From a virus, in IMG/VR virus record IMGVR_UViG_3300008448_010404, positions 1-64,000 of that record: a stretch of DNA of 64,000 bases. One strand, written 5' to 3'. The translations under genes and the position numbers were made by a program. Positions within the stretch are counted from its first letter, which is position 1. Each line of letters starts with the position of its first letter. The notes under the pieces are model-generated. The model did not search any database. It saw only the letters and a list, made by a program, of their open reading frames with translations, and was not told the origin of the DNA. Below, piece after piece: positions 1-64,000 of the stretch.

Positions 1-72
1 TCAGTAAAAAATAAATTATATGAACGAGATATCGTTTTAGAATTTGAAAAAAAAATAGTTTATGAAAATTAA
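1..72 (+). CDS. C-terminal end of an upstream gene (partial)
   Basis: Frame 1 is open from the first base to a TAA at 70-72, giving 23 residues of a Lys/Glu-rich C-terminus. The other two plus frames have stops within the first dozen bases, so a real gene running in from the left is plausible. Its end would overlap the next start (ATG at 62) by 11 nt, the kind of overlap seen elsewhere in this window. No function can be read from so little sequence. Confidence 0.4.
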   Translation, partial: SVKNKLYERDIVLEFEKKIVYEN

Positions 73-796
73 CGAAAAAATATTACGTTTAGTTAAACAC
101 GGTCTTAAAGCCACGAATCTAACTAAATTAAACGAATCACAAATTAACTCATTATATAGTAGGTTAGTTGAACAAACGGTTAAACAAACAACTTCATATG
201 AAGTAACAGGTGTTGACCCAAAAAAGAAATATTCCGTAACTCCTGACCCAAAAAAACCTAACACAGTTAAATTAAATCCTGTAACTGAAAAAACAGAAAT
301 TGATGAAAAATCAGTTTCTAAAAAACAACACGGATTAATGGGTGCCGCTTATTCAGTTGAAAAGGGTGATAAAGAATTAAAAGACATTCCAAAAAGTTAT
401 AGAGGTAAAGTTAAAAAAGTTGTTGATTCAATGTCAAAAAAACAACTTAAAGATTTTGCTAAAACAAAAACCAAAGGTTTACCTATTGAGATATCTGAAG
501 ATAATAAATTTGACGTTTCTAAGGCAATACAACAAAATTTTGCCAATTACTATAATGTTTTAGCACAAAAAAAACAAGCGGTTCCTAAAATTGCGAGTGT
601 TGGTGAATCAGAATTAGAAAAAGAAATAACAAGATTAGTTGAAAGACATTTAACCCCAAAGATGACTAAGAAAGATTTTATGAATATAATTGAGAACAAT
701 GTTATTATTTCAAGAGAATCTGAAATGAATGAAGAGTTTGAAGATGATATGGCATTACCATCTTGGTTACGTTGGGAAAATATTTCTAAAAAATAA
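62..796 (+). CDS. Virion-associated-like protein with DUF3008-like segment
   Basis: This 244-residue, Lys-rich protein has no enzyme motif. Residues about 85-140 contain the pattern KKQHGLMGAAY... followed by SMSKKQLKDFAKTKTKGLP, which resembles the short phage and bacterial DUF3008 proteins (usual form SMSKKDxKDFAKTKHKGLP). Here that segment is embedded in a longer protein with an N-terminal helical part and an acidic tail ending in LPSWLRWENI. It is the first complete gene of the head cluster, 21 nt before the next gene and about 1.7 kb before the terminase, so a head or packaging accessory role is inferred. The DUF3008 resemblance is from memory of the family and needs a profile search. 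Confidence 0.7.
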   Translation: MKINEKILRLVKHGLKATNLTKLNESQINSLYSRLVEQTVKQTTSYEVTGVDPKKKYSVTPDPKKPNTVKLNPVTEKTEIDEKSVSKKQHGLMGAAYSVEKGDKELKDIPKSYRGKVKKVVDSMSKKQLKDFAKTKTKGLPIEISEDNKFDVSKAIQQNFANYYNVLAQKKQAVPKIASVGESELEKEITRLVERHLTPKMTKKDFMNIIENNVIISRESEMNEEFEDDMALPSWLRWENISKK

Positions 797-817
797 TTTT
801 ATCTAAAATAAATAAAA

Positions 818-2455
818 ATGAGTTTAAACAGTAAAGTAGAGAAAATTTTAAAGATTAAAAATACTTTAGAAAAGAAAATGATGAATGAAGGTTTAACTAA
901 GTCTGAAAAAACAATCTTAGATAAAGTTAGGACTCAGTTAATTGAAGCACCTATTGATTACACAGGTGCGGGTGGTGCTAGAATGTCAAGAGATTTACAA
1001 TCTAAAATTGAAGGTGGTAACACTGATTTTAACAAATTAGGAATCAGTACTGAAACTATTGAATTTTTATCAAGTAAAAGTTTTGTTGATTCGGTAAAAA
1101 AATTACAAAGAATATTAGGTGATAAATCTAGAATCGCCGAAGGTGACCCTCAAAGTGCGTTTATGGCGTTAATGAGTAGTGCAACATCATTGGGCTTTAA
1201 AATTTCATCGTTACAACAAGGTAGTTCTAAACAAATTGAACAATTAGCATCTAACTTAATTCAACAATATTTTAATTTACCTGATAACGCTATTAAATTA
1301 ATTCCACATTTAACTTCTTTCGGACCACAACGTAAATTGAAAGGTATGAGAACTGAACCTAAACAATTCTCCGATGAAGAAATTAAAAAAGCATTTTATA
1401 ATGCCGATAGACATAAAGAAGAATTAGAAAAATTTGCTGAAGATTTTAAAGATTTAGGTGTTGAATTTGATTACTCAAAAGGTGATGAAGTTGTAACAAA
1501 AAAAATTGAACAGGAGGCATTAAAAACTTTTGAAGATGAAAAAGCAAAAAGACGATATATTAATTCAATTAATAAAGGATTTGCATTCAATCTTGGTGAA
1601 TTATATGAAGAATTAAATGACTATATTAGTAAAATTAATCCTGAATTAAATGAGTTATATGCTGCATCACAAGCTATTATGGAACATTTGTATTGGTTAT
1701 ACCCTGACTTACAACAAATGGCGGCCGGTGGTGGTGGTCAATTGGCTCAACATCAAGTTACAAAACCTGACGGTTCAACTGAAAAAAGTAATGATGAAGA
1801 AGGTTTTGATGAAGAAGGTTTTGATGAAGAAGGTTCTGATGAAGAAGGTTCTGATGAAAATGAGTTTAAAATGGGTAGTGTAAATGGTGATGAAAAAGGA
1901 AGTGGTGAAAAAACTCAACAAGGTCCGTATACCATTGAAGCATTTGGACCTACATTACCGTTATTAATTCACGAACTTTTATTAGGAGTTGCTAAGTATT
2001 TCAGTTGGTTAGGTGGTATAGAAGGTAAAGAAAAATCAAAATTGATTATCCAATCAACAGATACTTTAGGTAATGAGGTTTGGAATTCATATATGGGTAA
2101 AGTATTTTTTAAAGAATTAATGTTAAGATTTAAAGCTTTAAATGACGAATACGCATTACAAGATAAAAAAATTCAAAACAGAATATTATTATTCCTACAA
2201 TTACATTTATCAATGTTAAATAAAGATGATTTAGAAATATTATTAAATGGTATACATAAAAACGATGAAAAAGTTATAAAAATTATTAATCTATTAGTTG
2301 AAGGTGCTATGGAACAATATCACGAACTTCATAAAAATATACCAGAACCAACTAAAAATTATGGTTCAGGTGTTGATTTAGGTGATGAAGACGATACCGA
2401 TGATGATGATGATTTTGATTTTGGTGACGACGATGATGATGATGATGTCTATTAA
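818..2455 (+). CDS. Large acidic-tailed protein upstream of terminase, unknown function
   Basis: This is a 545-residue protein of unrecognised family. The N-terminal 300 residues look mostly helical and charged. Around residues 326-345 there is a short tandem DEEG(F/S) repeat followed by a Gly-rich segment. The last 30 residues are almost pure Asp/Gly (DDTDDDDDFDFGDDDDDDD), an acidic tail typical of proteins that bind basic partners or mimic DNA. It is followed by a strong terminator at 2481-2511, so it closes a transcription unit with the 62-796 gene. In T4 the gene before gp17 is the small terminase gp16, but length and composition do not support that here. Structural or packaging-related is an inference from position only. 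Confidence 0.75.
   Translation: MSLNSKVEKILKIKNTLEKKMMNEGLTKSEKTILDKVRTQLIEAPIDYTGAGGARMSRDLQSKIEGGNTDFNKLGISTETIEFLSSKSFVDSVKKLQRILGDKSRIAEGDPQSAFMALMSSATSLGFKISSLQQGSSKQIEQLASNLIQQYFNLPDNAIKLIPHLTSFGPQRKLKGMRTEPKQFSDEEIKKAFYNADRHKEELEKFAEDFKDLGVEFDYSKGDEVVTKKIEQEALKTFEDEKAKRRYINSINKGFAFNLGELYEELNDYISKINPELNELYAASQAIMEHLYWLYPDLQQMAAGGGGQLAQHQVTKPDGSTEKSNDEEGFDEEGFDEEGSDEEGSDENEFKMGSVNGDEKGSGEKTQQGPYTIEAFGPTLPLLIHELLLGVAKYFSWLGGIEGKEKSKLIIQSTDTLGNEVWNSYMGKVFFKELMLRFKALNDEYALQDKKIQNRILLFLQLHLSMLNKDDLEILLNGIHKNDEKVIKIINLLVEGAMEQYHELHKNIPEPTKNYGSGVDLGDEDDTDDDDDFDFGDDDDDDDVY
1793..1852 (+). repeat. 15-bp tandem repeat encoding DEEG(F/S)
   Basis: Four direct copies of a 15-bp unit (GATGAAGAAGGTTTT, the last two ending GGTTCT) lie in frame inside the 818-2455 gene and encode DEEGF, DEEGF, DEEGS, DEEGS. 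The near-identity of the copies suggests recent slippage; being a multiple of three, copy-number change keeps the frame. Confidence 0.9.
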
Positions 2456-2480
2456 TATACATACTAAATAAACGATAAAG

Positions 2481-2511
2481 ACCTCCAATTTTAATTAATT
2501 GGGGGTTTTTT
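2481..2511 (+). terminator. Rho-independent terminator after 818-2455 gene
   Basis: A stem ACCTCCAATT / AATTGGGGGT (one G-U pair), with a short TTAATT loop, is followed by a run of T. It sits 26 nt after the stop and directly before the promoter-like motif of the terminase gene. Confidence 0.88.
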
Positions 2512-2513
2512 GG

Positions 2514-2521
2514 TATTTATA
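2514..2521 (+). promoter_or_regulatory. TATTTATA start-proximal motif (terminase)
   Basis: TATTTATA followed by ATTAAAAAA, ending 12 nt before the ATG at 2534. It sits right after a terminator, as expected of a new transcription unit. Confidence 0.6.
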
Positions 2522-2533
2522 ATTAAAAAACTT

Positions 2534-4315
2534 ATGAGTTTAACAAGAGAACAAGTTATGTTAGAATATGTTAAGTGTATGAAGGACACGTCCTACGCAT
2601 TAAAAACATATCTACAAACATATGACAATACAGTTTCAAAATATGTTCCGTTAGAACTATTCCCTGACCAAATAACGTTACTACAGGATTACGAGGATTA
2701 TAATGAAAACATTGCGTTAAAATATCGTCAGGCTGGTGTATCAACTGTAACCGCAGCTTGGATATCAAAAAAATTAGGGTTTGCTAAAAAAGAAAAACCT
2801 GAAAAAATTCTTATCATCGCCAACAAACTTGATACATCAATTGAGATGGCTAACAAAATTAGAATGTTTACCACACAATGGCCAAGTTGGGTAAATATAG
2901 GTATTGACCCCAATAAAAAATCAACAAAACATTGGAGATTAACAAATGGTTGTGAGGTTAAAGCCGTTGCAACATCAAAGGATGCCTTACGTGGATTTAC
3001 CCCAACAATACTTGTATTTGATGAGGCGGCGTTTATCGAAGCTGACAGTGATTTCTGGTCAGCATGTATGGCATCCCTATCAACAGGGGGTAAAGTAATT
3101 GTGGTTTCAACACCAAATGGTAATGACCCAATTTACTATGAGATTTACGACCAAGCATTACGTGGTATGAATGACTTCAAAATTACGGAAATGTATTGGT
3201 ATCGTGACCCTAGATACACAAAAGATTTATTTTTTGTTAAGACCGACGATGCTATCCATTATTTATTAAATAAAGAAGAGTACGGTCCTGATAAAATAAT
3301 TGATTGGACTGAAAAATCATTTGATGAACGAAATTTTGAAGACGCTAAAGAATTAATTAACAACGGATACAAACCTTGTTCTGATTGGTTTGAAAAAATG
3401 GTGAAGAAACTTAAATACGACAAACGTAAAGTTTCTCAAGAGTTAGAATGTAACTTCCTTGGTTCAGGGGATAACGTATTTGATTCTAAATTAATGCTGA
3501 AAATTCGTGAGAATTATTTGATAGAACCCCAAAATAAAATGTTAAGTAATCAATTATGGATTTGGAAAGAACCGGTAATTGGTCACAAATACATAATGGG
3601 TGTCGATGTCAGTCGTGGGGATAGTGAGGATTTTAGTTCATTTCAAATTATTGATTTCGATACTCGCGAACAAGTTGCTGAGTTTGTTGGTAAATTACCA
3701 CCTGACACTATGGCTGAGATTTGTTTTAAATGGGCAAATATGTATTCAGCGTATATTGTGGTCGATATCACCGGTGGTATGGGTGTTTCCACATCACGTA
3801 AACTTCAAGAATTAGGATATAAGGATTTATATGTTGATGGTGAAGATGTTAACAACTCTTGGAAATACAATCCGAAATCTGCGGAAAAAATTCCCGGAAT
3901 AAACTTTAACAATAAACGTGTTCAAATCATTGCATCGTATGAGGAAGCTATGAGACACGAATTCAGAATTTATAGTCACCGTCTATATAATGAAATGGAT
4001 ACGTTCATTTATATCAATGGTAGACCTGACCACCAAAAAGGACGACATGATGACTTACTTATGTCTATTGCTATGGCAACATATGTGGGTGAAACGTCAT
4101 TTAGTAAATTAAATAAAGTTACTGACCAAGCAAAGGCGATGATTGAATCGTGGTCTGTGAATAATAACACATCGGTTGGTAAAGATATTGACTTCAATCC
4201 TGTTTTACCAAACTATAATGATAGTCTTGGTCGAAATAATAAAAATAATTCAAATACATCTAAAGAAGATTATATAACATATGGTTGGTTATTCGGTAAT
4301 TACGGACAAAGATAA
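2534..4315 (+). CDS. terL: Terminase large subunit, T4 gp17-like
   Basis: This is the ATP-driven DNA packaging motor, with a nuclease that cuts the concatemer. At 593 residues it is close to T4 gp17 (610). Visible ATPase motifs are a degenerate Walker A, YRQAGVST (about 64-71), Walker B ILVFDE (159-164) and the coupling motif VVSTPNG (190-196). The C-terminal RNase H-like nuclease shows MGVDVSRGDSED (Asp358), YIVVDITGG (Asp411) and GRHDDLL (507-508), matching the three-acid pattern of the family. I chose ATG 2534: a TTG at 2510 would extend the frame by 8 codons, but it lies inside the terminator/promoter sequence, and the ATG lies 12 nt after the TATTTATA motif. The portal gene follows after 38 nt. 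Confidence 0.97.
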   Translation: MSLTREQVMLEYVKCMKDTSYALKTYLQTYDNTVSKYVPLELFPDQITLLQDYEDYNENIALKYRQAGVSTVTAAWISKKLGFAKKEKPEKILIIANKLDTSIEMANKIRMFTTQWPSWVNIGIDPNKKSTKHWRLTNGCEVKAVATSKDALRGFTPTILVFDEAAFIEADSDFWSACMASLSTGGKVIVVSTPNGNDPIYYEIYDQALRGMNDFKITEMYWYRDPRYTKDLFFVKTDDAIHYLLNKEEYGPDKIIDWTEKSFDERNFEDAKELINNGYKPCSDWFEKMVKKLKYDKRKVSQELECNFLGSGDNVFDSKLMLKIRENYLIEPQNKMLSNQLWIWKEPVIGHKYIMGVDVSRGDSEDFSSFQIIDFDTREQVAEFVGKLPPDTMAEICFKWANMYSAYIVVDITGGMGVSTSRKLQELGYKDLYVDGEDVNNSWKYNPKSAEKIPGINFNNKRVQIIASYEEAMRHEFRIYSHRLYNEMDTFIYINGRPDHQKGRHDDLLMSIAMATYVGETSFSKLNKVTDQAKAMIESWSVNNNTSVGKDIDFNPVLPNYNDSLGRNNKNNSNTSKEDYITYGWLFGNYGQR

Positions 4316-4331
4316 ACTATTTAGATATTGA

Positions 4332-4339
4332 TATTTATA
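4332..4339 (+). promoter_or_regulatory. TATTTATA start-proximal motif (portal)
   Basis: GATATTTATAATTAAAA precedes the portal start, with the 8-mer ending 14 nt before ATG 4354. The flanking bases match those before the terminase almost exactly. Confidence 0.6.
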
Positions 4340-4353
4340 ATTAAAATTCTTAT

Positions 4354-6156
4354 ATGGAAAATAATAACAATTTAACGGTTTGGCAACGATTAAGTAAAGC
4401 ATTTGGACCCAATTCATTATTAAATCAAGATTACCCCACATATAAGTTCGATAAAAAGGAGTTATTAAAAACAACTTCAAAAGATGAGTATGAAAAAGAA
4501 AAATTACAAGCTCAACAAACTTTTTATTTAACTAATCAATGGGCAAAAATTGAGAGTAATTTATATTCTCAAGCAATATATTATGAACCAACTCGTTTAG
4601 CATCATTCTACGATTATGAATCAATGGAATATACACCTGAAATATCCGCAGCTTTGGATATCTATGGTGAAGAATCAACAACGGTAGACCAAAATGGTTT
4701 TATGTTACAGATTTATTCTGAATCTAAACGTATTAAATCAATATTAACCGATTTATTCAATAATAATTTAGATGTTAACACTAATTTACCTATGTGGGTT
4801 AGAAATACTTGCAAATATGGTGATAACTTCGTATATCTTAAATTAGATTCTGATAAAGGAGTTATTGGTTGTATGCAATTACCAAACATTGAAATTGAAC
4901 GTTTGGAAAGAGGTATGGCCGCAAGAATTAATAATGCTGAAGAACCGGCTAATGCTAAAGGATTACGATTCCAATGGAAAGTTAAAGACATGGAATTTAA
5001 TTCTTGGGAGATAGCACACTTCCGTTTATTGGGTGATGATAGAAAATTACCATACGGAACATCAATGTTAGAAAAAGCAAGACGTATTTGGAAACAGTTA
5101 TTGTTATCTGAGGACGCTATGTTAATTTATAGAACATCAAGAGCACCTGAGAGACGTGTATTTAAAATTTTCGTGGGTAACATGGATGATAAAGATGTTG
5201 AACCATACGTACAACGTGTTGCAAACAAATTTAAACGTGACCAAATTGTTGATAGTAAAACAGGTAATGTCGATTTAAGATATAATCAAATGGCGGTTGA
5301 CCAAGATTATTTTATCCCTGTTCGTGACCCAGCAGCGCCTAACCCAATTGAAACATTGGCAGGAGCACAAAACTTAGGTGAGATTGCCGACATCGAGTAT
5401 ATCCAAAAGAAATTATTAACCGCACTACGTGTTCCTAAAGCTTTCTTAGGTTTTGAAGAACCTGTGGGTGAAGGTAAGAACTTATCATTAATGGATATTC
5501 GTTTTGCAAGAACAATTAACAGAATCCAAAAATGTATGATTGCCGAATTAAATAAAATTGCAATTATTCATTTATTTCTTTTAGGTTTTGAAGATGAATT
5601 ATCTAACTTTACATTATCATTAACTAATCCATCAACACAAGCCGACTTATTAAAAGTTGAAGCTTGGAAAGAAAAAGTTGCGTTATATAAAGAGGCGGTA
5701 ACCGCAGTTGAAGGTATTGCACCAACATCTGTTACTTGGGCTAAAAAACATATTTTAGGATTCTCCGATGAGGAAATTAAACTTGATTTACAACAACAAC
5801 GTGTTGAAAAAGCCGTTGGTGCTGAATTAACAAATACTGCAACAATCATTACACATACAGGTATCTTTGATAATATTGATAATCTATACGGAAATAAATC
5901 AGGCGGTACGCAAAATGCGGGAACAACACCTCCACCACCACCTGGTGGTGATATGGGAATGCCATCCCCACCTCCGGGTCCTGAACCGGGTGGTGATGCG
6001 GGTATGACTCCTGAATCTATTGATAAAAAAGATAATTTAAAAATATTATTAGAATCTGAAAATATGTATGATGAAGAAGAGTTCATTGATTTATCTAAAG
6101 GTAAAAATAATTTAGGTCAGATTGAAGATAGATTGAATAAACTTTTGGGTGACTAA
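4354..6156 (+). CDS. Portal protein, T4 gp20-like
   Basis: The dodecameric portal forms the packaging channel at one capsid vertex and nucleates prohead assembly. This 600-residue protein has features of T4-type portals: an N-terminal wing with the DIYGEEST segment, YGDNFVYLKL, HFRLLGDDRKLPYGTS followed by a long helical stretch with TSRAPERRVFKI, and the crown-proximal GAQNLGEIADIEYIQKKLL and ALRVPKAFLGFEE motifs. The C-terminus (about 530-565) is a Pro/Gly-rich low-complexity linker (PPPPPGGD, SPPPGPEPGG), then an acidic helix. It lies between terminase and protease as in T4 (17-20-21), and the DNA just before it carries the TATTTATA motif. Confidence 0.95.
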   Translation: MENNNNLTVWQRLSKAFGPNSLLNQDYPTYKFDKKELLKTTSKDEYEKEKLQAQQTFYLTNQWAKIESNLYSQAIYYEPTRLASFYDYESMEYTPEISAALDIYGEESTTVDQNGFMLQIYSESKRIKSILTDLFNNNLDVNTNLPMWVRNTCKYGDNFVYLKLDSDKGVIGCMQLPNIEIERLERGMAARINNAEEPANAKGLRFQWKVKDMEFNSWEIAHFRLLGDDRKLPYGTSMLEKARRIWKQLLLSEDAMLIYRTSRAPERRVFKIFVGNMDDKDVEPYVQRVANKFKRDQIVDSKTGNVDLRYNQMAVDQDYFIPVRDPAAPNPIETLAGAQNLGEIADIEYIQKKLLTALRVPKAFLGFEEPVGEGKNLSLMDIRFARTINRIQKCMIAELNKIAIIHLFLLGFEDELSNFTLSLTNPSTQADLLKVEAWKEKVALYKEAVTAVEGIAPTSVTWAKKHILGFSDEEIKLDLQQQRVEKAVGAELTNTATIITHTGIFDNIDNLYGNKSGGTQNAGTTPPPPPGGDMGMPSPPPGPEPGGDAGMTPESIDKKDNLKILLESENMYDEEEFIDLSKGKNNLGQIEDRLNKLLGD

Positions 6157-6164
6157 TATTTATA
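6157..6164 (+). promoter_or_regulatory. TATTTATA start-proximal motif (6179 gene)
   Basis: TATTTATA begins 1 nt after the portal stop codon and ends 14 nt before ATG 6179. Confidence 0.55.
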
Positions 6165-6178
6165 TAAAAAACAACGAA

Positions 6179-6898
6179 ATGAAATTTGGTATATTAAAAA
6201 CAAAAATAGAAAATGTTTTATTAGAATCTTATAAAGATGGTTCATTTAAAACTGAAGTTAAAACATTTAAAAAATTGGTATTAGAAAATAAAAACATTAA
6301 TAGATTGTATTACATCTATGATGATTTAACTTCTAATAAAGGTTTAAATAATGAGATTGCTAATGATTATATTAATGAAATGGTAACTCTTTATGAAAAT
6401 ACAATTAATAAAATTACTCCTTCAGACTTTAAAAAAGTTAATGATTGGGTAAAAAATTCTTCTGTGGTCGAAAATAACTATGAAGTTATTGATAACCTGT
6501 TTAGTAGTGGTGTTTTAAACTTAGAATCTAAAATTGGTAGTAAAAAGATTATCACAGAAACTATCACTAAAAAACCTACAACTGAAAAAGATATTGTTAA
6601 AGTCCCATTAAGTACTATGGTAACTATGGCGAACAAAACAATATCAAATTACATTGATGGTTTAAATGAGTCTGAAAAAAAAGAATTTAATGAGTTGTTA
6701 TCAGTTGAGGATTCTGAATTAGAACCAAAGTATTCAACCATTAAAGAAAGTGTTGTTGATAAATTACAAACAATCTATAATCAAAATCACGACCACTCAA
6801 CTAGAAAATCAATAACAGAAACAATTGAAAAAATCTCAACTGAAAAATACGATAAACTAAATTACTATAAGTTAAAAAACTTACACGACAACCTTTAA
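6179..6898 (+). CDS. Head-cluster protein, unknown function
   Basis: A 239-residue, Lys/Asn/Glu-rich, probably all-helical protein with no motif I recognise. In T4 the corresponding position (between portal and protease) holds the small prohead core proteins gp67 and gp68, so a core or scaffold-accessory role is possible but rests on position alone. A GTG at 6149 would extend the frame by 10 codons into the portal stop; I prefer ATG 6179 because it lies 14 nt after a TATTTATA motif. Its 3' end overlaps the convergent bS21 gene by 4 nt, so transcripts of the two genes are antisense at their tails. Confidence 0.8.
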   Translation: MKFGILKTKIENVLLESYKDGSFKTEVKTFKKLVLENKNINRLYYIYDDLTSNKGLNNEIANDYINEMVTLYENTINKITPSDFKKVNDWVKNSSVVENNYEVIDNLFSSGVLNLESKIGSKKIITETITKKPTTEKDIVKVPLSTMVTMANKTISNYIDGLNESEKKEFNELLSVEDSELEPKYSTIKESVVDKLQTIYNQNHDHSTRKSITETIEKISTEKYDKLNYYKLKNLHDNL

Positions 6899-7089
6899 TC
6901 TTTACTTGATTTAAAGTTTTTCTGAACGTGTTTAGCCTTGCTAAGCACGTTTCTTTTTATAACAGAGGGTTTAACAAACACTTTACGGTTAACTAATTCG
7001 GACATTTGTCTTGTTTTGATTACTTTACTCTTATATTCTTTAAGAGCTTTTTCGATATTTTTATCTTTATTAACTTTTACTACTATCAT
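6895..7089 (-). CDS. rpsU: Phage-encoded 30S ribosomal protein bS21
   Basis: A 64-residue basic protein that matches bS21 end to end: start MIVVKV, then NIEKALKEYKSKVIKT, then a middle helix with a basic patch, then VFVKPSVIKRN and a Lys-rich C-terminal helix. Bacterial bS21 has the same order (IxVxxxExxxxALxxFKR...FxKPSxxRKR). bS21 sits near the 3' end of 16S rRNA and affects translation initiation; large phages are known to carry it. It is the only minus-strand gene in the head cluster, and its start faces the 7180 gene across a palindrome. No Shine-Dalgarno is visible upstream. It probably joins host ribosomes during infection to favour phage mRNAs; that role is inferred. Confidence 0.9.
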   Translation of the reverse strand: MIVVKVNKDKNIEKALKEYKSKVIKTRQMSELVNRKVFVKPSVIKRNVLSKAKHVQKNFKSSKD

Positions 7090-7126
7090 ATTAAAAAACG
7101 GGTAATTTATTATTTTTTTGACTCTT

Positions 7127-7146
7127 AATGTAAATATACTTACATT
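7127..7146. promoter_or_regulatory. Operator-like palindrome between divergent genes
   Basis: A perfect 7-bp inverted repeat, AATGTAA-ATATAC-TTACATT, lies in the 90-bp gap between the divergent starts of the bS21 gene (7089, minus) and the 7180 gene (plus). There is no T-run, so it is not a terminator. The size and spacing fit a dimeric repressor site, but AT-rich DNA makes chance palindromes more common. Confidence 0.4.
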
Positions 7147-7179
7147 TATTAAAAATAAACTGTTTCACGATGAAAAATA

Positions 7180-7653
7180 ATGAAAAAAGGGAAAACCTCC
7201 AAAATCCAAGGATTTAAAACTGCTAAAGTTTTATTTGGTACAGTTGATTCTGTAAATCTAAAATCAATATATCTTAATATTCAAACTTGGGTCGAACCAA
7301 AGAAAGACGTAGAAAATTGGTCGAGAGTCGTTTTAAATTTGAGTAGGTCAATTAAACATTCAATTTACGATAAAGTAAAAAATTCATTTTTTGATGATAA
7401 ATTCATTGTTGACTTAGATTTACGGTCGAGTGGGTTATCAATAAATAAAAAATCATTTATGAATTTAGAAATCAATTTTTATTTAAAAGATAATATAATA
7501 CTAACGTTTAAAGATAAAGAAATTAAAGATTTATTAAAAAATATTACAACTAAAATATTTCAAGATAATTTAAAAAACAACCAATATTTTAAGTTTTATT
7601 TTTCTAAAACAAATAAACCAACCAATAAAACTGTCAAAACCGAAAATATTTAA
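7180..7653 (+). CDS. Head-cluster protein, unknown function
   Basis: A 157-residue basic protein, predicted to mix beta strands (residues 20-110, for example LDLRSSGLSINKKSF, then LEINFYLKDNIILTF) with a Lys/Asn-rich C-terminus. No family is recognised. ATG 7180 was chosen; an ATG at 7170 is in another frame and closes after about 15 codons. It lies between the bS21 gene and the prohead protease, where T4 keeps small core genes. Unlike its neighbours it has no clear TATTTATA motif before it, only CATTTATT further upstream next to the palindrome, so it may be expressed together with or opposite to bS21 under other control. Confidence 0.75.
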   Translation: MKKGKTSKIQGFKTAKVLFGTVDSVNLKSIYLNIQTWVEPKKDVENWSRVVLNLSRSIKHSIYDKVKNSFFDDKFIVDLDLRSSGLSINKKSFMNLEINFYLKDNIILTFKDKEIKDLLKNITTKIFQDNLKNNQYFKFYFSKTNKPTNKTVKTENI

Positions 7654-7661
7654 TATTTATT
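7654..7661 (+). promoter_or_regulatory. TATTTATT start-proximal motif (protease)
   Basis: TATTTATT begins right after the preceding stop codon and ends 13 nt before ATG 7675. Confidence 0.55.
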
Positions 7662-7674
7662 GTTAAACGAAACG

Positions 7675-8394
7675 ATGAATTTAAAAATATTAAAACCATA
7701 TGAGTCGGGTAAAGGTATCTTAATTGAACAAGATGCTGGATATATCTCCCCAACAACAGAACATAATAAATATATAATGGAGTCTAAAAACTTTTTAGAC
7801 CATTCAAAACCATTTGAATTTTATGCCGTTCTACAAAAATATGACACACCAAATAGAAATGGTCGTGTATATCCTGAAAGGATTTTAAAAAGAGAATCTG
7901 AGAATTATAAAAAAATGATTGATAAGGGTGTTTCATTATCAGAATTGAATCACCCCGAATCTTCATTAATAGATTTAGATAGAGTTTCACATATAATCAC
8001 TGATGTGTGGTGGGATGGTAATATCTTAATGGGTAAATTGAAACTTTTAACAAGTCCTGGTTTTCACGAAAGAGGTATTGTATCAACTAAAGGTGATATG
8101 GCTGCCAACTATCTTAGACAAGGAGTTACTTTAGGTATATCATCAAGAGGTGTTGGGTCATTAAAAAAAGTTGGTGAAAGAAATGAAGTTCAAGATGACT
8201 TTGAGTTAATTTGTTTTGACTTAGTATCATCACCATCAACACCGGGGGCTTATTTATTTTTAAACCCTGATGAAAGAGGTAATTTTGAAGAAAATATTGA
8301 AGAAGAAAAAAAATTCAGAGAAGAAAGTGAACCGTCAACTAATAAATCACTTGACTTAATGAAAAAATTGAACGATTATTTGGGAAATAGATAA
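7675..8394 (+). CDS. Prohead maturation protease, T4 gp21-like
   Basis: This serine protease is assembled in the prohead core; it cleaves scaffold and capsid proteins and then itself. The 239-residue protein (T4 gp21 is 212) shows family motifs: TPNRNGRVYPERI (58-70), the catalytic His in SELNHPES (His93), the catalytic Ser in LGISSRGVGS (Ser156 or Ser157), and FDLVSSPSTPGA (181-192). I chose ATG 7675 over the TTG at 7660 because the TTG overlaps the promoter-like motif. It stands two genes before the capsid gene, as in T4. The capsid protein contains a fitting cleavage site (see the capsid entry). Confidence 0.95.
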   Translation: MNLKILKPYESGKGILIEQDAGYISPTTEHNKYIMESKNFLDHSKPFEFYAVLQKYDTPNRNGRVYPERILKRESENYKKMIDKGVSLSELNHPESSLIDLDRVSHIITDVWWDGNILMGKLKLLTSPGFHERGIVSTKGDMAANYLRQGVTLGISSRGVGSLKKVGERNEVQDDFELICFDLVSSPSTPGAYLFLNPDERGNFEENIEEEKKFREESEPSTNKSLDLMKKLNDYLGNR

Positions 8395-8405
8395 AATAAT
8401 TTAAT

Positions 8406-8621
8406 ATGGAACAAGGAGAAAAGTATTTTGTAGCTAAAATTAGTTCTGATTTATTAGACACTGAATCAGGTAAAGTTAAAAAAATGAGAGAAGAAAAATT
8501 AGTTCTTGGTTATACACCAACTGACGTTGAAGCCAAAGTCACTAAACTTTATGAAAACTATTCTATGGATTGGAGAATCACAGGAATCGTTGAGAGTAAA
8601 ATTGATGAAGTTATCGAATAA
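8406..8621 (+). CDS. Small conserved-looking protein after prohead protease
   Basis: A 71-residue protein, likely an alpha/beta fold: a strand (KYFVAKISSDLLD), a basic turn (GKVKKMREEKLVLGY) and a helix (TPTDVEAKVTKLYENY), ending in WRITGIVESKIDEVIE. The spacing of this pattern resembles small single-domain proteins common next to gp21 or gp22 in T4-like marine phages, but I cannot name a family. It starts 11 nt after the protease and ends before a strong terminator, so it shares a transcript with the protease. Confidence 0.75.
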   Translation: MEQGEKYFVAKISSDLLDTESGKVKKMREEKLVLGYTPTDVEAKVTKLYENYSMDWRITGIVESKIDEVIE

Positions 8622-8649
8622 TTTAACTTAAAAATAATATCAGTTTAAA

Positions 8650-8680
8650 GGGGAAGACATTAGTCTTCCCTTTTTTTTTT
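8650..8680 (+). terminator. Strong Rho-independent terminator
   Basis: A perfect 8-bp stem, GGGAAGAC / GTCTTCCC, with an ATTA loop is followed by ten T. It ends the protease unit. Confidence 0.95.
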
Positions 8681-8755
8681 AACTAAAAAAATCATTAATA
8701 GTTATTTTTTTTTTCATAGTCAACTGTAAAAAATAGTTTTTTTTAAATTTCTTAA

Positions 8756-8763
8756 TATTTATT
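8756..8763 (+). promoter_or_regulatory. TATTTATT motif upstream of scaffold gene
   Basis: TATTTATT lies after the terminator, ending 26 nt before ATG 8790, a longer gap than at most other sites. Confidence 0.45.
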
Positions 8764-8789
8764 TAGAAATAAAAGAAACATTTTTTTAA

Positions 8790-10244
8790 ATGGCAAAAGA
8801 AAAAACATTAGTTGAAGAGACTTTTATCCAAATGAAGAATTTGGAAGAAGCCGTTGCACAAAACGCAAAAGGAATACTTGCATCTACAATGAAGCAAGAA
8901 ATCAAAGACTTAGTAAAAGAATCTCTATTCGAACAAGAAGAAGATGAGATTGAGAACACAGATGTTGAACCTACAGATGATGTAGAGGATACTGATAATC
9001 TTGAAGATGAAGAAGAATTCTCAATCGGGGAACCTATGGGTGATGAAGAAGAACCAATTGATTTAACTGACCCAGGTGTTAGTAATGATGAAGTTCTTAA
9101 AGTATTCCAATTGATGGGCCCTAATGATGAGGTAATCGTTGTTAAAGACGGTGGTAATATTAATCTAAAAGATACAAAAACAAATAAAGAGTATATGATT
9201 GTACAAGAATCAGATAACGAGTTCGATGAATTAGATGAAATGGACGAATTCGATGAGTTAGAAGAATCAGATGAGTTTGATGAGTTAGAAGAATCAGATG
9301 AGTTTGATGAGTTAGAAGAATCGGATGAGTTTGATGAGTTAGAAGAATCGGATGAGTTTGATGAATTAGATGAAAACACAATTGATGAAGTTTTTAATGA
9401 AATCTTTAACCAAGATTCTGAAGAAATGGATGAAATGGTTGGTGTTGATTATCTTAATCCTGAAGATGGAGAAAATAGTGAAACTCTTTACGAACTTTAT
9501 TTGGATGATGAAGAATCTGAAGAAATGGAAGAGGACTTATACGAATCTAAATCATTTAAAGCAAAAGGTAAAGGTTTCGGTTCACCTAACAAATTTAAAT
9601 ATTCTTCAAAACCTAACCAAGAAGGTGGTTTTAAAACTAAACAAAAAGAAGGCCCTAAATCAATTGGGACAGGTAAAGCTAAATTTACATACAAAGATGG
9701 TGAAAATTTAGATGGTGAGTTTAAAATTAAACCTAAGAAAAAAGTTGAGGCTAATGAAGCATCAAGAACTTTAGGGTCAGGTAAAAGATGGGGTAGAGAA
9801 GGTTTAGATAAACCAAAAGCAGCTCCAAGACATTTAAGAAAAGAATCAGTAGATAGTGAAGTTAAACTATTAAGAGAAAAAAATGAGGAATACAGAAACG
9901 CATTAAACGTATTTAGAGATAAATTAAATGAAGTTGCGGTTTTCAATTCAAACTTAGCTTACGCTACACGTTTGTTTACTGAACATACAACAACTAAACA
10001 AGAAAAGATATATATCTTACAACGTTTTGATTCTGTAGAAACTATTAAAGAATCTAAAAGTTTATATCAAACAATTAAGCAAGAATTAAATAAAGATAAT
10101 TCTAGCAAACCAATCAATGAATCAGTCGAAAAAACTTTTGATAACACACCTTCAACAGGTTCGGCTATTAATTTGATTGAATCAAAAACTTATGAAAATC
10201 CACAATTCTTACGAATGAAAGATTTAATGGGTAAACTTAAATAA
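8790..10244 (+). CDS. Acidic prohead core/scaffold-like protein (gp22 position)
   Basis: A 484-residue protein placed between prohead protease and major capsid protein, exactly where T4 encodes its main core protein gp22. The N-terminal third is very acidic and contains four to five copies of the 9-residue unit DEFDELEES (about residues 152-195). The middle is Lys/Gly-rich (GKGFGSPNKF, then KPKKKVEA). The C-terminal part (350-484) is helical and coiled-coil-like (VKLLREKNEEYRNALNVFRDKLNEVAVFNSNLAYATRLF), which resembles the C-terminal half of T4-type scaffold proteins. The scaffold call rests on position, acidity and this helical segment. It would be degraded by the gp21-like protease during maturation. 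Confidence 0.8.
   Translation: MAKEKTLVEETFIQMKNLEEAVAQNAKGILASTMKQEIKDLVKESLFEQEEDEIENTDVEPTDDVEDTDNLEDEEEFSIGEPMGDEEEPIDLTDPGVSNDEVLKVFQLMGPNDEVIVVKDGGNINLKDTKTNKEYMIVQESDNEFDELDEMDEFDELEESDEFDELEESDEFDELEESDEFDELEESDEFDELDENTIDEVFNEIFNQDSEEMDEMVGVDYLNPEDGENSETLYELYLDDEESEEMEEDLYESKSFKAKGKGFGSPNKFKYSSKPNQEGGFKTKQKEGPKSIGTGKAKFTYKDGENLDGEFKIKPKKKVEANEASRTLGSGKRWGREGLDKPKAAPRHLRKESVDSEVKLLREKNEEYRNALNVFRDKLNEVAVFNSNLAYATRLFTEHTTTKQEKIYILQRFDSVETIKESKSLYQTIKQELNKDNSSKPINESVEKTFDNTPSTGSAINLIESKTYENPQFLRMKDLMGKLK
9243..9371 (+). repeat. 27-bp tandem repeat encoding DEFDELEES
   Basis: Four full copies plus a partial copy of a 27-bp unit lie in frame in the scaffold-like gene. The copies are almost identical at the DNA level, which points to recent expansion; the unit keeps the reading frame. 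Confidence 0.92.
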
Positions 10245-10282
10245 AAAATAAACTAAAAACAAATAAAAACAAAAAAAACACA

Positions 10283-12103
10283 ATGGGTGCATTATTAGAA
10301 TCAGGTCTAGTTGGTAACATAGGTTTAAAACATTTAAAAGTTATCAAAGAAGACACAATTAACAAATGGGATAAATTAGGTTTCTTAGATGATTTAAAAG
10401 GTCACTTGAAAGAAAACGTAGCTCAGTTATATGAAAACCAAGCGTCTTTCTTAATCAACGAGGCAACTTCAGAAGGTTCAAACGGAGCGTTTGAAACTGT
10501 AGTTTTCCCAATCGTGAGAAGAGTATTCTCAAAATTATTAGCTAACGATATCGTATCGGTTCAAGCTATGAACTTACCTATTGGTAAATTGTTCTACTTT
10601 ATCCCTAAAATTCAAGGGTACAATGCAGCAACTGCAAATGGTGGTGAACACTTCCAACCAATTGGTGCTCCAGGTTCAACAACTGATGTTAATTCAGGAT
10701 ACAACGATGGTAACGCATACTCTAAAAACTTGTATGATTTATTCTACGAAGGTGCTGAACCAGGATTAGACCCAGCAGGTTTATTTGATTATTCAAAAGG
10801 AACTTGGACAGCGGTAACTGCAACTGCAATTACTCAAGTTTGGAATGGTTCTACATTAGTTGATGGAACAACAAATTTAACAGGTAACCAAAGAAAAGTT
10901 ATCATCAAATTATCAGGATTCTCAAATGTTGGTGATGGTAAATTAATTGGTCCTGATGGACACGAAATGGATACTGAAACTTTCTTATCTGATTTAAAAG
11001 TCCTTAAAGGTGCTGGAATAACTGTTGACGCGGCTTCACCATGTGCACTTCCTTCAAGTACACCGTTATTATTTAGAGTTGTTACTCAAAAATATGGTAA
11101 AGGAATTGTTCAATATGGTGCTCAAGAAGGGACAACATTTGGAACAGGTGTAGGTAACAGTAATGGTGGTTCATTCTACAATATCTGTGACGCTACAGGA
11201 GTTATCTATTTAGAAGTTGATTTATCTTGTCCTGCATGTGTTGGATGTGGTGCTGATACTTTAGATGGTTACACAGGGACAACAATTTCTGCATTAACTA
11301 CAGCAACTGCGTTCAGTGCAACTTACAGAAGATATAAAGAATTAGAATTCGAAGACAAAATTGGTGAGGTATCTTTCGATTTAGAATCTGTTACAGTTTC
11401 TGTTACTGAAAGAAAACTAAGAGCACAATGGTCTCCTGAATTAGCTCAAGACGTTGCGGCATTCCATAACATTGATGCTGAGGCTGAATTAACGGCTTTA
11501 TTGTCAGAACAAGTTGCGGCTGAAATTGACCGTGAAATCTTACGTGACTTACGTAAAGGTGCGGCTTGGAACTTACGTTGGGATTACAACGGATGGAGAA
11601 GAGTAACAAACTTAACAACATCTTATACTCAAAAAGATTGGAATCAAACATTGATTACTGCAATTAACCAATTGTCAGCACAAATCCACAAATCTACATT
11701 AAGAGGTGGGGCTAACTGGATTGTTGTTTCTTCTGAGGTTTCAGCTATCTTTGATGATTTAGAATACTTCCACGTATCTAACGCGTCTCCTGAGCAAGAC
11801 CAATACAACATGGGTATTGAAAGAGTTGGTACATTAGCAGGTCGTTACCAAGTTTACCGTGACCCTTATTTCCCACCAAACACAATCTTGTTGGGTCATA
11901 AAGGAACTTCATTGTTAGACACAGGTTACATCTACGCACCGTATGTTCCTCTACAATTAACTCCAACAATGTATAACCCATTCAACTTTACACCTATCAA
12001 AGGTATAATGACGAGATACGCTAAGAAAATGGTTAACAACCGTTTCTACGCGAGAATCACAGTTGATGGTGTTCGTACATTTGACTTGAGAGAATTGAGA
12101 TAA
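10283..12103 (+). CDS. Major capsid protein, T4 gp23-like
   Basis: HK97-fold capsid protein of 606 residues (T4 gp23 is 521). The N-terminus has the gp23 delta-domain pattern, then FETVVFPIVRRVFSKLLANDIVSVQ (70-94), and the C-terminal half has VTERKLRAQWSPELAQD followed by DAEAELTALLSEQVAAEIDREI, as in T4-type capsids. INE|ATSEG at Glu60/Ala61 fits the (L/I)xE|(A/G) processing rule of gp21 and lies near T4's Glu65/Ala66. Residues about 150-335 are longer than in T4 and include the Cys cluster SCPACVGCGAD (about 314-324), probably a surface insertion domain. Upstream is an A-rich leader without the TATTTATA motif, so transcription may come from the scaffold gene 38 nt upstream. Confidence 0.97.
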   Translation: MGALLESGLVGNIGLKHLKVIKEDTINKWDKLGFLDDLKGHLKENVAQLYENQASFLINEATSEGSNGAFETVVFPIVRRVFSKLLANDIVSVQAMNLPIGKLFYFIPKIQGYNAATANGGEHFQPIGAPGSTTDVNSGYNDGNAYSKNLYDLFYEGAEPGLDPAGLFDYSKGTWTAVTATAITQVWNGSTLVDGTTNLTGNQRKVIIKLSGFSNVGDGKLIGPDGHEMDTETFLSDLKVLKGAGITVDAASPCALPSSTPLLFRVVTQKYGKGIVQYGAQEGTTFGTGVGNSNGGSFYNICDATGVIYLEVDLSCPACVGCGADTLDGYTGTTISALTTATAFSATYRRYKELEFEDKIGEVSFDLESVTVSVTERKLRAQWSPELAQDVAAFHNIDAEAELTALLSEQVAAEIDREILRDLRKGAAWNLRWDYNGWRRVTNLTTSYTQKDWNQTLITAINQLSAQIHKSTLRGGANWIVVSSEVSAIFDDLEYFHVSNASPEQDQYNMGIERVGTLAGRYQVYRDPYFPPNTILLGHKGTSLLDTGYIYAPYVPLQLTPTMYNPFNFTPIKGIMTRYAKKMVNNRFYARITVDGVRTFDLRELR

Positions 12104-12122
12104 TCAATAATTTCATAATATT

Positions 12123-12149
12123 AAAAGGGACTTTACAGTCCCTTTTTTT
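12123..12149 (+). terminator. Rho-independent terminator after capsid gene
   Basis: Stem AAAGGGACT / AGTCCCTTT with a TTAC loop, followed by T residues, 20 nt after the capsid stop. Confidence 0.93.
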
Positions 12150-12159
12150 ATTTTAAAGA

Positions 12160-12167
12160 TATTTATA
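12160..12167 (+). promoter_or_regulatory. TATTTATA start-proximal motif (12181 gene)
   Basis: TATTTATA followed by AATAAAAAAA, ending 13 nt before ATG 12181, directly after the capsid terminator. Confidence 0.6.
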
Positions 12168-12180
12168 AATAAAAAAATAT

Positions 12181-12756
12181 ATGAGAAATACATTTAATTT
12201 AACACAAGAAGAACGCAGTCGAATTTTAAATTTACATGAAACATCTACTAAAAACCAATATTTAGATGTTATTAATGAACAAGTCACACCTTTTGACCAT
12301 AAAGGTAAGATGATTGAAATTCAAAATATATTAAAAACTAAAGGTTATACTGTTAGTAAAGATGGTAATCCTGATGGGAAATTTGGACCATTAACTTATT
12401 CGGCACTAACCGCAGCACTACAAGGTTCATCCGCTAGTAGTGGGGGTGAAATTAAAACACCTGTTGATGTTTTATCTGAATTAATGAAAAACCCTGAAGT
12501 TAAGGCAATTGCCGAAAAATTAAAAGCTGCGGGTGTTGACTTGACAAAAATGCAACCAGCCGAAATATTACCAAAAGTTCAAGAATTGGCTGCCGATGTT
12601 TTAAAGGCAAGTCCTAATTTAATAAACACAGTTAAAACACAAATTGAGTCTTTAATGAATATTAAATTACCTGAATTAACAAACGCTACTAATAATAGTA
12701 CTACGGAAGTTGGTAAGGACGATGGTGCTATGGATAGTCAAGGTTTAAAATTTTAG
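12181..12756 (+). CDS. Protein with peptidoglycan-binding-like domain
   Basis: A 191-residue protein. Residues about 40-82 (KMIEIQNILKTKGYTVSKD, then GNPDGKFGPLTYSALTAAL) match the PG_binding_1 pattern: two helices around a DGxFGPxT(Y/R)xAL core. The N-terminus (TFNLTQEERSRILNLHETSTKNQYL) is a short helical segment of the type I have seen at the start of other virion proteins in similar phages. The C-terminal 100 residues are helical (VDVLSELMKNPEVKAIAEKL). No catalytic domain is present, so it is more likely a virion protein that touches the cell wall than a lysin. It has its own promoter-like motif and stands alone after the capsid terminator. Confidence 0.75.
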   Translation: MRNTFNLTQEERSRILNLHETSTKNQYLDVINEQVTPFDHKGKMIEIQNILKTKGYTVSKDGNPDGKFGPLTYSALTAALQGSSASSGGEIKTPVDVLSELMKNPEVKAIAEKLKAAGVDLTKMQPAEILPKVQELAADVLKASPNLINTVKTQIESLMNIKLPELTNATNNSTTEVGKDDGAMDSQGLKF

Positions 12757-12764
12757 TAAATAAA

Positions 12765-12986
12765 TTATTCGTTAGGTAAATCAGTATTTAACAATCTAAT
12801 TGATTTAGATATTATTTCACTTTCACCTAATGAAAATACACCATTGTGATAAGCGTAATTAACCGCGTGAGTTAAATAATATATCGCGGTTTGTTTATCC
12901 ATTGTTGATAACATAACTTCAATATGTGTCTCATCAACTAATGGTATAACATTAAATAATTTACCGTAAATTTCTTGTTCTTCCAT
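12765..12986 (-). CDS. Small hypothetical protein (73 aa)
   Basis: A 73-residue acidic protein starting MEEQEIYGKLFNV. It is predicted to be helical, with a conserved-looking core (DKQTAIYYLTHAVNYAYHNGVFSLGESEIISKSIRLL). The frame stays open further upstream, but ATG 12986 is the start that avoids overlap with the divergent 13007 gene. Its start lies 20 bp from the start of that plus-strand gene. No family is recognised; the length and fold pattern suit a small regulator or chaperone, but this is only a guess. Confidence 0.65.
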   Translation of the reverse strand: MEEQEIYGKLFNVIPLVDETHIEVMLSTMDKQTAIYYLTHAVNYAYHNGVFSLGESEIISKSIRLLNTDLPNE

Positions 12987-13006
12987 AATTAAAACTTTTA
13001 TAATAA

Positions 13007-13669
13007 ATGAATAGTAAAAAAAAACGTATAAGTGAAGCAACTTCTGACAGTTCAGGAGGGAGGGGTTCGTATGTTGCACCATTACAACTTGGGTTAAGAC
13101 CATTTAAAAAAGACACATTAGCTCCATTTACAGACTCCGTTTCTGATTATGATAGTCCATTATTACAATACGATAGTTATGATGGTAAAATGGATGAAAG
13201 AAGGAAAGATATTAAACGAATTGAACAACAAGCTAAAAAAGTTACTGATTATATTAAAACCCACCCATCTTCAACATTTAGTGATGATGATGGTAATATT
13301 ATTAACCAATATCCTAAAGGTAAAAATAAAAAGGGTATTGTTCCTATAAAAGAAGCTAATACATCCGTAAGTTCCGGTGAATATAATGGACCATTAGAGA
13401 TTGGAATGAAAAAATGGGATTCAAATTATTTAGAACCATTTACTGAGTTTGTTGATACTGAAATAAATCACAAAAAAATAAAAAGTTCATTAAGAAATAA
13501 CATTAAAAGAGTTGTTGGTGTTTGGGAAAAAAACAAAGACGGTTCTTATAAAGAAAAGAAACATAAAGTACATACAATTAATGAACATAGTATTAATAAG
13601 AAAATAATAAGATTAACCGAAAATCAATTATTAAATATTATTAAAGAGATTATTAAAGATATAAAATAA
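13007..13669 (+). CDS. Duplicated-motif protein, unknown function
   Basis: A 220-residue basic protein with an internal repeat: GSYVAPLQLGLRPF...APFTDSV near residues 20-45 and GEYNGPLEIGMKKW...EPFTEFV near 125-150, so it probably arose from a duplicated unit of about 100 residues. The C-terminus (KKIIRLTENQLLNIIKEIIKDIK) is an amphipathic helix of a kind repeatedly found at the ends of virion proteins in marine T4-like phages. A structural or assembly role is inferred. It is divergent from the 12986 gene and ends at a bidirectional terminator shared with the 13701-14114 gene. Confidence 0.75.
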   Translation: MNSKKKRISEATSDSSGGRGSYVAPLQLGLRPFKKDTLAPFTDSVSDYDSPLLQYDSYDGKMDERRKDIKRIEQQAKKVTDYIKTHPSSTFSDDDGNIINQYPKGKNKKGIVPIKEANTSVSSGEYNGPLEIGMKKWDSNYLEPFTEFVDTEINHKKIKSSLRNNIKRVVGVWEKNKDGSYKEKKHKVHTINEHSINKKIIRLTENQLLNIIKEIIKDIK

Positions 13670-13698
13670 AAAAACCCCATTGTTTAGATGGGGTTTTT
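13669..13698. terminator. Bidirectional terminator between convergent genes
   Basis: Stem AAAACCCCAT / ATGGGGTTTT with a 7-nt loop. It has A residues on the left and T residues on the right, so it can end transcription from both the 13007 gene and the minus-strand 13701-14114 gene. Confidence 0.9.
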
Positions 13699-13700
13699 AA

Positions 13701-14114
13701 TTATATCTTCTCAGATATTTTATGTAAAATGGTAGAAAGTGAGACAACAATTTGTGACATCATTTCATTTTCAAACTCATTTCTTATTTCTTCAGTTTTA
13801 TTATCGTACATATGACTAACTCTATCAAAATCTCTTTGAGTTAAAATAACATCATAATGATATATGTGATTTGTTATTGTCACCTTTTTATCATCCAAAA
13901 TAATAAACACTTTTAAAACTTCATTTTTAATGTATCGTTTTCCTGACAGTGGAGCGATTAAAAACTTAGAGTGAGGGTTGTTTATCATCCTATAACAAAT
14001 AGACTTACAAATCCTCTCATTATGGTTGTTTTCAGGGGTTTGGTTAGTTGTGTATCTAACACTTTTTAAATATTTAGCATACACTCGTTTAATAAATCGT
14101 TTAATGTAGTTCAT
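13701..14114 (-). CDS. Basic hypothetical protein (137 aa)
   Basis: A 137-residue protein with a basic N-terminus (MNYIKRFIKRVYAKYLKSVRY) and a mixed alpha/beta core (EVLKVFIILDDKKVTITNHIYHYDVILTQRDFDRVSHMYD), ending in a helix. A TTG start at 14165 would add 17 residues, but ATG 14114 is the first ATG and gives a sensible N-terminus. I recognise no family. It is the last minus-strand gene before the mixed strip, ending at the shared terminator. Confidence 0.65.
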   Translation of the reverse strand: MNYIKRFIKRVYAKYLKSVRYTTNQTPENNHNERICKSICYRMINNPHSKFLIAPLSGKRYIKNEVLKVFIILDDKKVTITNHIYHYDVILTQRDFDRVSHMYDNKTEEIRNEFENEMMSQIVVSLSTILHKISEKI

Positions 14115-14191
14115 AATAGTATCTTTATATATTATAAAATTAATGATTTTTCTGAGTTCAATCAATAATATGGATAACTAAAATTGTTAAC

Positions 14192-14222
14192 AAAAAAAAA
14201 GGGGTTGTTAATAAACCCCTTC
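14192..14222 (-). terminator. Minus-strand terminator after 57-aa gene
   Basis: Read on the minus strand: AAGGGGTT, a 7-nt loop, AACCCCTT and a run of T. It lies 24 nt beyond the stop of the 14246-14419 gene. Confidence 0.9.
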
Positions 14223-14245
14223 ATTAAATTCTTTATTATAAAAAA

Positions 14246-14419
14246 TTACGAATTTAAACCATTTGGACCTCCAATTACAATCATGTTTAACTGAGTCACA
14301 GTTCCACCTGTCATATCACCATATACTGGATGTGGTGGTCTTATTGTGTATGGACTTCCAACACAATTATCATTGTTTACACAAATTGTTGATTCCGTAT
14401 TTGCACTTGTATTAGCCAT
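14246..14419 (-). CDS. Small 57-aa protein with its own motif and terminator
   Basis: A 57-residue protein starting MANTSANTESTICVNNDNC and ending GGPNGLNS; it has no charged core and contains two Cys, Pro-rich IRPPHPVYGD and TVTQLNMIVIGG. The frame is supported by context rather than length: a TATTTATT motif ends 14 nt before its ATG, and a perfect terminator follows its stop, so it is a single-gene transcription unit. The Gly/Thr/Asn composition resembles a small virion decoration or tail-tip protein. No family is recognised. Confidence 0.7.
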   Translation of the reverse strand: MANTSANTESTICVNNDNCVGSPYTIRPPHPVYGDMTGGTVTQLNMIVIGGPNGLNS

Positions 14420-14433
14420 TATCTTGTTTTATT

Positions 14434-14441
14434 AATAAATA
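14434..14441 (-). promoter_or_regulatory. TATTTATT start-proximal motif (57-aa gene)
   Basis: On the minus strand TATTTATT ends 14 nt before ATG 14419. Confidence 0.55.
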
Positions 14442-14446
14442 TCAGT

Positions 14447-15898
14447 TTATTCTAAATATTTTACATTTACTATTTGAAATTTTATTTGTTTTTTATAAGT
14501 GTTAATCTCCCCACTACTAATCACTTTCATATCAACAAAGTATTCATTAGGTATCTTATCTCTAGTATCAAACATGAAAAAATATTCATTCGGTGTTCTA
14601 TTTATTTTAGTCCAATCTTGAACCTCAACTTCTGTTTGACCCTCTCTAACATATACACGGTAATAAGCATCTACGTGTCTTAAATGTTTATTAACTGTAA
14701 ATGCCTCTTTAATTATTACACCTACTTTTCTTAAATCCGTGTTAAATATTTTTTCATCTTGTTTTAAGCCATAAAAATCAAACCCATATAACTTAGGTTC
14801 GGCTGATGATGTTGAACCAATCTGTATTGAGTTTTTTATTGGGTGTAATGTAAATTCGTTTCTAACGTCAGGTAAATTAAAACCGTTTAGATAAAGTCCC
14901 GACCATTTATCAAAAAAAGTACAAGGTGTTTTGTAACCTAATAATGGGGGTATTGTAACTTCATAAACGCCTTTAGTTGTTTTACAAGTTGATAACCCAA
15001 TTAAACCAGGTATGGGAGTACCCGTTGAGTCACTAATAGTAACGGTTGGATTACTATCCAAGTTAATTGGATGTCCATTATCATACAAATAAAGATATAA
15101 TTTATTTGTCTTACCCAATGTGAATAAGTTTCTATCATCTTCAATTAAATCATTATATGATGTCTCTAAAAATGGTTCGTAAAATGTTTGGGTATGACGA
15201 GTGAAAAATTGAACTTCGTAGTTTTCAGTTAATCCTGATAAATTTTCAACTTGAGGTTTAAATGCTATACCCCAACCTGATACATTAACAAGAGAACCAT
15301 TAAGGATTGAGTTTATTTCATTAGTCATATCAAAACTAACATTTTCATTACCAAATTGAAAATGTTGTGTATCGACAATAACTAAATTATTATAATTAAC
15401 AACGCCTGTGTTTGTATTACTATACAGACCAGGTTGTGACCATTTATCAATTGTTGTTCTTTGAAACCAATTTGAAGGTCTAAATGAAAAATTTTTATCA
15501 TTAGATACCTGATACACTAAATCAGCGTAGTCATAACCAACACCCTCATCCCACAATTGTGGTGATGGGATTCTAAATAATATTAAATCAAATGATGTTG
15601 CTCTTTGTCTAAACTGTGATGTTTCAGTGTTTAAAACATCATTAAATGATGATGTATTAACCATCCTTAACGTATGTTTAATATCATTATTACAACCATC
15701 AGATATTGTTCCATCTTGGAATTTTTCAATCAACAAATCTAAATTAAGGTCAAATATGAAACGACTAAAAGCACTTGGGTAAGTATTATTAATAACCGAC
15801 CCGTAAAATAATTCAGTAACAGGGTTTCTACCCGTGTTAGTGTAACTATTTGAAATTATTGTATTATTTTTACTAAAATATGAATTATTAATTGACAT
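14447..15898 (-). CDS. Probable tail/baseplate or fibre protein
   Basis: A 483-residue, beta-rich, Asn/Thr/Phe-rich protein with no enzyme motif. The first 250 residues include AFSRFIFDLNLDLL and VSFDMTNEINSILNG, a pattern like jelly-roll or DNRLRE-like structural domains (a Ser/Asp beta sheet with FDMTNEIN). The middle (about 255-330) looks like an Ig-like insert (KLYLYLYDNGHPINLDSNPTVTISDSTGTPI). It is the first-described gene of a run of large minus-strand proteins and has a TATTTATA motif 13 nt before the start. A virion role is inferred from composition and neighbours. Confidence 0.75.
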   Translation of the reverse strand: MSINNSYFSKNNTIISNSYTNTGRNPVTELFYGSVINNTYPSAFSRFIFDLNLDLLIEKFQDGTISDGCNNDIKHTLRMVNTSSFNDVLNTETSQFRQRATSFDLILFRIPSPQLWDEGVGYDYADLVYQVSNDKNFSFRPSNWFQRTTIDKWSQPGLYSNTNTGVVNYNNLVIVDTQHFQFGNENVSFDMTNEINSILNGSLVNVSGWGIAFKPQVENLSGLTENYEVQFFTRHTQTFYEPFLETSYNDLIEDDRNLFTLGKTNKLYLYLYDNGHPINLDSNPTVTISDSTGTPIPGLIGLSTCKTTKGVYEVTIPPLLGYKTPCTFFDKWSGLYLNGFNLPDVRNEFTLHPIKNSIQIGSTSSAEPKLYGFDFYGLKQDEKIFNTDLRKVGVIIKEAFTVNKHLRHVDAYYRVYVREGQTEVEVQDWTKINRTPNEYFFMFDTRDKIPNEYFVDMKVISSGEINTYKKQIKFQIVNVKYLE

Positions 15899-15911
15899 CG
15901 AATCTTTTACA

Positions 15912-15919
15912 TATAAATA
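15912..15919 (-). promoter_or_regulatory. TATTTATA start-proximal motif (14447-15898 gene)
   Basis: On the minus strand TATTTATA directly follows the stop of the 15920-17542 gene and ends 13 nt before ATG 15898. Confidence 0.6.
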
Positions 15920-17542
15920 TCAATTCAATCTAATATTTTCATTTAAAATTGTATTTTCCGCATTTGATAACATTTGGAATATCTCATCAATAGATTGTCC
16001 ACTACCTGTAGATATAGGAATTGGGGGTATAGTTGAAAACGCGTGAACGTGACCTGCTAAATATTCAACAATTTTACGGATTAATTCCATTAACTTATCA
16101 CCTCGAACCATCGGATAAGTTTTTGAGTTAATACTATCTTTAGAACCACTTTTACCAAAACCACCAACAAACATATCTTGGGGTATACCATAAAGAGTGT
16201 CAGATAAAGTTATCTTACCATTGGGTCCGTCAGAATCGTGTGAAATTAAATATAATTTTTGGGCACCTAATGTTCCATATGTCACGTCCTCAGTTGCACT
16301 ATATTTAAAACGATTAATAGTATCAATTTTAGGTTTAATTGGTGCGGTAAAAACGGGTTGACCATTTTTAGTGGTATATATTTTAAAAAACCCTCGTTTT
16401 AGTATAAATTTAGGTGCGGTAATACCAATCATAAATTTACCGAAGTTAGTAATTTCTACAGTTTCTTGAACCGCTTTATTAACATCAGGGTTATCTAATG
16501 AATTAAATTTAGTTCCTGTTTCATAAGTTAATTTAGATGGTGTTACAATTAATGGATATAAATTTTCAGGTAAAACGTTTTGTGGATTTTTAACAGGATA
16601 CGGATAATCTTTAAATTGATTTAACACCCCATTAATAAATGCGTTAATAATTGTTTTACATTCGTCAAAAGATTTAGATTGGAATTTAATAGATTCTAAA
16701 GGACCTGTAAAGTTAGTTCCTGACGACAATGATTTAATCGTACTAATTTTAAAATTTTTAGTGTTTACCATTTCAGATGGAATAACATTATATAATCCAA
16801 CATCACCGGTGAACGAATCTTGGGTGTTATCTAAATTATTAATATTCCAAACTATCATTTTTTTAACCACCTGAACTTGGGTTATCAATCTAACCTGAGT
16901 TTCAGAATCTGTCTCTTCTTTTTTCTGAGTAAATCTACTCAATTGTAAAAAGGCTCTATTAGTATTACCAACCGGTAATACATTTTTTTGTAATGTTTTA
17001 ACTTTTCCAGCTCTAAGTAAAACATCATTATCTTTAATAATAATATCCGCAGTCCCACGACCCAAAATCGCATTATCTCTTGGTTCAGGAAAAACTCCTT
17101 GACTTTGAGCTTTTTTATATGTGTTATCTTTATTTTTTATTGAAACACTATCTTTAATCAAATCACCTGATGCTAGATTTTTTTTAGATGCTTGGAAATA
17201 CTCAAATCCAATAGTCATTGGTGATGATATTGGTCCGGGAATATAAAATTGATTCTGTAGTGGATAGTTTTTATTTTGATAAATTATATGAACATATTCA
17301 TTTTTAAGTGGTGTAATGTTTAATGAATAAGGTAATAACGGTAGGAACAATACAGGGTCTTTAGATGTCCATGGGTCTTTTAATTCATCCCAACCAACAA
17401 TTGATTGGATAATATCAGAATAGTTTTTTGTTTCAGGAACTACACGAAGTCTACCTAACATCATAGGGTCTTCATTATCTAAAACAATACCTGGAAATAT
17501 TATTTGACTTAATAACGATTTATCTAAATTACTTTCTTCCAT
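15920..17542 (-). CDS. Baseplate hub/spike-like protein with gp5-type OB-fold start
   Basis: A 540-residue protein. The N-terminus IIFPGIVLDNEDPMMLGRLRVV (about 14-35) has the signature of the gp5/VgrG OB-fold (GxVxDNxDPxxxGRxRV). This is followed by a region with NEYVHIIYQNKNYPLQNQFYIPGP, as in hub proteins of T4-like phages. The C-terminus has MELIRKIVEYLAGHVHAFSTIPPIP, a helix plus GHVH segment typical of such baseplate proteins. No lysozyme domain is visible, unlike T4 gp5. It overlaps the 17529-17744 gene by 14 nt, so it belongs to the same operon. The specific hub assignment is inferred from the OB motif. Confidence 0.75.
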   Translation of the reverse strand: MEESNLDKSLLSQIIFPGIVLDNEDPMMLGRLRVVPETKNYSDIIQSIVGWDELKDPWTSKDPVLFLPLLPYSLNITPLKNEYVHIIYQNKNYPLQNQFYIPGPISSPMTIGFEYFQASKKNLASGDLIKDSVSIKNKDNTYKKAQSQGVFPEPRDNAILGRGTADIIIKDNDVLLRAGKVKTLQKNVLPVGNTNRAFLQLSRFTQKKEETDSETQVRLITQVQVVKKMIVWNINNLDNTQDSFTGDVGLYNVIPSEMVNTKNFKISTIKSLSSGTNFTGPLESIKFQSKSFDECKTIINAFINGVLNQFKDYPYPVKNPQNVLPENLYPLIVTPSKLTYETGTKFNSLDNPDVNKAVQETVEITNFGKFMIGITAPKFILKRGFFKIYTTKNGQPVFTAPIKPKIDTINRFKYSATEDVTYGTLGAQKLYLISHDSDGPNGKITLSDTLYGIPQDMFVGGFGKSGSKDSINSKTYPMVRGDKLMELIRKIVEYLAGHVHAFSTIPPIPISTGSGQSIDEIFQMLSNAENTILNENIRLN

Positions 17543-17744
17543 TTCGACTATTATATTCTTTTAATACTTTATTATATAATTCTTCTAAATTATCCAAATG
17601 ATGTGTCATATCAATTAAAGTTTGTTTAACCGTTTCAAAATCTTTATTAATGGTATCCATCGCTAATATTAAATCATTGTTAGAATGTGTTGATGGACTT
17701 TCAACAACATCCATGGTTTTTTTTGTTATTTCTTCTTTAGTCAT
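17529..17744 (-). CDS. Small coiled-coil protein (71 aa)
   Basis: A 71-residue protein, almost certainly helical (MTKEEITKKTMDVVES, then a long heptad-like segment DTINKDFETVKQTLIDMTHHLDNLEELYNKVLKEY). The open frame extends further upstream, but ATG 17744 just after the preceding stop at 17746 is the natural start. It overlaps the baseplate-like gene by 14 nt, so the two are translationally coupled. A small assembly chaperone or tail component is plausible. Confidence 0.75.
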   Translation of the reverse strand: MTKEEITKKTMDVVESPSTHSNNDLILAMDTINKDFETVKQTLIDMTHHLDNLEELYNKVLKEYNSRNGRK

Positions 17745-17745
17745 A

Positions 17746-19680
17746 TTACATAGATTTACCTGAACCCATTGCCGGTATTGTAACACCAGCCGGTGTCATT
17801 GTTAATGGAGGTATCGCAATTGAAACTTTACCATTTTCAGCCATTTCAAGTGCTTGTGCTTTCATTGATGAAAACATACTTAAAACCGCTAAATTTGGAC
17901 TACCATCCGGCATAGGACCTGTTGGTATCCCTATTTTTTGTAGTTCAGTTATTGTCCCAATAAAAGCTCTTGTTTCTGAAAACCCATCTAATAATTGTGA
18001 CCCAAATAATAATGGTAGGGGTAATGTTCCCCACCCCGTGGCGGCTATTTTGAGTAACCATAATATTTCATCAACAACACTTTTACATTCCCTCCAATCA
18101 GTTATAAACTGACCAATGGTAATTAATAATTGAATTAATTTCAATATCATTATAACATATTTATTAACAGATTCTTTTACTAAATCAGTAATAACATTTT
18201 GAATTAAATTTCTGATATCTCGTTTTATTTCATCAAATAATGTTTTAATAAAAATACCGGCAATTTTTGAAATAACATTTTTGAAAAAACTTTTAAATCT
18301 TTTAACAAAATCAAAAAATGATTCGATAGTTTCCATAACCGATTTACCAATAGCCTTTAACATAATTGCCAACGGTAGTAAAATTTTTGGTGAAAACAAT
18401 GAAAACGCCAATCCCTTTACTAAATTTTTAACAAAATCTAAATTTAATTCTAAATCAATATTTCCTTCAAGACCAAGACCATTCCAATTAGGGTCTTGAA
18501 CCATATTATCAGTTATTTTATCAGCGGCATTAATTTCATTATTATCACCTTCAACCCTCATAACTTCATTTAATAATTCAAATGCTAAGTCAGCATTAAC
18601 AGGAACCTCAACGTCACCACAAGTTTCAAATTTTGTAACACGGTTTCTAATATTACTCACACGTTCCTCAATTTTTCTTAAATCAACGTCAGTTAATTCA
18701 AAAAATGAATTATCACTATCATCAGATTCTGAGAGTTTTGAAATACCACTAACATCTATTGTTTTTCTATTATCAAAACAAAGTCCTAAAATCCTTTGTA
18801 TGATAGCCATAACTTTACTTTGTTCCTCAACTTCATTAATACCAACATCGGCTTTAATTGAAATAACCCCTAACATTGCCTCTAAAACCCAAGCTAAAGT
18901 TGTATTAAAATCAACAACTTTTATTGTTTTATAATAATCAACAATAAATTCACTAACATTATTTAATTTACCTAACGTCATTCTTTGTGGTAATGTTACT
19001 TTATAGAAATTACCTGTCTCACCTAAGTCATTTGTTTCCGTATATTGGATATCAAATAATGGTTGACCTGAACGTCCTAAATATATCTGACCATTATCAG
19101 TATAGTAACTATTATCACTTTGTATTAACCTATATAATTCTTTATTCATTGAAAATGGGTAATTTTGAATAACAACAGGTTTTTTTTCGTATAGTGGCTT
19201 ACCTTTATCAGAATTTGGGTCTTTTTTTAATAAAGAACCTAAATCAATTGATTTTACTTTAATATAAATAACCGTTCCATTTGGGACAGGAACATTTGGT
19301 GCGTTATATGACTGTTGTTGGTCACAACCCACAACTGACAAACATTCATTCATTAAAATCTCAGCAATCTTAGGTTCAATCTTACGTAAAGTTCTAATCA
19401 ATATTTTTTTAATATATTTTATTGAGTTAGACCCTTTACCACCAGTGATTTTATTGATATCTAATAATTGGTCAAATTGGTTTTTTAATTGTTTTTGGTA
19501 TTTGTTTGTTTTATCTTGAATACTTTTTAATGATTGTGCAGCATTCTCTTTGGTGTTTTCAAAAGAGTCTCCGGCCTGTCTTTTAATATTATCATAATCA
19601 CTTTTTAAGTTAGTATATGATTTGACTGCATTTATTTTTTCTTGAGCTTCTTTATAACCCTCTTGAACACTAATTGCCAT
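17746..19680 (-). CDS. Large baseplate-associated-like protein
   Basis: A 644-residue protein. The first 80 residues are a helical coiled-coil (KINAVKSYTNLKSDYDNIKRQ, then LKSIQDKTNKYQKQLKNQFDQLL). Residues about 425-590 are a run of hydrophobic helices (LAFSLFSPKILLPLAIMLKAI, then VIMILKLIQLLITIGQFI, then LLKIAATGWGTLPLPLLFG) that look membrane-active. The C-terminus is Pro/Gly/Met-rich (SIAIPPLTMTPAGVTIPAMGSG), resembling the tail-tip C-terminus of baseplate hub proteins in related phages. No family is named with certainty; it could be a hub or a membrane-contacting component. It is operonic with the 71-residue and OB-fold proteins. Confidence 0.7.
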   Translation of the reverse strand: MAISVQEGYKEAQEKINAVKSYTNLKSDYDNIKRQAGDSFENTKENAAQSLKSIQDKTNKYQKQLKNQFDQLLDINKITGGKGSNSIKYIKKILIRTLRKIEPKIAEILMNECLSVVGCDQQQSYNAPNVPVPNGTVIYIKVKSIDLGSLLKKDPNSDKGKPLYEKKPVVIQNYPFSMNKELYRLIQSDNSYYTDNGQIYLGRSGQPLFDIQYTETNDLGETGNFYKVTLPQRMTLGKLNNVSEFIVDYYKTIKVVDFNTTLAWVLEAMLGVISIKADVGINEVEEQSKVMAIIQRILGLCFDNRKTIDVSGISKLSESDDSDNSFFELTDVDLRKIEERVSNIRNRVTKFETCGDVEVPVNADLAFELLNEVMRVEGDNNEINAADKITDNMVQDPNWNGLGLEGNIDLELNLDFVKNLVKGLAFSLFSPKILLPLAIMLKAIGKSVMETIESFFDFVKRFKSFFKNVISKIAGIFIKTLFDEIKRDIRNLIQNVITDLVKESVNKYVIMILKLIQLLITIGQFITDWRECKSVVDEILWLLKIAATGWGTLPLPLLFGSQLLDGFSETRAFIGTITELQKIGIPTGPMPDGSPNLAVLSMFSSMKAQALEMAENGKVSIAIPPLTMTPAGVTIPAMGSGKSM

Positions 19681-19681
19681 A

Positions 19682-20059
19682 TTATTTTAATTTGTAAGAA
19701 CCTTTAGTTGTGTCGGTATCTTTTTCCAAAAGATTTTTAATAATATCATCATCCATATCAATATCTGAGATAGTGAAATTATCACTATTTGATGTGTTAT
19801 TAGTTTTTTCCCAAATACTTGATTGTAATTTAGATAATGACAATTTTTTCTCAACACATTCGTTTATTATTTTTTGTTGTTTCTCAATGATAGGACCAAT
19901 TAAAGTCATATCTTCAACTTCTTTCATTAAAGACAACATTTTATTTTGAATTCTGATGGCGGTATTTCTTTGTTCTACAAGTTCATTGTAGATTTCTTGC
20001 ATTAACGATAAGATTGAGTCTTTAGTTAAATTAATTTCTTTTTTTGCCGGTCTTCCCAT
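19682..20059 (-). CDS. Small helical protein with GRPAKK N-terminus
   Basis: A 125-residue protein starting MGRPAKKEIN, a basic segment resembling an AT-hook core (GRP flanked by Lys), then a long helix (DSILSLMQEIYNELVEQRNTAIRIQNKML...EKQQKIINECVEKKLSLSKLQSSIWEKT) and an acidic tail (DIDMDDDIIKNLLEKD). It lies directly upstream of the 644-residue tail protein, 1 nt apart. The same kind of basic start (GRKPT, GRGRKPS) appears in the sigma factor and the PhoH protein nearby. Function is unknown. Confidence 0.7.
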   Translation of the reverse strand: MGRPAKKEINLTKDSILSLMQEIYNELVEQRNTAIRIQNKMLSLMKEVEDMTLIGPIIEKQQKIINECVEKKLSLSKLQSSIWEKTNNTSNSDNFTISDIDMDDDIIKNLLEKDTDTTKGSYKLK

Positions 20060-20064
20060 AATAA

Positions 20065-20072
20065 TATAAATA
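20065..20072 (-). promoter_or_regulatory. TATTTATA motif (19682-20059 gene)
   Basis: On the minus strand TATTTATA ends only 5 nt before ATG 20059, closer than elsewhere. If it acts as a promoter the transcript would be essentially leaderless. Confidence 0.4.
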
Positions 20073-20073
20073 T

Positions 20074-20820
20074 TTATTTAACCATTTTTTCAATAAGTGA
20101 AAAATATATCGTTTTATATTTTTTCATTGAACTTCTAATTTCTTTTGTTGATAAATTAGTCATTTCACGTAATGATAGTAATACAACATTTTTATTAAAT
20201 TTGTTGTTATCATTACCTATAAAAACGTCATTGTAATTATCAAATAATTCGTATAACGCATGTCCTAACTTAATTTCATTCTCAGACAAATTACTGTTTT
20301 TTAAAAATTCGTCTAACTCCAATAAAAATCCTGCAATAATTGTTGTTGCGTCTATTGAATCATTTTCAATATTGTATGAGAAATCGTTACTATTTTCTAA
20401 ATCATACGATATATCTTCATACGATATTTTTCGATTAGTTTCTTTTTGGTCTTTAATTATTTGTCCCATCAAATAATTTTTACAGATGGTCCCAAAATAA
20501 GAATAGGCCTTCTTTTCTTTTGAAGGTTTAAACTTATCAATTTTGGTCATTAAAAAGGAGTGTGTATCTATATGTATTTCATAGAAATCCATATCTTTTC
20601 TGTATAATTTATATCTTCTAATAATTGAAGATATCATCTTATCTAAAGGTTTACGTAAAAAGTTGTTGTAAATTTTATTCTTTTCTTCAAATGAATTAGC
20701 GGTTAGATAATCTATAACCGCTAATTCTTCTCTCACATCAAAATAATTTTCTTGTGTTGGTTTTCTACCTTTCTTTTTTAACTCCGTACTTGTTTCATTA
20801 ATTGTTTCATTAGTACTCAT
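20074..20820 (-). CDS. Late-transcription sigma factor, T4 gp55-like
   Basis: A 248-residue protein that would direct host RNA polymerase to phage late promoters. It has the arrangement of T4/cyanophage gp55: NYFDVREELAVIDYL (25-39), then KNKIYNNFLRKPLDKMISSIIRRYK (about 47-71) and DTHSFLMTKIDKFKPSKEKKAYSYFGTICKNYLM (85-118), which covers sigma region 2 with its SYF-T-KN motif. After that the helical C-terminus is divergent. Sigma region 4 is not recognisable, as in gp55. Its ATG shares one base with the preceding gene's stop (TAATG), so it is coupled to the glycosyltransferase operon. The recurrent TATTTATA motif could be its target. Confidence 0.9.
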   Translation of the reverse strand: MSTNETINETSTELKKKGRKPTQENYFDVREELAVIDYLTANSFEEKNKIYNNFLRKPLDKMISSIIRRYKLYRKDMDFYEIHIDTHSFLMTKIDKFKPSKEKKAYSYFGTICKNYLMGQIIKDQKETNRKISYEDISYDLENSNDFSYNIENDSIDATTIIAGFLLELDEFLKNSNLSENEIKLGHALYELFDNYNDVFIGNDNNKFNKNVVLLSLREMTNLSTKEIRSSMKKYKTIYFSLIEKMVK

Positions 20821-21623
20821 TAAACTTCTTGGGGTTCATATTTTATGGCTCTGTCGTTAATAAAGAAATATTCTTTTTTAGCCGAATCAACCCAAAATTT
20901 TACCTCACCATCAGTTAAAACTTCTTCACCATTTTTATAATTCCAAAAAATAGAACCTTCACGTAAGTTAGTATGTTTGTAACCAATTTTAGGTATTGAC
21001 ATAATTTTAAGTGAATTATAAGTCAATCTCAAAAATAACTCATATCCAAATGTTAATTTCATTGACGGTTTAATTAATCCAGCGTCAATAAATTTTTGTT
21101 TTTTAATTACCATACCTGACGGTTGGAAATTTTGATAAGTTTGTAATGTTTCATTAGTCAAAATACCCATTTCACTACTGAAATTTGCTGCAAATGTTGC
21201 TTCATTTGTAAATCCCGCAAATAACTCCTTATCTGTTGTGTCCACAACAATTGGTAAGAAAGCATCATAATCAGGATATGATTCTGTGTATAATTTTACA
21301 TTTTTAAACCAAATTGATGAATATTCATCATCAAACTCAAATAAAGAAACCCATTCTGATTTTGATGAACGAACACCATAATTAACTTGTGATGCGTAAT
21401 TAGGTTCTTTAGTCCATTCATGTTTCACAACATTAATATCACCAAAATCGTAACCATTTAAATACTCAACTAAACTAGTTTCATTTGTATGAACAATTAC
21501 TAATTCATTAATACCCAATTTTTGATTTTTAATTGATTGGATTGCTTTATTAAAATAATCATCAAAATTTAATGTTTTAGATGATTTAATTGGTAAGATT
21601 ACTGATACATTTAATTTTTCCAT
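20820..21623 (-). CDS. GT2-type glycosyltransferase
   Basis: A 267-residue single-domain GT-A glycosyltransferase. The N-terminus VSVILPIKSSK followed by INELVIVHTNE is the nucleotide-binding Rossmann part. The region NYASQVNYGVRSSKSEWVSLFEFDDEYS (about 77-104) holds the expected Asn/Gly-rich helix and a DxD-like FDD for the metal-sugar-nucleotide. It is cytosolic, with no membrane segment. It lies at the promoter-distal end of the sugar island, coupled to the sigma factor. Donor and acceptor are unknown. Confidence 0.85.
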   Translation of the reverse strand: MEKLNVSVILPIKSSKTLNFDDYFNKAIQSIKNQKLGINELVIVHTNETSLVEYLNGYDFGDINVVKHEWTKEPNYASQVNYGVRSSKSEWVSLFEFDDEYSSIWFKNVKLYTESYPDYDAFLPIVVDTTDKELFAGFTNEATFAANFSSEMGILTNETLQTYQNFQPSGMVIKKQKFIDAGLIKPSMKLTFGYELFLRLTYNSLKIMSIPKIGYKHTNLREGSIFWNYKNGEEVLTDGEVKFWVDSAKKEYFFINDRAIKYEPQEV

Positions 21624-21625
21624 AA

Positions 21626-22687
21626 TTATTCTTCGATTGTTTGTAGTTTAGAGATTTGTTCTTCAAATGATTTTAAACGAACTGAAAAATATTCGTCAAA
21701 TAAAGACAATGCTTGTTTTTCAAAATTTTCTTTTGTTGGTAAAGAATCCACAGTTGTTTTTATTTTACCATTAAATTCCTCACTAATATTATCTTCTAAC
21801 CAATTTTGTAAATGGTCAGCAATAACATCAACAATGTGTGATTTGTTATTAACCCAAATACCGTTATCTTCATTCATCCATGTTGGTAATACATTTGGTA
21901 CTAAACCAATTACTGGTATGTTAGACTTCATTGATTCTAATGGAAACGTTCCGTATGAACTTGTTTCATCAATCCACACTGAAACAAAACCTTCACTAAG
22001 TTTCTCAGCAAATTCAGTGTGAGTTAAACCTCTCATATCTCTTAATGTAACCCATCTATATTGAGGGTATTTTAGATAAAAAGTTTTAATAATATTAACA
22101 GTATCTCGTTGGTCTTTAGAATGGACAGAAATTATTGGTTTTGCTGGTAATTTACTAGGTTTAAAATCCTCAGAAATATATGGTTCTAAAATGTCAAAAC
22201 TAACACTTTTCATAACATTTTTAATATATTCTTTTTGATTTTCCGATGTTGTAATACATTTATAGAATCCAAATTGTGCCCAAGTTTCACCCGGATTTAA
22301 TGTTTCTAACATGTGGTCATAAGATTGACATAGTACAATTTTACCACAAGGTAAATTTTTTATTTGGTCCATAACAAATCCAAATAATTCAGGAACAACT
22401 ATAAAATCATCAGGTGACACTTGTAAATTACTACCCTCAATTGATTGATGAGGTATAGACTCATATTTATCACCTAACCAAGATGAAACACTTGTATAAT
22501 CAGGTCTTTCATGTAAAATGATTGGATTATATCCATTATTCTTTAAAGTTAACACCAATTCATAAATGTAATGTATTGAAGCTTTGGCATTACCTTTAGT
22601 GTCTTGAACAATAAAATAAATTTTTGAATTTTTGTTTTTTAAATTTTCAACAGAAGTTTCAATTTTAGAAATTTGTTCTTGGTTCAT
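21626..22687 (-). CDS. GT-B (GT4-like) glycosyltransferase
   Basis: A 353-residue protein with a GT-B arrangement. The N-terminal half has KIYFIVQDTKGNAKASIHYIYELVLTLKNNGYNPIIL. The C-terminal half has KPIISVHSKDQRDTVNIIKTF and the donor-site helix FVSVWIDETSSYGTFPLESMKSNIPVIG (about 235-262), in which the Glu of PLESMKS occupies the family's catalytic-loop position. It is soluble. It starts 1 nt after the preceding 86-residue gene. Specificity is unknown; GT4 is the closest common family but the match is only general. Confidence 0.85.
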   Translation of the reverse strand: MNQEQISKIETSVENLKNKNSKIYFIVQDTKGNAKASIHYIYELVLTLKNNGYNPIILHERPDYTSVSSWLGDKYESIPHQSIEGSNLQVSPDDFIVVPELFGFVMDQIKNLPCGKIVLCQSYDHMLETLNPGETWAQFGFYKCITTSENQKEYIKNVMKSVSFDILEPYISEDFKPSKLPAKPIISVHSKDQRDTVNIIKTFYLKYPQYRWVTLRDMRGLTHTEFAEKLSEGFVSVWIDETSSYGTFPLESMKSNIPVIGLVPNVLPTWMNEDNGIWVNNKSHIVDVIADHLQNWLEDNISEEFNGKIKTTVDSLPTKENFEKQALSLFDEYFSVRLKSFEEQISKLQTIEE

Positions 22688-22688
22688 A

Positions 22689-22949
22689 CTAATACTTGTT
22701 TATTATTTTTTTATTTATTAGCGTATTAAACGCAATTTTAAAAGGGATTGATAAATTACTACTTTTAGTCCCTAATGTTTCATCAACTTCTTCACTTTCA
22801 GTCATTAAGATTTCCACCATAGTTTTATACATTTCGTATCTAACTAAGTTAACTTGAGTTTCCGCAGAAAGTGTTGTTTTTTCAATATTGACACATTCTT
22901 CTAATTTGTCAATATCTAAATAATAATGTTCGTTTAATACTTTTAACAT
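22689..22949 (-). CDS. Small hypothetical protein (86 aa)
   Basis: An 86-residue protein with a helical pattern (LDIDKLEECVNIEKTTLSAETQVNLVRYEMYKTMVEILM), then a loop and a second helix (SIPFKIAFNTLINKKIINKY). There is no recognised motif. Its start overlaps the end of the HAD-like gene upstream by 7 nt and its end abuts the GT-B gene, so it is part of the operon. Confidence 0.7.
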   Translation of the reverse strand: MLKVLNEHYYLDIDKLEECVNIEKTTLSAETQVNLVRYEMYKTMVEILMTESEEVDETLGTKSSNLSIPFKIAFNTLINKKIINKY

Positions 22950-23560
22950 TTTAATAAGTTATTTAATTTATCATCAAATTCATTTAGTGTTTTTACGGTA
23001 TGTTCAGATTCAATATCTTTATTGTATTCTGTTTCATACTTAACAACTATTTTATTCGACGGATTATCTAATAATAACGCAGGATTTGATGTAAGTAAAA
23101 TATCAACCTCATCCCACATTGAATTTATTGTGATATTACTATAAAATTTTATTTTTTCTAATTGACAAATAAATTTAGAAAGAAAAAAAAGTGTTGCTGG
23201 TTTGGACTTACCAATTTCATCGGAAACTATTAATAAATCATTTTCATCTCTATATTTTAAATAAATTTGTTGTAAATCATTAAATGTTGAATATTCAGAC
23301 GATTGAGCATGTCCAAAAATTTCCATCGCAAATTCTTCATATAAAAATGAATACAATTCTTCATCACTTTGAAATTTGAAATGTTTGTTTAAATCTAAAG
23401 ATGTAACAGGTAAAATCATTTCATATTGAAATTCATTTTCCTCTTCAATACCGTCAGTTTGTGATAAATAAAATTTTTCGTAAGTTTGTTCAACTTTTCC
23501 AATAGTATCTCTTAAAACACCATTAATATCAAATCCGATTCTAAATTTTGGTTTTTCCAT
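22943..23560 (-). CDS. HAD-fold protein with altered nucleophile motif
   Basis: A 205-residue protein whose N-terminus, RIGFDINGVLRDT (7-19), matches HAD motif I (DxDGVLxDT) except that the second Asp, the general acid/base, is Asn. The middle segment LLIVSDEIGKSKPATLFFLSKF (about 110-130) fits motif II/III (Ser, then Lys), and MWDEVDILLTSNPALL fits the acidic motif IV region. It could be a phosphatase with weakened activity or a binding protein derived from one. Phosphatases acting on sugar phosphates are often found near sugar-nucleotide genes, but the next gene upstream is PhoH, so the role is open. Confidence 0.65.
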   Translation of the reverse strand: MEKPKFRIGFDINGVLRDTIGKVEQTYEKFYLSQTDGIEEENEFQYEMILPVTSLDLNKHFKFQSDEELYSFLYEEFAMEIFGHAQSSEYSTFNDLQQIYLKYRDENDLLIVSDEIGKSKPATLFFLSKFICQLEKIKFYSNITINSMWDEVDILLTSNPALLLDNPSNKIVVKYETEYNKDIESEHTVKTLNEFDDKLNNLLKC

Positions 23561-23599
23561 AATACCAATATATTTAGAATAAAAAAATAGTAAACAATA

Positions 23600-24373
23600 T
23601 TATAATTTACCTTTTTTTTCTTCATAATCATCAAACTTCTGTTCAATGATTTTAATGATTTTATTTCTAACTATTTCATCAGGATTATTTAACGATACAC
23701 AACCAAATTCAGGTTCGTCCTCGAACATCTTATAAACAATTTCTAGTGAAGATTCTTTTTTGTTTCTGATGTCTTTTTGTTTAGTATCTCCAAGTATCAC
23801 CATTTTAGAATTATCACCAATTCTTGTTAGTAATGTTTTCATATTATCTAAAGTAATATTTTGACACTCATCCGCAATGATAATTGAATTGTCAATTGAA
23901 CGTCCTCTAATAAATGCCAATGGTTGTATTTTAATAATACCTGATTCCCTTAATTTATTAGTAATTTCCTCTCCAACAATTTTCTCAAAATTATCAATAA
24001 AAGAAATCATAAAAGGTTCTAACTTTTCTTTAATATCACCGGGTAAAAAACCTGTTTCTTCACCCTTTAATTGTGTAACTGATTTAACTAAAATGATTTG
24101 TTTAAATTCGTGATTTTTAACCATTTTAAGAGCTTCAGCACACGCTAAGAAAGTTTTACCTGTCCCAGGTAATCCTGAGACAATGGTAATTTCTTTTTCC
24201 TTAATAGTTTTGATTAATTTTTTTTGAGTTTCATTTTTACATTGAACTCTTACACTTATGTGGTCTAAAAGTTTAGCCGAGTCAAACTCTTTTTTATCAA
24301 CAACTAAAACTTTTGTTGGTAATTTTTCAACCTCAGATGTTGGGGTTGTACTTGGTTTTCTACCTCTACCCAT
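23600..24373 (-). CDS. phoH: PhoH-like ATPase
   Basis: A 257-residue PhoH-family P-loop ATPase, common in phages and linked to RNA metabolism or phosphate stress, though its exact phage role is unsettled. Walker A is SGLPGTGKT (66-74) and Walker B is IIIADECQN (164-172); the PhoH-type segments KGEETGFLPGD, LAFIRGRSID and MVILGDTKQ are present. The first 40 residues are a basic/linker region (GRGRKPSTTPTSE). It starts after a TATTTATT motif at 24391-24398 and is followed by the HAD-like gene. No C-terminal PIN domain is attached. Confidence 0.93.
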   Translation of the reverse strand: MGRGRKPSTTPTSEVEKLPTKVLVVDKKEFDSAKLLDHISVRVQCKNETQKKLIKTIKEKEITIVSGLPGTGKTFLACAEALKMVKNHEFKQIILVKSVTQLKGEETGFLPGDIKEKLEPFMISFIDNFEKIVGEEITNKLRESGIIKIQPLAFIRGRSIDNSIIIADECQNITLDNMKTLLTRIGDNSKMVILGDTKQKDIRNKKESSLEIVYKMFEDEPEFGCVSLNNPDEIVRNKIIKIIEQKFDDYEEKKGKL

Positions 24374-24390
24374 ATATTTTTTTTTATACT

Positions 24391-24398
24391 AATAAATA
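24391..24398 (-). promoter_or_regulatory. TATTTATT motif (phoH)
   Basis: On the minus strand TATTTATT ends 17 nt before ATG 24373 in the 81-bp gap between the epimerase and phoH. Confidence 0.5.
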
Positions 24399-24454
24399 TA
24401 ACATATATTAAGAATACAACAAGTATTTAAAATCATCAATAATTTTTAAATTAC

Positions 24455-25519
24455 TTACCCTTTTGAAATTGAGTTAATCCATTCATATGTCAATTTTAAC
24501 CCATTAAGTAATGGTTGATTAACTGACCACCCAATTTTTTCTTTATAGAGTTTATTATCAGAATTTCTACCCTTAACACCTATTGGACATTTATGTCCGT
24601 ATTTCTCAATAAATTCATCCCCGTAAATATTTTTTATTGTAATATTTTTACCTGTTAAATTAATAGCCATTTGAGCCAATTGATTGATTGTAACCATTTC
24701 TTCAGAACCTATATTAACAGGTCCTATAAAATCACTATCCATCAATCTTAATACCGCCTCAACACATTCATCAATATATAGAAAAGAACGCGTTTGTAAC
24801 CCATCACCCCAAACTTCCAAAACACCACCGTCAGGTGTCTCAACAGCTTTTCTACACATAGCTGCAGGTGCTTTTTCTTTACCACCTTTCCATGTCCCTT
24901 GAGGTCCAAATATGTTATGAAATCTGGCAATTCTAACATTTAACCCATAATTTCTCATGAAAGATAAATAAAGTCTTTCACTAAATAACTTCTCCCAACC
25001 ATATTCTGAATCAGGATTTGCTGGATATGCTGATGATTCTTCACAGTTTGGGTTATTAGGGTCTAATTGATTATGTTCGGGATACATACATGCCGATGAT
25101 GAATAAAATATTTTTTTAACATTAAATTTAGTCGCATAATGAACCACATTTAAATTAACTAAAGAAGAATTGTGCATTACGTTAGCGTCATTTTCACCTG
25201 TAAAAATATAACCAGCACCTCCCATATCAGCAGCTAATTGATATACCTCATCAAAAGTTACTATCTCAGTAAATGGTTGTTTGTAAAAACTATATTTTAC
25301 AATATGACCATCACCGACGGTTTCCAATCTCATAACAGATTCAACTATTTTTGGGTCTCTTAAATCACCCACAATAAAATCATCACAAATATCTTCTTTA
25401 GAAAAATATTCATGTTCTTTTAAATCCACAATTCTAACCCAATTACCCTCGGATTTTAATCTTTTAGCCAAATGACCACCAATGAAACCACCACCACCTA
25501 GTATTAAAATTTTTTTCAT
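24455..25519 (-). CDS. GDP-mannose 3,5-epimerase-like NAD-dependent sugar enzyme
   Basis: A 354-residue extended short-chain dehydrogenase. GGGGFIGGH (8-16) binds NAD. The active-site set of plant GDP-mannose 3,5-epimerase is present: SSSACMYP with Cys144, YGWEK (Tyr173, Lys177) and GTWKGGKEKAPAA with Lys216. Long blocks match that family (RFHNIFGPQGTWKGGKEKAP, then VWGDGLQTRSFLYIDECVE, then KGRNSDNKL). The product would be GDP-L-galactose or GDP-L-gulose. An insertion of about 25-30 residues (near 60-88) is unusual. I chose ATG 25519 rather than 25549, because the preceding gene stops at 25521. It is the second GDP-mannose-consuming enzyme here besides the dehydratase at 29716-30696. Confidence 0.88.
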   Translation of the reverse strand: MKKILILGGGGFIGGHLAKRLKSEGNWVRIVDLKEHEYFSKEDICDDFIVGDLRDPKIVESVMRLETVGDGHIVKYSFYKQPFTEIVTFDEVYQLAADMGGAGYIFTGENDANVMHNSSLVNLNVVHYATKFNVKKIFYSSSACMYPEHNQLDPNNPNCEESSAYPANPDSEYGWEKLFSERLYLSFMRNYGLNVRIARFHNIFGPQGTWKGGKEKAPAAMCRKAVETPDGGVLEVWGDGLQTRSFLYIDECVEAVLRLMDSDFIGPVNIGSEEMVTINQLAQMAINLTGKNITIKNIYGDEFIEKYGHKCPIGVKGRNSDNKLYKEKIGWSVNQPLLNGLKLTYEWINSISKG

Positions 25520-25520
25520 A

Positions 25521-26456
25521 TTAAATAAATTGTTTTTTGTATAATTCAAAAAATGTTAAAGCATTTTTTGGTATAATTTTATCAAAAGATATTAGATTCT
25601 GAGTTAATTGTAAAGTACTTCTATATCCAATAATTTCTTTTTCTAAATTGGTTATTAAATCTTGAACATTCCTATCTTGATATACACTAGCAGGTGAGTA
25701 AACAATACTATTTGGGAAGTAGTGTTGTAATATATAACCACCCCAAATATCATCCATTCTTCCTGTAAACGGTAATACTGAATAATACGGAATTACTTCT
25801 CTTGATAAAAATGTGTTTTGAGAATTAAATGGTGATATTTTATTAGAACAATATGGTTCAGTAATGTCAGAATATTTAACAATAGGTTTGTATGTTAATC
25901 TTGCCATTGCGTCAATGTCAGGGTCACCATCCCATAAATCAGCTTGAATTAACACTTTTCTTTTTATTTTACCTTTGTATTCTACCTTATGCCTTTTTTG
26001 TAAATATTCTATAGGGTAACCTCTATGCCAAATATAATTATCCTTAGTTATTGAAAGTGGGTCAAATACATCAAGTTCAGGTTCATATAAATCAACATCA
26101 ATTGTTTTACCAACATAGATATTTTTACCCCAATTATCATAAGGTATATTATCATCATCAACCGTTGCGATAATATCGCCACCCATTTTATATGCGGCAA
26201 TAAATCCTACGTTTCTTCTTTGAATTGTTTTCCATCCAATAATATCACTAATCTCTTTATAATCTCTTTCTTGTTCTTCCGGTGAAAGATATTTAACATT
26301 AGGATATTTTGATGATAATTCAATATATTCATCGTGAGGTGTTTTTGTATCACCAACTATGATGAATGTCCAATTATCTCTTTGAGCGATTTGAGCAAAC
26401 TTAATTGTCGCTATCGTTGGACTATTGATTGTTGTTGTAACAATAATTTTTTTCAT
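25521..26456 (-). CDS. GT-A glycosyltransferase, STELLO/DUF288-like
   Basis: A 311-residue protein. The N-terminus IIVTTTINSPTIATIKFAQIA and WTFIIVGDTKTPHDE forms the nucleotide-binding fold. A DDDNIPY motif (about 99-105) is the metal-binding DxD, and GRMDDIWGGYILQHYF (about 230-245) is the acceptor or base region. This arrangement resembles the DUF288/STELLO family and, more distantly, GT75 proteins. It is soluble and operonic with the epimerase (1-nt gap). The sugar donor cannot be told; GDP- or UDP-sugars are likely given the neighbours. Confidence 0.75.
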   Translation of the reverse strand: MKKIIVTTTINSPTIATIKFAQIAQRDNWTFIIVGDTKTPHDEYIELSSKYPNVKYLSPEEQERDYKEISDIIGWKTIQRRNVGFIAAYKMGGDIIATVDDDNIPYDNWGKNIYVGKTIDVDLYEPELDVFDPLSITKDNYIWHRGYPIEYLQKRHKVEYKGKIKRKVLIQADLWDGDPDIDAMARLTYKPIVKYSDITEPYCSNKISPFNSQNTFLSREVIPYYSVLPFTGRMDDIWGGYILQHYFPNSIVYSPASVYQDRNVQDLITNLEKEIIGYRSTLQLTQNLISFDKIIPKNALTFFELYKKQFI

Positions 26457-26457
26457 A

Positions 26458-27240
26458 TTAACTTAAATACTTTTGTATAAAATGTCTTGTAGTATACTTA
26501 TTTAATGCTTTTTCATGTGCCGATTCAATCATAGGTAAATAATCATCATAGTTATTTAAAACTGTATTAATCAATCGTTCTAAATCATCACCATCATTAT
26601 AATATAAGAAATCTTTATTAGGTTCAAACCATTCTTCAATTATGTTCCATACATCTCTTTTACAAAGAATTAAACTTTTACAAAAAGCAGCATCAAATGG
26701 TCTAGTTTTAATTTGTGGTGTACCAGTACCCGTTAAGCTGTGTACAATTGTAATTCTAGATTGGCTGATTAAATTAATTTTTTCAGCGTAAGATGGTGAT
26801 ACATTAGTTGTTTTACCGTCATTTCTAAAACTAACAAGTCTATAATTAAATTTTGGTATTACATCCAAAATCTCAGTTACATGAGGACCGGTTGCTAACC
26901 CACAGTAAATCACATCAAAATGTTTATCAAACTGTTTTGGTATGAATTGTTCATTAAAAGGGAAGAAACAATATTCTCTTTTCTCTCTTCCAGTAATACT
27001 AGGTGGACAGATTGTAAATATTTTCTCAACTTGGTCAATGCAATGGTTTGTCGTATCAATATCCCAAGTTTGTTCTTCAGTTGAGAAGAAATATTTAGGT
27101 AAATTTGATGGTTCAAAAACCGCATCATTTGCGTGACCACCATAAAAGAAAATACAATCTTTACCTAGGTGAGATAATTCTTCAAACCCTAAATAATTAA
27201 TAGGGTCTTCACATTGTTGGTGATTTTTAATTACTATCAT
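26458..27240 (-). CDS. GT-B glycosyltransferase (family 1/CgeB-like)
   Basis: A 260-residue protein with a C-terminal donor-binding domain: ITIVHSLTGTGTPQIKTRPFDAAFCKSLILCKR (about 160-192) followed by a YYNDGDDLERLINTVLNNYDDY stretch. This is the layout of CgeB-like and GT1-like transferases (usual form: ...R.FE...G.....D......F.....Y...DL...I). The N-terminal domain is short, so it may be a reduced GT-B or act with a partner. It overlaps the next gene by 4 nt. Confidence 0.7.
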   Translation of the reverse strand: MIVIKNHQQCEDPINYLGFEELSHLGKDCIFFYGGHANDAVFEPSNLPKYFFSTEEQTWDIDTTNHCIDQVEKIFTICPPSITGREKREYCFFPFNEQFIPKQFDKHFDVIYCGLATGPHVTEILDVIPKFNYRLVSFRNDGKTTNVSPSYAEKINLISQSRITIVHSLTGTGTPQIKTRPFDAAFCKSLILCKRDVWNIIEEWFEPNKDFLYYNDGDDLERLINTVLNNYDDYLPMIESAHEKALNKYTTRHFIQKYLS

Positions 27241-27992
27241 CTATAATTCCAATTTAATTTAAACAAATGTTTCACTTCAAGGAAAGAACCATATCTGTGA
27301 TATAAGTTTAAGTTTTTAGTTATTTTATTTTTCATTTCATTTGTTTCCAATACATAATTTAATGATGTTTCAATCATATGTATTTCAGAAGCATTCTCCA
27401 AAACTTTACACCAATCAAAGATACTAAAACCATCGTAAATTCCCATTTCAACAACTTTTTTACCATAGTGTGATGGGTCATTAGATATATCATTATATGA
27501 TAGTACTTGAGGTCTCATTTGATAATTTCTATTAACAAATACATACTCTTCACCATCTTTTAATCCTAATACTTCGTAAAACAGTTTATCTTCTTTTTCT
27601 TTATTACGATTGAATGTGAAATAATCAGCCCAATCGTCAAATGATAAACCTAAGTTAGTATATTTAAAATCCATTATTCTACCTTTTGGTTTTTTAAATC
27701 CGTTAATAAAAACAAATTCATCTGTAAAGATATGGTCAGAATTTGGGTCATATTTCTCTTTGTAAGGGAAAACAATATTTTCCGGTAATTTATCCTTGTG
27801 AGTTAATTTACGTTCTTTATCTCCCCATGAAATAAATTCAATACCATCTATATAATTATTTAACCATTCATATTCATAAACAACAGGGAATACAATTATA
27901 TACCCCTTTTCAATATATAATTTACATATTTTTTGTAAGAAAAATATATCACCTAAACCACATGGTTGGTATATTAAACAAATTTTATCCAT
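27237..27992 (-). CDS. GT9-like GT-B transferase, paralogue 1 of 3
   Basis: A 251-residue member of a three-copy family in this window (with 28637-29371 and 31257-31952). All three open with an ICLIYQPxGxGDIFFxQKI-type motif (here QPCGLGDIFF at 9-18), share FYEVLGLKDGEEYVFVN in the middle, and share DWCKVLENASEIHMIETSLNYVLE near the C-terminus. The N-terminal GxGD and late ENA(S/T)-(D/E)TS pattern resembles ADP-heptose-type GT9 transferases, including the sugar-nucleotide site in the second domain. The donor is unknown. The third copy diverges most at the extreme C-terminus. Confidence 0.75.
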   Translation of the reverse strand: MDKICLIYQPCGLGDIFFLQKICKLYIEKGYIIVFPVVYEYEWLNNYIDGIEFISWGDKERKLTHKDKLPENIVFPYKEKYDPNSDHIFTDEFVFINGFKKPKGRIMDFKYTNLGLSFDDWADYFTFNRNKEKEDKLFYEVLGLKDGEEYVFVNRNYQMRPQVLSYNDISNDPSHYGKKVVEMGIYDGFSIFDWCKVLENASEIHMIETSLNYVLETNEMKNKITKNLNLYHRYGSFLEVKHLFKLNWNYR

Positions 27993-28618
27993 TATTTTTT
28001 CGGTGTCATTACTAAATACCCTTGATGTCTATGGTCTACTTCTATATTATGTGTAGCTTCAAATCTACTAATAATATTTGCAGCATCATCATCTTGAATA
28101 AGATTTAATGATTTTTGTAATTCACTATATGGCCAATTCTTAGTATTATTAGCTTCATATGTTAATTCAGGTTGATATAAAAACCAATCATCAATAATAA
28201 ACACATCATTAGTTATGTCTCTATTTTCTAAGATGATATCCACTTCTAATTTAAGTGGTAAAGATTCTTCTTTATATTGAGTGATTGATTCTTCATAAGA
28301 AATTTTATGAAAATCCGCACCTGGAAAATGAGCATCCAAAAAGAATAATACTGACTCATCTTTAGGTAAATTAGGAAGGATGTTATTTTTTAACCCATTT
28401 GTTGAATAATCGTTGATAATTTCAACGTTTTCATTTGTTACTTTTAATCTAGCTTCTCTAGCTAAATCCTCATCTAACTCAACTGAATATAATTTATTGA
28501 AATCAAACTTGTTTGCATGAGTTAAACACTCAGCAATTCCAGTTCCGGTCTCAACATATGTTTTAGTATTATATTTTTCAATAATTGGTGTTAGATTGAA
28601 TGATGATATTGACCCCAT
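27992..28618 (-). CDS. SAM-dependent methyltransferase-like protein
   Basis: A 208-residue class I methyltransferase-like protein. YVETGTGIAECLTHA (21-35) replaces the usual E/DxGxGxG SAM loop, LYSVELDEDLAREAR (about 43-57) supplies the acidic ribose-binding residue, and VLFFLDAHFPGADFH (about 90-104) is the motif IV strand. It may O-methylate a sugar, as other phage and bacterial glycan clusters do. It shares its last base with the preceding paralogue's start (TAATG-type coupling), so it is expressed with the glycosyltransferases. Confidence 0.75.
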   Translation of the reverse strand: MGSISSFNLTPIIEKYNTKTYVETGTGIAECLTHANKFDFNKLYSVELDEDLAREARLKVTNENVEIINDYSTNGLKNNILPNLPKDESVLFFLDAHFPGADFHKISYEESITQYKEESLPLKLEVDIILENRDITNDVFIIDDWFLYQPELTYEANNTKNWPYSELQKSLNLIQDDDAANIISRFEATHNIEVDHRHQGYLVMTPKK

Positions 28619-28620
28619 AA

Positions 28621-28645
28621 TTTAATTTAATTTAATTTAATTTAA
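28621..28645. repeat. TTTAA pentanucleotide repeat
   Basis: Five direct copies of TTTAA span the gap between the methyltransferase start and the end of the 28637-29371 gene. The stop codon of the latter lies inside it. A slippage-prone spot, without a clear function. Confidence 0.85.
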
Positions 28646-29371
28646 AACTTTATATTCCCACGGAATATTAAAGATGTTAATTATGTTATTTAAATGACTT
28701 CCTTTACCACCATCTCTAGGATAGCAATCAAAGAAATCATAATTTAATTCTAATTTTTCCAAGATGTATTGAATGGATGTATCTACAGTAATAATACCTG
28801 ACGCATTTTCTAAAGCTTTACACCAATCCATTAAATTAGTTCCTTCAATGAACTCCATATCAACTATTTTATATTCACTAGTTGGTATTGGAATATCTAA
28901 TGTTACAAAGTTTGGTGGTGTACCAAATTTAGTATTTGTCAGGATATATTTATCACCATCTTTTAAACCTAATATATCATAAAAAAGTTTTTCTTCTCTT
29001 TCTTTATTTCTGATAAATGAAAATTCATTAACCCATGTTTTATAATCTAAATTTACTAATTTATATTTAGATAACATAAAACCATCTTCAGAACCTACAA
29101 CTCCATGTGATTGGTCTAAATTGATGTATAAAAAGTCACCATTTAAAATAGTTGTATTAAATTGCGAATATCTATCCTTATATGGAAACTGTGAACTTTC
29201 ATCAACATATGTGATACCTTCAAATGCTAAATAATCTTTTAAGTACATTAAGTTTGATTTGATAGGGTAAATAACTTTATACCCTAATCTAACATAATGT
29301 TTAGCAATCGCTTGACAAAAGAAGATGTCACCGATACCAGCTGGTTGATATATTAAACAAATTTTATCCAT
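28637..29371 (-). CDS. GT9-like GT-B transferase, paralogue 2 of 3
   Basis: This 244-residue second copy of the family described at 27237-27992 has QPAGIGDIFFCQAIAKHY near the start, FYDILGLKDGDKYILTN in the middle and DWCKALENASGIITVDTSIQYILE near residue 200. It begins 8 nt inside the end of the 29364-29729 gene. The DTS position carries Asp here and Glu in copy 1. Copies differ most in the region between residues 40 and 110, which would face the acceptor, so they probably add sugars to different acceptors or positions. Confidence 0.75.
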   Translation of the reverse strand: MDKICLIYQPAGIGDIFFCQAIAKHYVRLGYKVIYPIKSNLMYLKDYLAFEGITYVDESSQFPYKDRYSQFNTTILNGDFLYINLDQSHGVVGSEDGFMLSKYKLVNLDYKTWVNEFSFIRNKEREEKLFYDILGLKDGDKYILTNTKFGTPPNFVTLDIPIPTSEYKIVDMEFIEGTNLMDWCKALENASGIITVDTSIQYILEKLELNYDFFDCYPRDGGKGSHLNNIINIFNIPWEYKVLN

Positions 29372-29729
29372 TTTTACTTAATTTTTCATATCCTATTTTA
29401 ACTTCCATTAATTCACTGTTAAAATATTTAGTTTGTAGATTAATTTTACAAATCATTCTCCGATAATTACATTCATCAACATAACTAGCTAAAACATCAT
29501 CAGTTTTTGCTTTATCAACCGCATTAAATGTTAATTCATTAGCTTCAAATAATTCTTTATATTCATTTGAATTAAGTATTTCTTCAACCAACTCTTTACC
29601 AATTTGTTCAATTAAGTCAGCTTTAACAACATCAACAGTTTCTTTTGGAATATAATTATTTCTCAATTTTAAATCCAAAATGCAATAATAATCAAAAGCA
29701 TACGCTTCGTCTACATTAATTTTTACCAT
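29364..29729 (-). CDS. Hypothetical protein coupled to gmd (121 aa)
   Basis: A 121-residue protein starting MVKINVDEAYAFDYYCILDLKL, predicted all-helical, with a later segment AYxDEC-like (ASYVDECNYRRMICKINLQTKYF). I chose ATG 29729; the frame is open to 29750, but that would extend further into gmd. It overlaps the gmd stop by 14 nt and the paralogue-2 start by 8 nt, so it is tightly coupled. I recall similar small proteins beside sugar genes in marine phages, but have no function for it. Confidence 0.7.
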   Translation of the reverse strand: MVKINVDEAYAFDYYCILDLKLRNNYIPKETVDVVKADLIEQIGKELVEEILNSNEYKELFEANELTFNAVDKAKTDDVLASYVDECNYRRMICKINLQTKYFNSELMEVKIGYEKLSKNG

Positions 29730-30696
29730 ACATTTCTTTATAATATTCAATCATTTCATCAATCATAGTTTCAAAACTATAAGATGGTTCCCAATTTATA
29801 ACTGTTCTTAATTTAGTTGAGTCACCTTTTAAATGTTTAGTTTCTTCTGGTCGACTGAAATTTTCATCAATAACAACGTAATCTCTATAATCAAGCCCTA
29901 ATCTTTTAAATGTATGGTCACATAAATCTTTAATTGTGTGATTAATACCTGTAGCACAAATGAAATCATCCGGTTCATCATGTTGTAGAATCATCCACAT
30001 AGCCTTTACATAATCTTTAGCATGACCCCAATCACGAGAACTAGATAAAGTACCTAACGATAATTTATCAGTTAATCCTAATGATATTTTAACCGCCTCT
30101 CTAACTACTTTACTAGTTACAAAATTTTCACCTCTTCTTGGTGATTCATGGTTAAATAAAATACCATTTGAAATAAATAACTGATAAGCGTTTCTATAGT
30201 TAACACACATATTATGTGCGAAAAGTTTAGAAACCGCATATGGATTAGCAGGTTTAAATGGTGTAGTTTCTCTTTGAAAACCATCATTGTCAATTGAGTT
30301 ACCAAACATTTCTGATGTACTAGCTTGATATATTCTAGCATTTGGTGCGTAATGTCTTACAGCTTCTAATAAGTTTAAAACACCTACAGCCGTAATGTTT
30401 GCAGTTAAGATTGGATTCTCATAACTAACTTTAACATGTGACTGTGCTGCTAAGTTATAAATCTCATGTGGTTGACATCTTAATAAGATATTTTGAAGTG
30501 AACTTAAATCAGTTAAGTCACCATAAATCAAATTAACTTTATCTTTTATTTCATCTATTTTAGTTAGATTATGTGAGTCAGTTGAATGTCTTCTAATGAT
30601 ACCCCATACCTCATAATCTTTTTCTAGTAAAAACTCAGCAAGATATGAACCATCTTGTCCTGTGATACCAGTGATTAACGCTCTTTTTTTACCCAT
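29716..30696 (-). CDS. gmd: GDP-mannose 4,6-dehydratase
   Basis: This enzyme converts GDP-mannose to GDP-4-keto-6-deoxymannose, the first step toward GDP-fucose, GDP-rhamnose or GDP-perosamine. The 326-residue protein is close to the family length (about 345-370). ALITGITGQDGSYLAEFLL (6-24) is the NADP fold, the Thr-Glu of STSEMFG (about 126-132) and YAVSK (about 152-156) form the catalytic set, and GILFNHESPRRGENFVT and SSSRDWGHAKDYVKAMW are hallmark blocks of Gmd. No GDP-fucose synthase, rhamnose reductase or perosamine synthase lies next to it, so its product must be finished by a host enzyme or by another phage protein outside this window. Confidence 0.96.
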   Translation of the reverse strand: MGKKRALITGITGQDGSYLAEFLLEKDYEVWGIIRRHSTDSHNLTKIDEIKDKVNLIYGDLTDLSSLQNILLRCQPHEIYNLAAQSHVKVSYENPILTANITAVGVLNLLEAVRHYAPNARIYQASTSEMFGNSIDNDGFQRETTPFKPANPYAVSKLFAHNMCVNYRNAYQLFISNGILFNHESPRRGENFVTSKVVREAVKISLGLTDKLSLGTLSSSRDWGHAKDYVKAMWMILQHDEPDDFICATGINHTIKDLCDHTFKRLGLDYRDYVVIDENFSRPEETKHLKGDSTKLRTVINWEPSYSFETMIDEMIEYYKEMYGKN

Positions 30697-30717
30697 CTTT
30701 AAAAATTTTAGTATTTA

Positions 30718-31209
30718 TTATTTTTCACACATAACCATGAAAGCGTTATTTAAATCAATCTCACCAACAAAGATATTTTTATAACCTTTGTGTGTTAAGT
30801 AATCACGTATAATTGTTTGTGTAAAAATGTTTACATGTTTTTTATTATTCCATGGTCTCCAATATTCTTGAGAATAATCCGGTAAATATAAGAATAAAGT
30901 CCCACCTTCATTTAACGTATCATACCAATAATCCATTACATCAACCCAATTGTTGATATGTTCTAAACAATGGCTAGAGAAAATATAATCAACTCCCTTT
31001 GTTGGTAAATTTAATGCGTGATAATCATCATCAAAAGATAAGTCAATTGGAATTGAAGAAGGGAATGACCATTCTTTTTTCATACATCCTATATCGTATC
31101 CAATCCCTTTACATACGTGTAATGCGTAAGGTATTGCAAATTGTGATGCGTTACCTTCAGTTTGAAATTTAGGATAGTTAGTACCCTTGTACTCGATTAC
31201 ATCTATCAT
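30718..31209 (-). CDS. Class I SAM methyltransferase (type 11-like)
   Basis: A 163-residue reduced methyltransferase. GIGYDIGCMKKEW (36-48) is the SAM loop; IPIDLSFDDDYHALNLPTKGVDYIFSSHCLEHINNW (53-88) contains the strand, ribose-binding Asp and the SSHCLEH motif typical of Methyltransf_11; EGGTLFLYLPDY is the motif IV-V strand. It is short of the usual C-terminal cap. It starts after a TATTTATT motif, so it opens the transcript that continues into gmd. The substrate is probably a sugar or glycan. Confidence 0.85.
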   Translation of the reverse strand: MIDVIEYKGTNYPKFQTEGNASQFAIPYALHVCKGIGYDIGCMKKEWSFPSSIPIDLSFDDDYHALNLPTKGVDYIFSSHCLEHINNWVDVMDYWYDTLNEGGTLFLYLPDYSQEYWRPWNNKKHVNIFTQTIIRDYLTHKGYKNIFVGEIDLNNAFMVMCEK

Positions 31210-31220
31210 ATTTTTTTTTT

Positions 31221-31228
31221 AATAAATA
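31221..31228 (-). promoter_or_regulatory. TATTTATT start-proximal motif (methyltransferase-gmd unit)
   Basis: On the minus strand TATTTATT ends 11 nt before ATG 31209. Confidence 0.55.
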
Positions 31229-31256
31229 TGACCCTTAACTTTTTATAAGTAAAGTC

Positions 31257-31952
31257 TTAACCAATCCAGCACCAATTTTTTTTAAATAAATTACCTAAAC
31301 ATTTTAATATGTGGTCAGGGTGTCTAGGATATAGACATAAGTTATTAGATTTAAGTTCTAAAGTTTCAATAACATAATTTATTGACGTATCTACAGTGTG
31401 TATTTCAGTCGCATTTTCTATAACTTTACACCAATCAAACAATGTAAAACCACCAATAAAACCTAATTCAATAACTCTAAGTGATTTATCAATAATACTT
31501 TTACCAACATCACCTCTATATTGGTTAAGACCATACATTTTATTAATTAGAATATATTTATCACCGTCATTTAACCCTAATACCTCATAGAATAATTTTT
31601 CTTCTTTTTCAGTATTACGCTCTATTTTTAAATAGTCAACCCAATCAGTCCAATCTATTGAATGTAATTCATCGTCTAAATGATTTAATGTTTTACCAAT
31701 CATATCATATTTACACGTCATAATATCGTATGGGTGATTAGATTCAATAGAATGTTTAAGAACTAATTGTAATGTAGGTTCTGAACTTGTAGACCATGAT
31801 AACCCTTCTTTTTTAATATATTCATTAATCCATGAATATCTATCCACCGGCCAATAAACTTGATGACCATGTTCAATTAATTTATACGCTATTTTCTGAC
31901 AAAAAAGTATATCCCCTAATCCTGCCGGTTGTAATATTGTTACTTTAGCCAT
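31257..31952 (-). CDS. GT9-like GT-B transferase, paralogue 3 of 3
   Basis: This 231-residue third copy of the family at 27237 and 28637 has QPAGLGDILFCQKIAYKLIEHGHQVYWPV at the start, FYEVLGLNDGDKYILINKMYG in the middle and DWCKVIENATEIHTVDTSINYVIETL near the end. It overlaps the GT10-like gene by 13 nt. The shared start and WCKxxENA(S/T) motif in all three copies suggests duplication within this phage lineage rather than separate acquisition. Confidence 0.75.
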   Translation of the reverse strand: MAKVTILQPAGLGDILFCQKIAYKLIEHGHQVYWPVDRYSWINEYIKKEGLSWSTSSEPTLQLVLKHSIESNHPYDIMTCKYDMIGKTLNHLDDELHSIDWTDWVDYLKIERNTEKEEKLFYEVLGLNDGDKYILINKMYGLNQYRGDVGKSIIDKSLRVIELGFIGGFTLFDWCKVIENATEIHTVDTSINYVIETLELKSNNLCLYPRHPDHILKCLGNLFKKNWCWIG

Positions 31953-32719
31953 TTTTCAAAAATAATATCTTCAATAACATCATATTTTATAGCTCTATTG
32001 AAGTTATCTTTTACAGCATCAAGTCTATCATAATAATCTTTTTCAGTTATCTTTGTTATATCAAAATTATCATTTAATAAAATGATACCATCCATATTAA
32101 AGTAATCACCAATATCTGGTGAACCATAATAAATAGGAATTGTACCACTAGCAAAACAATCTAAAATCTTTTCAGACCAATATGTTGGATAACTATCATT
32201 CTCAATTGTAACTGAGAACATATAATCACACAGTGCTGTTTCTTTTTTACTGACATAATTAAATCCACTACCAAATAAGTCAACAAAACCATTTAATTTG
32301 TTTACCCAATCTAATCTATGTTGATATCCTTTATTTGATGATATCATCGAAACTAGTTTTGTTTTTTCATAAATTTTAGGTGTCTCAATCCAAAAACCGT
32401 GAGGTGGTAAATAAACAAAATTATCCGCTAATTCATATATTTCTTTATTATGTGTAAATAATATCTCATATTCTTTAGATATTTTTTCCCAATTATTTTT
32501 TACAAAATTAACATCATTAGGGTTTATTACTCTAGACTCTAATAACCACGCAAATTTACGTTTACAATTCACAGTTAACCCATGCTCAATACCTTCATCA
32601 ACAAAAAATGTAATATCTTCAATATTATTTTTTGACCAAATAAAATGTGATGGGTGTTTCCATAGTGTTGATGAATTTGAATGATGGAAACCCCCTCCTA
32701 TTAACCCAATTTTTATCAT
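31940..32719 (-). CDS. Alpha-1,3-fucosyltransferase-like (GT10)
   Basis: A 259-residue protein with the GT10 C-terminal signature: YMFSVTIENDSYPTYWSEKILDCFASGTIPIYYGSPDIGDYF (about 170-211), where the family has (F/Y)xxxxENS...(V/Y)(T/S)EKIxDxxxxGxxPIYxG. GT10 enzymes use GDP-fucose, or sometimes other GDP-L-sugars, and add them by alpha-1,3/4 linkage to GlcNAc. The N-terminal domain is present but short. It sits between a GT9-like paralogue and a GT11 gene, 1 nt from the latter. With GT11, gmd and the epimerase it implies use of GDP-linked L-sugars. Confidence 0.87.
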   Translation of the reverse strand: MIKIGLIGGGFHHSNSSTLWKHPSHFIWSKNNIEDITFFVDEGIEHGLTVNCKRKFAWLLESRVINPNDVNFVKNNWEKISKEYEILFTHNKEIYELADNFVYLPPHGFWIETPKIYEKTKLVSMISSNKGYQHRLDWVNKLNGFVDLFGSGFNYVSKKETALCDYMFSVTIENDSYPTYWSEKILDCFASGTIPIYYGSPDIGDYFNMDGIILLNDNFDITKITEKDYYDRLDAVKDNFNRAIKYDVIEDIIFEKWLK

Positions 32720-32720
32720 A

Positions 32721-33542
32721 TTATTCTTTAATTAATAATTCACCATTAACATTTTCTAATTCAATAATTTTCCAATTTTCTTCAAAAATATCACTAAAAT
32801 TATTAGGACCATCTGAGGCAAACCATATTGATGGTGCGAAAACTTGTTTATTATTATTTTTATTTAAAAATGCACCCCACCATGAAAATGTTGAGTTTGA
32901 TATTATGTTATTTTTACATAACGACATTAACCATAATTCTTCATAATCTAATAAACCATCAACATATATGATATTCTCATGTTTAATATTATTTTTTACC
33001 CATTCTTTATCATCACTAAAGCAAAAGATATAGTCTTTATTTTCAATCATGCTTAAACATTTATCAACATATGATGTTGATACCACAGGATGTACATTTG
33101 GGAATGAAAGATAGTCCCCCCTTCTAACATGTATTGATACTGTATTATTATTATTTAGTTGTGGGTATTTATCATAAATTTTAGATAAAAAATCATCATT
33201 AGGTGAAAATAAATCTATAATTTCATTATCAAATCCTAAAAAATTTTTACTACTCTGAAAATACCCATGAAATATTGTATTACTTTCTAAGGGATTAATT
33301 TCATTATAATGCCAATCATTAGAATAAACAAAGTTCAAATCATTAATTTTGTTAACAAAATTTAATTTTGAAAAAATATTCTGAACATAAGTATTAACAT
33401 TATTACCCTGTAAATTAGTTTGCGATTCATTAAAAAAAACCGCCGGTCTATTATGTTTTAATGATTGAGAATATACGTGAGCGGCTTGAAACATTTGGTT
33501 CCCTAAACCCCCCATAAATTGACATGTAATTATTTTTTCCAT
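32721..33542 (-). CDS. Alpha-1,2-fucosyltransferase (GT11)
   Basis: A 273-residue protein with the complete GT11 signature: CQFMGGLGNQMFQAA (7-21) at the N-terminus, SIHVRRGDYL (about 136-145, the HxRRGD GDP-sugar motif) and NSTFSWWGAFLN (about 216-227). Bacterial GT11 proteins run 270-300 residues. It transfers L-fucose, or a close L-sugar, from the GDP form to galactose of the acceptor glycan. No membrane segment is present. The upstream gap (33543-33581) has an AT-rich region without the TATTTATA motif. Confidence 0.94.
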   Translation of the reverse strand: MEKIITCQFMGGLGNQMFQAAHVYSQSLKHNRPAVFFNESQTNLQGNNVNTYVQNIFSKLNFVNKINDLNFVYSNDWHYNEINPLESNTIFHGYFQSSKNFLGFDNEIIDLFSPNDDFLSKIYDKYPQLNNNNTVSIHVRRGDYLSFPNVHPVVSTSYVDKCLSMIENKDYIFCFSDDKEWVKNNIKHENIIYVDGLLDYEELWLMSLCKNNIISNSTFSWWGAFLNKNNNKQVFAPSIWFASDGPNNFSDIFEENWKIIELENVNGELLIKE

Positions 33543-33581
33543 ATAGTATATAATTTTATATAAAATTTATAAAATGTAAAG

Positions 33582-34211
33582 TTATTTAATTAACCAATTA
33601 TAATCAACAATCTGTTTTTGAATGTCTGAATACCCACTTTGTTGTTTTGCAACTCCAGGATAAAATGAATAAACATTATATTTTTTCTGTAGTTCAGAAT
33701 AAATAACATCAATTTGTTTATCATAATTTTTTAATAAAGGAATTATAACATCAAATAAATTTGATTTAATTCCAACCATATGAGCAGAATATGTGTTATG
33801 TAATTTAACAACATAATCATTTATATGTATAGGGGGTTTAATATTCATATGTGTATTATGGTTACCTCCGAAATATAACATATCCCAATCATCAGGAACA
33901 AATTTCATAAACTCATTAATTTTTACAATATCCTCAGTAAAGTAACAATCATCTTCAATTATTAATACATTATTAAATTTGTTTTTTTTTGATTCATTTA
34001 AAATATTAATATTTGTTTCAATAATACCAATCTCCCCATCTAGTAATCTTGAATTTATATTTTCACGGATAGATGAACCTAATATAGCGTCATATCTTTC
34101 ATAATTACCTAAATCAAATTTGATAACCTCATTATTAAATGAGGTTAATCTGTCTTCTCTATGTTTTAGATTAATACAGTATGTTTTATCAAATAAGTCA
34201 AACAATTTCAT
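33582..34211 (-). CDS. GT25-type glycosyltransferase
   Basis: A 209-residue GT25-family protein, the LPS galactosyltransferase and procollagen galactosyltransferase family. KTYCINLKHREDRLTSF (about 9-25) is the family N-terminus. Glu-Asp-Asp in VLIIEDDCYF (about 78-87) is the metal-binding acidic cluster; SAHMVGIKSNLFDVIIPLL and FYPGVAKQQSGYSDIQ are typical C-terminal segments. ATG 34211 was chosen: the frame is open to 34346 but that stretch lies inside the preceding gene and codes for no sensible sequence. It overlaps the tandem GT2 gene by 14 nt. Confidence 0.87.
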   Translation of the reverse strand: MKLFDLFDKTYCINLKHREDRLTSFNNEVIKFDLGNYERYDAILGSSIRENINSRLLDGEIGIIETNINILNESKKNKFNNVLIIEDDCYFTEDIVKINEFMKFVPDDWDMLYFGGNHNTHMNIKPPIHINDYVVKLHNTYSAHMVGIKSNLFDVIIPLLKNYDKQIDVIYSELQKKYNVYSFYPGVAKQQSGYSDIQKQIVDYNWLIK

Positions 34212-35589
34212 TTTTAAAATTTTTACTAATAATTTTATTATATAAGTCAACATGGTTTTTATTAGCATCAGTCGATACCGTCCCATCATTTTCATGATGA
34301 AAATACGTAAATAACGGTTTTGGTATTCTTTTACCAACATAACCATTTAATCCCATCCTAATCCATAAATCATAATCTTCCCATCCCTTTAAATTATTAT
34401 CATAACCATCACAAATATCAAATGCGTTTCTATGAAACATTGAACAATTAACAATAAAAGGTCCTTTAATTAATCTATCCATAGACCATTCAGGTCTTTG
34501 TTCAACACCTTGTAGTTCACCAATATGTTGTGTATCACAATAAACAGGACTTATATTTTTATTGTTTTTTAATATTGTTACACAAGACTGTATGTATTCA
34601 GGTTGAATCATATCATCAGCATCTAATGGTAAAATAAAATCACCGGTGGAGTTTCTAATACCGTTATTTCTAGCGGATGAAGGACCTTGATTTTCTTGAT
34701 ACACAACTTTAATGTTTTGGTGATTAATACTTTCTAGTTTTTTTAAAGTATATTCATCAGTTGACCCATCATTTACGATTACAATTTCAATATTTTTATA
34801 GTTAGATTCAAATACCGATTGTAACGTTTTTTCAAATTGTTTACCGTAATTATAAATTGGTATAATAACACTAACTAATGGTAATTTTTTATTAATTTTT
34901 AAATCAGGATAATATGAAGGTAATTTTATAGGTAAATGTTCTTTATATTTTTCCGATAACTTTTGTCTATTACTTTCCCATTCTGAATTTGTCATACCAA
35001 TTGACAAGTGAGTTAATGAAACGTTAGATATTGTCCCAATTTTAACACCTTCCAAATGATTAGACAAACAAAAAGAAATATCATAAAAATGAAATCCTTT
35101 AAATGTTTCATCAAAATTTGTTTTTAAATTTGATTTTTTAACTGAAAAAAATACACCATCAACAACAACCGAATCAATCACTTTAGACCCAAATGGTTTA
35201 TTATACTCACTAAGCCATCTTTTACCATCTTTTTGATGGTATACTTGACCAACCATTTCACCAGTAATTTCCCACCACATACATGATTTGGGTAAATAAG
35301 ATATTCCCGCAACTCCTAAAATACCATAATCAGGTTTTTTGGTATGATGTTCTAATATTCGTTTACCCCAATATTTTTGGTTAAAAATAACATCATTGTG
35401 ACAAAAAATAACAATATCATTTTTTGACTCAGATAACCCTTTGTTATAAATTTCCGTTAAACTATATTGATTATAGTTTTCATATTCTAAGATTTCCACA
35501 TCATTTAAACCAACAGTATCTAATAAATGTTGACGGAAGTTAGTGTTATATTTTAAATCTTTATGTGTTGAGTATACTATTGTAATCAT
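34198..35589 (-). CDS. Two-domain GT2 glycosyltransferase
   Basis: A 463-residue protein with two glycosyltransferase-like halves. The N-terminal half (1-225) begins MITIVYSTHKDLKY and has IVIFCHNDVIFN with a reduced DxD, resembling the family called Glyco_tranf_2_5. The C-terminal half (about 235-463) is a canonical GT2: VSVIIPIYNYGKQ, IEIVIVNDGSTDEY, ENQGPSSARNNGIRNSTGDFILPLDADD with the DxDD metal site, and a GWEDYDLWIRM motif. Bifunctional polymerising or disaccharide-adding transferases have this architecture. Whether both halves are active is unknown; the N-terminal motif is weak. Confidence 0.87.
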   Translation of the reverse strand: MITIVYSTHKDLKYNTNFRQHLLDTVGLNDVEILEYENYNQYSLTEIYNKGLSESKNDIVIFCHNDVIFNQKYWGKRILEHHTKKPDYGILGVAGISYLPKSCMWWEITGEMVGQVYHQKDGKRWLSEYNKPFGSKVIDSVVVDGVFFSVKKSNLKTNFDETFKGFHFYDISFCLSNHLEGVKIGTISNVSLTHLSIGMTNSEWESNRQKLSEKYKEHLPIKLPSYYPDLKINKKLPLVSVIIPIYNYGKQFEKTLQSVFESNYKNIEIVIVNDGSTDEYTLKKLESINHQNIKVVYQENQGPSSARNNGIRNSTGDFILPLDADDMIQPEYIQSCVTILKNNKNISPVYCDTQHIGELQGVEQRPEWSMDRLIKGPFIVNCSMFHRNAFDICDGYDNNLKGWEDYDLWIRMGLNGYVGKRIPKPLFTYFHHENDGTVSTDANKNHVDLYNKIISKNFKNEIV

Positions 35590-35591
35590 AA

Positions 35592-36206
35592 TTAAATCCC
35601 TGTTGAACCAAACCCGTTTTCACCACGTTCTTTTTCATTTATAACTGATTGTTCAGTTAAATTAACCCATTTTCCATTAACCACGGGGCAAAGTACTGCC
35701 TGACCAACTTTCATACCTTTAGGTATTGTTACTGAATAATTGTTAGTGTTGAACACAATTACTTGAACTTCACCTGTATACCCGTTATCCACCGTTCCTG
35801 GTGAATTTAAAACCATTAACCCTTGTTTAATTGCTAAACCACTTTTAGACCTAACTTGGATTTCATAGCCATCTTTAATATCAAAAGATAATCCTGTCGG
35901 AACTAAAATTCTACCAAACGGAGGAATTTCTAAATCTTCAACAGAATGTAAATCAAATCCCGAATCACTTACATAATTATACTTAGGTGTAACCGCATCA
36001 TGGTTTAATACACGATAACCTAAATCTAATTTTGGGGTGTAATTTTCAAAATCTCTTTCTAATTCTTCTAAATCAATACCATATTCTCTTAATTGGTCAT
36101 TGAACATTTGTTTAGTACTTTCAATATCCGAGTCATCGTATTTACTTAACATATCGTTAATTTCATCCGGAGAGAAAAAACTTTCAAAGTGTTTATTTAA
36201 ATCCAT
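35592..36206 (-). CDS. dut: dUTPase (dUTP diphosphatase)
   Basis: Hydrolyses dUTP to dUMP and keeps uracil out of phage DNA. The 204-residue protein has all trimeric-dUTPase motifs: DSGFDL (81-86), RSKSGLA (119-125), GTVDNGYTGE (137-146, with the catalytic Asp) and GFGSTG (198-203). The catalytic domain is normal length; the first 75 residues (SPDEINDMLSKYDDSDIESTKQMFND...) are an extra acidic helical extension not seen in most single-domain dUTPases. It shares its first base with the last base of the exonuclease frame, so it is coupled to it. Confidence 0.96.
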   Translation of the reverse strand: MDLNKHFESFFSPDEINDMLSKYDDSDIESTKQMFNDQLREYGIDLEELERDFENYTPKLDLGYRVLNHDAVTPKYNYVSDSGFDLHSVEDLEIPPFGRILVPTGLSFDIKDGYEIQVRSKSGLAIKQGLMVLNSPGTVDNGYTGEVQVIVFNTNNYSVTIPKGMKVGQAVLCPVVNGKWVNLTEQSVINEKERGENGFGSTGI

Positions 36207-36937
36207 TATTCTAATTCTTTTAATTTAATTATTATATCAATTAATACTCTAACGTCACGTTCACAGTATTCAGTAATTTCTTTTAACTTACCATCATTCC
36301 AATACGCCGTATGTACCTTATCACCGGTAATCTCACCTTCTTTTGGTGAAGGAACACCTAATGATGTACATAACAAATCTAACGACCCAATTGATGTGTA
36401 AGCACCATATTGCCAAACATCTTTAGTGTCAATTGCCTTAACTTCCCAAGGTTTAGTGTCATAAGATGGTAACATAACTGACGGTGATATACCATTTATT
36501 ATCATTCTTTTCGCTAACATTGGTATATCAAAGTTCTTTAGATTGTGACCACAGATATGGAAATCTAATTTATAACACTTATCTAAAACTTTTTTACAAT
36601 TACGTAATAATTCTTTTTCATCATCACCTGAAAATGATTGTGATTTAACATCACCATTGTCAGTTACGAACTGAACGTTAACACAAACAATTTTAGCGAA
36701 CTCAGGAACTAATGCGGTTCTTTTACTAAAAACTTCATTGACACGTACAATATTATCCTCCCTATAAGATGGTGTGGTAAGATGGTCTTCAGGAAATCTT
36801 TTCTGAAACCAATCATAATATTTCATAAATTGATTTGCCAACTCAGGTCTTTTTTCAAGACAAGTATCATAATCTTTTTCAATCCCAACAGTTTCGATGT
36901 CTAAGAACAATATCTTAGTTAAAGGTATTTTTATCAT
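36206..36937 (-). CDS. DEDDy 3'-5' exonuclease, DnaQ/PolB-exo-like
   Basis: A 243-residue exonuclease-domain protein. ExoI is LFLDIETVG (Asp13, Glu15), ExoII is CGHNLKNFDIP (Asp137), and ExoIII is YCERDV (Tyr224, Asp228), the Y-type DEDD arrangement. The spacing is longer than in stand-alone DnaQ proteins and resembles the predicted 3'-5' exonuclease of the PolB-like family (RNase H fold). It could proofread, repair or degrade host DNA. It starts 3 nt from the GT4 gene and is followed by dut, so replication genes are embedded within the sugar operon. Confidence 0.9.
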   Translation of the reverse strand: MIKIPLTKILFLDIETVGIEKDYDTCLEKRPELANQFMKYYDWFQKRFPEDHLTTPSYREDNIVRVNEVFSKRTALVPEFAKIVCVNVQFVTDNGDVKSQSFSGDDEKELLRNCKKVLDKCYKLDFHICGHNLKNFDIPMLAKRMIINGISPSVMLPSYDTKPWEVKAIDTKDVWQYGAYTSIGSLDLLCTSLGVPSPKEGEITGDKVHTAYWNDGKLKEITEYCERDVRVLIDIIIKLKELE

Positions 36938-36939
36938 TT

Positions 36940-38157
36940 TTATTTAATTAAAGATTTGTAAAATTCAGCTCTATCCTTTGTTACTTTATTTAAGTCATAA
37001 GTGTCTTTAACTGTTTCATATAAACGATTACCCATGTCCTCAATAAGGTTAGGGTTCTGAACTAATTTTTTTGTAAATTTAGCCCAATCACTATGATTGT
37101 TATGTTCATTAACTAATAAAGCATTTCCATCAACAAAGTTACCATTATTTAATGAATGTTTCAAGTCAATTGTGTAAGGACCAACATTTGATGCAATTAA
37201 AGCTTTTTTATAGAAACCAGCCTCAATAACTTTAAGTTGAGATTTCATTCTATTAAAGATATGGTTTTTAATTGGTGCTAAAGATATATCAAATTTAGAA
37301 TAATTAATAGCGTATGTGTTAACAGGTAATGTCCATACACGTCGGTATGGTAAATCAGTTACGTTAGTATAATCACCTTCTTTAAATTGATTTAAAAAAG
37401 ACTGATATTCACTATCAATTATTTTATAATTATTTGTGAATAATTTTTCATACTGAACCCATACCGTTTCTTCAGGTTTAATAGGTCTCTGAGATTGTTG
37501 CCCTGTTTGTTTATTTATTTCGGTTACAGTACCTCTAGTATCAAACCCACACAATACATATTGAACTTGGTCTTTTAATGAACTGTTTTTATTAACCATT
37601 CCATCTAATAATTTTAAATCGTGAAGATGTGATGAACCACCTAACCAACCAATTCTAATTCTATCTGATTTTGGTGTTGGTTCATTGAATTGCGGTTCTT
37701 TGGGGTTAATAGCGTTTGGAAAAACTACCACATTTTTATTAAACTTGAGTATCTCATCAGCAAACACAGTTGTTGTTGTTGTAACGTAATCAGCCACTTT
37801 TAAACTATTTATGATTTTTTCATGTAATTTATTAGCAACTATAATATCATGTATTGGGTGTTCTTTAGTTGGTAACCAATAATCATCAATATCAATAATG
37901 ACAATAATCCCCATACTTTTTAACCATTTAATTATTTCAGGTGAAGAATCATAATCTTGAGTTACACTTCTGTGTGCATGGATTATTTGATATTTTTTCC
38001 AATAGTTAACATCATTAACGTTTGGTTGATAATCAATATCAACATGAAAATCATCAGGATATAAATTTTGTAAAAAAGTGTGTGGGTCAACTGAACGGAA
38101 TTTACCAACTCCTGTGGTATCAGAAGGTAGAACTAAAACATTAATTTTTTCTTTCAT
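36940..38157 (-). CDS. GT4-like glycosyltransferase
   Basis: A 405-residue GT-B protein. The N-terminal domain has INVLVLPSDTTGVGKFRSVDPHTFLQNL with the GxGxxR-type loop and HAHRSVTQDY. The donor domain has RIRIGWLGGSSHLHDLKLL (about 168-186), DISLAPIKNHIFNRMKSQLKVIEAGFYKKALIASNVGPY (about 291-329; the Lys/Glu pattern SxLKxxEAG binds the sugar nucleotide) and a long C-terminal helix. It has no membrane anchor. It is the first gene of the large minus-strand sugar operon after an intergenic stretch with a terminator for the next upstream unit. Confidence 0.88.
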   Translation of the reverse strand: MKEKINVLVLPSDTTGVGKFRSVDPHTFLQNLYPDDFHVDIDYQPNVNDVNYWKKYQIIHAHRSVTQDYDSSPEIIKWLKSMGIIVIIDIDDYWLPTKEHPIHDIIVANKLHEKIINSLKVADYVTTTTTVFADEILKFNKNVVVFPNAINPKEPQFNEPTPKSDRIRIGWLGGSSHLHDLKLLDGMVNKNSSLKDQVQYVLCGFDTRGTVTEINKQTGQQSQRPIKPEETVWVQYEKLFTNNYKIIDSEYQSFLNQFKEGDYTNVTDLPYRRVWTLPVNTYAINYSKFDISLAPIKNHIFNRMKSQLKVIEAGFYKKALIASNVGPYTIDLKHSLNNGNFVDGNALLVNEHNNHSDWAKFTKKLVQNPNLIEDMGNRLYETVKDTYDLNKVTKDRAEFYKSLIK

Positions 38158-38216
38158 AAATTTAATTTAATTATCCAAAATAATAATAATTAAATTTGAT
38201 AGAATAAAGATATAAA

Positions 38217-38248
38217 AGAAAAAACCCCCACTTTTCAGTGAGGGTTAT
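38217..38248 (-). terminator. Minus-strand Rho-independent terminator
   Basis: On the minus strand a stem AACCCTCAC / GTGGGGGTT (one T-G pair) with a TGAAAA loop is followed by T residues. It closes the 40915-38253 virion-like unit before the sugar operon. Confidence 0.88.
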
Positions 38249-38252
38249 TAAT

Positions 38253-38894
38253 TTATTTTACTTTTTTAATTTTGGTTACTTTACCTTCAAAAATATGTGA
38301 ACCGACTCTAAAACTGAAGACATCATTTGCTTTTGAAACTGATTCTGTAATTAAACCATTTTCACTTAACACTTCTCTAACAGCCTCCATAACCATAGTT
38401 TTTAAATCACTTGTTGGTTGTGTTCGTTGTTCTTGAACGGGTCTTCGTGTTTGTTCTCCTTTAGCATTCGAATTCATTAAACGAGATGCTTTCTCAACCA
38501 ATTCATTTGATATCTGAGCCCCACCTGACATAGGGTTATCAGGTTGGTGTATTGGGTGTTCAATCATTAATTGTTTAATAGCATCAGGTAATTTTGATGA
38601 CATAATTCTTTCACTTGGTGCCGGTGTATATGTTTTAGTTAAGTTTTTTTCATTCATCGCACTCTCAGATAACAATGGGTAATCAATATTATCATTTTGC
38701 ATGTGTCCCATAGTCATAGATTCATTCATATATTCCTGTGGAATATTATAGGTTGCGTTAGGTTGATTATAGGTATCAACTCTATGTGTTTCATTCATTG
38801 TTACTGGTAATCCACCACGACCAATTTCATTATGTTTATTCATAATTTTTTTAGCCGTAACTAATTTCATCATTAAATCATTTTCATTTGTCAT
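38253..38894 (-). CDS. Virion-like hypothetical protein (213 aa)
   Basis: A 213-residue protein, hydrophilic and Met/Asn/Gln-rich. The first 40 residues start with KLVTAKKIMNKHNEIGRGG; the middle is repetitive loop sequence (NIPQEYMNESMTMGH, SERIMSSKLPDAIKQLMIEHPIHQP); the last 50 form a helix plus a small beta unit (DLKTMVMEAVREVLSENGLI followed by FRVGSHIFEGKVTKIKKVK). The end (VGSHIFEGKVTKIKK) resembles a C-terminal barrel-like domain seen in small virion proteins of T4-like marine phages. Last gene before the terminator at 38217-38248. Confidence 0.75.
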   Translation of the reverse strand: MTNENDLMMKLVTAKKIMNKHNEIGRGGLPVTMNETHRVDTYNQPNATYNIPQEYMNESMTMGHMQNDNIDYPLLSESAMNEKNLTKTYTPAPSERIMSSKLPDAIKQLMIEHPIHQPDNPMSGGAQISNELVEKASRLMNSNAKGEQTRRPVQEQRTQPTSDLKTMVMEAVREVLSENGLITESVSKANDVFSFRVGSHIFEGKVTKIKKVK

Positions 38895-38904
38895 ATTCTA
38901 AAAA

Positions 38905-39309
38905 TTAAACATTTACATTATTTGTATTATCAAAAACCGCATTTACTATTACACGTAACATACTTTTATCACCATTAGGGTTATATCCAGGTCTTACCTC
39001 ATTAAAATTTTCACCTGTTGGTTTAAATGATAATATTTTATCAACTCTAAATATCCTCCATCCGGGTAATGGTTGTTCACCTTTATACCCCGTGTGTGAC
39101 GCCCCTTCATAATCCCAAGCCCTAACTATAGGGTTGTCAGATTTACTGTAACCAAAACAGACAGGTTCAATTTCACGTAACCCACGACCACCAGGTTCAT
39201 CCCCATCATAGTAGATAACAATTTTCTTCTTTTTTTTAATAGCATCAACGATTGAGTCAACTGACGCCATCTCTAAAATAAGATTTTTAAAACTATTGTA
39301 AAGTTTCAT
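38905..39309 (-). CDS. Stand-alone WYL-like domain protein
   Basis: A 134-residue protein with the WYL-domain core: KKIVIYYDGDEPGGRGLREIEPVCFGYSKSDNPIVRAWDYEGASHTGYKG...GWRIFRVDKILSF (about 27-100), matching the usual (I)xYxxxxGxxRxIxPxxxxxxxxxxxxAxxxxxxxxRxFRxDRI pattern. WYL domains bind nucleic acids or nucleotide ligands and normally regulate transcription or defence genes, so a stand-alone copy beside small virion-like genes is odd. It shares one base with the 39309-39605 gene. It could be an SH3-like virion domain instead; the fold match is by eye. Confidence 0.65.
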   Translation of the reverse strand: MKLYNSFKNLILEMASVDSIVDAIKKKKKIVIYYDGDEPGGRGLREIEPVCFGYSKSDNPIVRAWDYEGASHTGYKGEQPLPGWRIFRVDKILSFKPTGENFNEVRPGYNPNGDKSMLRVIVNAVFDNTNNVNV

Positions 39310-39605
39310 TACGCTTTAGGTGTTGTATATGGAGATACTGATTTATATAAATTAATTTTTATTTCATTTTTACGTTCAACAATATCTTGAATTGCTCCCG
39401 CATTTTCATTGTAGACATCTAAACTACCACCTGTTCCTTTACCTCGTGAATCCCCATCGCCAATAGCATCCGGATTGACTGATGAATATTCATTAGATGA
39501 TTTTGCATAATCATTTTTAGGTATTAATTTTTTTCTTTCTAAGTCTGCAATACTTGACAATCTATTATCAGGTTGTTCAAAATTTAAAGGTTCTTTTGAC
39601 GGCAT
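39309..39605 (-). CDS. Small hypothetical protein (98 aa)
   Basis: A 98-residue hydrophilic protein, Pro/Asn/Ser/Gly-rich (LNFEQPDNRLSSIADLERKK, then NPDAIGDGDSRGKGTGGSLDVYNENAGAIQDIVERKNEIKINLYKS). Short Asp/Gly motif DGDSRGKGTGG stands in the middle. No family is recognised. It is coupled to the 134-residue gene by 1 nt and to the 156-residue gene by 1-nt spacing; the compact run of five genes (38253-40915) suggests one assembly. Confidence 0.7.
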   Translation of the reverse strand: MPSKEPLNFEQPDNRLSSIADLERKKLIPKNDYAKSSNEYSSVNPDAIGDGDSRGKGTGGSLDVYNENAGAIQDIVERKNEIKINLYKSVSPYTTPKA

Positions 39606-39606
39606 G

Positions 39607-40077
39607 TTATATTATTTTTTTTATTATTTCGTTTATCCTTTTTAGGCTTTCAGTTATTTCTAAATCGTATTTTTCAAGATTTGAGTGATGGTCTTTACTT
39701 GGTCTATTTTGGTTTATTATGTTATTTTTTTCGTGGGGTGCAATAAATTGATTGTCTAAAGCCACTGATTTAATTTCTTTAGAACGATGAACATCACCTC
39801 TCATAGATGATAAAGTATTGTTAACCCAATTTTTTACATAATCACCACCATTTAGAATAAAAGGTAAATCATTTTGATGTCCGTTAAATTCATCAAACCA
39901 ATTTTTCATTCTTTTTAATTGTTGATAAGAAACGTTACCTTTTTCCCTTAATTCTTTATTTCGTCTAAACCCTTCAGTTGAATCATCAGCACCTATGGCC
40001 GAGTTAAAACATTCATCCAAATATTTTAGAACGTCTTCAGGTAAATTAACAGTATTTCCGTATAATTCTTTATTCAT
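39607..40077 (-). CDS. Hypothetical protein (156 aa)
   Basis: A 156-residue, Lys/Asn-rich, mostly helical protein with DVLKYLDECFNSAIGADDSTEGFRRNKELREKGNVSYQQLKRMKNWFDEFNGHQNDLPFILNGGD as the core. The sequence (helix-loop-helix with WFDEFNG and NGGDYVKNWV) resembles a conserved-looking globular domain, but I cannot name it. The C-terminus is a Leu/Ile helix (ESLKRINEIIKKII). It overlaps the next gene upstream by 8 nt. Confidence 0.75.
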   Translation of the reverse strand: MNKELYGNTVNLPEDVLKYLDECFNSAIGADDSTEGFRRNKELREKGNVSYQQLKRMKNWFDEFNGHQNDLPFILNGGDYVKNWVNNTLSSMRGDVHRSKEIKSVALDNQFIAPHEKNNIINQNRPSKDHHSNLEKYDLEITESLKRINEIIKKII

Positions 40078-40915
40078 TAGATTTTAAAATTTTAATTAAT
40101 TCACTAAGACTAATACCCTCTTTTTCCGCAATTTTTTTTATTGATTGTATATTTTTTGTTAAAATTTTACTAACAGGGTTAGACTTTGAAATAATGTCAG
40201 TGTCGGATTTATTCTTTTTAGTTAAAATATCCTCAACCATTTTAATCATTTTCTGTCTTTGTTCTTCATCAAGTTTTTCTTTTTCAACTAAACGTTGTTT
40301 TAAAACACGTTTACCATCTTTAGCTTTTCTAACTTTTTGTTTTGGTAATTTCCCAAATTGTTCAGCTCTTTCTTTAGGATTTTCAACACCCATATTTTTT
40401 AATGTTTTAACAGTGTTTTTATAATCTTTATATTCAGTTTCTTTATAACCAAACGCTTCAGAATAATCCACTTCTGACACAACATTATCAGAATCCTCAA
40501 CACTTTCACCGTAGTAAACTCTGTAACCACGTAAAACAGGATTACCCGCTTGTCTAGTCATAGCAATTGTTTGGTCCATTGTTTTGTGTGGTGTTAATGT
40601 TTGATTTAGATTAGGTATCCTTGATGATAACATAGTACCGTCAGAATCAACTAATTCATCAAGTTCACCTGATGGTTTTTTAGTTAGTTCTTTTTTAATA
40701 TCATCTTTAGAATATTTCTTTTTACTATTTAATATTTTTCGTAAAGTATTTATAACTTTTTTAGAATCTTCTTTTTTAAAATCTTTTTTTTCGTGATTTT
40801 GTTTAGATTCAGTTAAAGTTTCTCCTGTTGAATAATATAATGATATTGTGTCACCTTTATCTTTTAAATAGAAGTAACAATTATTACCAAAATATCCAAT
40901 ATTATACTTAATCAT
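40070..40915 (-). CDS. Basic helical virion-like protein (281 aa)
   Basis: A 281-residue, Lys-rich protein. An N-terminal beta unit (MIKYNIGYFGNNCYFYLKDKGDTISLYYSTGETL) is followed by a long Lys/Glu helical region and loop sequence SGELDELVDSDGTMLSSRIPNLNQTLTPHKTMDQTIAMTRQ, then strongly basic VRKAKDGKRVLKQRLVEKEKLDEE. I chose ATG 40915: the frame is open to 40990, but that would run over the divergent promoter region, and the TATTTATT motif ends 13 nt before this ATG. It opens the unit of five small virion-like genes. Confidence 0.75.
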   Translation of the reverse strand: MIKYNIGYFGNNCYFYLKDKGDTISLYYSTGETLTESKQNHEKKDFKKEDSKKVINTLRKILNSKKKYSKDDIKKELTKKPSGELDELVDSDGTMLSSRIPNLNQTLTPHKTMDQTIAMTRQAGNPVLRGYRVYYGESVEDSDNVVSEVDYSEAFGYKETEYKDYKNTVKTLKNMGVENPKERAEQFGKLPKQKVRKAKDGKRVLKQRLVEKEKLDEEQRQKMIKMVEDILTKKNKSDTDIISKSNPVSKILTKNIQSIKKIAEKEGISLSELIKILKSNE

Positions 40916-40928
40916 CTTCCTTTTTATT

Positions 40929-40936
40929 AATAAATA
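40929..40936 (-). promoter_or_regulatory. TATTTATT start-proximal motif (40070-40915 gene)
   Basis: On the minus strand TATTTATT ends 13 nt before ATG 40915; a GGAAG sequence follows 5' of the ATG and could act as a weak ribosome site. Confidence 0.6.
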
Positions 40937-40949
40937 CCACGATGTGGAG

Positions 40950-40957
40950 TATTTATC
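40950..40957 (+). promoter_or_regulatory. TATTTATC start-proximal motif (40970 gene)
   Basis: TATTTATC ends 12 nt before the GTG start at 40970. Together with the minus-strand copy at 40929-40936 it forms a compact divergent pair 13 bp apart. Confidence 0.55.
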
Positions 40958-40969
40958 ATAAAAAAGAGT

Positions 40970-43213
40970 GTGAGTCAGAATATTTATCAATATCCTAATC
41001 CTAATTGGGGTCTAAAATTAAGTTTAGACTCTTATGATATGTCATTAACTTTTGACAGTCAAGACTTTAATAAAGAAGTCGTATTTTCACCTTATTTAAT
41101 AGCTCAAACATATGGTAATAGATTACCAATATATTTTGATATTAATAATACGTTAACCGCACAAGATTTAACATTAACTTATAAGAATTATAATTACAAT
41201 AATGTTTTTGTTTCTCAAAATTTTAGAGTTAATGAAAATGAAGATTTAAGTTGTTTTACCGCAAGAACATCTTGTGATATTGGTTTAACAGGTACAGATA
41301 ACGGTTTAGTAACGGGTATGACCGCACAAACAATCACATTTACAAATGGTTTAGTAAATGACACTGAAAAATTTAATCGTTTAATTTTTGACAGACGATT
41401 TAAAATGTTTCAAGTAACAGGATACACAAACACACCTAATTTTAGGTTTTCAGGTTTTGAAGATAATATCTTATATGAAGTTGTTAGTAAAAACAGTCCT
41501 TATATCGGTAGATATCACGAATTATACGGTGGTTTTTATCAAGGGTTTTATAAGTTATTTGGTTATGACTATGACATTTTCCCTGAAAGAATGAATAAGG
41601 GATGGTCCGTTGAAATATTATTGAAACCAAGATTAATTAATGAGTATTCACCTAGTTCAGGTGAGACAACTCTAAATGAAATTTACCCAAACAATAAAGA
41701 CACTTTTTTTTATTTAGGAACAAGAGCCGAAAACAAATATTACCATCACGCGGATGGTTCACCAAAATCAATGTCAGGTTACACTAGAATAACTGAACCG
41801 TTAGTTAATCTTGAGACTTGTGCTTGTTGTAACACCGGTGTAACCGATAGTCGTTGTATCTACGTATATCCACCAAGGTCAAATGGTGGTGTTCACGACC
41901 CACATAAAAATTACGGATGCGATACTTGTGGGTGTAACACAACAACAATAGGTGGTGTTTGTTCAGGTTGTGGTTGTCCTTCTGAAGAATACGATACTTG
42001 TGGGTGGGAATGTAAAACACACATTTGTGGGTCAGGAACAACCTCATCAATACAAAGTACGTGTGAAAGTAATCCATTAGATGATTCAATGTCAAATGCG
42101 TTGTCATTTAAATTATCAGGTGACCCAAAAAACCCTAGTATTTGTGTGAGAATATTACGAATTACCGGTGATTGTCAAACTAGCGGTAGTTGTTCAACCA
42201 CAGGAATTACGTATACCACAGGTTACACGGTTGATGAATATTGTACTTCACCAATATATCCAAGATGTCAAATAGAAAATCCTGCGTGGTTAGAAGAAGA
42301 ACATTGGTTTCAATTTAATGCCGTTTGGGAGAGATATACTTGGTTGGATGATTGTGATTTAAAATATCGAGGTGGTTTAGATGATATCACCGAAAAATTA
42401 TATTTAGATTCATTAGCGAATAACACATCAATTTTAATAACCCCACATTATACTCACGAAGGTGCTAAACCAGCCGAACAAATTGATTTAGTTAAATTAA
42501 ATGAAAAATGGTTAATAGATAAAGATTATCGTAATGGTCGTCTAAAAATATATATTAACGGTAAATTATTTCATACTTTTGAAAATATTGAAGAAATAAT
42601 ACCAAGAGCGTTATCGACCGATAAAGAAAAACAAGTTGGTGTTCCATTTAACATTTCTTGGGGTGGAGGAACTCAAGGTTTAAGAGAACATTTAATCCCA
42701 AAACAAGTTCCTGTTTGTGATATTGTTGGGGGTGTATTAATTGATGTTGTTTTAACTTCTGAAGTATTACCCGGCTCTGTTGTTATTATTTACACATTAA
42801 CATCATCATCGGTTCTTAATGAAGATTTAACATTAAATTTTACCGACACTTTAGGTTTAATATCAGGTAGTAATATTGAAATCTCAACAGGTGTTACAAT
42901 TAATTCAGGTTCAATCTCAGGGTCAACAACGGTTAATTTACCTTATAATTTTAATGAATTAACCAGAACAAGTTCATTTAGTTCAACTGAAATTACTAAC
43001 CCTAATTTATCAAATTGTTGTAATATATCAATAAACACACCTTTCTTTGCTACCCCAACACCAACCCCTACTCAAACCCAAACACCAACTACAACACCAA
43101 CACCAACCCCTACAAATACACAAACTCCAACTCAAACACCAACCCCTACAAATACACAAACTCCAACAAATTCAGAAACTCCAACCCAAACCCCAACTCC
43201 TACAAATAGTTAA
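40970..43213 (+). CDS. Fibre/adhesin-like protein with lectin-like domain and Thr-Pro tail
   Basis: A 747-residue protein starting at GTG, supported by the motif 12 nt upstream. Residues 1-230 are beta-rich with FDSQDFNKEVVF and similar strands. A concanavalin-like domain is split by a Cys-rich insert (about 280-390: CACCNTG, CDTCGCNT, CSGCGCPSEEYDTCGWECKTHICG); the later part KIYINGKLFHTFENI looks like the last strands of a LamG fold. The C-terminal region (about 575-690) is an Ig-like or beta domain (VLTSEVLPGSVVIIYTLTSSSVLNEDLTLNF). The last 65 residues are pure Thr-Pro-Gln-Asn repeats ([12 protein letters not shown]...), the same linker type as in the giant gene. Confidence 0.8.
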   Translation: MSQNIYQYPNPNWGLKLSLDSYDMSLTFDSQDFNKEVVFSPYLIAQTYGNRLPIYFDINNTLTAQDLTLTYKNYNYNNVFVSQNFRVNENEDLSCFTARTSCDIGLTGTDNGLVTGMTAQTITFTNGLVNDTEKFNRLIFDRRFKMFQVTGYTNTPNFRFSGFEDNILYEVVSKNSPYIGRYHELYGGFYQGFYKLFGYDYDIFPERMNKGWSVEILLKPRLINEYSPSSGETTLNEIYPNNKDTFFYLGTRAENKYYHHADGSPKSMSGYTRITEPLVNLETCACCNTGVTDSRCIYVYPPRSNGGVHDPHKNYGCDTCGCNTTTIGGVCSGCGCPSEEYDTCGWECKTHICGSGTTSSIQSTCESNPLDDSMSNALSFKLSGDPKNPSICVRILRITGDCQTSGSCSTTGITYTTGYTVDEYCTSPIYPRCQIENPAWLEEEHWFQFNAVWERYTWLDDCDLKYRGGLDDITEKLYLDSLANNTSILITPHYTHEGAKPAEQIDLVKLNEKWLIDKDYRNGRLKIYINGKLFHTFENIEEIIPRALSTDKEKQVGVPFNISWGGGTQGLREHLIPKQVPVCDIVGGVLIDVVLTSEVLPGSVVIIYTLTSSSVLNEDLTLNFTDTLGLISGSNIEISTGVTINSGSISGSTTVNLPYNFNELTRTSSFSSTEITNPNLSNCCNISINTPFFATPTPTPTQTQTPTTTPTPTPTNTQTPTQTPTPTNTQTPTNSETPTQTPTPTNS

Positions 43214-43272
43214 CTAGTTCACAAGTTTTACAAAACTATAATAATAACAAATCTAAATATGGTTTATAAACA

Positions 43273-43280
43273 TATTTATA
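43273..43280 (+). promoter_or_regulatory. TATTTATA start-proximal motif (43292 gene)
   Basis: CATATTTATAATTAAAA ends 11 nt before ATG 43292, identical in core to the terminase and portal sites. Confidence 0.6.
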
Positions 43281-43291
43281 ATTAAAAAGTA

Positions 43292-44599
43292 ATGGCATCA
43301 ACAGTAGTTATAGGTACAAGAAATTATAGTGGGGAAACTGCCGATATTACGTTTTACCCTGAAACAGGTGGGACAATAAATGTTGGTTCTCAAATTGTTC
43401 CGTATAATTATTCTACGGATTACTTCTTTGGTAAATATGAACTTTATTTTTCTGCATATAATTTTACTTGTGATTTTACAATATCATCAACAAACTCAAT
43501 ACCCGCACCTCAAACAATAACCGCAACAACCGTTGAATATGATTTATTCCAAAGATACACACAAGACCCTGAAAATTTTTCTGATGTTGATTTAAGTGGA
43601 ACAACATTTAGTGGTTTAACTACTAATATTTTAATTAATAAATATTTTGCAGGTTCTTTTGAAGGTGCAATATCTCAATTTAGATTATATACAACACCAC
43701 TATCAGCCCCTGAAGTTAAGCACAACTTTAGTTTATTGAAGAACCCGTTCATAATGTTTAATCCAGATTGTCCTGATTGTTCTACAGACACTTGTTCAAT
43801 TAATGATTTCACATATGTTGTTACTGACACCAATACAATAGAGGAACCAATTGATATTAGACCTGATGTTAATTTATTAGGTAGAAATTATATACCTGAT
43901 GTTAGAGATAATAATTATTTAATTAAAAATCACTTTGAATACTTACTACAAGTATATAACAAAAAACCACCGGTTAGACCAACACCGGTTAAACCATCAC
44001 CAATCAAACCAACACCAACACCATCACCAATATTTGTTACAAAATATTGGGATTCTGACGGATGGTGGGGTAATCAAGGTAATAAACCTCATTGTGTTGG
44101 ATTTTCTTGGGCACATTGGATTGAAGATGGTCCAATTGGTCATGGTGGTGTTCCACCTATCATTTCACCTGTTATAATTTATAATCAAGCACAGAAAATT
44201 GATGAATGGCCAGGTGAAAATTACGCAGGAACTTCAGTTAGAGCCGGAGCAAAATATTTAAAATCAATAAATGCAATACAATCTTATTATTGGGCTTACG
44301 ATTTAAACACGTTAGTTGACTGTATTTTTAAATTAGGACCTGTCGTTGTCGGAACGTATTGGTATAGTGGAATGTTTTCACCTGACGGTAATGGTTTGAT
44401 TAGAGCTTCAGGTGGTATAGTTGGTGGTCACGCTTATGTAATAAACGGTGTAGATAAAACAAAACAACTTTTCAGAATAAAAAATAGTTGGGGTAAATCT
44501 TGGGGTAAACAAGGTCACGCATTTATTTCATTTAGTGATATGTCAAGATTAATCTCAATGAATGGTGAAATATGTATTGCAGTTGAAAATAATTTTTAA
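43292..44599 (+). CDS. Tail protein with C-terminal papain-like cysteine protease domain
   Basis: A 435-residue protein. Residues 1-65 (VIGTRNYSGETADITFYP, PYNYSTDYFFGKYELYFSAYNF) are a beta domain shared with the 44604 gene. Residues 105-150 (AGSFEGAISQFRLYTTPLSAPEV) look like the end of a LamG fold. After a KPSPIKPTPTPSP linker (225-247) comes a C1-type peptidase: Gln262, Cys268 (HCVGFSW), His380 (GGHAYVINGVD) and Asn398 (KNSWGKSWG), with the papain Gln-to-Cys spacing of six. All four catalytic elements are present, so it is probably active. It could cleave host surface proteins or fibre precursors during adsorption or assembly. Confidence 0.88.
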   Translation: MASTVVIGTRNYSGETADITFYPETGGTINVGSQIVPYNYSTDYFFGKYELYFSAYNFTCDFTISSTNSIPAPQTITATTVEYDLFQRYTQDPENFSDVDLSGTTFSGLTTNILINKYFAGSFEGAISQFRLYTTPLSAPEVKHNFSLLKNPFIMFNPDCPDCSTDTCSINDFTYVVTDTNTIEEPIDIRPDVNLLGRNYIPDVRDNNYLIKNHFEYLLQVYNKKPPVRPTPVKPSPIKPTPTPSPIFVTKYWDSDGWWGNQGNKPHCVGFSWAHWIEDGPIGHGGVPPIISPVIIYNQAQKIDEWPGENYAGTSVRAGAKYLKSINAIQSYYWAYDLNTLVDCIFKLGPVVVGTYWYSGMFSPDGNGLIRASGGIVGGHAYVINGVDKTKQLFRIKNSWGKSWGKQGHAFISFSDMSRLISMNGEICIAVENNF

Positions 44600-44603
44600 T
44601 TAG

Positions 44604-45764
44604 ATGAGTACAACAATAATAATATCAAGTGTAAATTATGACGGTGAATCGGCAAATATTCTATTTAAGCCTGATAACGCAAATGTTACAGTAAATTTAG
44701 GTCAAGTTACGTTACCTTATACTTTTGACCCCACACTATTAACACCCCAACGAAACGTATACGGCACTTACACTATTTTAGTAAACGATGGTAGTTGTTC
44801 TAATATACTGAACGTTCCAAGACCGACACCTACAGTTACACCAACACAAACAGTAACACCAAGTATTACTTTAACGCCAACTAGAACATCAACACCTACC
44901 GCAACTATAAACCCGTGTTACTTAACACCAACACCAACAAATACACCAACACCAACTGTCACACCAACAGTAACTGTAACACCAACAGTAACTGTAACAC
45001 CAACAAAAACACCAACACCATCTCCACAAACTTGTTTACGAAGACAAAATAATTGGTGGAATTCTAATTCATATTTTAGTTACACCGGTATTACCGATTT
45101 TTACTTATATACTTATATTCCAGGTGTTACAACAATAAACAACGGTGGGTTTAATATGTTTAACGTAGGAAATACAATATTATTAAATTTACCAATACCA
45201 AGAGTTTATGGCAGTTTTGGGAGTGATTTTTTTGTTACAAGAATTAATACTTGGCCTCAATTGACTTTATATAATTTAGGTCCAAATCTTAGTCCTCATT
45301 CAATATCTGAAGTCGGTAGTCCTTCAACAATAAATGGTAATGACCCTACTTACGGACCATACACAGTTACTAGACAAGTGACGTTAAGTGATGGTGTATA
45401 TAGTTGTGGTGATATTCACGGTAGTTGGTATCGTTATAGTAATATTGGAGTTAACCCGTCATTCTTATCAGGTTCAACACCTTGTCCTTCTATCGAATAT
45501 GTATGGTTTACAATTGAATCACCTACTTGGGGAACAGATATAAGTTCTTTTAATGATGATAGAAATTCAACATCAAACCCAAATTTGTTAGATTCAACAA
45601 TTAGTGTTGTTGGTAAAAATGGTTATTTGGGTATGGTTCTTTTATCAAAATATTCACCATTATCACCTTCAACTACTATTCCTGATAGTCAAATCACACA
45701 ATTCTTACAAAATTCAATTTGTCAATTATTTAGTTCTGTAAATTGTGCGGATTTTAATGTTTAA
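44604..45764 (+). CDS. Fibre-like protein with shared N-terminal domain and Thr-Pro linker
   Basis: A 386-residue protein 4 nt after the protease-like gene. Its N-terminus (SSVNYDGESANILFKPDNANVTVNLGQVTLPYTF) is homologous to residues 1-45 of the 43292 gene product. It has a Thr-Pro linker at about 73-142 (TPTVTPTQTVTPSITLTPT... TPTPSPQTC) and a unique C-terminal beta domain (about 143-386: LRRQNNWWNSNSYFSYTGITDFYLYTYIPG...TFNVGNTI, then WYRYSNIGVNPS). The C-terminal domain is unrecognised; Cys residues near 143, 280 and 300 and 375-384 could pair. A fibre or receptor-binding part is inferred. Confidence 0.78.
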   Translation: MSTTIIISSVNYDGESANILFKPDNANVTVNLGQVTLPYTFDPTLLTPQRNVYGTYTILVNDGSCSNILNVPRPTPTVTPTQTVTPSITLTPTRTSTPTATINPCYLTPTPTNTPTPTVTPTVTVTPTVTVTPTKTPTPSPQTCLRRQNNWWNSNSYFSYTGITDFYLYTYIPGVTTINNGGFNMFNVGNTILLNLPIPRVYGSFGSDFFVTRINTWPQLTLYNLGPNLSPHSISEVGSPSTINGNDPTYGPYTVTRQVTLSDGVYSCGDIHGSWYRYSNIGVNPSFLSGSTPCPSIEYVWFTIESPTWGTDISSFNDDRNSTSNPNLLDSTISVVGKNGYLGMVLLSKYSPLSPSTTIPDSQITQFLQNSICQLFSSVNCADFNV

Positions 45765-45826
45765 TTTTATCAAAAAATAATTACTTTTTTTTAAATATTA
45801 AACAAACAAATAATTAAATACGAAAG

Positions 45827-45834
45827 TATTTATG
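45827..45834 (+). promoter_or_regulatory. TATTTATG motif before giant gene
   Basis: TATTTATG ends only 6 nt before ATG 45841; the preceding 60 bases are AT-rich without other signals. Confidence 0.4.
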
Positions 45835-45840
45835 AATTAA

Positions 45841-48800
45841 ATGAGTGTAATACATATAACAAGTTTATCGGGACAATCCCCATTTAATATTACAATTTGT
45901 GATAAAACAAAAACTTATTGTGAGTTAGTCGCAACAGGTGTTGGTTCTGTACCCCCTGTTTTAGATTTAACAATACCCTCAAATATTAAATCAGACACAG
46001 TTTTAGTAATTGCCGAAGATTCAACAGGTTGTGAACAAATGATTGTTGTTAAATGTAGTACTACACCAACACCAACACCAACAATACAACCAACACCAAC
46101 TGTAACCCCAACACCAAATAAGTGTAAATGTTATACATTAATAAATCCAACATCGGATGAATTGGGTTTTGAAATTACATTATGTAATGGTGACTCTCTT
46201 TGTACCACTATAGATAGTTACACTAATTTATATTTTTGTGGTTATAACCCATCAATAGAATCACCAGGTTACATTGAATATAAAAATTTTGGTTGTGACA
46301 CAGGTGTCTGTCCTGAACCTGACCCAACTCCAACCCCAACTCCAACAATCACACCTAGTTTACCACCTATGGTTGCATCTTTTGTTAGTTGTTGTGACCC
46401 ATCAGTTAAATTCACAGTTTACAATATACCATTAACAAATTCACCAATAGGTGGGATTTATTATGTTGATAATAACGGATTTAATGGTTGTGCTGAAGTG
46501 ATAGAGACTGATATGACTTTACCATTATATCAAAACGAATTTTTGGTTTCGTCATTAAATTGTAGTCAATGTTTTATTGATAATCCATTATATATTTGTC
46601 CAACTAAAACCCCGACACAAACACCTAGTTCAACTGTTACCCCAACAAATACACAAACACCAACAAACACACAAACGCCAACAGTAACTCCAACAGTAAC
46701 TCCGACAGTAACACCAACAGTAACACCAACAGTAACACCAACAGTAACACCAACAGTAACGCCAACAGTAACGCCAACAGTAACACCGACAGTAACGCCG
46801 ACAGTCACACCAACAGTCACACCAACAGAAACCCCAACGAACACACCAACAGTAACGCCAACAGTAACACCGACAGTAACTAGAACAGAAACCCCAACAA
46901 ACACTCCGACAAATACACAAACTCCGACAAATACACAAACTCCAACAAATACACAAACTCCGACAAATACACAAACTCCAACAAATACACCAACAAATAC
47001 ATCAACTCAAACACCAACAAATACATCAACAAACACCCCAACAAAAACCCCAACAAAAACTTTAACAAAAACCCCAACTAATACACCAACTAATACATCA
47101 ACAAATACTCCGACTAATACACCAACAAATACCCCAACAGTTACGCCAACAGAAACACCTACAGTCACACCAACAAAAACGCCAACTAAAACGCCAACTA
47201 ATACACCAACAAACACCCAAACTAATACTCCAACAGAAACACCTACTAATACCCCTACAAACACCCAAACACCCACAAAAACTCAAACACCAACAGTAAC
47301 TACAACAAAAACACCCACAAAAACACCCACAAATACACCAACAAATACACCAACCCAAACCCCAACAAAAACCCAAACCCCAACAAAAACTGAAACACCC
47401 ACACCAACAGAAACACCAACTCAAACATCTACACCAACAGAAACCCCAACACCAACAAATACTGTTACACCAACTGTAACCCCAACTGTAACCCCAACAA
47501 AAACACCAACAAAAACCCCAACTGAAACTCCAACTAATACACCAACAAACACACCAACTAACACCTCAACTAACACCTCAACTAATACCCCGACCAATAC
47601 TTCAACTGTAACCCCAACAAAAACACCAACAAAAACTCCAACAAACACACCAACTGAAACTCCGACAAATACACCAACCAATACCCCAACAAATACCTCA
47701 ACAAATACCTCAACAAATACTCCGACTAATACTTCAACAGTAACCCCAACAAAAACACCAACAAAAACCCCAACAGAAACCTCAACTCAAACCCCGACTA
47801 ATACTGTTACCCCAACACAAACACCTACAAATACACCAACAAATACACCAACACAAACACCCACACAAACGCCAACAAACACCACAACAAATACTCCAAC
47901 AAACACACAAACGCCAACAAACACACAAACGCCAACAAACACACAAACTCAAACTCCTACTAACACTCCAACACCAACAATGCCTTATGACATGTTTATT
48001 GTCCAAAATTGTTGTGGAGGGACAACAGGATATATGGATTTACCAATAATCTATACACCAATTTTTTTCCCAACATATAAGAGTTATGTAGTTGTTGACA
48101 TTAACGGTAATTGTTATTTAATAACAGGTACTGCACCTGGTGGTGAAACACCTAATTTTATATGGAATGGTAACCCTAATGACGTATATATTGATAATGG
48201 TTCAGGTTGTTCACCATGTTTAGATGTTCATCCTTGTCCAACTCAAACACCCACACCTACAAAAACTCAAACACCCACACTTACAAGAACTTCAACCCAA
48301 ACCCCAACAAATACTCCAACTAATACACAAACCCCAACTAATACACAAACTCCGACTAACACACAAACATCAACACAAACCCCAACTAAAACAAAAACTC
48401 CAACACCTACTAAGGCACCTTTAATATGTTTTTCATTTTCATCAACAACAGGTACTAATGGTGTGTACACATTTAATGGTAATGCAACTGGAAGTTATAA
48501 TAATAGACCATACTATTCAATACAAATTCAAGACCCATCAATAACTGTTGTAGGTTATGTTTGGTTTAACACATCAACAAATGTTTGGGTTTATTCAGAA
48601 TTAATTGGTGGGGGTGTTAATTATAGTTCATTAATAACAACAAATCAGTACCCGATAAGTTCACCATCACTTAATTGGATTGGTTCGGTAAGTGGTAATG
48701 GTATGATTTCATCAATTTTAGGTTCATGTCCAACGCCAACACCAACACAAACCCCTACTCAAACACAAACACAAACACCTACTCAAACACAAACATCAAC

Positions 48801-51800
48801 ACAAACACCTACTCAAACACCTACACAAACATCAACACAAACACCTACACAAACATCAACACAAACATCAACACAAACACCAACAAATACTCAAACCCCA
48901 ACAAATACTCAAACACCAACAAACACTCAGACACCAACAAAAACACCAACCCCAACAAATACCACATATTGTTACTGTATAGTTATATTAGATTTTACTA
49001 GCGAATCAAGTTCAAGTAATTTTATAATATCAATTAATGGTGTTGAATATCAGTTTGGTGATTTATGGCATAAATCAACATATCTACAATTAGAAAATGA
49101 TTTAAATTTATTAAATCTAGGTATTTTTACAATAACCCCAACACAATTAGACCCAGATGTAGGTCAAATAAATGTTATAGGTGGTGGGTCAAATACATAT
49201 GATTATATTAGTGTTGGATTTGGGAATACCCCATTTAATTGTTATAACTGCCCAACACCAACACCAACAAAAACACCTACTAATACACCAACAAAAACAC
49301 CAACTAATACACCAACAGACACTCCAACAAATACCCCAACTAAAACCCAAACATCAACACCAACTAACACTGTTACACCAACTATTACTCTTACAAACAC
49401 ACCAACAAACACACCAACTAATACACAAACACAAACACCGACTAAAACAAATACGCCAACAAATACACCAACAAATACACCAACAAATACACCAACACCA
49501 ACAAACACACCTTCAATTAATATCCCACCTAGCCAAACACCAACAAACACACAAACATCTACTAATACACCAACTAATACACCTACTAACACTCAAACAC
49601 CAACTAAAACTGTAACACCAACTAAAACTGTAACACCAACAAACACTCCAACAAATACGTCAACAAACACACCAACAATTACATCAACTAATACACCAAC
49701 AAACACACAAACACCAACAAACACACAAACACCAACAAACACACAAACACCAACAAACACACAAACACCTACTAAAACACAAACTCCAACAAAAACACCT
49801 ACAAATACTCCAACGAATACAATAACTAACACACCAACAAATACCCAAACACCGACAAATACAAGAACTAACACACCGACTAACACACAAACTCCAACAA
49901 ATACACCTACACAAACTCCAACAAACACTCCGACAAATACACCTACAAATACTAGAACAAATACACCAACTACCACACCAACCAATACAAGAACTCAAAC
50001 CCCAACGAATACATCTACTATCACACCAACACCAACTAAAGTTTGTTATCCGGGCGCTGATTATATAATATTTGAGTATAATTATTTACCAAGTGCAGGA
50101 ACTGACCTTAATGTTGAAACGACTTTAGTTGTACCGACAACTGAAGGTCCGGTTGGGTATTGTAGTAATGGTTCACAACCATCAGGACAATACGGTGGTC
50201 CTTACTTATATTGGGGTGGTTATAACACTTTAAGTCCTGAAACATTTTATGTTGATGTTAACTCTTTAAAAACAACATATCCGTCATTATTTAATTTTAC
50301 AATAACATCAAATGGTAATTGGTTAACATCTGTAGGTAATGGTATTGTAAATGTTAAAATAACAATATACGCAGGTGGAACAATGTTATCTAACGGTAAC
50401 TTTGGATTTACAAATGCTGGTGGGACTATGTTATTACAACAAACTATCACATTACCACCAATAACAACTGTTAATAACACATGTTCAATTAGTGAATGTA
50501 TTAGTTCATTCACATACCAACTTTCTGATGGTTGTATCATTAAAACCACTTGTTTATCACCAACTCTAACACCTACAAACACCCCAACAAAAACACCTAC
50601 AAACACCCCAACAAGGACACAAACACCCACAAACACACCAACAAAAACGCCGACTAATACCCCTACCAATACACAGACCACAACTAACACAAGAACACAA
50701 ACTCAAACACCAACACAAACATCAACAAATACACAAACCCCTACTCAAACTCCAACAAATACACCCACACAAACTCCAACACAAACCCCTACTCAAACAT
50801 CCACTCAAACACCAACCCAAACACCAACACCAACGCCAACACCAACCATAGACTGTATTCAAGTTTGTGAAACAATACCGGCAACACCTCCTGTAAGTCA
50901 ATTGACTATTGGATTGGGTAATCAATTATCAGTATACAGTAATTTTGGAACATTATTATACCGTGAAGGTCTTTATGATAATTGTGGTGTTGGAACTCCG
51001 ACTTATTCAATGACAACCGCACCATTATGGAGAAGTACAACATCTACCAACGGTCCTTTAAATAATATAGGTATTTTTTCAAACCCTATTGACCAAACAC
51101 AAAAATGGATTGGATTTACAAAATGTATTGTTGTTACTCAGAGTAAAAGATATTATATTGGTTTAGCCGCTGATAATAATTATAGATTCTACATTGATGG
51201 TGATTTATTTGTTGATACTTCAGGTTGCTACGCATGTAACCCAGGAGGTGGTGGAGGTGCAACAACGGTATTTAATTATTGGAGAATTTATGAAAGATAT
51301 TTAGATGCTGGAGTTCACATTATACAAATGTTAGCACAAAACTGTGGGGACCAAGCCACAATGGGTGCCGAAATTTATGATAACACAATTCCCGAATTGG
51401 TTAATGCACAAACAGATAATGATTTAACTAAAATATTCACAACTAAAACATTTAGAGATATTGTTGAAGCCGGTGGAACTAGTTATTTTGACGTTGTTTT
51501 AAATAGTAACGGAACCCCAACAACTCAAGGTTACACTTGTCCTCCAGGATATGTTTATGGTTGTGAACAATGTTATTATTTTTGTAATGTTTGTATAACA
51601 AGAACACCAACAAAAACCCCAACAAACACACCAACAAACACCCCAACACCAACTCAAACACAAACATCAACTAACACACCAACAAGAACACAAACCCCAA
51701 CAAATACACCAACGAATACACAAACATCAACAAACACTCCAACAAACACACCAACTAATACGCCAACTAATACTCCAACTAATACCCCAACAAGAACTCA

Positions 51801-54800
51801 AACCCCAACAAATACAAGAACAAATACCCCAACAAACACACCGACAAATACACAAACCAATACACAAACATCAACTAATACACCCACAAATACACCTACT
51901 AATACAAGAACAAACACCCCAACAAGAACACAAACACCGACTAACACACCAACTAACACACCTACTCAAACACCAACTAATACTCCGACTAATACCGTAA
52001 CTCCGACTAATACACCAACTAATACCCCAACTAACACAAGAACAAACACACCTACAAGAACTGTAACACCAACAAACACACCTACAAGAACTGTAACACC
52101 AACAAACACCTCAACAGTTACTCCAACACAAACTCCAACAAATATTATTATTTATTTTAAATTTGAAGTGACTAGTTGTTGTCCTCAAGTGACAGGACCT
52201 GTATTTATTATGTCATTACCAAGTCATTATCAACCTGTAGGTACAACATCATATTCAGTTGTGGATACAACAGGTGTGTGTTTTAGAGTTGGTTCTATTG
52301 TTGATGAGTCAACACCAACAAATAGAACTTGGAACGGTAATACCTCTCAAGTTATAACAGGTATTAATAATATTAACCCTTGTATTCAATGTAATCTTAA
52401 TAACGGATGTCCAACCCCAACCCCAACCCCAACCGTTACTCAAACTCCAACTAACACTCAGACACCTACAAATACACCAACAAACACACAAACACCAACA
52501 AACACACCAACACCAACAAACACACCAACAAAAACCCCAACAAACACACCAACAAGAACACAAACTCCAACAAATACGCCAACCGTAACACCAACAAATA
52601 CCCCAACGAGAACTGTAACCCCAACAAACACACCAACAAGAACACAAACTCCAACAAATACGCCAACACAAACTCCAACAAATACACCAACTAACACTAA
52701 TACACCAACCGTAACACCAACAAATACCCCAACAAAAACTAATACCCCAACTAACACACCTACAAACACACCTACTAAGACACTAACACCAACTAACACA
52801 CCCACAAATACACGAACACAAACACCAACAAACACAGTTACACCTACAAATACACAAACTCAAACACCAACAAACACCCCAACGAGAACTGTAACACCAA
52901 CAAATACCCCAACGAGAACTCAAACACCAACAAACACAGTTACACCTACAAATACACCAACAAAAACAAAAACCCCAACTCCAACAAAAACTCCAACAAA
53001 TACCCCAACACCATCACCAACACCAGTTCCTGTTGATTACTTTGTTCAATGTGTTGAAACCGTATGCCCATCAGGTCAAGTTAATTTTGGACCTGAAGAT
53101 GACCCAGATACTATTTTTGGGACTTGGAATAGATTCGCACTTTTAGCACCAAACATATTTAACAATTATGCAGGTTCTCCTGTTCTTATTTCCGGTTTAC
53201 AACCTGACGGGTCAATAATCACTAATAACCCATCATATTATTTTTACACAGGTGCTACTAATACATATTATTTAGGTGTTTATAATTTACCAATGACTGA
53301 AGGTGAAAACGTTGGACCTGTAACTGCCGATGGTTCAATACTTGGTAAATTTTATTATAACTCAAACATTAAAAAAATGGTTGTTGTTTGGGACGTAGCA
53401 GGTGCGGGATACTATGAATGGACAACATTTAACCCAACCGTAAATGTTGGACTATCTTTAGGTCATCCAACGGCATCACAATTTTTAACAACCTCAACAA
53501 ATTGGGGAACAACTAATTTAACTAACGCTCAATTCACTGTTAGTGGTTCTAATAACACTGTAGTTTTAGCAACAACCAAAATAAATGATGCTGGGGGTGT
53601 TCCTAAAATGATTCAATGTACAAAAAATAGTGGATTAATTAACGGTTTTTATAGTGTATGTGAATACGGTAATTATGTTCACGAAGTAACAATAGGAAGT
53701 GAGTATAATGATGATGATTTTATAGGTATTGTTATCGCAGCAAAAAAAGGTTTAGGTACTAACCCTAACGCAACTGATATGTTAACGTTAGTGTTTAACG
53801 GAAATAGTGGTAGTGTTAATGTTGTTTACAACTCAGGTCAAGACGTTTACTCATTTAATGATTATGCGGGTTCAACATCTGCGGGTGTTATGATAGGTGG
53901 AACTAGTCCATTTGGTACTGGTTATTATAACACCAAAGGTCAAGTCAGAGTTAAGATTATTAAAACAAGTACAATAGTTAGTATATACACAACTCAACGT
54001 ATGGGTCTAAATGGTATTGTTCAGGCTGGAAATCCAAATCCATATACTTTATTATACCAATTTGATTTAACAGATAAAACAACTTGGAATGGAGCCCCAT
54101 CATATGCTGTAGGTAATGAATTATTGAAATTTACAAGTGGAACTAGTTTTGGTTACTTAACATCATCACAACCACTAAGTCAATTTTATGATATTGAATT
54201 TTCAAGTATTCAACAACCTTCAGGTGTTTTATACTCTAAAACTGTAACTAACCCTATTTTAGGTAAAACATATTCATTTTATGGTGTGGATGGTTGTTGG
54301 CAATATAGTGGTAAAACATTTAACTATACAGAATCTGATTTAGTAAGTATTACCGCTGAAACAATCAATAATAATTGTATTGATTGTCAAACTAACGTTA
54401 TTGATTGTTATGAAGTTACATATTCAAATATTACAATACCTGATAACTTAGACGCAGTACCTTACCCTGTTAATTTTGTAGTTCCACCGGGTGCGATTAC
54501 AGGTAATGTTACAAGAGTTGAACTTATTTTGAGTGGATATACTCATACATATACTCAAGATGTTGGTATGGTACTTGTCTCACCTAATAATGTTTCATCA
54601 TTAGTTGTTGGTAGACCTGTAGGTGCCCATGTAGCAAATAATATAAACGTAACACTTAATCATTACAGTCCGGATGTTTGGAATGGTTTTAGTGGTGGGA
54701 CATATAGAAATAATTCATACGTTAATTATGTGATGAACTTTTCACCGGGACCTAGTTATTCAACCATTAACACTCAAACACCTGATTTTAGTACGTTTGT

Positions 54801-57800
54801 TGGAATGTCCTCAACTAATGCAACGGGAACATGGAAATTTTATATTAAAGATTTCTCACCAGGTTATGGTGGGTCTATGTCAGGTGCAACATTAAGAATT
54901 TGTCACGAAATAATTCAACCAAGTCCAACCCCAACTAAAACCTCAACACCAACCCCAACCCCAACGAAAACTGTAACACCAACAAATACACCAACGAAAA
55001 CTGTAACACCAACAAATACACCAACAAGAACTGTAACACCAACAAAAACCCCATTATCAACAAATACCCCAACAAATACACCAACAAAAACTACAACACC
55101 AAGTAATACACAAACACCAACAAATACTCCAACAATAACTGTAACACCAAGTAATACACAAACCCCAACAAAAACACAAACGCCAACAAATACTCCAACA
55201 AAAACACAAACACCAACAAATACTCCAACAAAAACACAAACACCTAGTAATACTGTTACACCAACAAATACTGTTACACCAACAAATACTGTTACACCAA
55301 CAAATACTAAAACTCCAACAGTTACCCCAACAAAAACTACAACACCAACACCAACAGTAACCAAAAACTGTTTTAATGGTATTGTTATTGAATCAATTTA
55401 TCTTGATGATTATTCAGATATAAATTTATTACCACTTGAATGGCAAAATATTGGTTTGGGTAATGACTTTGTAATTTCCCCTACCGAGACTTTAACTAAC
55501 GTCGGAGTTGGTGGTCATGGTTGTAGTTCAGCTCTATTCGAATATAGGTCCGGGTCAGTTGTTCTTGGTGAAGGTAGATTAAATAATAATGGTAGTCCAT
55601 TAGCAGGTGCACAAACCGCGTCGGGAACATATATTTGTGGTGACTACTCTAACACACCGGCACCATTAACAGGAGGTGTTTGGGTAGGAACATCATCGTC
55701 TCGTTATAGTAAAATAGTTATAAGTCCTGAACAAGCTACCCAATTGGTGGTTCAATCAGGTGGTGGTTTTATAACTATTAGTACTTATTGTGCTAAATCG
55801 TTGTATAGTTGTTGTTCTAGTCCTGCAGGATGTAATTGTTGTGCATTATTTGATGGAAATTGTCACACAAATGCGATATTTGTAAGAATCACACAAGGAA
55901 ATGGTTCATTAATATATGCCGGTCCAGCACAGGTAGATACACCTGTTGTAGTTGACCCTTGTATCTCTGTAAGTCCAACACCAACAAAATCACAAACACC
56001 AACACCAACACAAACACCAACAGTTACACAAACTCCGACTAATACACAAACACCAACAGTCACACAAACTCCTACACAAACTCCTACAAAAACACCAACA
56101 AATACAACAACACCAAGTAACACACAAACTCCAACAAAAACACCTACACCAACAAATACACCAACAAAAACGCAAACTCCAACAAACACGACAACAAAAA
56201 CACCAACTGTTACACCTACACCAACTGTTACACCTACAAACACACCAACCACGACCGTAACACCAAGTTCATCAACAGGTTCAAATTGTAGATGTTATAA
56301 AAATTTAGGTTATGGAACACCTATATTAATACCTTCAACATATTCAACGGACCCTGAATTAGGTATTGCTTCACCATATCCTGTAATATTTAATGTTACC
56401 AATTTACCATTTGGTGTTATTACTAATGTGATTGTTAAAATTAGTGGTTATACTCACACTTTTCCAGGTGATATTGGAATGTCATTAGTGTCTCCAAATA
56501 ATAATGACTACGCACTACTAACAGGTAGGGCTGGTGGTGGTAGTGATGCCAACAACACTGATGTTATATTAGACGATAACGCCTCAACAGAATGGAATGG
56601 TTATAGTTCAGGAACATTTAGAAGTATCAGAACATCTCAAGGTGATTTCACATTTTCAAACGCATCATCAACACCACCACTTTTACCACCATCAATACCT
56701 TTTGTTACAAATAACACATATAATGGTTTATCTACATTTGTTGGAAGACCAAAAAGTACCGCAGAAGGTTTATGGGGGTTATATATTCAGGATTTTGCTG
56801 ATGATGATTATGGTCAAATATTAGGTATTGAATTGTGTATATGTACTTTAGATGTAACTTTAACACCAACAAAAACACAAACACCTACCCCAACACAAAC
56901 ACCTACTAAAACACCAACACCAACAAACACACCAACAAGAACAGAAACCCCAACACAAACCCCAACTAAAACGCCAACTCCAACAAACACTCAGACACCA
57001 ACAAACACTCAGACACCAACACAAACACCAACAAACACTCAGACACCGACTAAAACCCCGACCCCAACAAAAACACCAACACCAACACAAACCCCAACTG
57101 TTACACCAACAAAAACAAGACCACCACTAGATTTTACCGTAACATCATCTTGTGATGGTACTAATGCCGGAGTCAACATTACTAATATTATTGGTGGTGT
57201 TCCACCATATCAAGTTGGGGCTTCCGTGTTTTCAACTCAAGCCGCGGCATTAGCAAACACCAATTGGCTTAACGCTTCAAGTGTAAGTTATGGTGTTTCA
57301 ATTTTAGCATCACCTTCTTGGGTGGCGGTTAAAGATTCTTCAGGTACAATTTTAACAAAATCAACAACATTTACTTGTCCAAGTCCAACACCAACTAAAA
57401 CCCCAACAAATACCCCAACAAAAACTGTAACACCAACAAAAACTGTAACACCAAGTAATACACAAACACCAACAAATACTCCAACAAAAACTGTAACACC
57501 AAGTAATACACAAACACCAAGTAATACACAAACACCTACAAGAACTGTAACACCAACAAATACACCAACAAATACTAAAACCCCAACTGTAACACCGACA
57601 AAAACACCAACACCAACAACACCATATTCAGTATTTGCAGTTGATAGTTGTTGTGCTTCAGTAAGTGGGACTTTTTATATGTCATTACCAACACAATACA
57701 CACCATATTTTGACCCTGTTAATGGTGTGACAAAATGGGTGTTTGTTGGGACTGATAATATATGTTACATAGTTAACTCATTAGCTGTAGGTCAAACACC

Positions 57801-60546
57801 TAATAGAACTTGGAACACAACAATACTACCATATAAAAATGATGACTCTACACCGGGTTGTGTTAATTGTTCTTCAGTAAGACCTTGTCCATCACCAACA
57901 CCAACACCAACTAAAACACAAACGCCAACAATGACTAAAACACCAACACCAACACCAACAAGATGTCAATATTGTACCACATATAATTCAAACCAAAATA
58001 ATATAGCAATACCTGGAACAGGCACCGCAGGTACTGCATCGTCATACCCAATTACATTTAATGTTCAAGGGTTAAACACCTCAATTAGTAAAATTAACAT
58101 AACTTTAAATAACTATAGTCACGCATGTTTTGCTGACGTTGGTTTAGTTTTAGTAGCTCCCGATGGGACTTATTCATTACTAAGTATGAGATGTGGTGAT
58201 TGTATCCAAAGTTCACAAACAGTAATTAACCCAACAATATCATCAGATGGTGTAACAACATGGGATGGTAAGAGTTCAGGGACGTTCTCAAACATCACAT
58301 CACCATGTGGTACGCAAACATTTGCGGTTGTTCCCGGAATCACATTACCAACATTTACTAGTGGAGTCCAAACCCCATCATTTACGTCAGCATTTGTAAA
58401 TAAATCCGCATCATCAGCAAACGGTCAATGGAAATTACTTATTCAAGATTTTGGGAATAATGACATAGGTTCATTAGGTAGTGCAACTATCCAAATTTGT
58501 CAAAATACCCCATGTGGTTGTAATAGTTATAGGTTTGAAAATTACGCACCTGTTTCATTATTTGAAACTGCGACATTCACATTTACACCTTGTTGTAATA
58601 CTTTAGAAACATCACCAATTAATATTGATAGTAATGCTAAATACATAATCGAAGTTTGTTCATCAACAGTTCCTCAAGTATCAGGACCAGGAACTGTAAC
58701 ATTATTAGGACCATGTGATTATTGTAACAATTCATGTTACTGTTGGGATTTATTCACCCCTCAATGGACTGACTATGAATTAACCTATCTAAACTGTAGT
58801 GGAATTGTAACAAGTATTTATTTAGGACCAGGTAGTAGTTTTTCAATTTGTTCATCGTCTTATATAACATCACAACCTCAATTTGGGTTTGCCGCGACTA
58901 GAAGAGGAACATGTGCTGGAGGTGCTTGTCCAAGTCCAACACCAACAAAAACACCAAGTCCAACTCCAACAATGACAAAAACACCAACAAAAACTCCAAC
59001 ACCAACTAAAACACCAACAATGACAAAAACACCAACACCAACTAAAACACCAACAAAAACTCCGGTATTTATTCCTTGTGTTGGTGGTGGTTGTGCATTT
59101 AACACAACAGGTGATGTAATTTTAGGATTAAATATATTACCTCAAAATTGTAGTGGTGAATGTGATTTTCTTGGTAGTCCAATATCACCATATTATAGAA
59201 TAAACCAAGGTCCTTGGATTTTAAGTACTCAATTGTTTTATCCATCAACATTTAACTGTACTTATACTACACTTAATTTAACAGTACCATATGGTTCAAT
59301 AGTTGATATATATTTTCCTGGTATAAATTGGGGTGTGGGTAATAATAGTGGTGATTTTACATCAAGATGTAATAACCAATACGTAACATATACTGTAACA
59401 TCAAATACTAATGTTTATTTTAATTTAGGTGTAACAACAACCTCAACATGGAATCCATCACCAACCCCTTGGGACCCACCATATATCACATATTCTTGTA
59501 ATTTCACATCATGTTATAACAATAGAACACCTTATCCATGGGTATATACGTATACTAAATCATTATATGAAATATCCAACTTTAACGACCCATATTCATT
59601 TGAATTAATAACTGTTTATACTGAAAGTGGTGGAACATATAATGGTAAATCTTATTACGAAATTCCTGATAGTGATTATACTACTATTACGTCATATGTG
59701 TGGTATAATTCAGGGACAACTGAATGGAATAGTTCATCACTATTAGGTTCAGGTACGCTATACACAACATTAATAAGTAGTTCACCTGATGAACCAGTTG
59801 ATTCATCATCAAATGAATGGCAAATTATTGATTACTCAGGTCCGATAATAATTAGTTCACAACCTCAATACCCTATAGTTTCAACAGGTCTAATTGTTTG
59901 GTTAGATGCTGGAGCTAAAATATCGTGGTCAGGTACAGGTTTTGTTTGGTATGATATCACAACAAATAATAACGATGGTACTTTTTACCAATCTTTAAGT
60001 GCCACAACACCAAATTATTTACCGGCAAATGGTGGTTCATTTACTTTTAACGGTAGTGACCAAAAATTCAATATATCTAACTCACCAACATTATCGGCAA
60101 TAACAAATACCGTTACTGTTGAGGTTTGGTTGAAACCAACTTTGTTTGACAATAGAGAGATTTTTAGTAAAAATAGTAACCAAGGATTTAGAATGTGGAT
60201 AAACACATTAGGTCAATTAACTATGTTAGGTGCTAACGCCTCTAGTTATGAAGAATTTAGCAGCACAGGTACTGTGACTTTAAATCAATGGAATCAAGTT
60301 GTTGGGGTGTGGACACCTACAGGGTTTTACACTTATATTAACGGTGTTAATTCAGGTAATAGTTCGGCGTTGTCATTTTTAATACAACAATATAACTTAT
60401 CACTTGATATTGGTTGTTTCACAGGTAACTTAGCACAATTCCACTATCAAGGTGATATGTCAATATTTAGGTTATATAATAGGGCCTTAACTTCAGATGA
60501 AGTTTTATCAAACTTCAACTCTCAAAAAGATAGATTCGGTTTATAA
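45841..60546 (+). CDS. Giant 4,901-residue modular adhesin/fibre with mucin-like Thr-Pro linkers
   Basis: One uninterrupted frame of 14.7 kb. Small beta or Cys-rich domains are joined by Thr-Pro-Asn-Gln linkers; by my rough boundaries linkers fill some 1,800 residues, the longest at 46600-47979. Recognisable domains: N-terminal short repeats; a recurring CC...C..C...CPT domain (47980-48240, 52144-52414, 57621-57895, related at 46369-46600); a PA14-like sugar-binding domain (50851-51600); three proprotein-convertase P-domains (54406-54920, 56278-56860, 57964-58510); a paralogous pair at 48418-48735 and 59480-59870; a C-terminal LamG domain (59875-60546). No signal peptide or membrane anchor is seen. 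It is followed by a GT60-like gene. Likely a tail fibre or capsid-attached adhesin; which one cannot be told. Confidence 0.85.
46681..46824 (+). repeat. 12-bp tandem repeat encoding TVTP
   Basis: Twelve consecutive 12-bp copies (agtaacaccaac and single-base variants) encode TVTP in the first long linker. Neighbouring linker segments encode the similar TPTN and TQTP units with more varied codons, so this block is probably a recent expansion. Confidence 0.9.
54406..54920 (+). other. P-domain (proprotein convertase type), copy 1 in giant gene
   Basis: Encodes [38 protein letters not shown] and [27 protein letters not shown], which follows the P-domain order (IPD...I.I.H.Y..DL.I.L.SP.G...GTW.L...D...D.G.L....L). 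It resembles the domain that stabilises subtilisin-like convertases and occurs in many Bacteroidota surface proteins. Copies 2 (56278-56860) and 3 (57964-58510) share the same order. Confidence 0.8.
56278..56860 (+). other. P-domain, copy 2 in giant gene
   Basis: Encodes [41 protein letters not shown] and [15 protein letters not shown], aligned to copy 1 and copy 3 with the same HT..D.G..LVSP, FVG and GLW..YI.DF motifs. Confidence 0.8.
57964..58510 (+). other. P-domain, copy 3 in giant gene
   Basis: Encodes [80 protein letters not shown]. It carries the same GxWxLxIxDF...G.L...T..IC order as copies 1 and 2, with a Cys-Cys loop added near the start. Confidence 0.78.
59875..60546 (+). other. 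C-terminal LamG/concanavalin domain of giant gene
   Basis: Encodes [32 protein letters not shown]..., [29 protein letters not shown] and [22 protein letters not shown], the typical strands of LamG_3 domains. It is the last folded unit of the giant protein, so it is the best candidate for carbohydrate binding at the fibre tip. Confidence 0.85.
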
Positions 60547-60555
60547 TTAAATCTT

Positions 60556-60563
60556 TATTTATA
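60556..60563 (+). promoter_or_regulatory. TATTTATA motif before GT60-like gene
   Basis: TATTTATA ends 36 nt before ATG 60600, further than the usual 11-14 nt; the gap is AT-rich and ends in an A-run. Confidence 0.4.
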
Positions 60564-60599
60564 TATTAATAAACTTATTTTTTTAAAAAAAAGTAAAAT

Positions 60600-61847
60600 A
60601 TGAAAATTTTTGTGCAAATTGCATCGTATAGAGACCCAGAATTGGAAAACACAATCAAAAGTATGATTGAAAATGCTAAGAAACCTAATAATCTTAGAAT
60701 AGGTATCTGTAGACAGTATCATCCCGAAGATGGTTTTGATACTTTAAGTGAATACAGAAAAGATAAAAAATTTAGAATTTTAGATGTTTTATATTCAGAT
60801 TCTAAAGGAGTTTGTTGGGCAAGAAATCAAGTTCAACAATTATACGGTGGTGAAGAATATACTATGCAAATAGACTCACATATGAGATTTGAAAAAAATT
60901 GGGATGATGAGTTTATTAAAATGGTTAAACAATTACAAAAAAAAGGATTTAAAAAACCTTTATTAACAGGTTATGTATCATCTTTTAATCCGGAAAATGA
61001 CCCTGAAGAAAGAGTTAGAGAACCTTGGAGAATGGTGTTTGATAGATTCATACCTGAAGGTGCGGTATTCTTTTTACCTGAAACTATACCAGGTTGGGAA
61101 AATTTAAAAGAACCTGTACCATCAAGATTTTATTCCGCACATTTCGCATTTACCGTTGGTAAATTTAGTACTGAAGTTCAACATGACCCTGAGTTTTATT
61201 TTCACGGGGAAGAGATTTCAATCGCGGCAAGAGCTTACACACATGGGTATGATTTATTTCACCCCCACAAACCATTAGTATGGCACGAATATACAAGAAA
61301 AGGTAGAACTAAACAATGGGATGACGATATCGAATGGGTTAACAAAAATAATGTATCACATAAAAAGAATCGACAACTTTTTGGAATGGACGGTGAAATT
61401 GCCGAAGATGATTTTGGTATATATGGGTTTGGAACAGAAAGAGAATTATTGGACTATGAGATTTATTCAGGTTTAAGATTTTCAAAGAGAGCGGTTCAAC
61501 AATACACTTTAGATAAACATTACCCACCAAACCCTACAATTTACGGAACAGAACAAGAATGGGAAGAAAGTTTTGCATCTATTTTTAAACACTGTATAGA
61601 TATTGGTTATGATTCAGTTCCTGAAACGGACTATGAATATTGGGTTGTTGCATTTCATGATGAAAATGATGAAACAATACACCGATTAGATGCTGACATA
61701 CATGAAATTAATCGTATGAAAAATGACCCTGATGGGTATTGTAAAGTGTGGAGAGAATTTCAAACAACACATAAACCAAAATATTGGGTGGTATGGCCAT
61801 TTTCAACATCAAAAGGATGGTGTGATAGAATAACAGGTGATTTATAA
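60600..61847 (+). CDS. GT60-like polypeptide GlcNAc-transferase
   Basis: A 415-residue protein. Its first 110 residues match the GT60 (PF11397, glycosyltransferase GlcNAc) family: KIFVQIASYRDPELENTI (2-19), LRIGICRQYHPED (32-44), SKGVCWARNQVQQLYGGEEYTMQIDSHMRF (68-97) with the DxH metal site Asp92-Ser-His94. Characterised members glycosylate hydroxyproline of Skp1 (Dictyostelium) or threonine of mucins (Trypanosoma cruzi). The middle (165-250) has FYFHGEEISIAARAYTHGYDLFHPHKPLVWHEY, the expected acceptor region; the last 80 residues are an extra segment. It lies 53 nt after the Thr-Pro-rich giant protein gene, so the linkers are a natural substrate. Family match is from memory. Confidence 0.85.
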   Translation: MKIFVQIASYRDPELENTIKSMIENAKKPNNLRIGICRQYHPEDGFDTLSEYRKDKKFRILDVLYSDSKGVCWARNQVQQLYGGEEYTMQIDSHMRFEKNWDDEFIKMVKQLQKKGFKKPLLTGYVSSFNPENDPEERVREPWRMVFDRFIPEGAVFFLPETIPGWENLKEPVPSRFYSAHFAFTVGKFSTEVQHDPEFYFHGEEISIAARAYTHGYDLFHPHKPLVWHEYTRKGRTKQWDDDIEWVNKNNVSHKKNRQLFGMDGEIAEDDFGIYGFGTERELLDYEIYSGLRFSKRAVQQYTLDKHYPPNPTIYGTEQEWEESFASIFKHCIDIGYDSVPETDYEYWVVAFHDENDETIHRLDADIHEINRMKNDPDGYCKVWREFQTTHKPKYWVVWPFSTSKGWCDRITGDL

Positions 61848-61850
61848 TAT

Positions 61851-62240
61851 ATGAATTTAAGATTAGTAACAAATAACTCAAAATATTACGAATTTATTCG
61901 TGAGTTGAGAAATCATACAGATAATCTCTCAGGATTTATTATTCAAACAAATATCACAAAAGAAGACCAAATTAAATATATGGAAAAGTATGAAAAATTT
62001 TACTATATAGCGATTAATGAAAGTGAAATACCTGTTGGTTTTATTGGTGTTGTTGATAATGATATTCGTGTTGCCGTACATCCTGATTTTAAAAATCAAG
62101 GTGTTGGTAAATTTATGGTTAATGAAATAATAAATAATTATCCTAACTCTATTGCTAAAATTAAAATAGATAACACGGCAAGCATTAAGTTATTTGAATC
62201 TTGTGGGTTTAAAACTAAATTTTTAATAATGTCAAAATGA
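61851..62240 (+). CDS. GNAT-family N-acetyltransferase
   Basis: A 129-residue GNAT fold: KFYYIAINESEIPVGFIGVVDNDIRVAVHPDFKNQGVGKFMVNEIINNY (about 48-98) contains the conserved V-P-F-xNQGVGK acetyl-CoA loop (Q/RxxGxG/A), and NTASIKLFESCGFKTKF (107-123) is the C-terminal motif. It is 3 nt after the GT60-like gene and overlaps the DegT-like gene by 4 nt. In sugar operons such proteins acetylate amino-sugars made by a DegT-type aminotransferase, which fits the next gene. Confidence 0.88.
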   Translation: MNLRLVTNNSKYYEFIRELRNHTDNLSGFIIQTNITKEDQIKYMEKYEKFYYIAINESEIPVGFIGVVDNDIRVAVHPDFKNQGVGKFMVNEIINNYPNSIAKIKIDNTASIKLFESCGFKTKFLIMSK

Positions 62241-62881
62241 ATTATAGAAGACCATTACATAATCCGTTTAAAGTTGTTCAACTTTTTGAGGAAGAAGTTG
62301 CTGATTATACAGGTGCTAAATATGCAGTATCAGTAGATAGTTGTACTAATGCGATTTTTTTATGTTGTAAATATTTAAATGTTAAACAAGTAACCATCCC
62401 ATCAAAAACTTATCTATCAGTCCCACAATCAATTATACATTCGGGTGGTGAAGTAATCTTTGATAAAAGAGATGTAACTAATAATTGGGAAGGTATTTAT
62501 CAGTTAAAACCTTATAACATATACGACTCAGCGAAAAGATTCACTTCAAACATGTATATACCAGACACATTTATGTGTTTGTCATTTCATATTAAAAAAC
62601 ATTTAAAAATATCTAAAGGCGGTATGATTTTAACTGATAATTTAGATGCCGTTAAATGGTTTAAAAAAGCGAGATATGAAGGTCGTAGTGAAAAATTATA
62701 TCATGAGGATGATATCGAAATGTTGGGGTGGAATATGTATATGACACCCCAACAAGCATCTCATGGTTTATCATTAATGCAAAACATATCACCTAATAAT
62801 CCTGACTTAATTGAGAATGACGGGTATCGTGATTTAACCGAATTCACAATTTTTAAAAAACATAAAATAATATATGAATAA
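62237..62881 (+). CDS. DegT/DnrJ/EryC1-type aminotransferase, short form
   Basis: A 214-residue PLP aminotransferase of the sugar-modifying DegT family, which adds an amino group to 3- or 4-keto-sugar nucleotides. VADYTGAKYAVSVDSCTNAIFLCCKYL (22-48) is the N-terminal helix-strand, VTIPSKTYLSVPQSIIHSGGEVIF (56-79) follows, and SFHIKKHLKISKGGMILT (121-138) carries the PLP Lys. Typical members have 350-400 residues; this one ends after the large domain, without the C-terminal small domain. It is therefore a reduced or truncated enzyme. It overlaps both neighbours and belongs to the same transcript as the GT60-like and GNAT genes. Confidence 0.85.
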   Translation: MNYRRPLHNPFKVVQLFEEEVADYTGAKYAVSVDSCTNAIFLCCKYLNVKQVTIPSKTYLSVPQSIIHSGGEVIFDKRDVTNNWEGIYQLKPYNIYDSAKRFTSNMYIPDTFMCLSFHIKKHLKISKGGMILTDNLDAVKWFKKARYEGRSEKLYHEDDIEMLGWNMYMTPQQASHGLSLMQNISPNNPDLIENDGYRDLTEFTIFKKHKIIYE

Positions 62882-64000
62882 AATTTGTTTTGTATTAGAT
62901 TGTCATTATTCTAATTATACTAACCGACTAAAAACCACATCATTAAAAAATTTTATTGATTTAAAACTTAATGAGTATGGGGTTCATTTTTTGATATCAA
63001 CAAATCAACCTGAAGATTTTAAAGATTTTGAATCGGAATATATCAAAATTTTTGATATAAATGAATTACGTAAAGATAATGATGTCTCTTTAACCTATGA
63101 ATTATTACCTGATGACCCTACAGGTATTTATCCTTCAAGATTCCCTTGGAATATCGAAAGGTTTATCTTGAAAAAAGCTGGTGAGTTAGGGTTTAATATC
63201 GTGATTAATTTAGATTCTGACGTTATAATAGATGAACGTTTTACTTCAGAATATATTATCCAACACATTGAAAACTCATTTGTTGAAAACACGGTTATGA
63301 CTAATCAAGCGTTATTTTCATATGAAGAAAATTCAACTAACGAAATCTTTAACTTACATAATAGATACATTGAACATTTCAATTTAGATTTTAAAACTGA
63401 GGAGTATAATAGTCTAGACGGTCCTGTTGTAATTTACATGGGAAAAACATCAGATGATATATTAAGATACGCCGAAAATTGGGATATGTTAACTTCATTT
63501 GGTTACACTAAACCTTTAGGTTTTGGTTATGAAAATATTGTTTGTGGTAATTGGTCATTATGTATTCCTATGTCAAATTTTAAATTAAAATGGCATGATT
63601 TTCCATTAACCCCACACCATAAATTTGAAGATAGATATGATATGTCAAAAGTTAATACACCTATTAGTGAATCAAAAACAAGTGATATTAATGAACCTAA
63701 TATAATTTATGTTAATGATAATGTAACAAATGACATAAAAGAAAAAATAAACGATACTTTGGGTTCAATTTTTGAAAAATACTCATCAGAAACCCATGGT
63801 GGTGATTTTTCTAATTTATTAAATGACGTTGTAACATTAATTAATAACAAAATAACAAATGAAACTAAAGTAATTAATAATAACATTACATTAGATTCTT
63901 TATTTGAAAAGTATTCTTGTTCAAAATTAGAACATGGTTTTTCTAAAATATTTGAACCTTATTTAAATCAATTAAAAAATAGTAATCCGTCAATACTAGA
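62874..64000 (+). CDS. Glycosyltransferase fused to methyltransferase-like N-terminus (partial)
   Basis: The frame starts at ATG 62874, 8 nt before the end of the DegT-like gene, and is open to the end of the window (375 codons seen). Residues 1-260 are a GT-A type glycosyltransferase: MNKICFVLDCHYSNYTNRL, FPWNIERFILKKAGELGFNIVINLDSDVIID with the DxD, and LGFGYENIVCGNWS. From about residue 295 there are two related segments, DTLGSIFEKYSSETHGGDFSNLLN and LDSLFEKYSCSKLEHGFSKIFEPY, then NPSILE, the usual entry (L..KY...K..HG(Y/F)..(I)(Y/F)E.Y...ILE(I)G) of a SAM-dependent methyltransferase. The protein probably adds a sugar and methylates it or a neighbour. Confidence 0.8.
   Translation, partial: MNKICFVLDCHYSNYTNRLKTTSLKNFIDLKLNEYGVHFLISTNQPEDFKDFESEYIKIFDINELRKDNDVSLTYELLPDDPTGIYPSRFPWNIERFILKKAGELGFNIVINLDSDVIIDERFTSEYIIQHIENSFVENTVMTNQALFSYEENSTNEIFNLHNRYIEHFNLDFKTEEYNSLDGPVVIYMGKTSDDILRYAENWDMLTSFGYTKPLGFGYENIVCGNWSLCIPMSNFKLKWHDFPLTPHHKFEDRYDMSKVNTPISESKTSDINEPNIIYVNDNVTNDIKEKINDTLGSIFEKYSSETHGGDFSNLLNDVVTLINNKITNETKVINNNITLDSLFEKYSCSKLEHGFSKIFEPYLNQLKNSNPSIL

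Follow-up and report, generated by a model that had tools for sequence, protein, structure and literature searches.

We consider it rather probable that a phage operon directs mucin-type O-glycosylation of the phage's own virion proteins: a GT60-type enzyme would add the first HexNAc to threonines of long Thr-Pro linkers, the enzymes encoded behind it would extend or cap the glycan, and the modified linkers would form stiff stalks on the virion. Whether several unrelated huge phages independently recruited a bacterial GT60-type enzyme in this way to build true mucins, with a variable glycan operon finishing them, is a question on which we stand evenly divided. The locus lies in a stretch of 64,000 nucleotides, hereafter the window, which comprises positions 1–64000 of a 71,442-bp IMG/VR virus fragment. 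Terminase, portal and major head protein are encoded in the window, which identifies its phage as a tailed phage. The phage is a large, aquatic one.

The proposed acceptor is a giant adhesin-like protein (Table 1). Its N-terminal Cys-rich module is followed by P-proprotein-type and LamG-like domains, the former matched by PF01483 (P_proprotein, E 1.6e-13) and the latter assigned by eye without a Pfam match, and at least 23 Thr-Pro-Asn-Gln linkers separate the domains. Thr/Pro-rich windows of the protein amount to 1,803 residues, and the linkers, which contain 856 Thr, consist of 47.5% T, 21% P, 9.7% N and 5.8% Q; a composition of this kind suggests that the tracts are disordered. The first-pass annotation had described a protein of 4,901 residues with linkers over about a third of its length and an enzyme gene 53 nt downstream, and our measurements agree (4,901 aa, 36.8% linker and a gap of 53 nt between 60546 and 60600).

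Table 1. Features of the linker–enzyme locus and the glycan genes behind it (window coordinates unless marked as contig positions)
Feature	Position	Strand	Basis or remark
Multidomain adhesin-like protein, 4,901 aa, proposed acceptor	45841..60546	+	ORF, Pfam
Longest linker tract, residues 252-718, TxTP repeats nearly unbroken	46594..47994	+	linker scan
Linker tract, residues 2187-2397	52399..53031	+	
Linker tract, residues 3025-3176	54913..55368	+	
Candidate GT60-type (PF11397) polypeptide HexNAc-transferase, 415 aa	60600..61847	+	profile, motifs, model
D92-S93-H94, DxH metal motif (putative)	60873..60881	+	invariant in 23-sequence alignment
H229-E-Y-T-R233 with candidate C-terminal metal-binding His	61284..61298	+	WHEYTR invariant, 23-sequence alignment
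GNAT acetyltransferase, 129 aa, candidate amino-sugar N-acylation	61851..62240	+	PF00583 E 6.6e-10
DegT/DnrJ/EryC1-like sugar aminotransferase, short (214 aa), possibly truncated	62237..62881	+	PF01041 E 1.5e-20
Start of 1,076-aa multidomain glycosyltransferase, GT25-type domain	62874..64000	+	runs to contig position 66104
GT25-like protein	contig 66110-66856	same strand	beyond window
TylF methyltransferase fused to HtrL_YibB domain	contig 66859-69255	same strand	beyond window
208-aa TPT-linker protein	contig 69318-69944	same strand	beyond window

Codon usage within the linkers indicates which residues are held in place. Successive 4-codon TxTP units inside the linkers were compared base position by base position (324 comparisons), on units drawn from windows chosen as Thr-rich, which mildly biases the test in favour of Thr: Thr codons differed at bases 1 and 2 in 1–4% of comparisons and at base 3 in 45–60%, and the Pro codon differed at bases 1 and 2 in 28% and 41%. 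What is informative in this test is how differently Pro behaves from the two Thr positions. Thr codons that are constant in bases 1 and 2 and varied in base 3 point to selection at the protein level. Threonine at every second linker residue is thus kept by protein selection, and proline much less so. Since Thr stays constant and both Pro and the spacer residue drift, Thr is indicated as the residue that matters for function. The linkers therefore consist, as expected of a mucin-like acceptor, of long Thr/Pro-rich tracts in which Thr is under selection. Pure DNA slippage as the source of the linkers was ruled out by the divergence of the third base alongside constant Thr.

The enzyme encoded downstream contains PF11397, 'Glycosyltransferase (GlcNAc)', as the sole domain found by Pfam (E 1.2e-69, 236 bits, cut-off 21), a profile that serves here as a proxy for CAZy GT60 in place of direct comparison with TcOGNT or Gnt1 sequences. 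It also matches phrog_24687, 'glycosyltransferase' (E 3e-164). Throughout an alignment of 23 homologues with identity down to 36%, D92-S-H94-x-R-F and W228-H-E-Y-T-R233 stay unchanged. According to a survey of GT-A enzymes, GT27 and GT60 are the families in which DxH takes the place of DxD; they form one clade, both glycosylate polypeptide Ser/Thr and are expected to have a C-terminal metal-binding His (PMC7185993). By these motifs, the DxH and H229 of the phage enzyme are putative metal ligands.

An AlphaFold2 model of the enzyme, of moderate quality (pLDDT 77.9, pTM 0.74) and weak around residues 133–161, has a GT-A core and a separate C-terminal beta domain (about residues 325–415). When the model was searched against PDB folds, the best match was the ppGalNAc-transferase 6e4r (E 4e-11), and the great majority of the best 50 matches were mucin-type ppGalNAc-transferases, with the teichoic-acid transferases TarS and RmlT making up the remainder. 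Sequence searches of the PDB returned only non-significant FGF matches with the single sequence and none with a profile, and Pfam found no ricin-type lectin domain in the C-terminal 90 residues. We rejected identity as a GT27 ppGalNAc-transferase, since only PF11397 matched, ricin-type lectin was lacking and the PDB profile search was empty. The resemblance to GT60 first proposed for this gene is thus borne out by the PF11397 profile, the DxH motif and a predicted GT-A fold related to that of GT27. The enzyme gene opens a longer series of glycan genes that reaches about contig position 69255 (Table 1), and linker proteins, of 4,901 aa and 208 aa, stand at both ends of it.

We then asked how often linkers and enzyme occur together. 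Loci of the window's clade were retrieved via the enzyme alone, and removal of GT60 genes at least 92% identical left 39. A same-orientation tail-type gene precedes GT60 in all 39, mostly 50–90 nt away, and the gene immediately upstream encodes a TPT linker in 26 of them, compared with 43 of the 424 remaining ORFs in the flanks (Fisher p 6e-15, a value that overstates independence because the clade loci are related). With that of the window counted, the upstream TPT proteins number 27 and fall into 16 different C-terminal types, so the pairing outlasts exchange of the adhesin tip. TPT motifs are present in 27 of 28 GT60-positive contigs; among GT60-negative contigs they occur in 6 of the 18 that are portal relatives and in 2 of the 12 drawn at random. 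Among contigs of at least 60 kb, and with relatedness ignored, TPT linkers are found in 25/25 with GT60 versus 5/14 without, at a median motif density of 11.2 versus 0 per 100 kb.

Sampling was also run in reverse, with 80 contigs picked solely by a TPT DNA pattern. PF11397 was found in 20 of the 80, and in 13 of the 22 that were at least 80 kb long; many of the 60 contigs without it are fragments. By comparison, PF11397 was present in 1 of 43 control contigs picked by an arbitrary 15-mer and in 2 of 38 portal relatives, and the sole GT60-positive contig of the 15-mer sample (G141), itself unselected, also has TPT motifs. The TPT gene lies immediately upstream of GT60 in 6 of the 20 linker-sampled GT60-positive contigs, which indicates that adjacency is not general. 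One 202-kb contig with a 4,701-aa ORF containing 4,291 linker residues has no PF11397 match. It counts against our preferred explanation; the contig could be incomplete, another enzyme could act there, or linkers could work unglycosylated.

The association recurs in a second group of phages. Relatives of the enzyme occur in three of 50,697 phage records, namely Xanthomonas phage XacN1 and Stenotrophomonas phages RAS14 and CM1. XacN1 has 90 TPTxTP motifs and RAS14 has 56, against 2 in each for the reversed pattern, and 14 phages whose polymerase is related, nearly all of them jumbo phages, have no PF11397 and 0–1 motifs each. In XacN1, linkers amount to about 2,000 residues spread over at least 14 proteins, several of which are encoded beside tail-sheath or structural genes, and its linker genes, like those of RAS14, are scattered, away from the GT60 locus. 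The GT60 gene of XacN1, ORF334, is 48% identical to the window enzyme and adjoins a carbamoyltransferase gene. The authors of the XacN1 paper list ORF334 as a glycosyltransferase and report at least two glycoproteins by proteomic analysis; the passages considered here name neither GT60 nor the linkers nor any tie between them (PMC5852040). A quick GT60 tree requires at least three changes between viral and bacterial labels and groups the XacN1 sequences with those of Burkholderiaceae, separately from the window's clade; the two groups thus appear, from the tree, to have acquired GT60 separately.

The first-pass annotation had taken the juxtaposition of the two genes to suggest a dedicated virion O-glycosylation system. 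The link between TPT linkers and GT60 holds up, both in the clade and in the XacN1 group; the argument from juxtaposition is weaker by itself, given 6 immediate neighbours in 20 and dispersed linker genes in XacN1 and RAS14, and we dropped adjacency alone as proof. The survey of relatives was similarly mixed, with TPT/GT60 co-occurrence on one side and, on the other, frequent TPT without GT60 and GT60 without nearby TPT. Obligate pairing was ruled out, because linkers are often found without PF11397 and most bacterial GT60 genes have no TPT nearby. The partnership of enzyme and linkers is therefore supported statistically but not proven, and the enzyme, as one part of a larger glycan operon, more likely acts in trans on many linker proteins than on a single dedicated acceptor.

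The alternative that survives best, although we think it unlikely, is that GT60 glycosylates virion tail or adhesin proteins at folded domains or other repeats and that the TPT linkers are bare spacers. Within the clade, some GT60 genes do lie behind glycine-rich (L055, L062 and L063) or GTSG-repeat (L072) tail proteins. Among cellular relatives, 23 Burkholderiaceae or enterobacterial loci have the order TssA, fimbrial-tip adhesin, GT60 within type VI secretion loci, with almost no TPT nearby, which suggests that the constant partner is the adhesin; the TPT linker may be its phage form. More broadly, a TPT protein lies nearby in few of 80 cellular GT60 loci (genome contigs), indicating that the GT60 family can have other acceptors. 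Against bare spacers, however, GT60-positive contigs without a TPT neighbour mostly have TPT elsewhere (27 of 28 contigs), Thr spacing is under selection, and the jumbo phages related to the XacN1 group that lack GT60 also lack all but 0–1 linker motifs.

It is more doubtful still that GT60 and its cluster alter host surface polysaccharide, as in O-antigen or capsule conversion or the exclusion of other phages, with no virion acceptor. This is the usual reading of phage sugar clusters (PMC7824862), a second glycan region on the minus strand of the window encodes GDP-mannose dehydratase, GT10, GT11 and GT2, and some bacterial GT60 genes sit in glycan-biosynthesis clusters (L505, L493). However, the genes scanned included no recognisable flippase, polymerase or undecaprenyl-phosphate transferase, GT60 follows a same-orientation tail-type gene in every one of the 39 relatives, and the acceptor of characterised GT60 members is a polypeptide (PMC7185993, PMC6939170). 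The glycoproteins reported for XacN1 (PMC5852040) also speak against it.

We regard it as improbable that linkers and GT60 merely hitch-hike together, sharing an exchanged tail-tip region of huge aquatic phages with no functional tie. The upstream proteins are indeed mosaic, with exchanged C-terminal domains, the clade loci are related, and TPT linkers also occur in relatives without GT60. Yet the association arises again in the XacN1 group, where GT60 appears to have been separately acquired and the linker genes lie away from its locus, as well as in the random GT60-positive contig G141 and in a cellular genome, that of Jiulongibacter sediminis, in which two PF11397 genes flank a TPT protein with a carbamoyltransferase gene next. 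The order GT60–carbamoyltransferase is common to Jiulongibacter, XacN1 and, by appearance, G141. Finally, glycosylation of hypermodified phage DNA bases, the role of many phage glycosyltransferases according to work cited in PMC12619734, is hardly credible for an enzyme that has the fold and motifs of a polypeptide transferase and whose gene lies in a tail/adhesin operon, not among nucleotide-modification genes.

Under our preferred reading, O-glycosylation of the linkers, the 60600–61847 product would be a cytoplasmic, metal-dependent, retaining GT60-type polypeptide HexNAc-transferase that, during infection, puts alpha-linked HexNAc on Thr of the Thr-Pro linkers, the donor probably being GlcNAc from the host UDP-GlcNAc pool. 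Its acceptors would be the giant adhesin and other linker proteins of the same phage. The aminotransferase, acetyltransferase, GT25- and HtrL-like transferases and methyltransferase encoded downstream would then extend or cap the chain. The linkers would thereby become stiff, mucin-like stalks that resist proteases and hold the adhesin domains of the virion apart. What we observe is the family assignment, the active-site motifs, the predicted fold, the operon, the selection on Thr and the co-occurrence across separate acquisitions; from these we infer the donor, the acceptor and the linkage, that the chain is extended and that the window's protein sits on the virion. That the virion proteins are true mucins, with Thr-linked glycans begun by the GT60 enzyme and numbering from hundreds to thousands, seems to us neither more nor less plausible than its negation.

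Trypanosoma cruzi provides a precedent for such acceptors. Its mucins contain 46–54% Thr, 6–9% Pro and 10–13% Asx, and its GT60-type enzyme modifies KPPTTTTTTTTKPP and works on oligo-Thr peptides with Mn2+ (PMC3769586). The composition of the phage linkers resembles that of these mucins. Thr is favoured over hydroxyproline as the acceptor by the finding of the PF13640 prolyl hydroxylase in 0 of 19 GT60-positive genomes, a search with a single hydroxylase model that leaves room for host enzymes; on this result we consider a hydroxyproline route of the Skp1 Gnt1 type less likely.

The closest known systems each share part of this arrangement. The T. cruzi pp-alpha-GlcNAcT (TcOGNT) is likewise GT60-type, with a mucin acceptor that is about half Thr, contains Pro and Asn and has far more Thr than Ser (PMC3769586), but it is a eukaryotic Golgi membrane enzyme with unpaired genes, whereas the phage enzyme is predicted to be cytoplasmic and shares an operon with the protein that it probably modifies. 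Skp1 Gnt1 of Dictyostelium and Toxoplasma is a cytoplasmic GT60 family member (PMC6939170) but modifies one hydroxyproline made by a prolyl hydroxylase, for which GT60-positive phage genomes have no PF13640 match (0/19). Animal GT27 ppGalNAc-transferases are the nearest solved folds and share the DxH motif and mucin-type Thr/Ser acceptors; unlike the phage enzyme, which has another C-terminal beta domain and 10–17% identity to them, they use UDP-GalNAc and carry a ricin-type lectin. In Gram-positive bacteria, the gene for a giant serine-rich-repeat adhesin is followed by those for the cytoplasmic O-GlcNAc-transferases GtfA/GtfB and more transferases; these cellular systems are Ser-rich, use a GT4-type enzyme unrelated to GT60 and depend on accessory Sec export. 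They resemble the phage locus in placing a repeat adhesin beside its own transferases and differ in that the phage linkers are Thr-Pro and the phage enzyme GT60-type. In mycobacteriophages, phage-encoded transferases decorate virion proteins, but at the C termini of capsid and tail-tube subunits and with no mucin-like linker (Freeman et al. 2023, as cited in PMC12619734). XacN1 shares the GT60 gene (ORF334) and TPT-linker proteins, with at least two glycoproteins reported for it (PMC5852040), and differs in its dispersed linker genes and the carbamoyltransferase beside GT60.

In the literature searched, no paper joined phage, GT60 and glycosyltransferase, and nothing relevant was found on Thr-Pro phage linkers or jumbo phage O-glycosylation. 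To our knowledge, virion glycosylation has seldom been demonstrated in phages. Phage virion glycosylation is a known kind of system, in which the mucin-type enzyme and acceptor would plausibly be new. Existing XacN1 virion proteomics (PXD008065, named in PMC5852040) makes linker glycosylation testable, and the enzyme could become a simple tool for Thr O-glycosylation by bacterial expression. Sugar-coated tail stalks could influence adsorption and protease resistance, and if the Thr-Pro linkers are mucin-type glycoproteins, a conspicuous protein feature of huge aquatic phages would be accounted for. If our reading is true, mucin-type O-glycosylation extends beyond eukaryotes, and GT60 gains a prokaryotic role, the family also serving adhesins of type VI secretion loci.

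Most of the linker proteins encoded next to GT60 genes start with a conserved N-terminal module, approximately GxxPFxIxICDxTxTYC, which may serve as a virion anchor. A gene 5' of the window's adhesin encodes a C1 papain-type peptidase domain, and a papain-family gene also lies near a linker gene in the Xanthomonas phage XacN1 (ORF382/384). The window has a second glycan-rich region on its minus strand (14447-40990), in which PhoH, dUTPase and exonuclease genes are interspersed; its gene content suggests a GDP-fucose-type sugar together with fucosyltransferases.

The 202-kb phage contig G054 carries a 4,701-aa ORF that is almost pure repeat, with 4,291 residues of Thr-Pro linker, and had no match to PF11397, the Pfam proxy for GT60. 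At one locus (L072) the protein 5' of GT60 has collagen-like GTSG/GSS triplet repeats rather than Thr-Pro-Thr (TPT) linkers, and glycine-rich proteins take this place at three others (L055, L062 and L063). In 23 bacterial loci GT60 lies directly 3' of a fimbrial-tip adhesin gene and TssA, inside a type VI secretion locus; the genera are Burkholderia, Paraburkholderia, Cupriavidus, Trinickia, Yersinia, Serratia, Lelliottia, Atlantibacter and Enterobacter. A literature search found no paper on this arrangement.

Coordinates of features in the window and in fetched loci (L-numbers)
Feature	Location	Details
Epimerase	window 24455-25549	minus strand
GDP-mannose 4,6-dehydratase	window 29716-30696	minus strand
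GT10	window 31940-32719	minus strand
GT11	window 32721-33542	minus strand
GT2	window 34198-35589	minus strand
C1 papain-type peptidase domain gene	window 43292-44599	PF00112 E 7.6e-05; phrog_16701 E 6.5e-52
N-terminal module carriers	window 45841 onward; L005, L007, L012, L016, L024 and others	
4,701-aa linker ORF	L567:5842-19944	contig G054
GTSG/GSS-repeat protein preceding GT60	L072:2-2407	
Type VI secretion GT60 loci	L503, L507, L513, L515, L517-L521, L523-L528, L530, L539, L546, L556, L559, L563, L564, L566	GT60 near locus position 6001
PF11397/TPT protein/PF11397 cassette	L493:3945-11142	Jiulongibacter sediminis

In XacN1, the Stenotrophomonas phage RAS14 and contig G141 (L083, L084 and L569), the gene after GT60 is large and has the same orientation. 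It is annotated as a carbamoyltransferase in XacN1, and its G141 counterpart is similar by appearance; carbamoylated sugar caps are possible. In the bacterium Jiulongibacter sediminis a TPT protein lies between two PF11397 genes, followed by a carbamoyltransferase and a combined FkbM methyltransferase + HtrL_YibB protein. This gene set is a cellular counterpart of the phage cassette.
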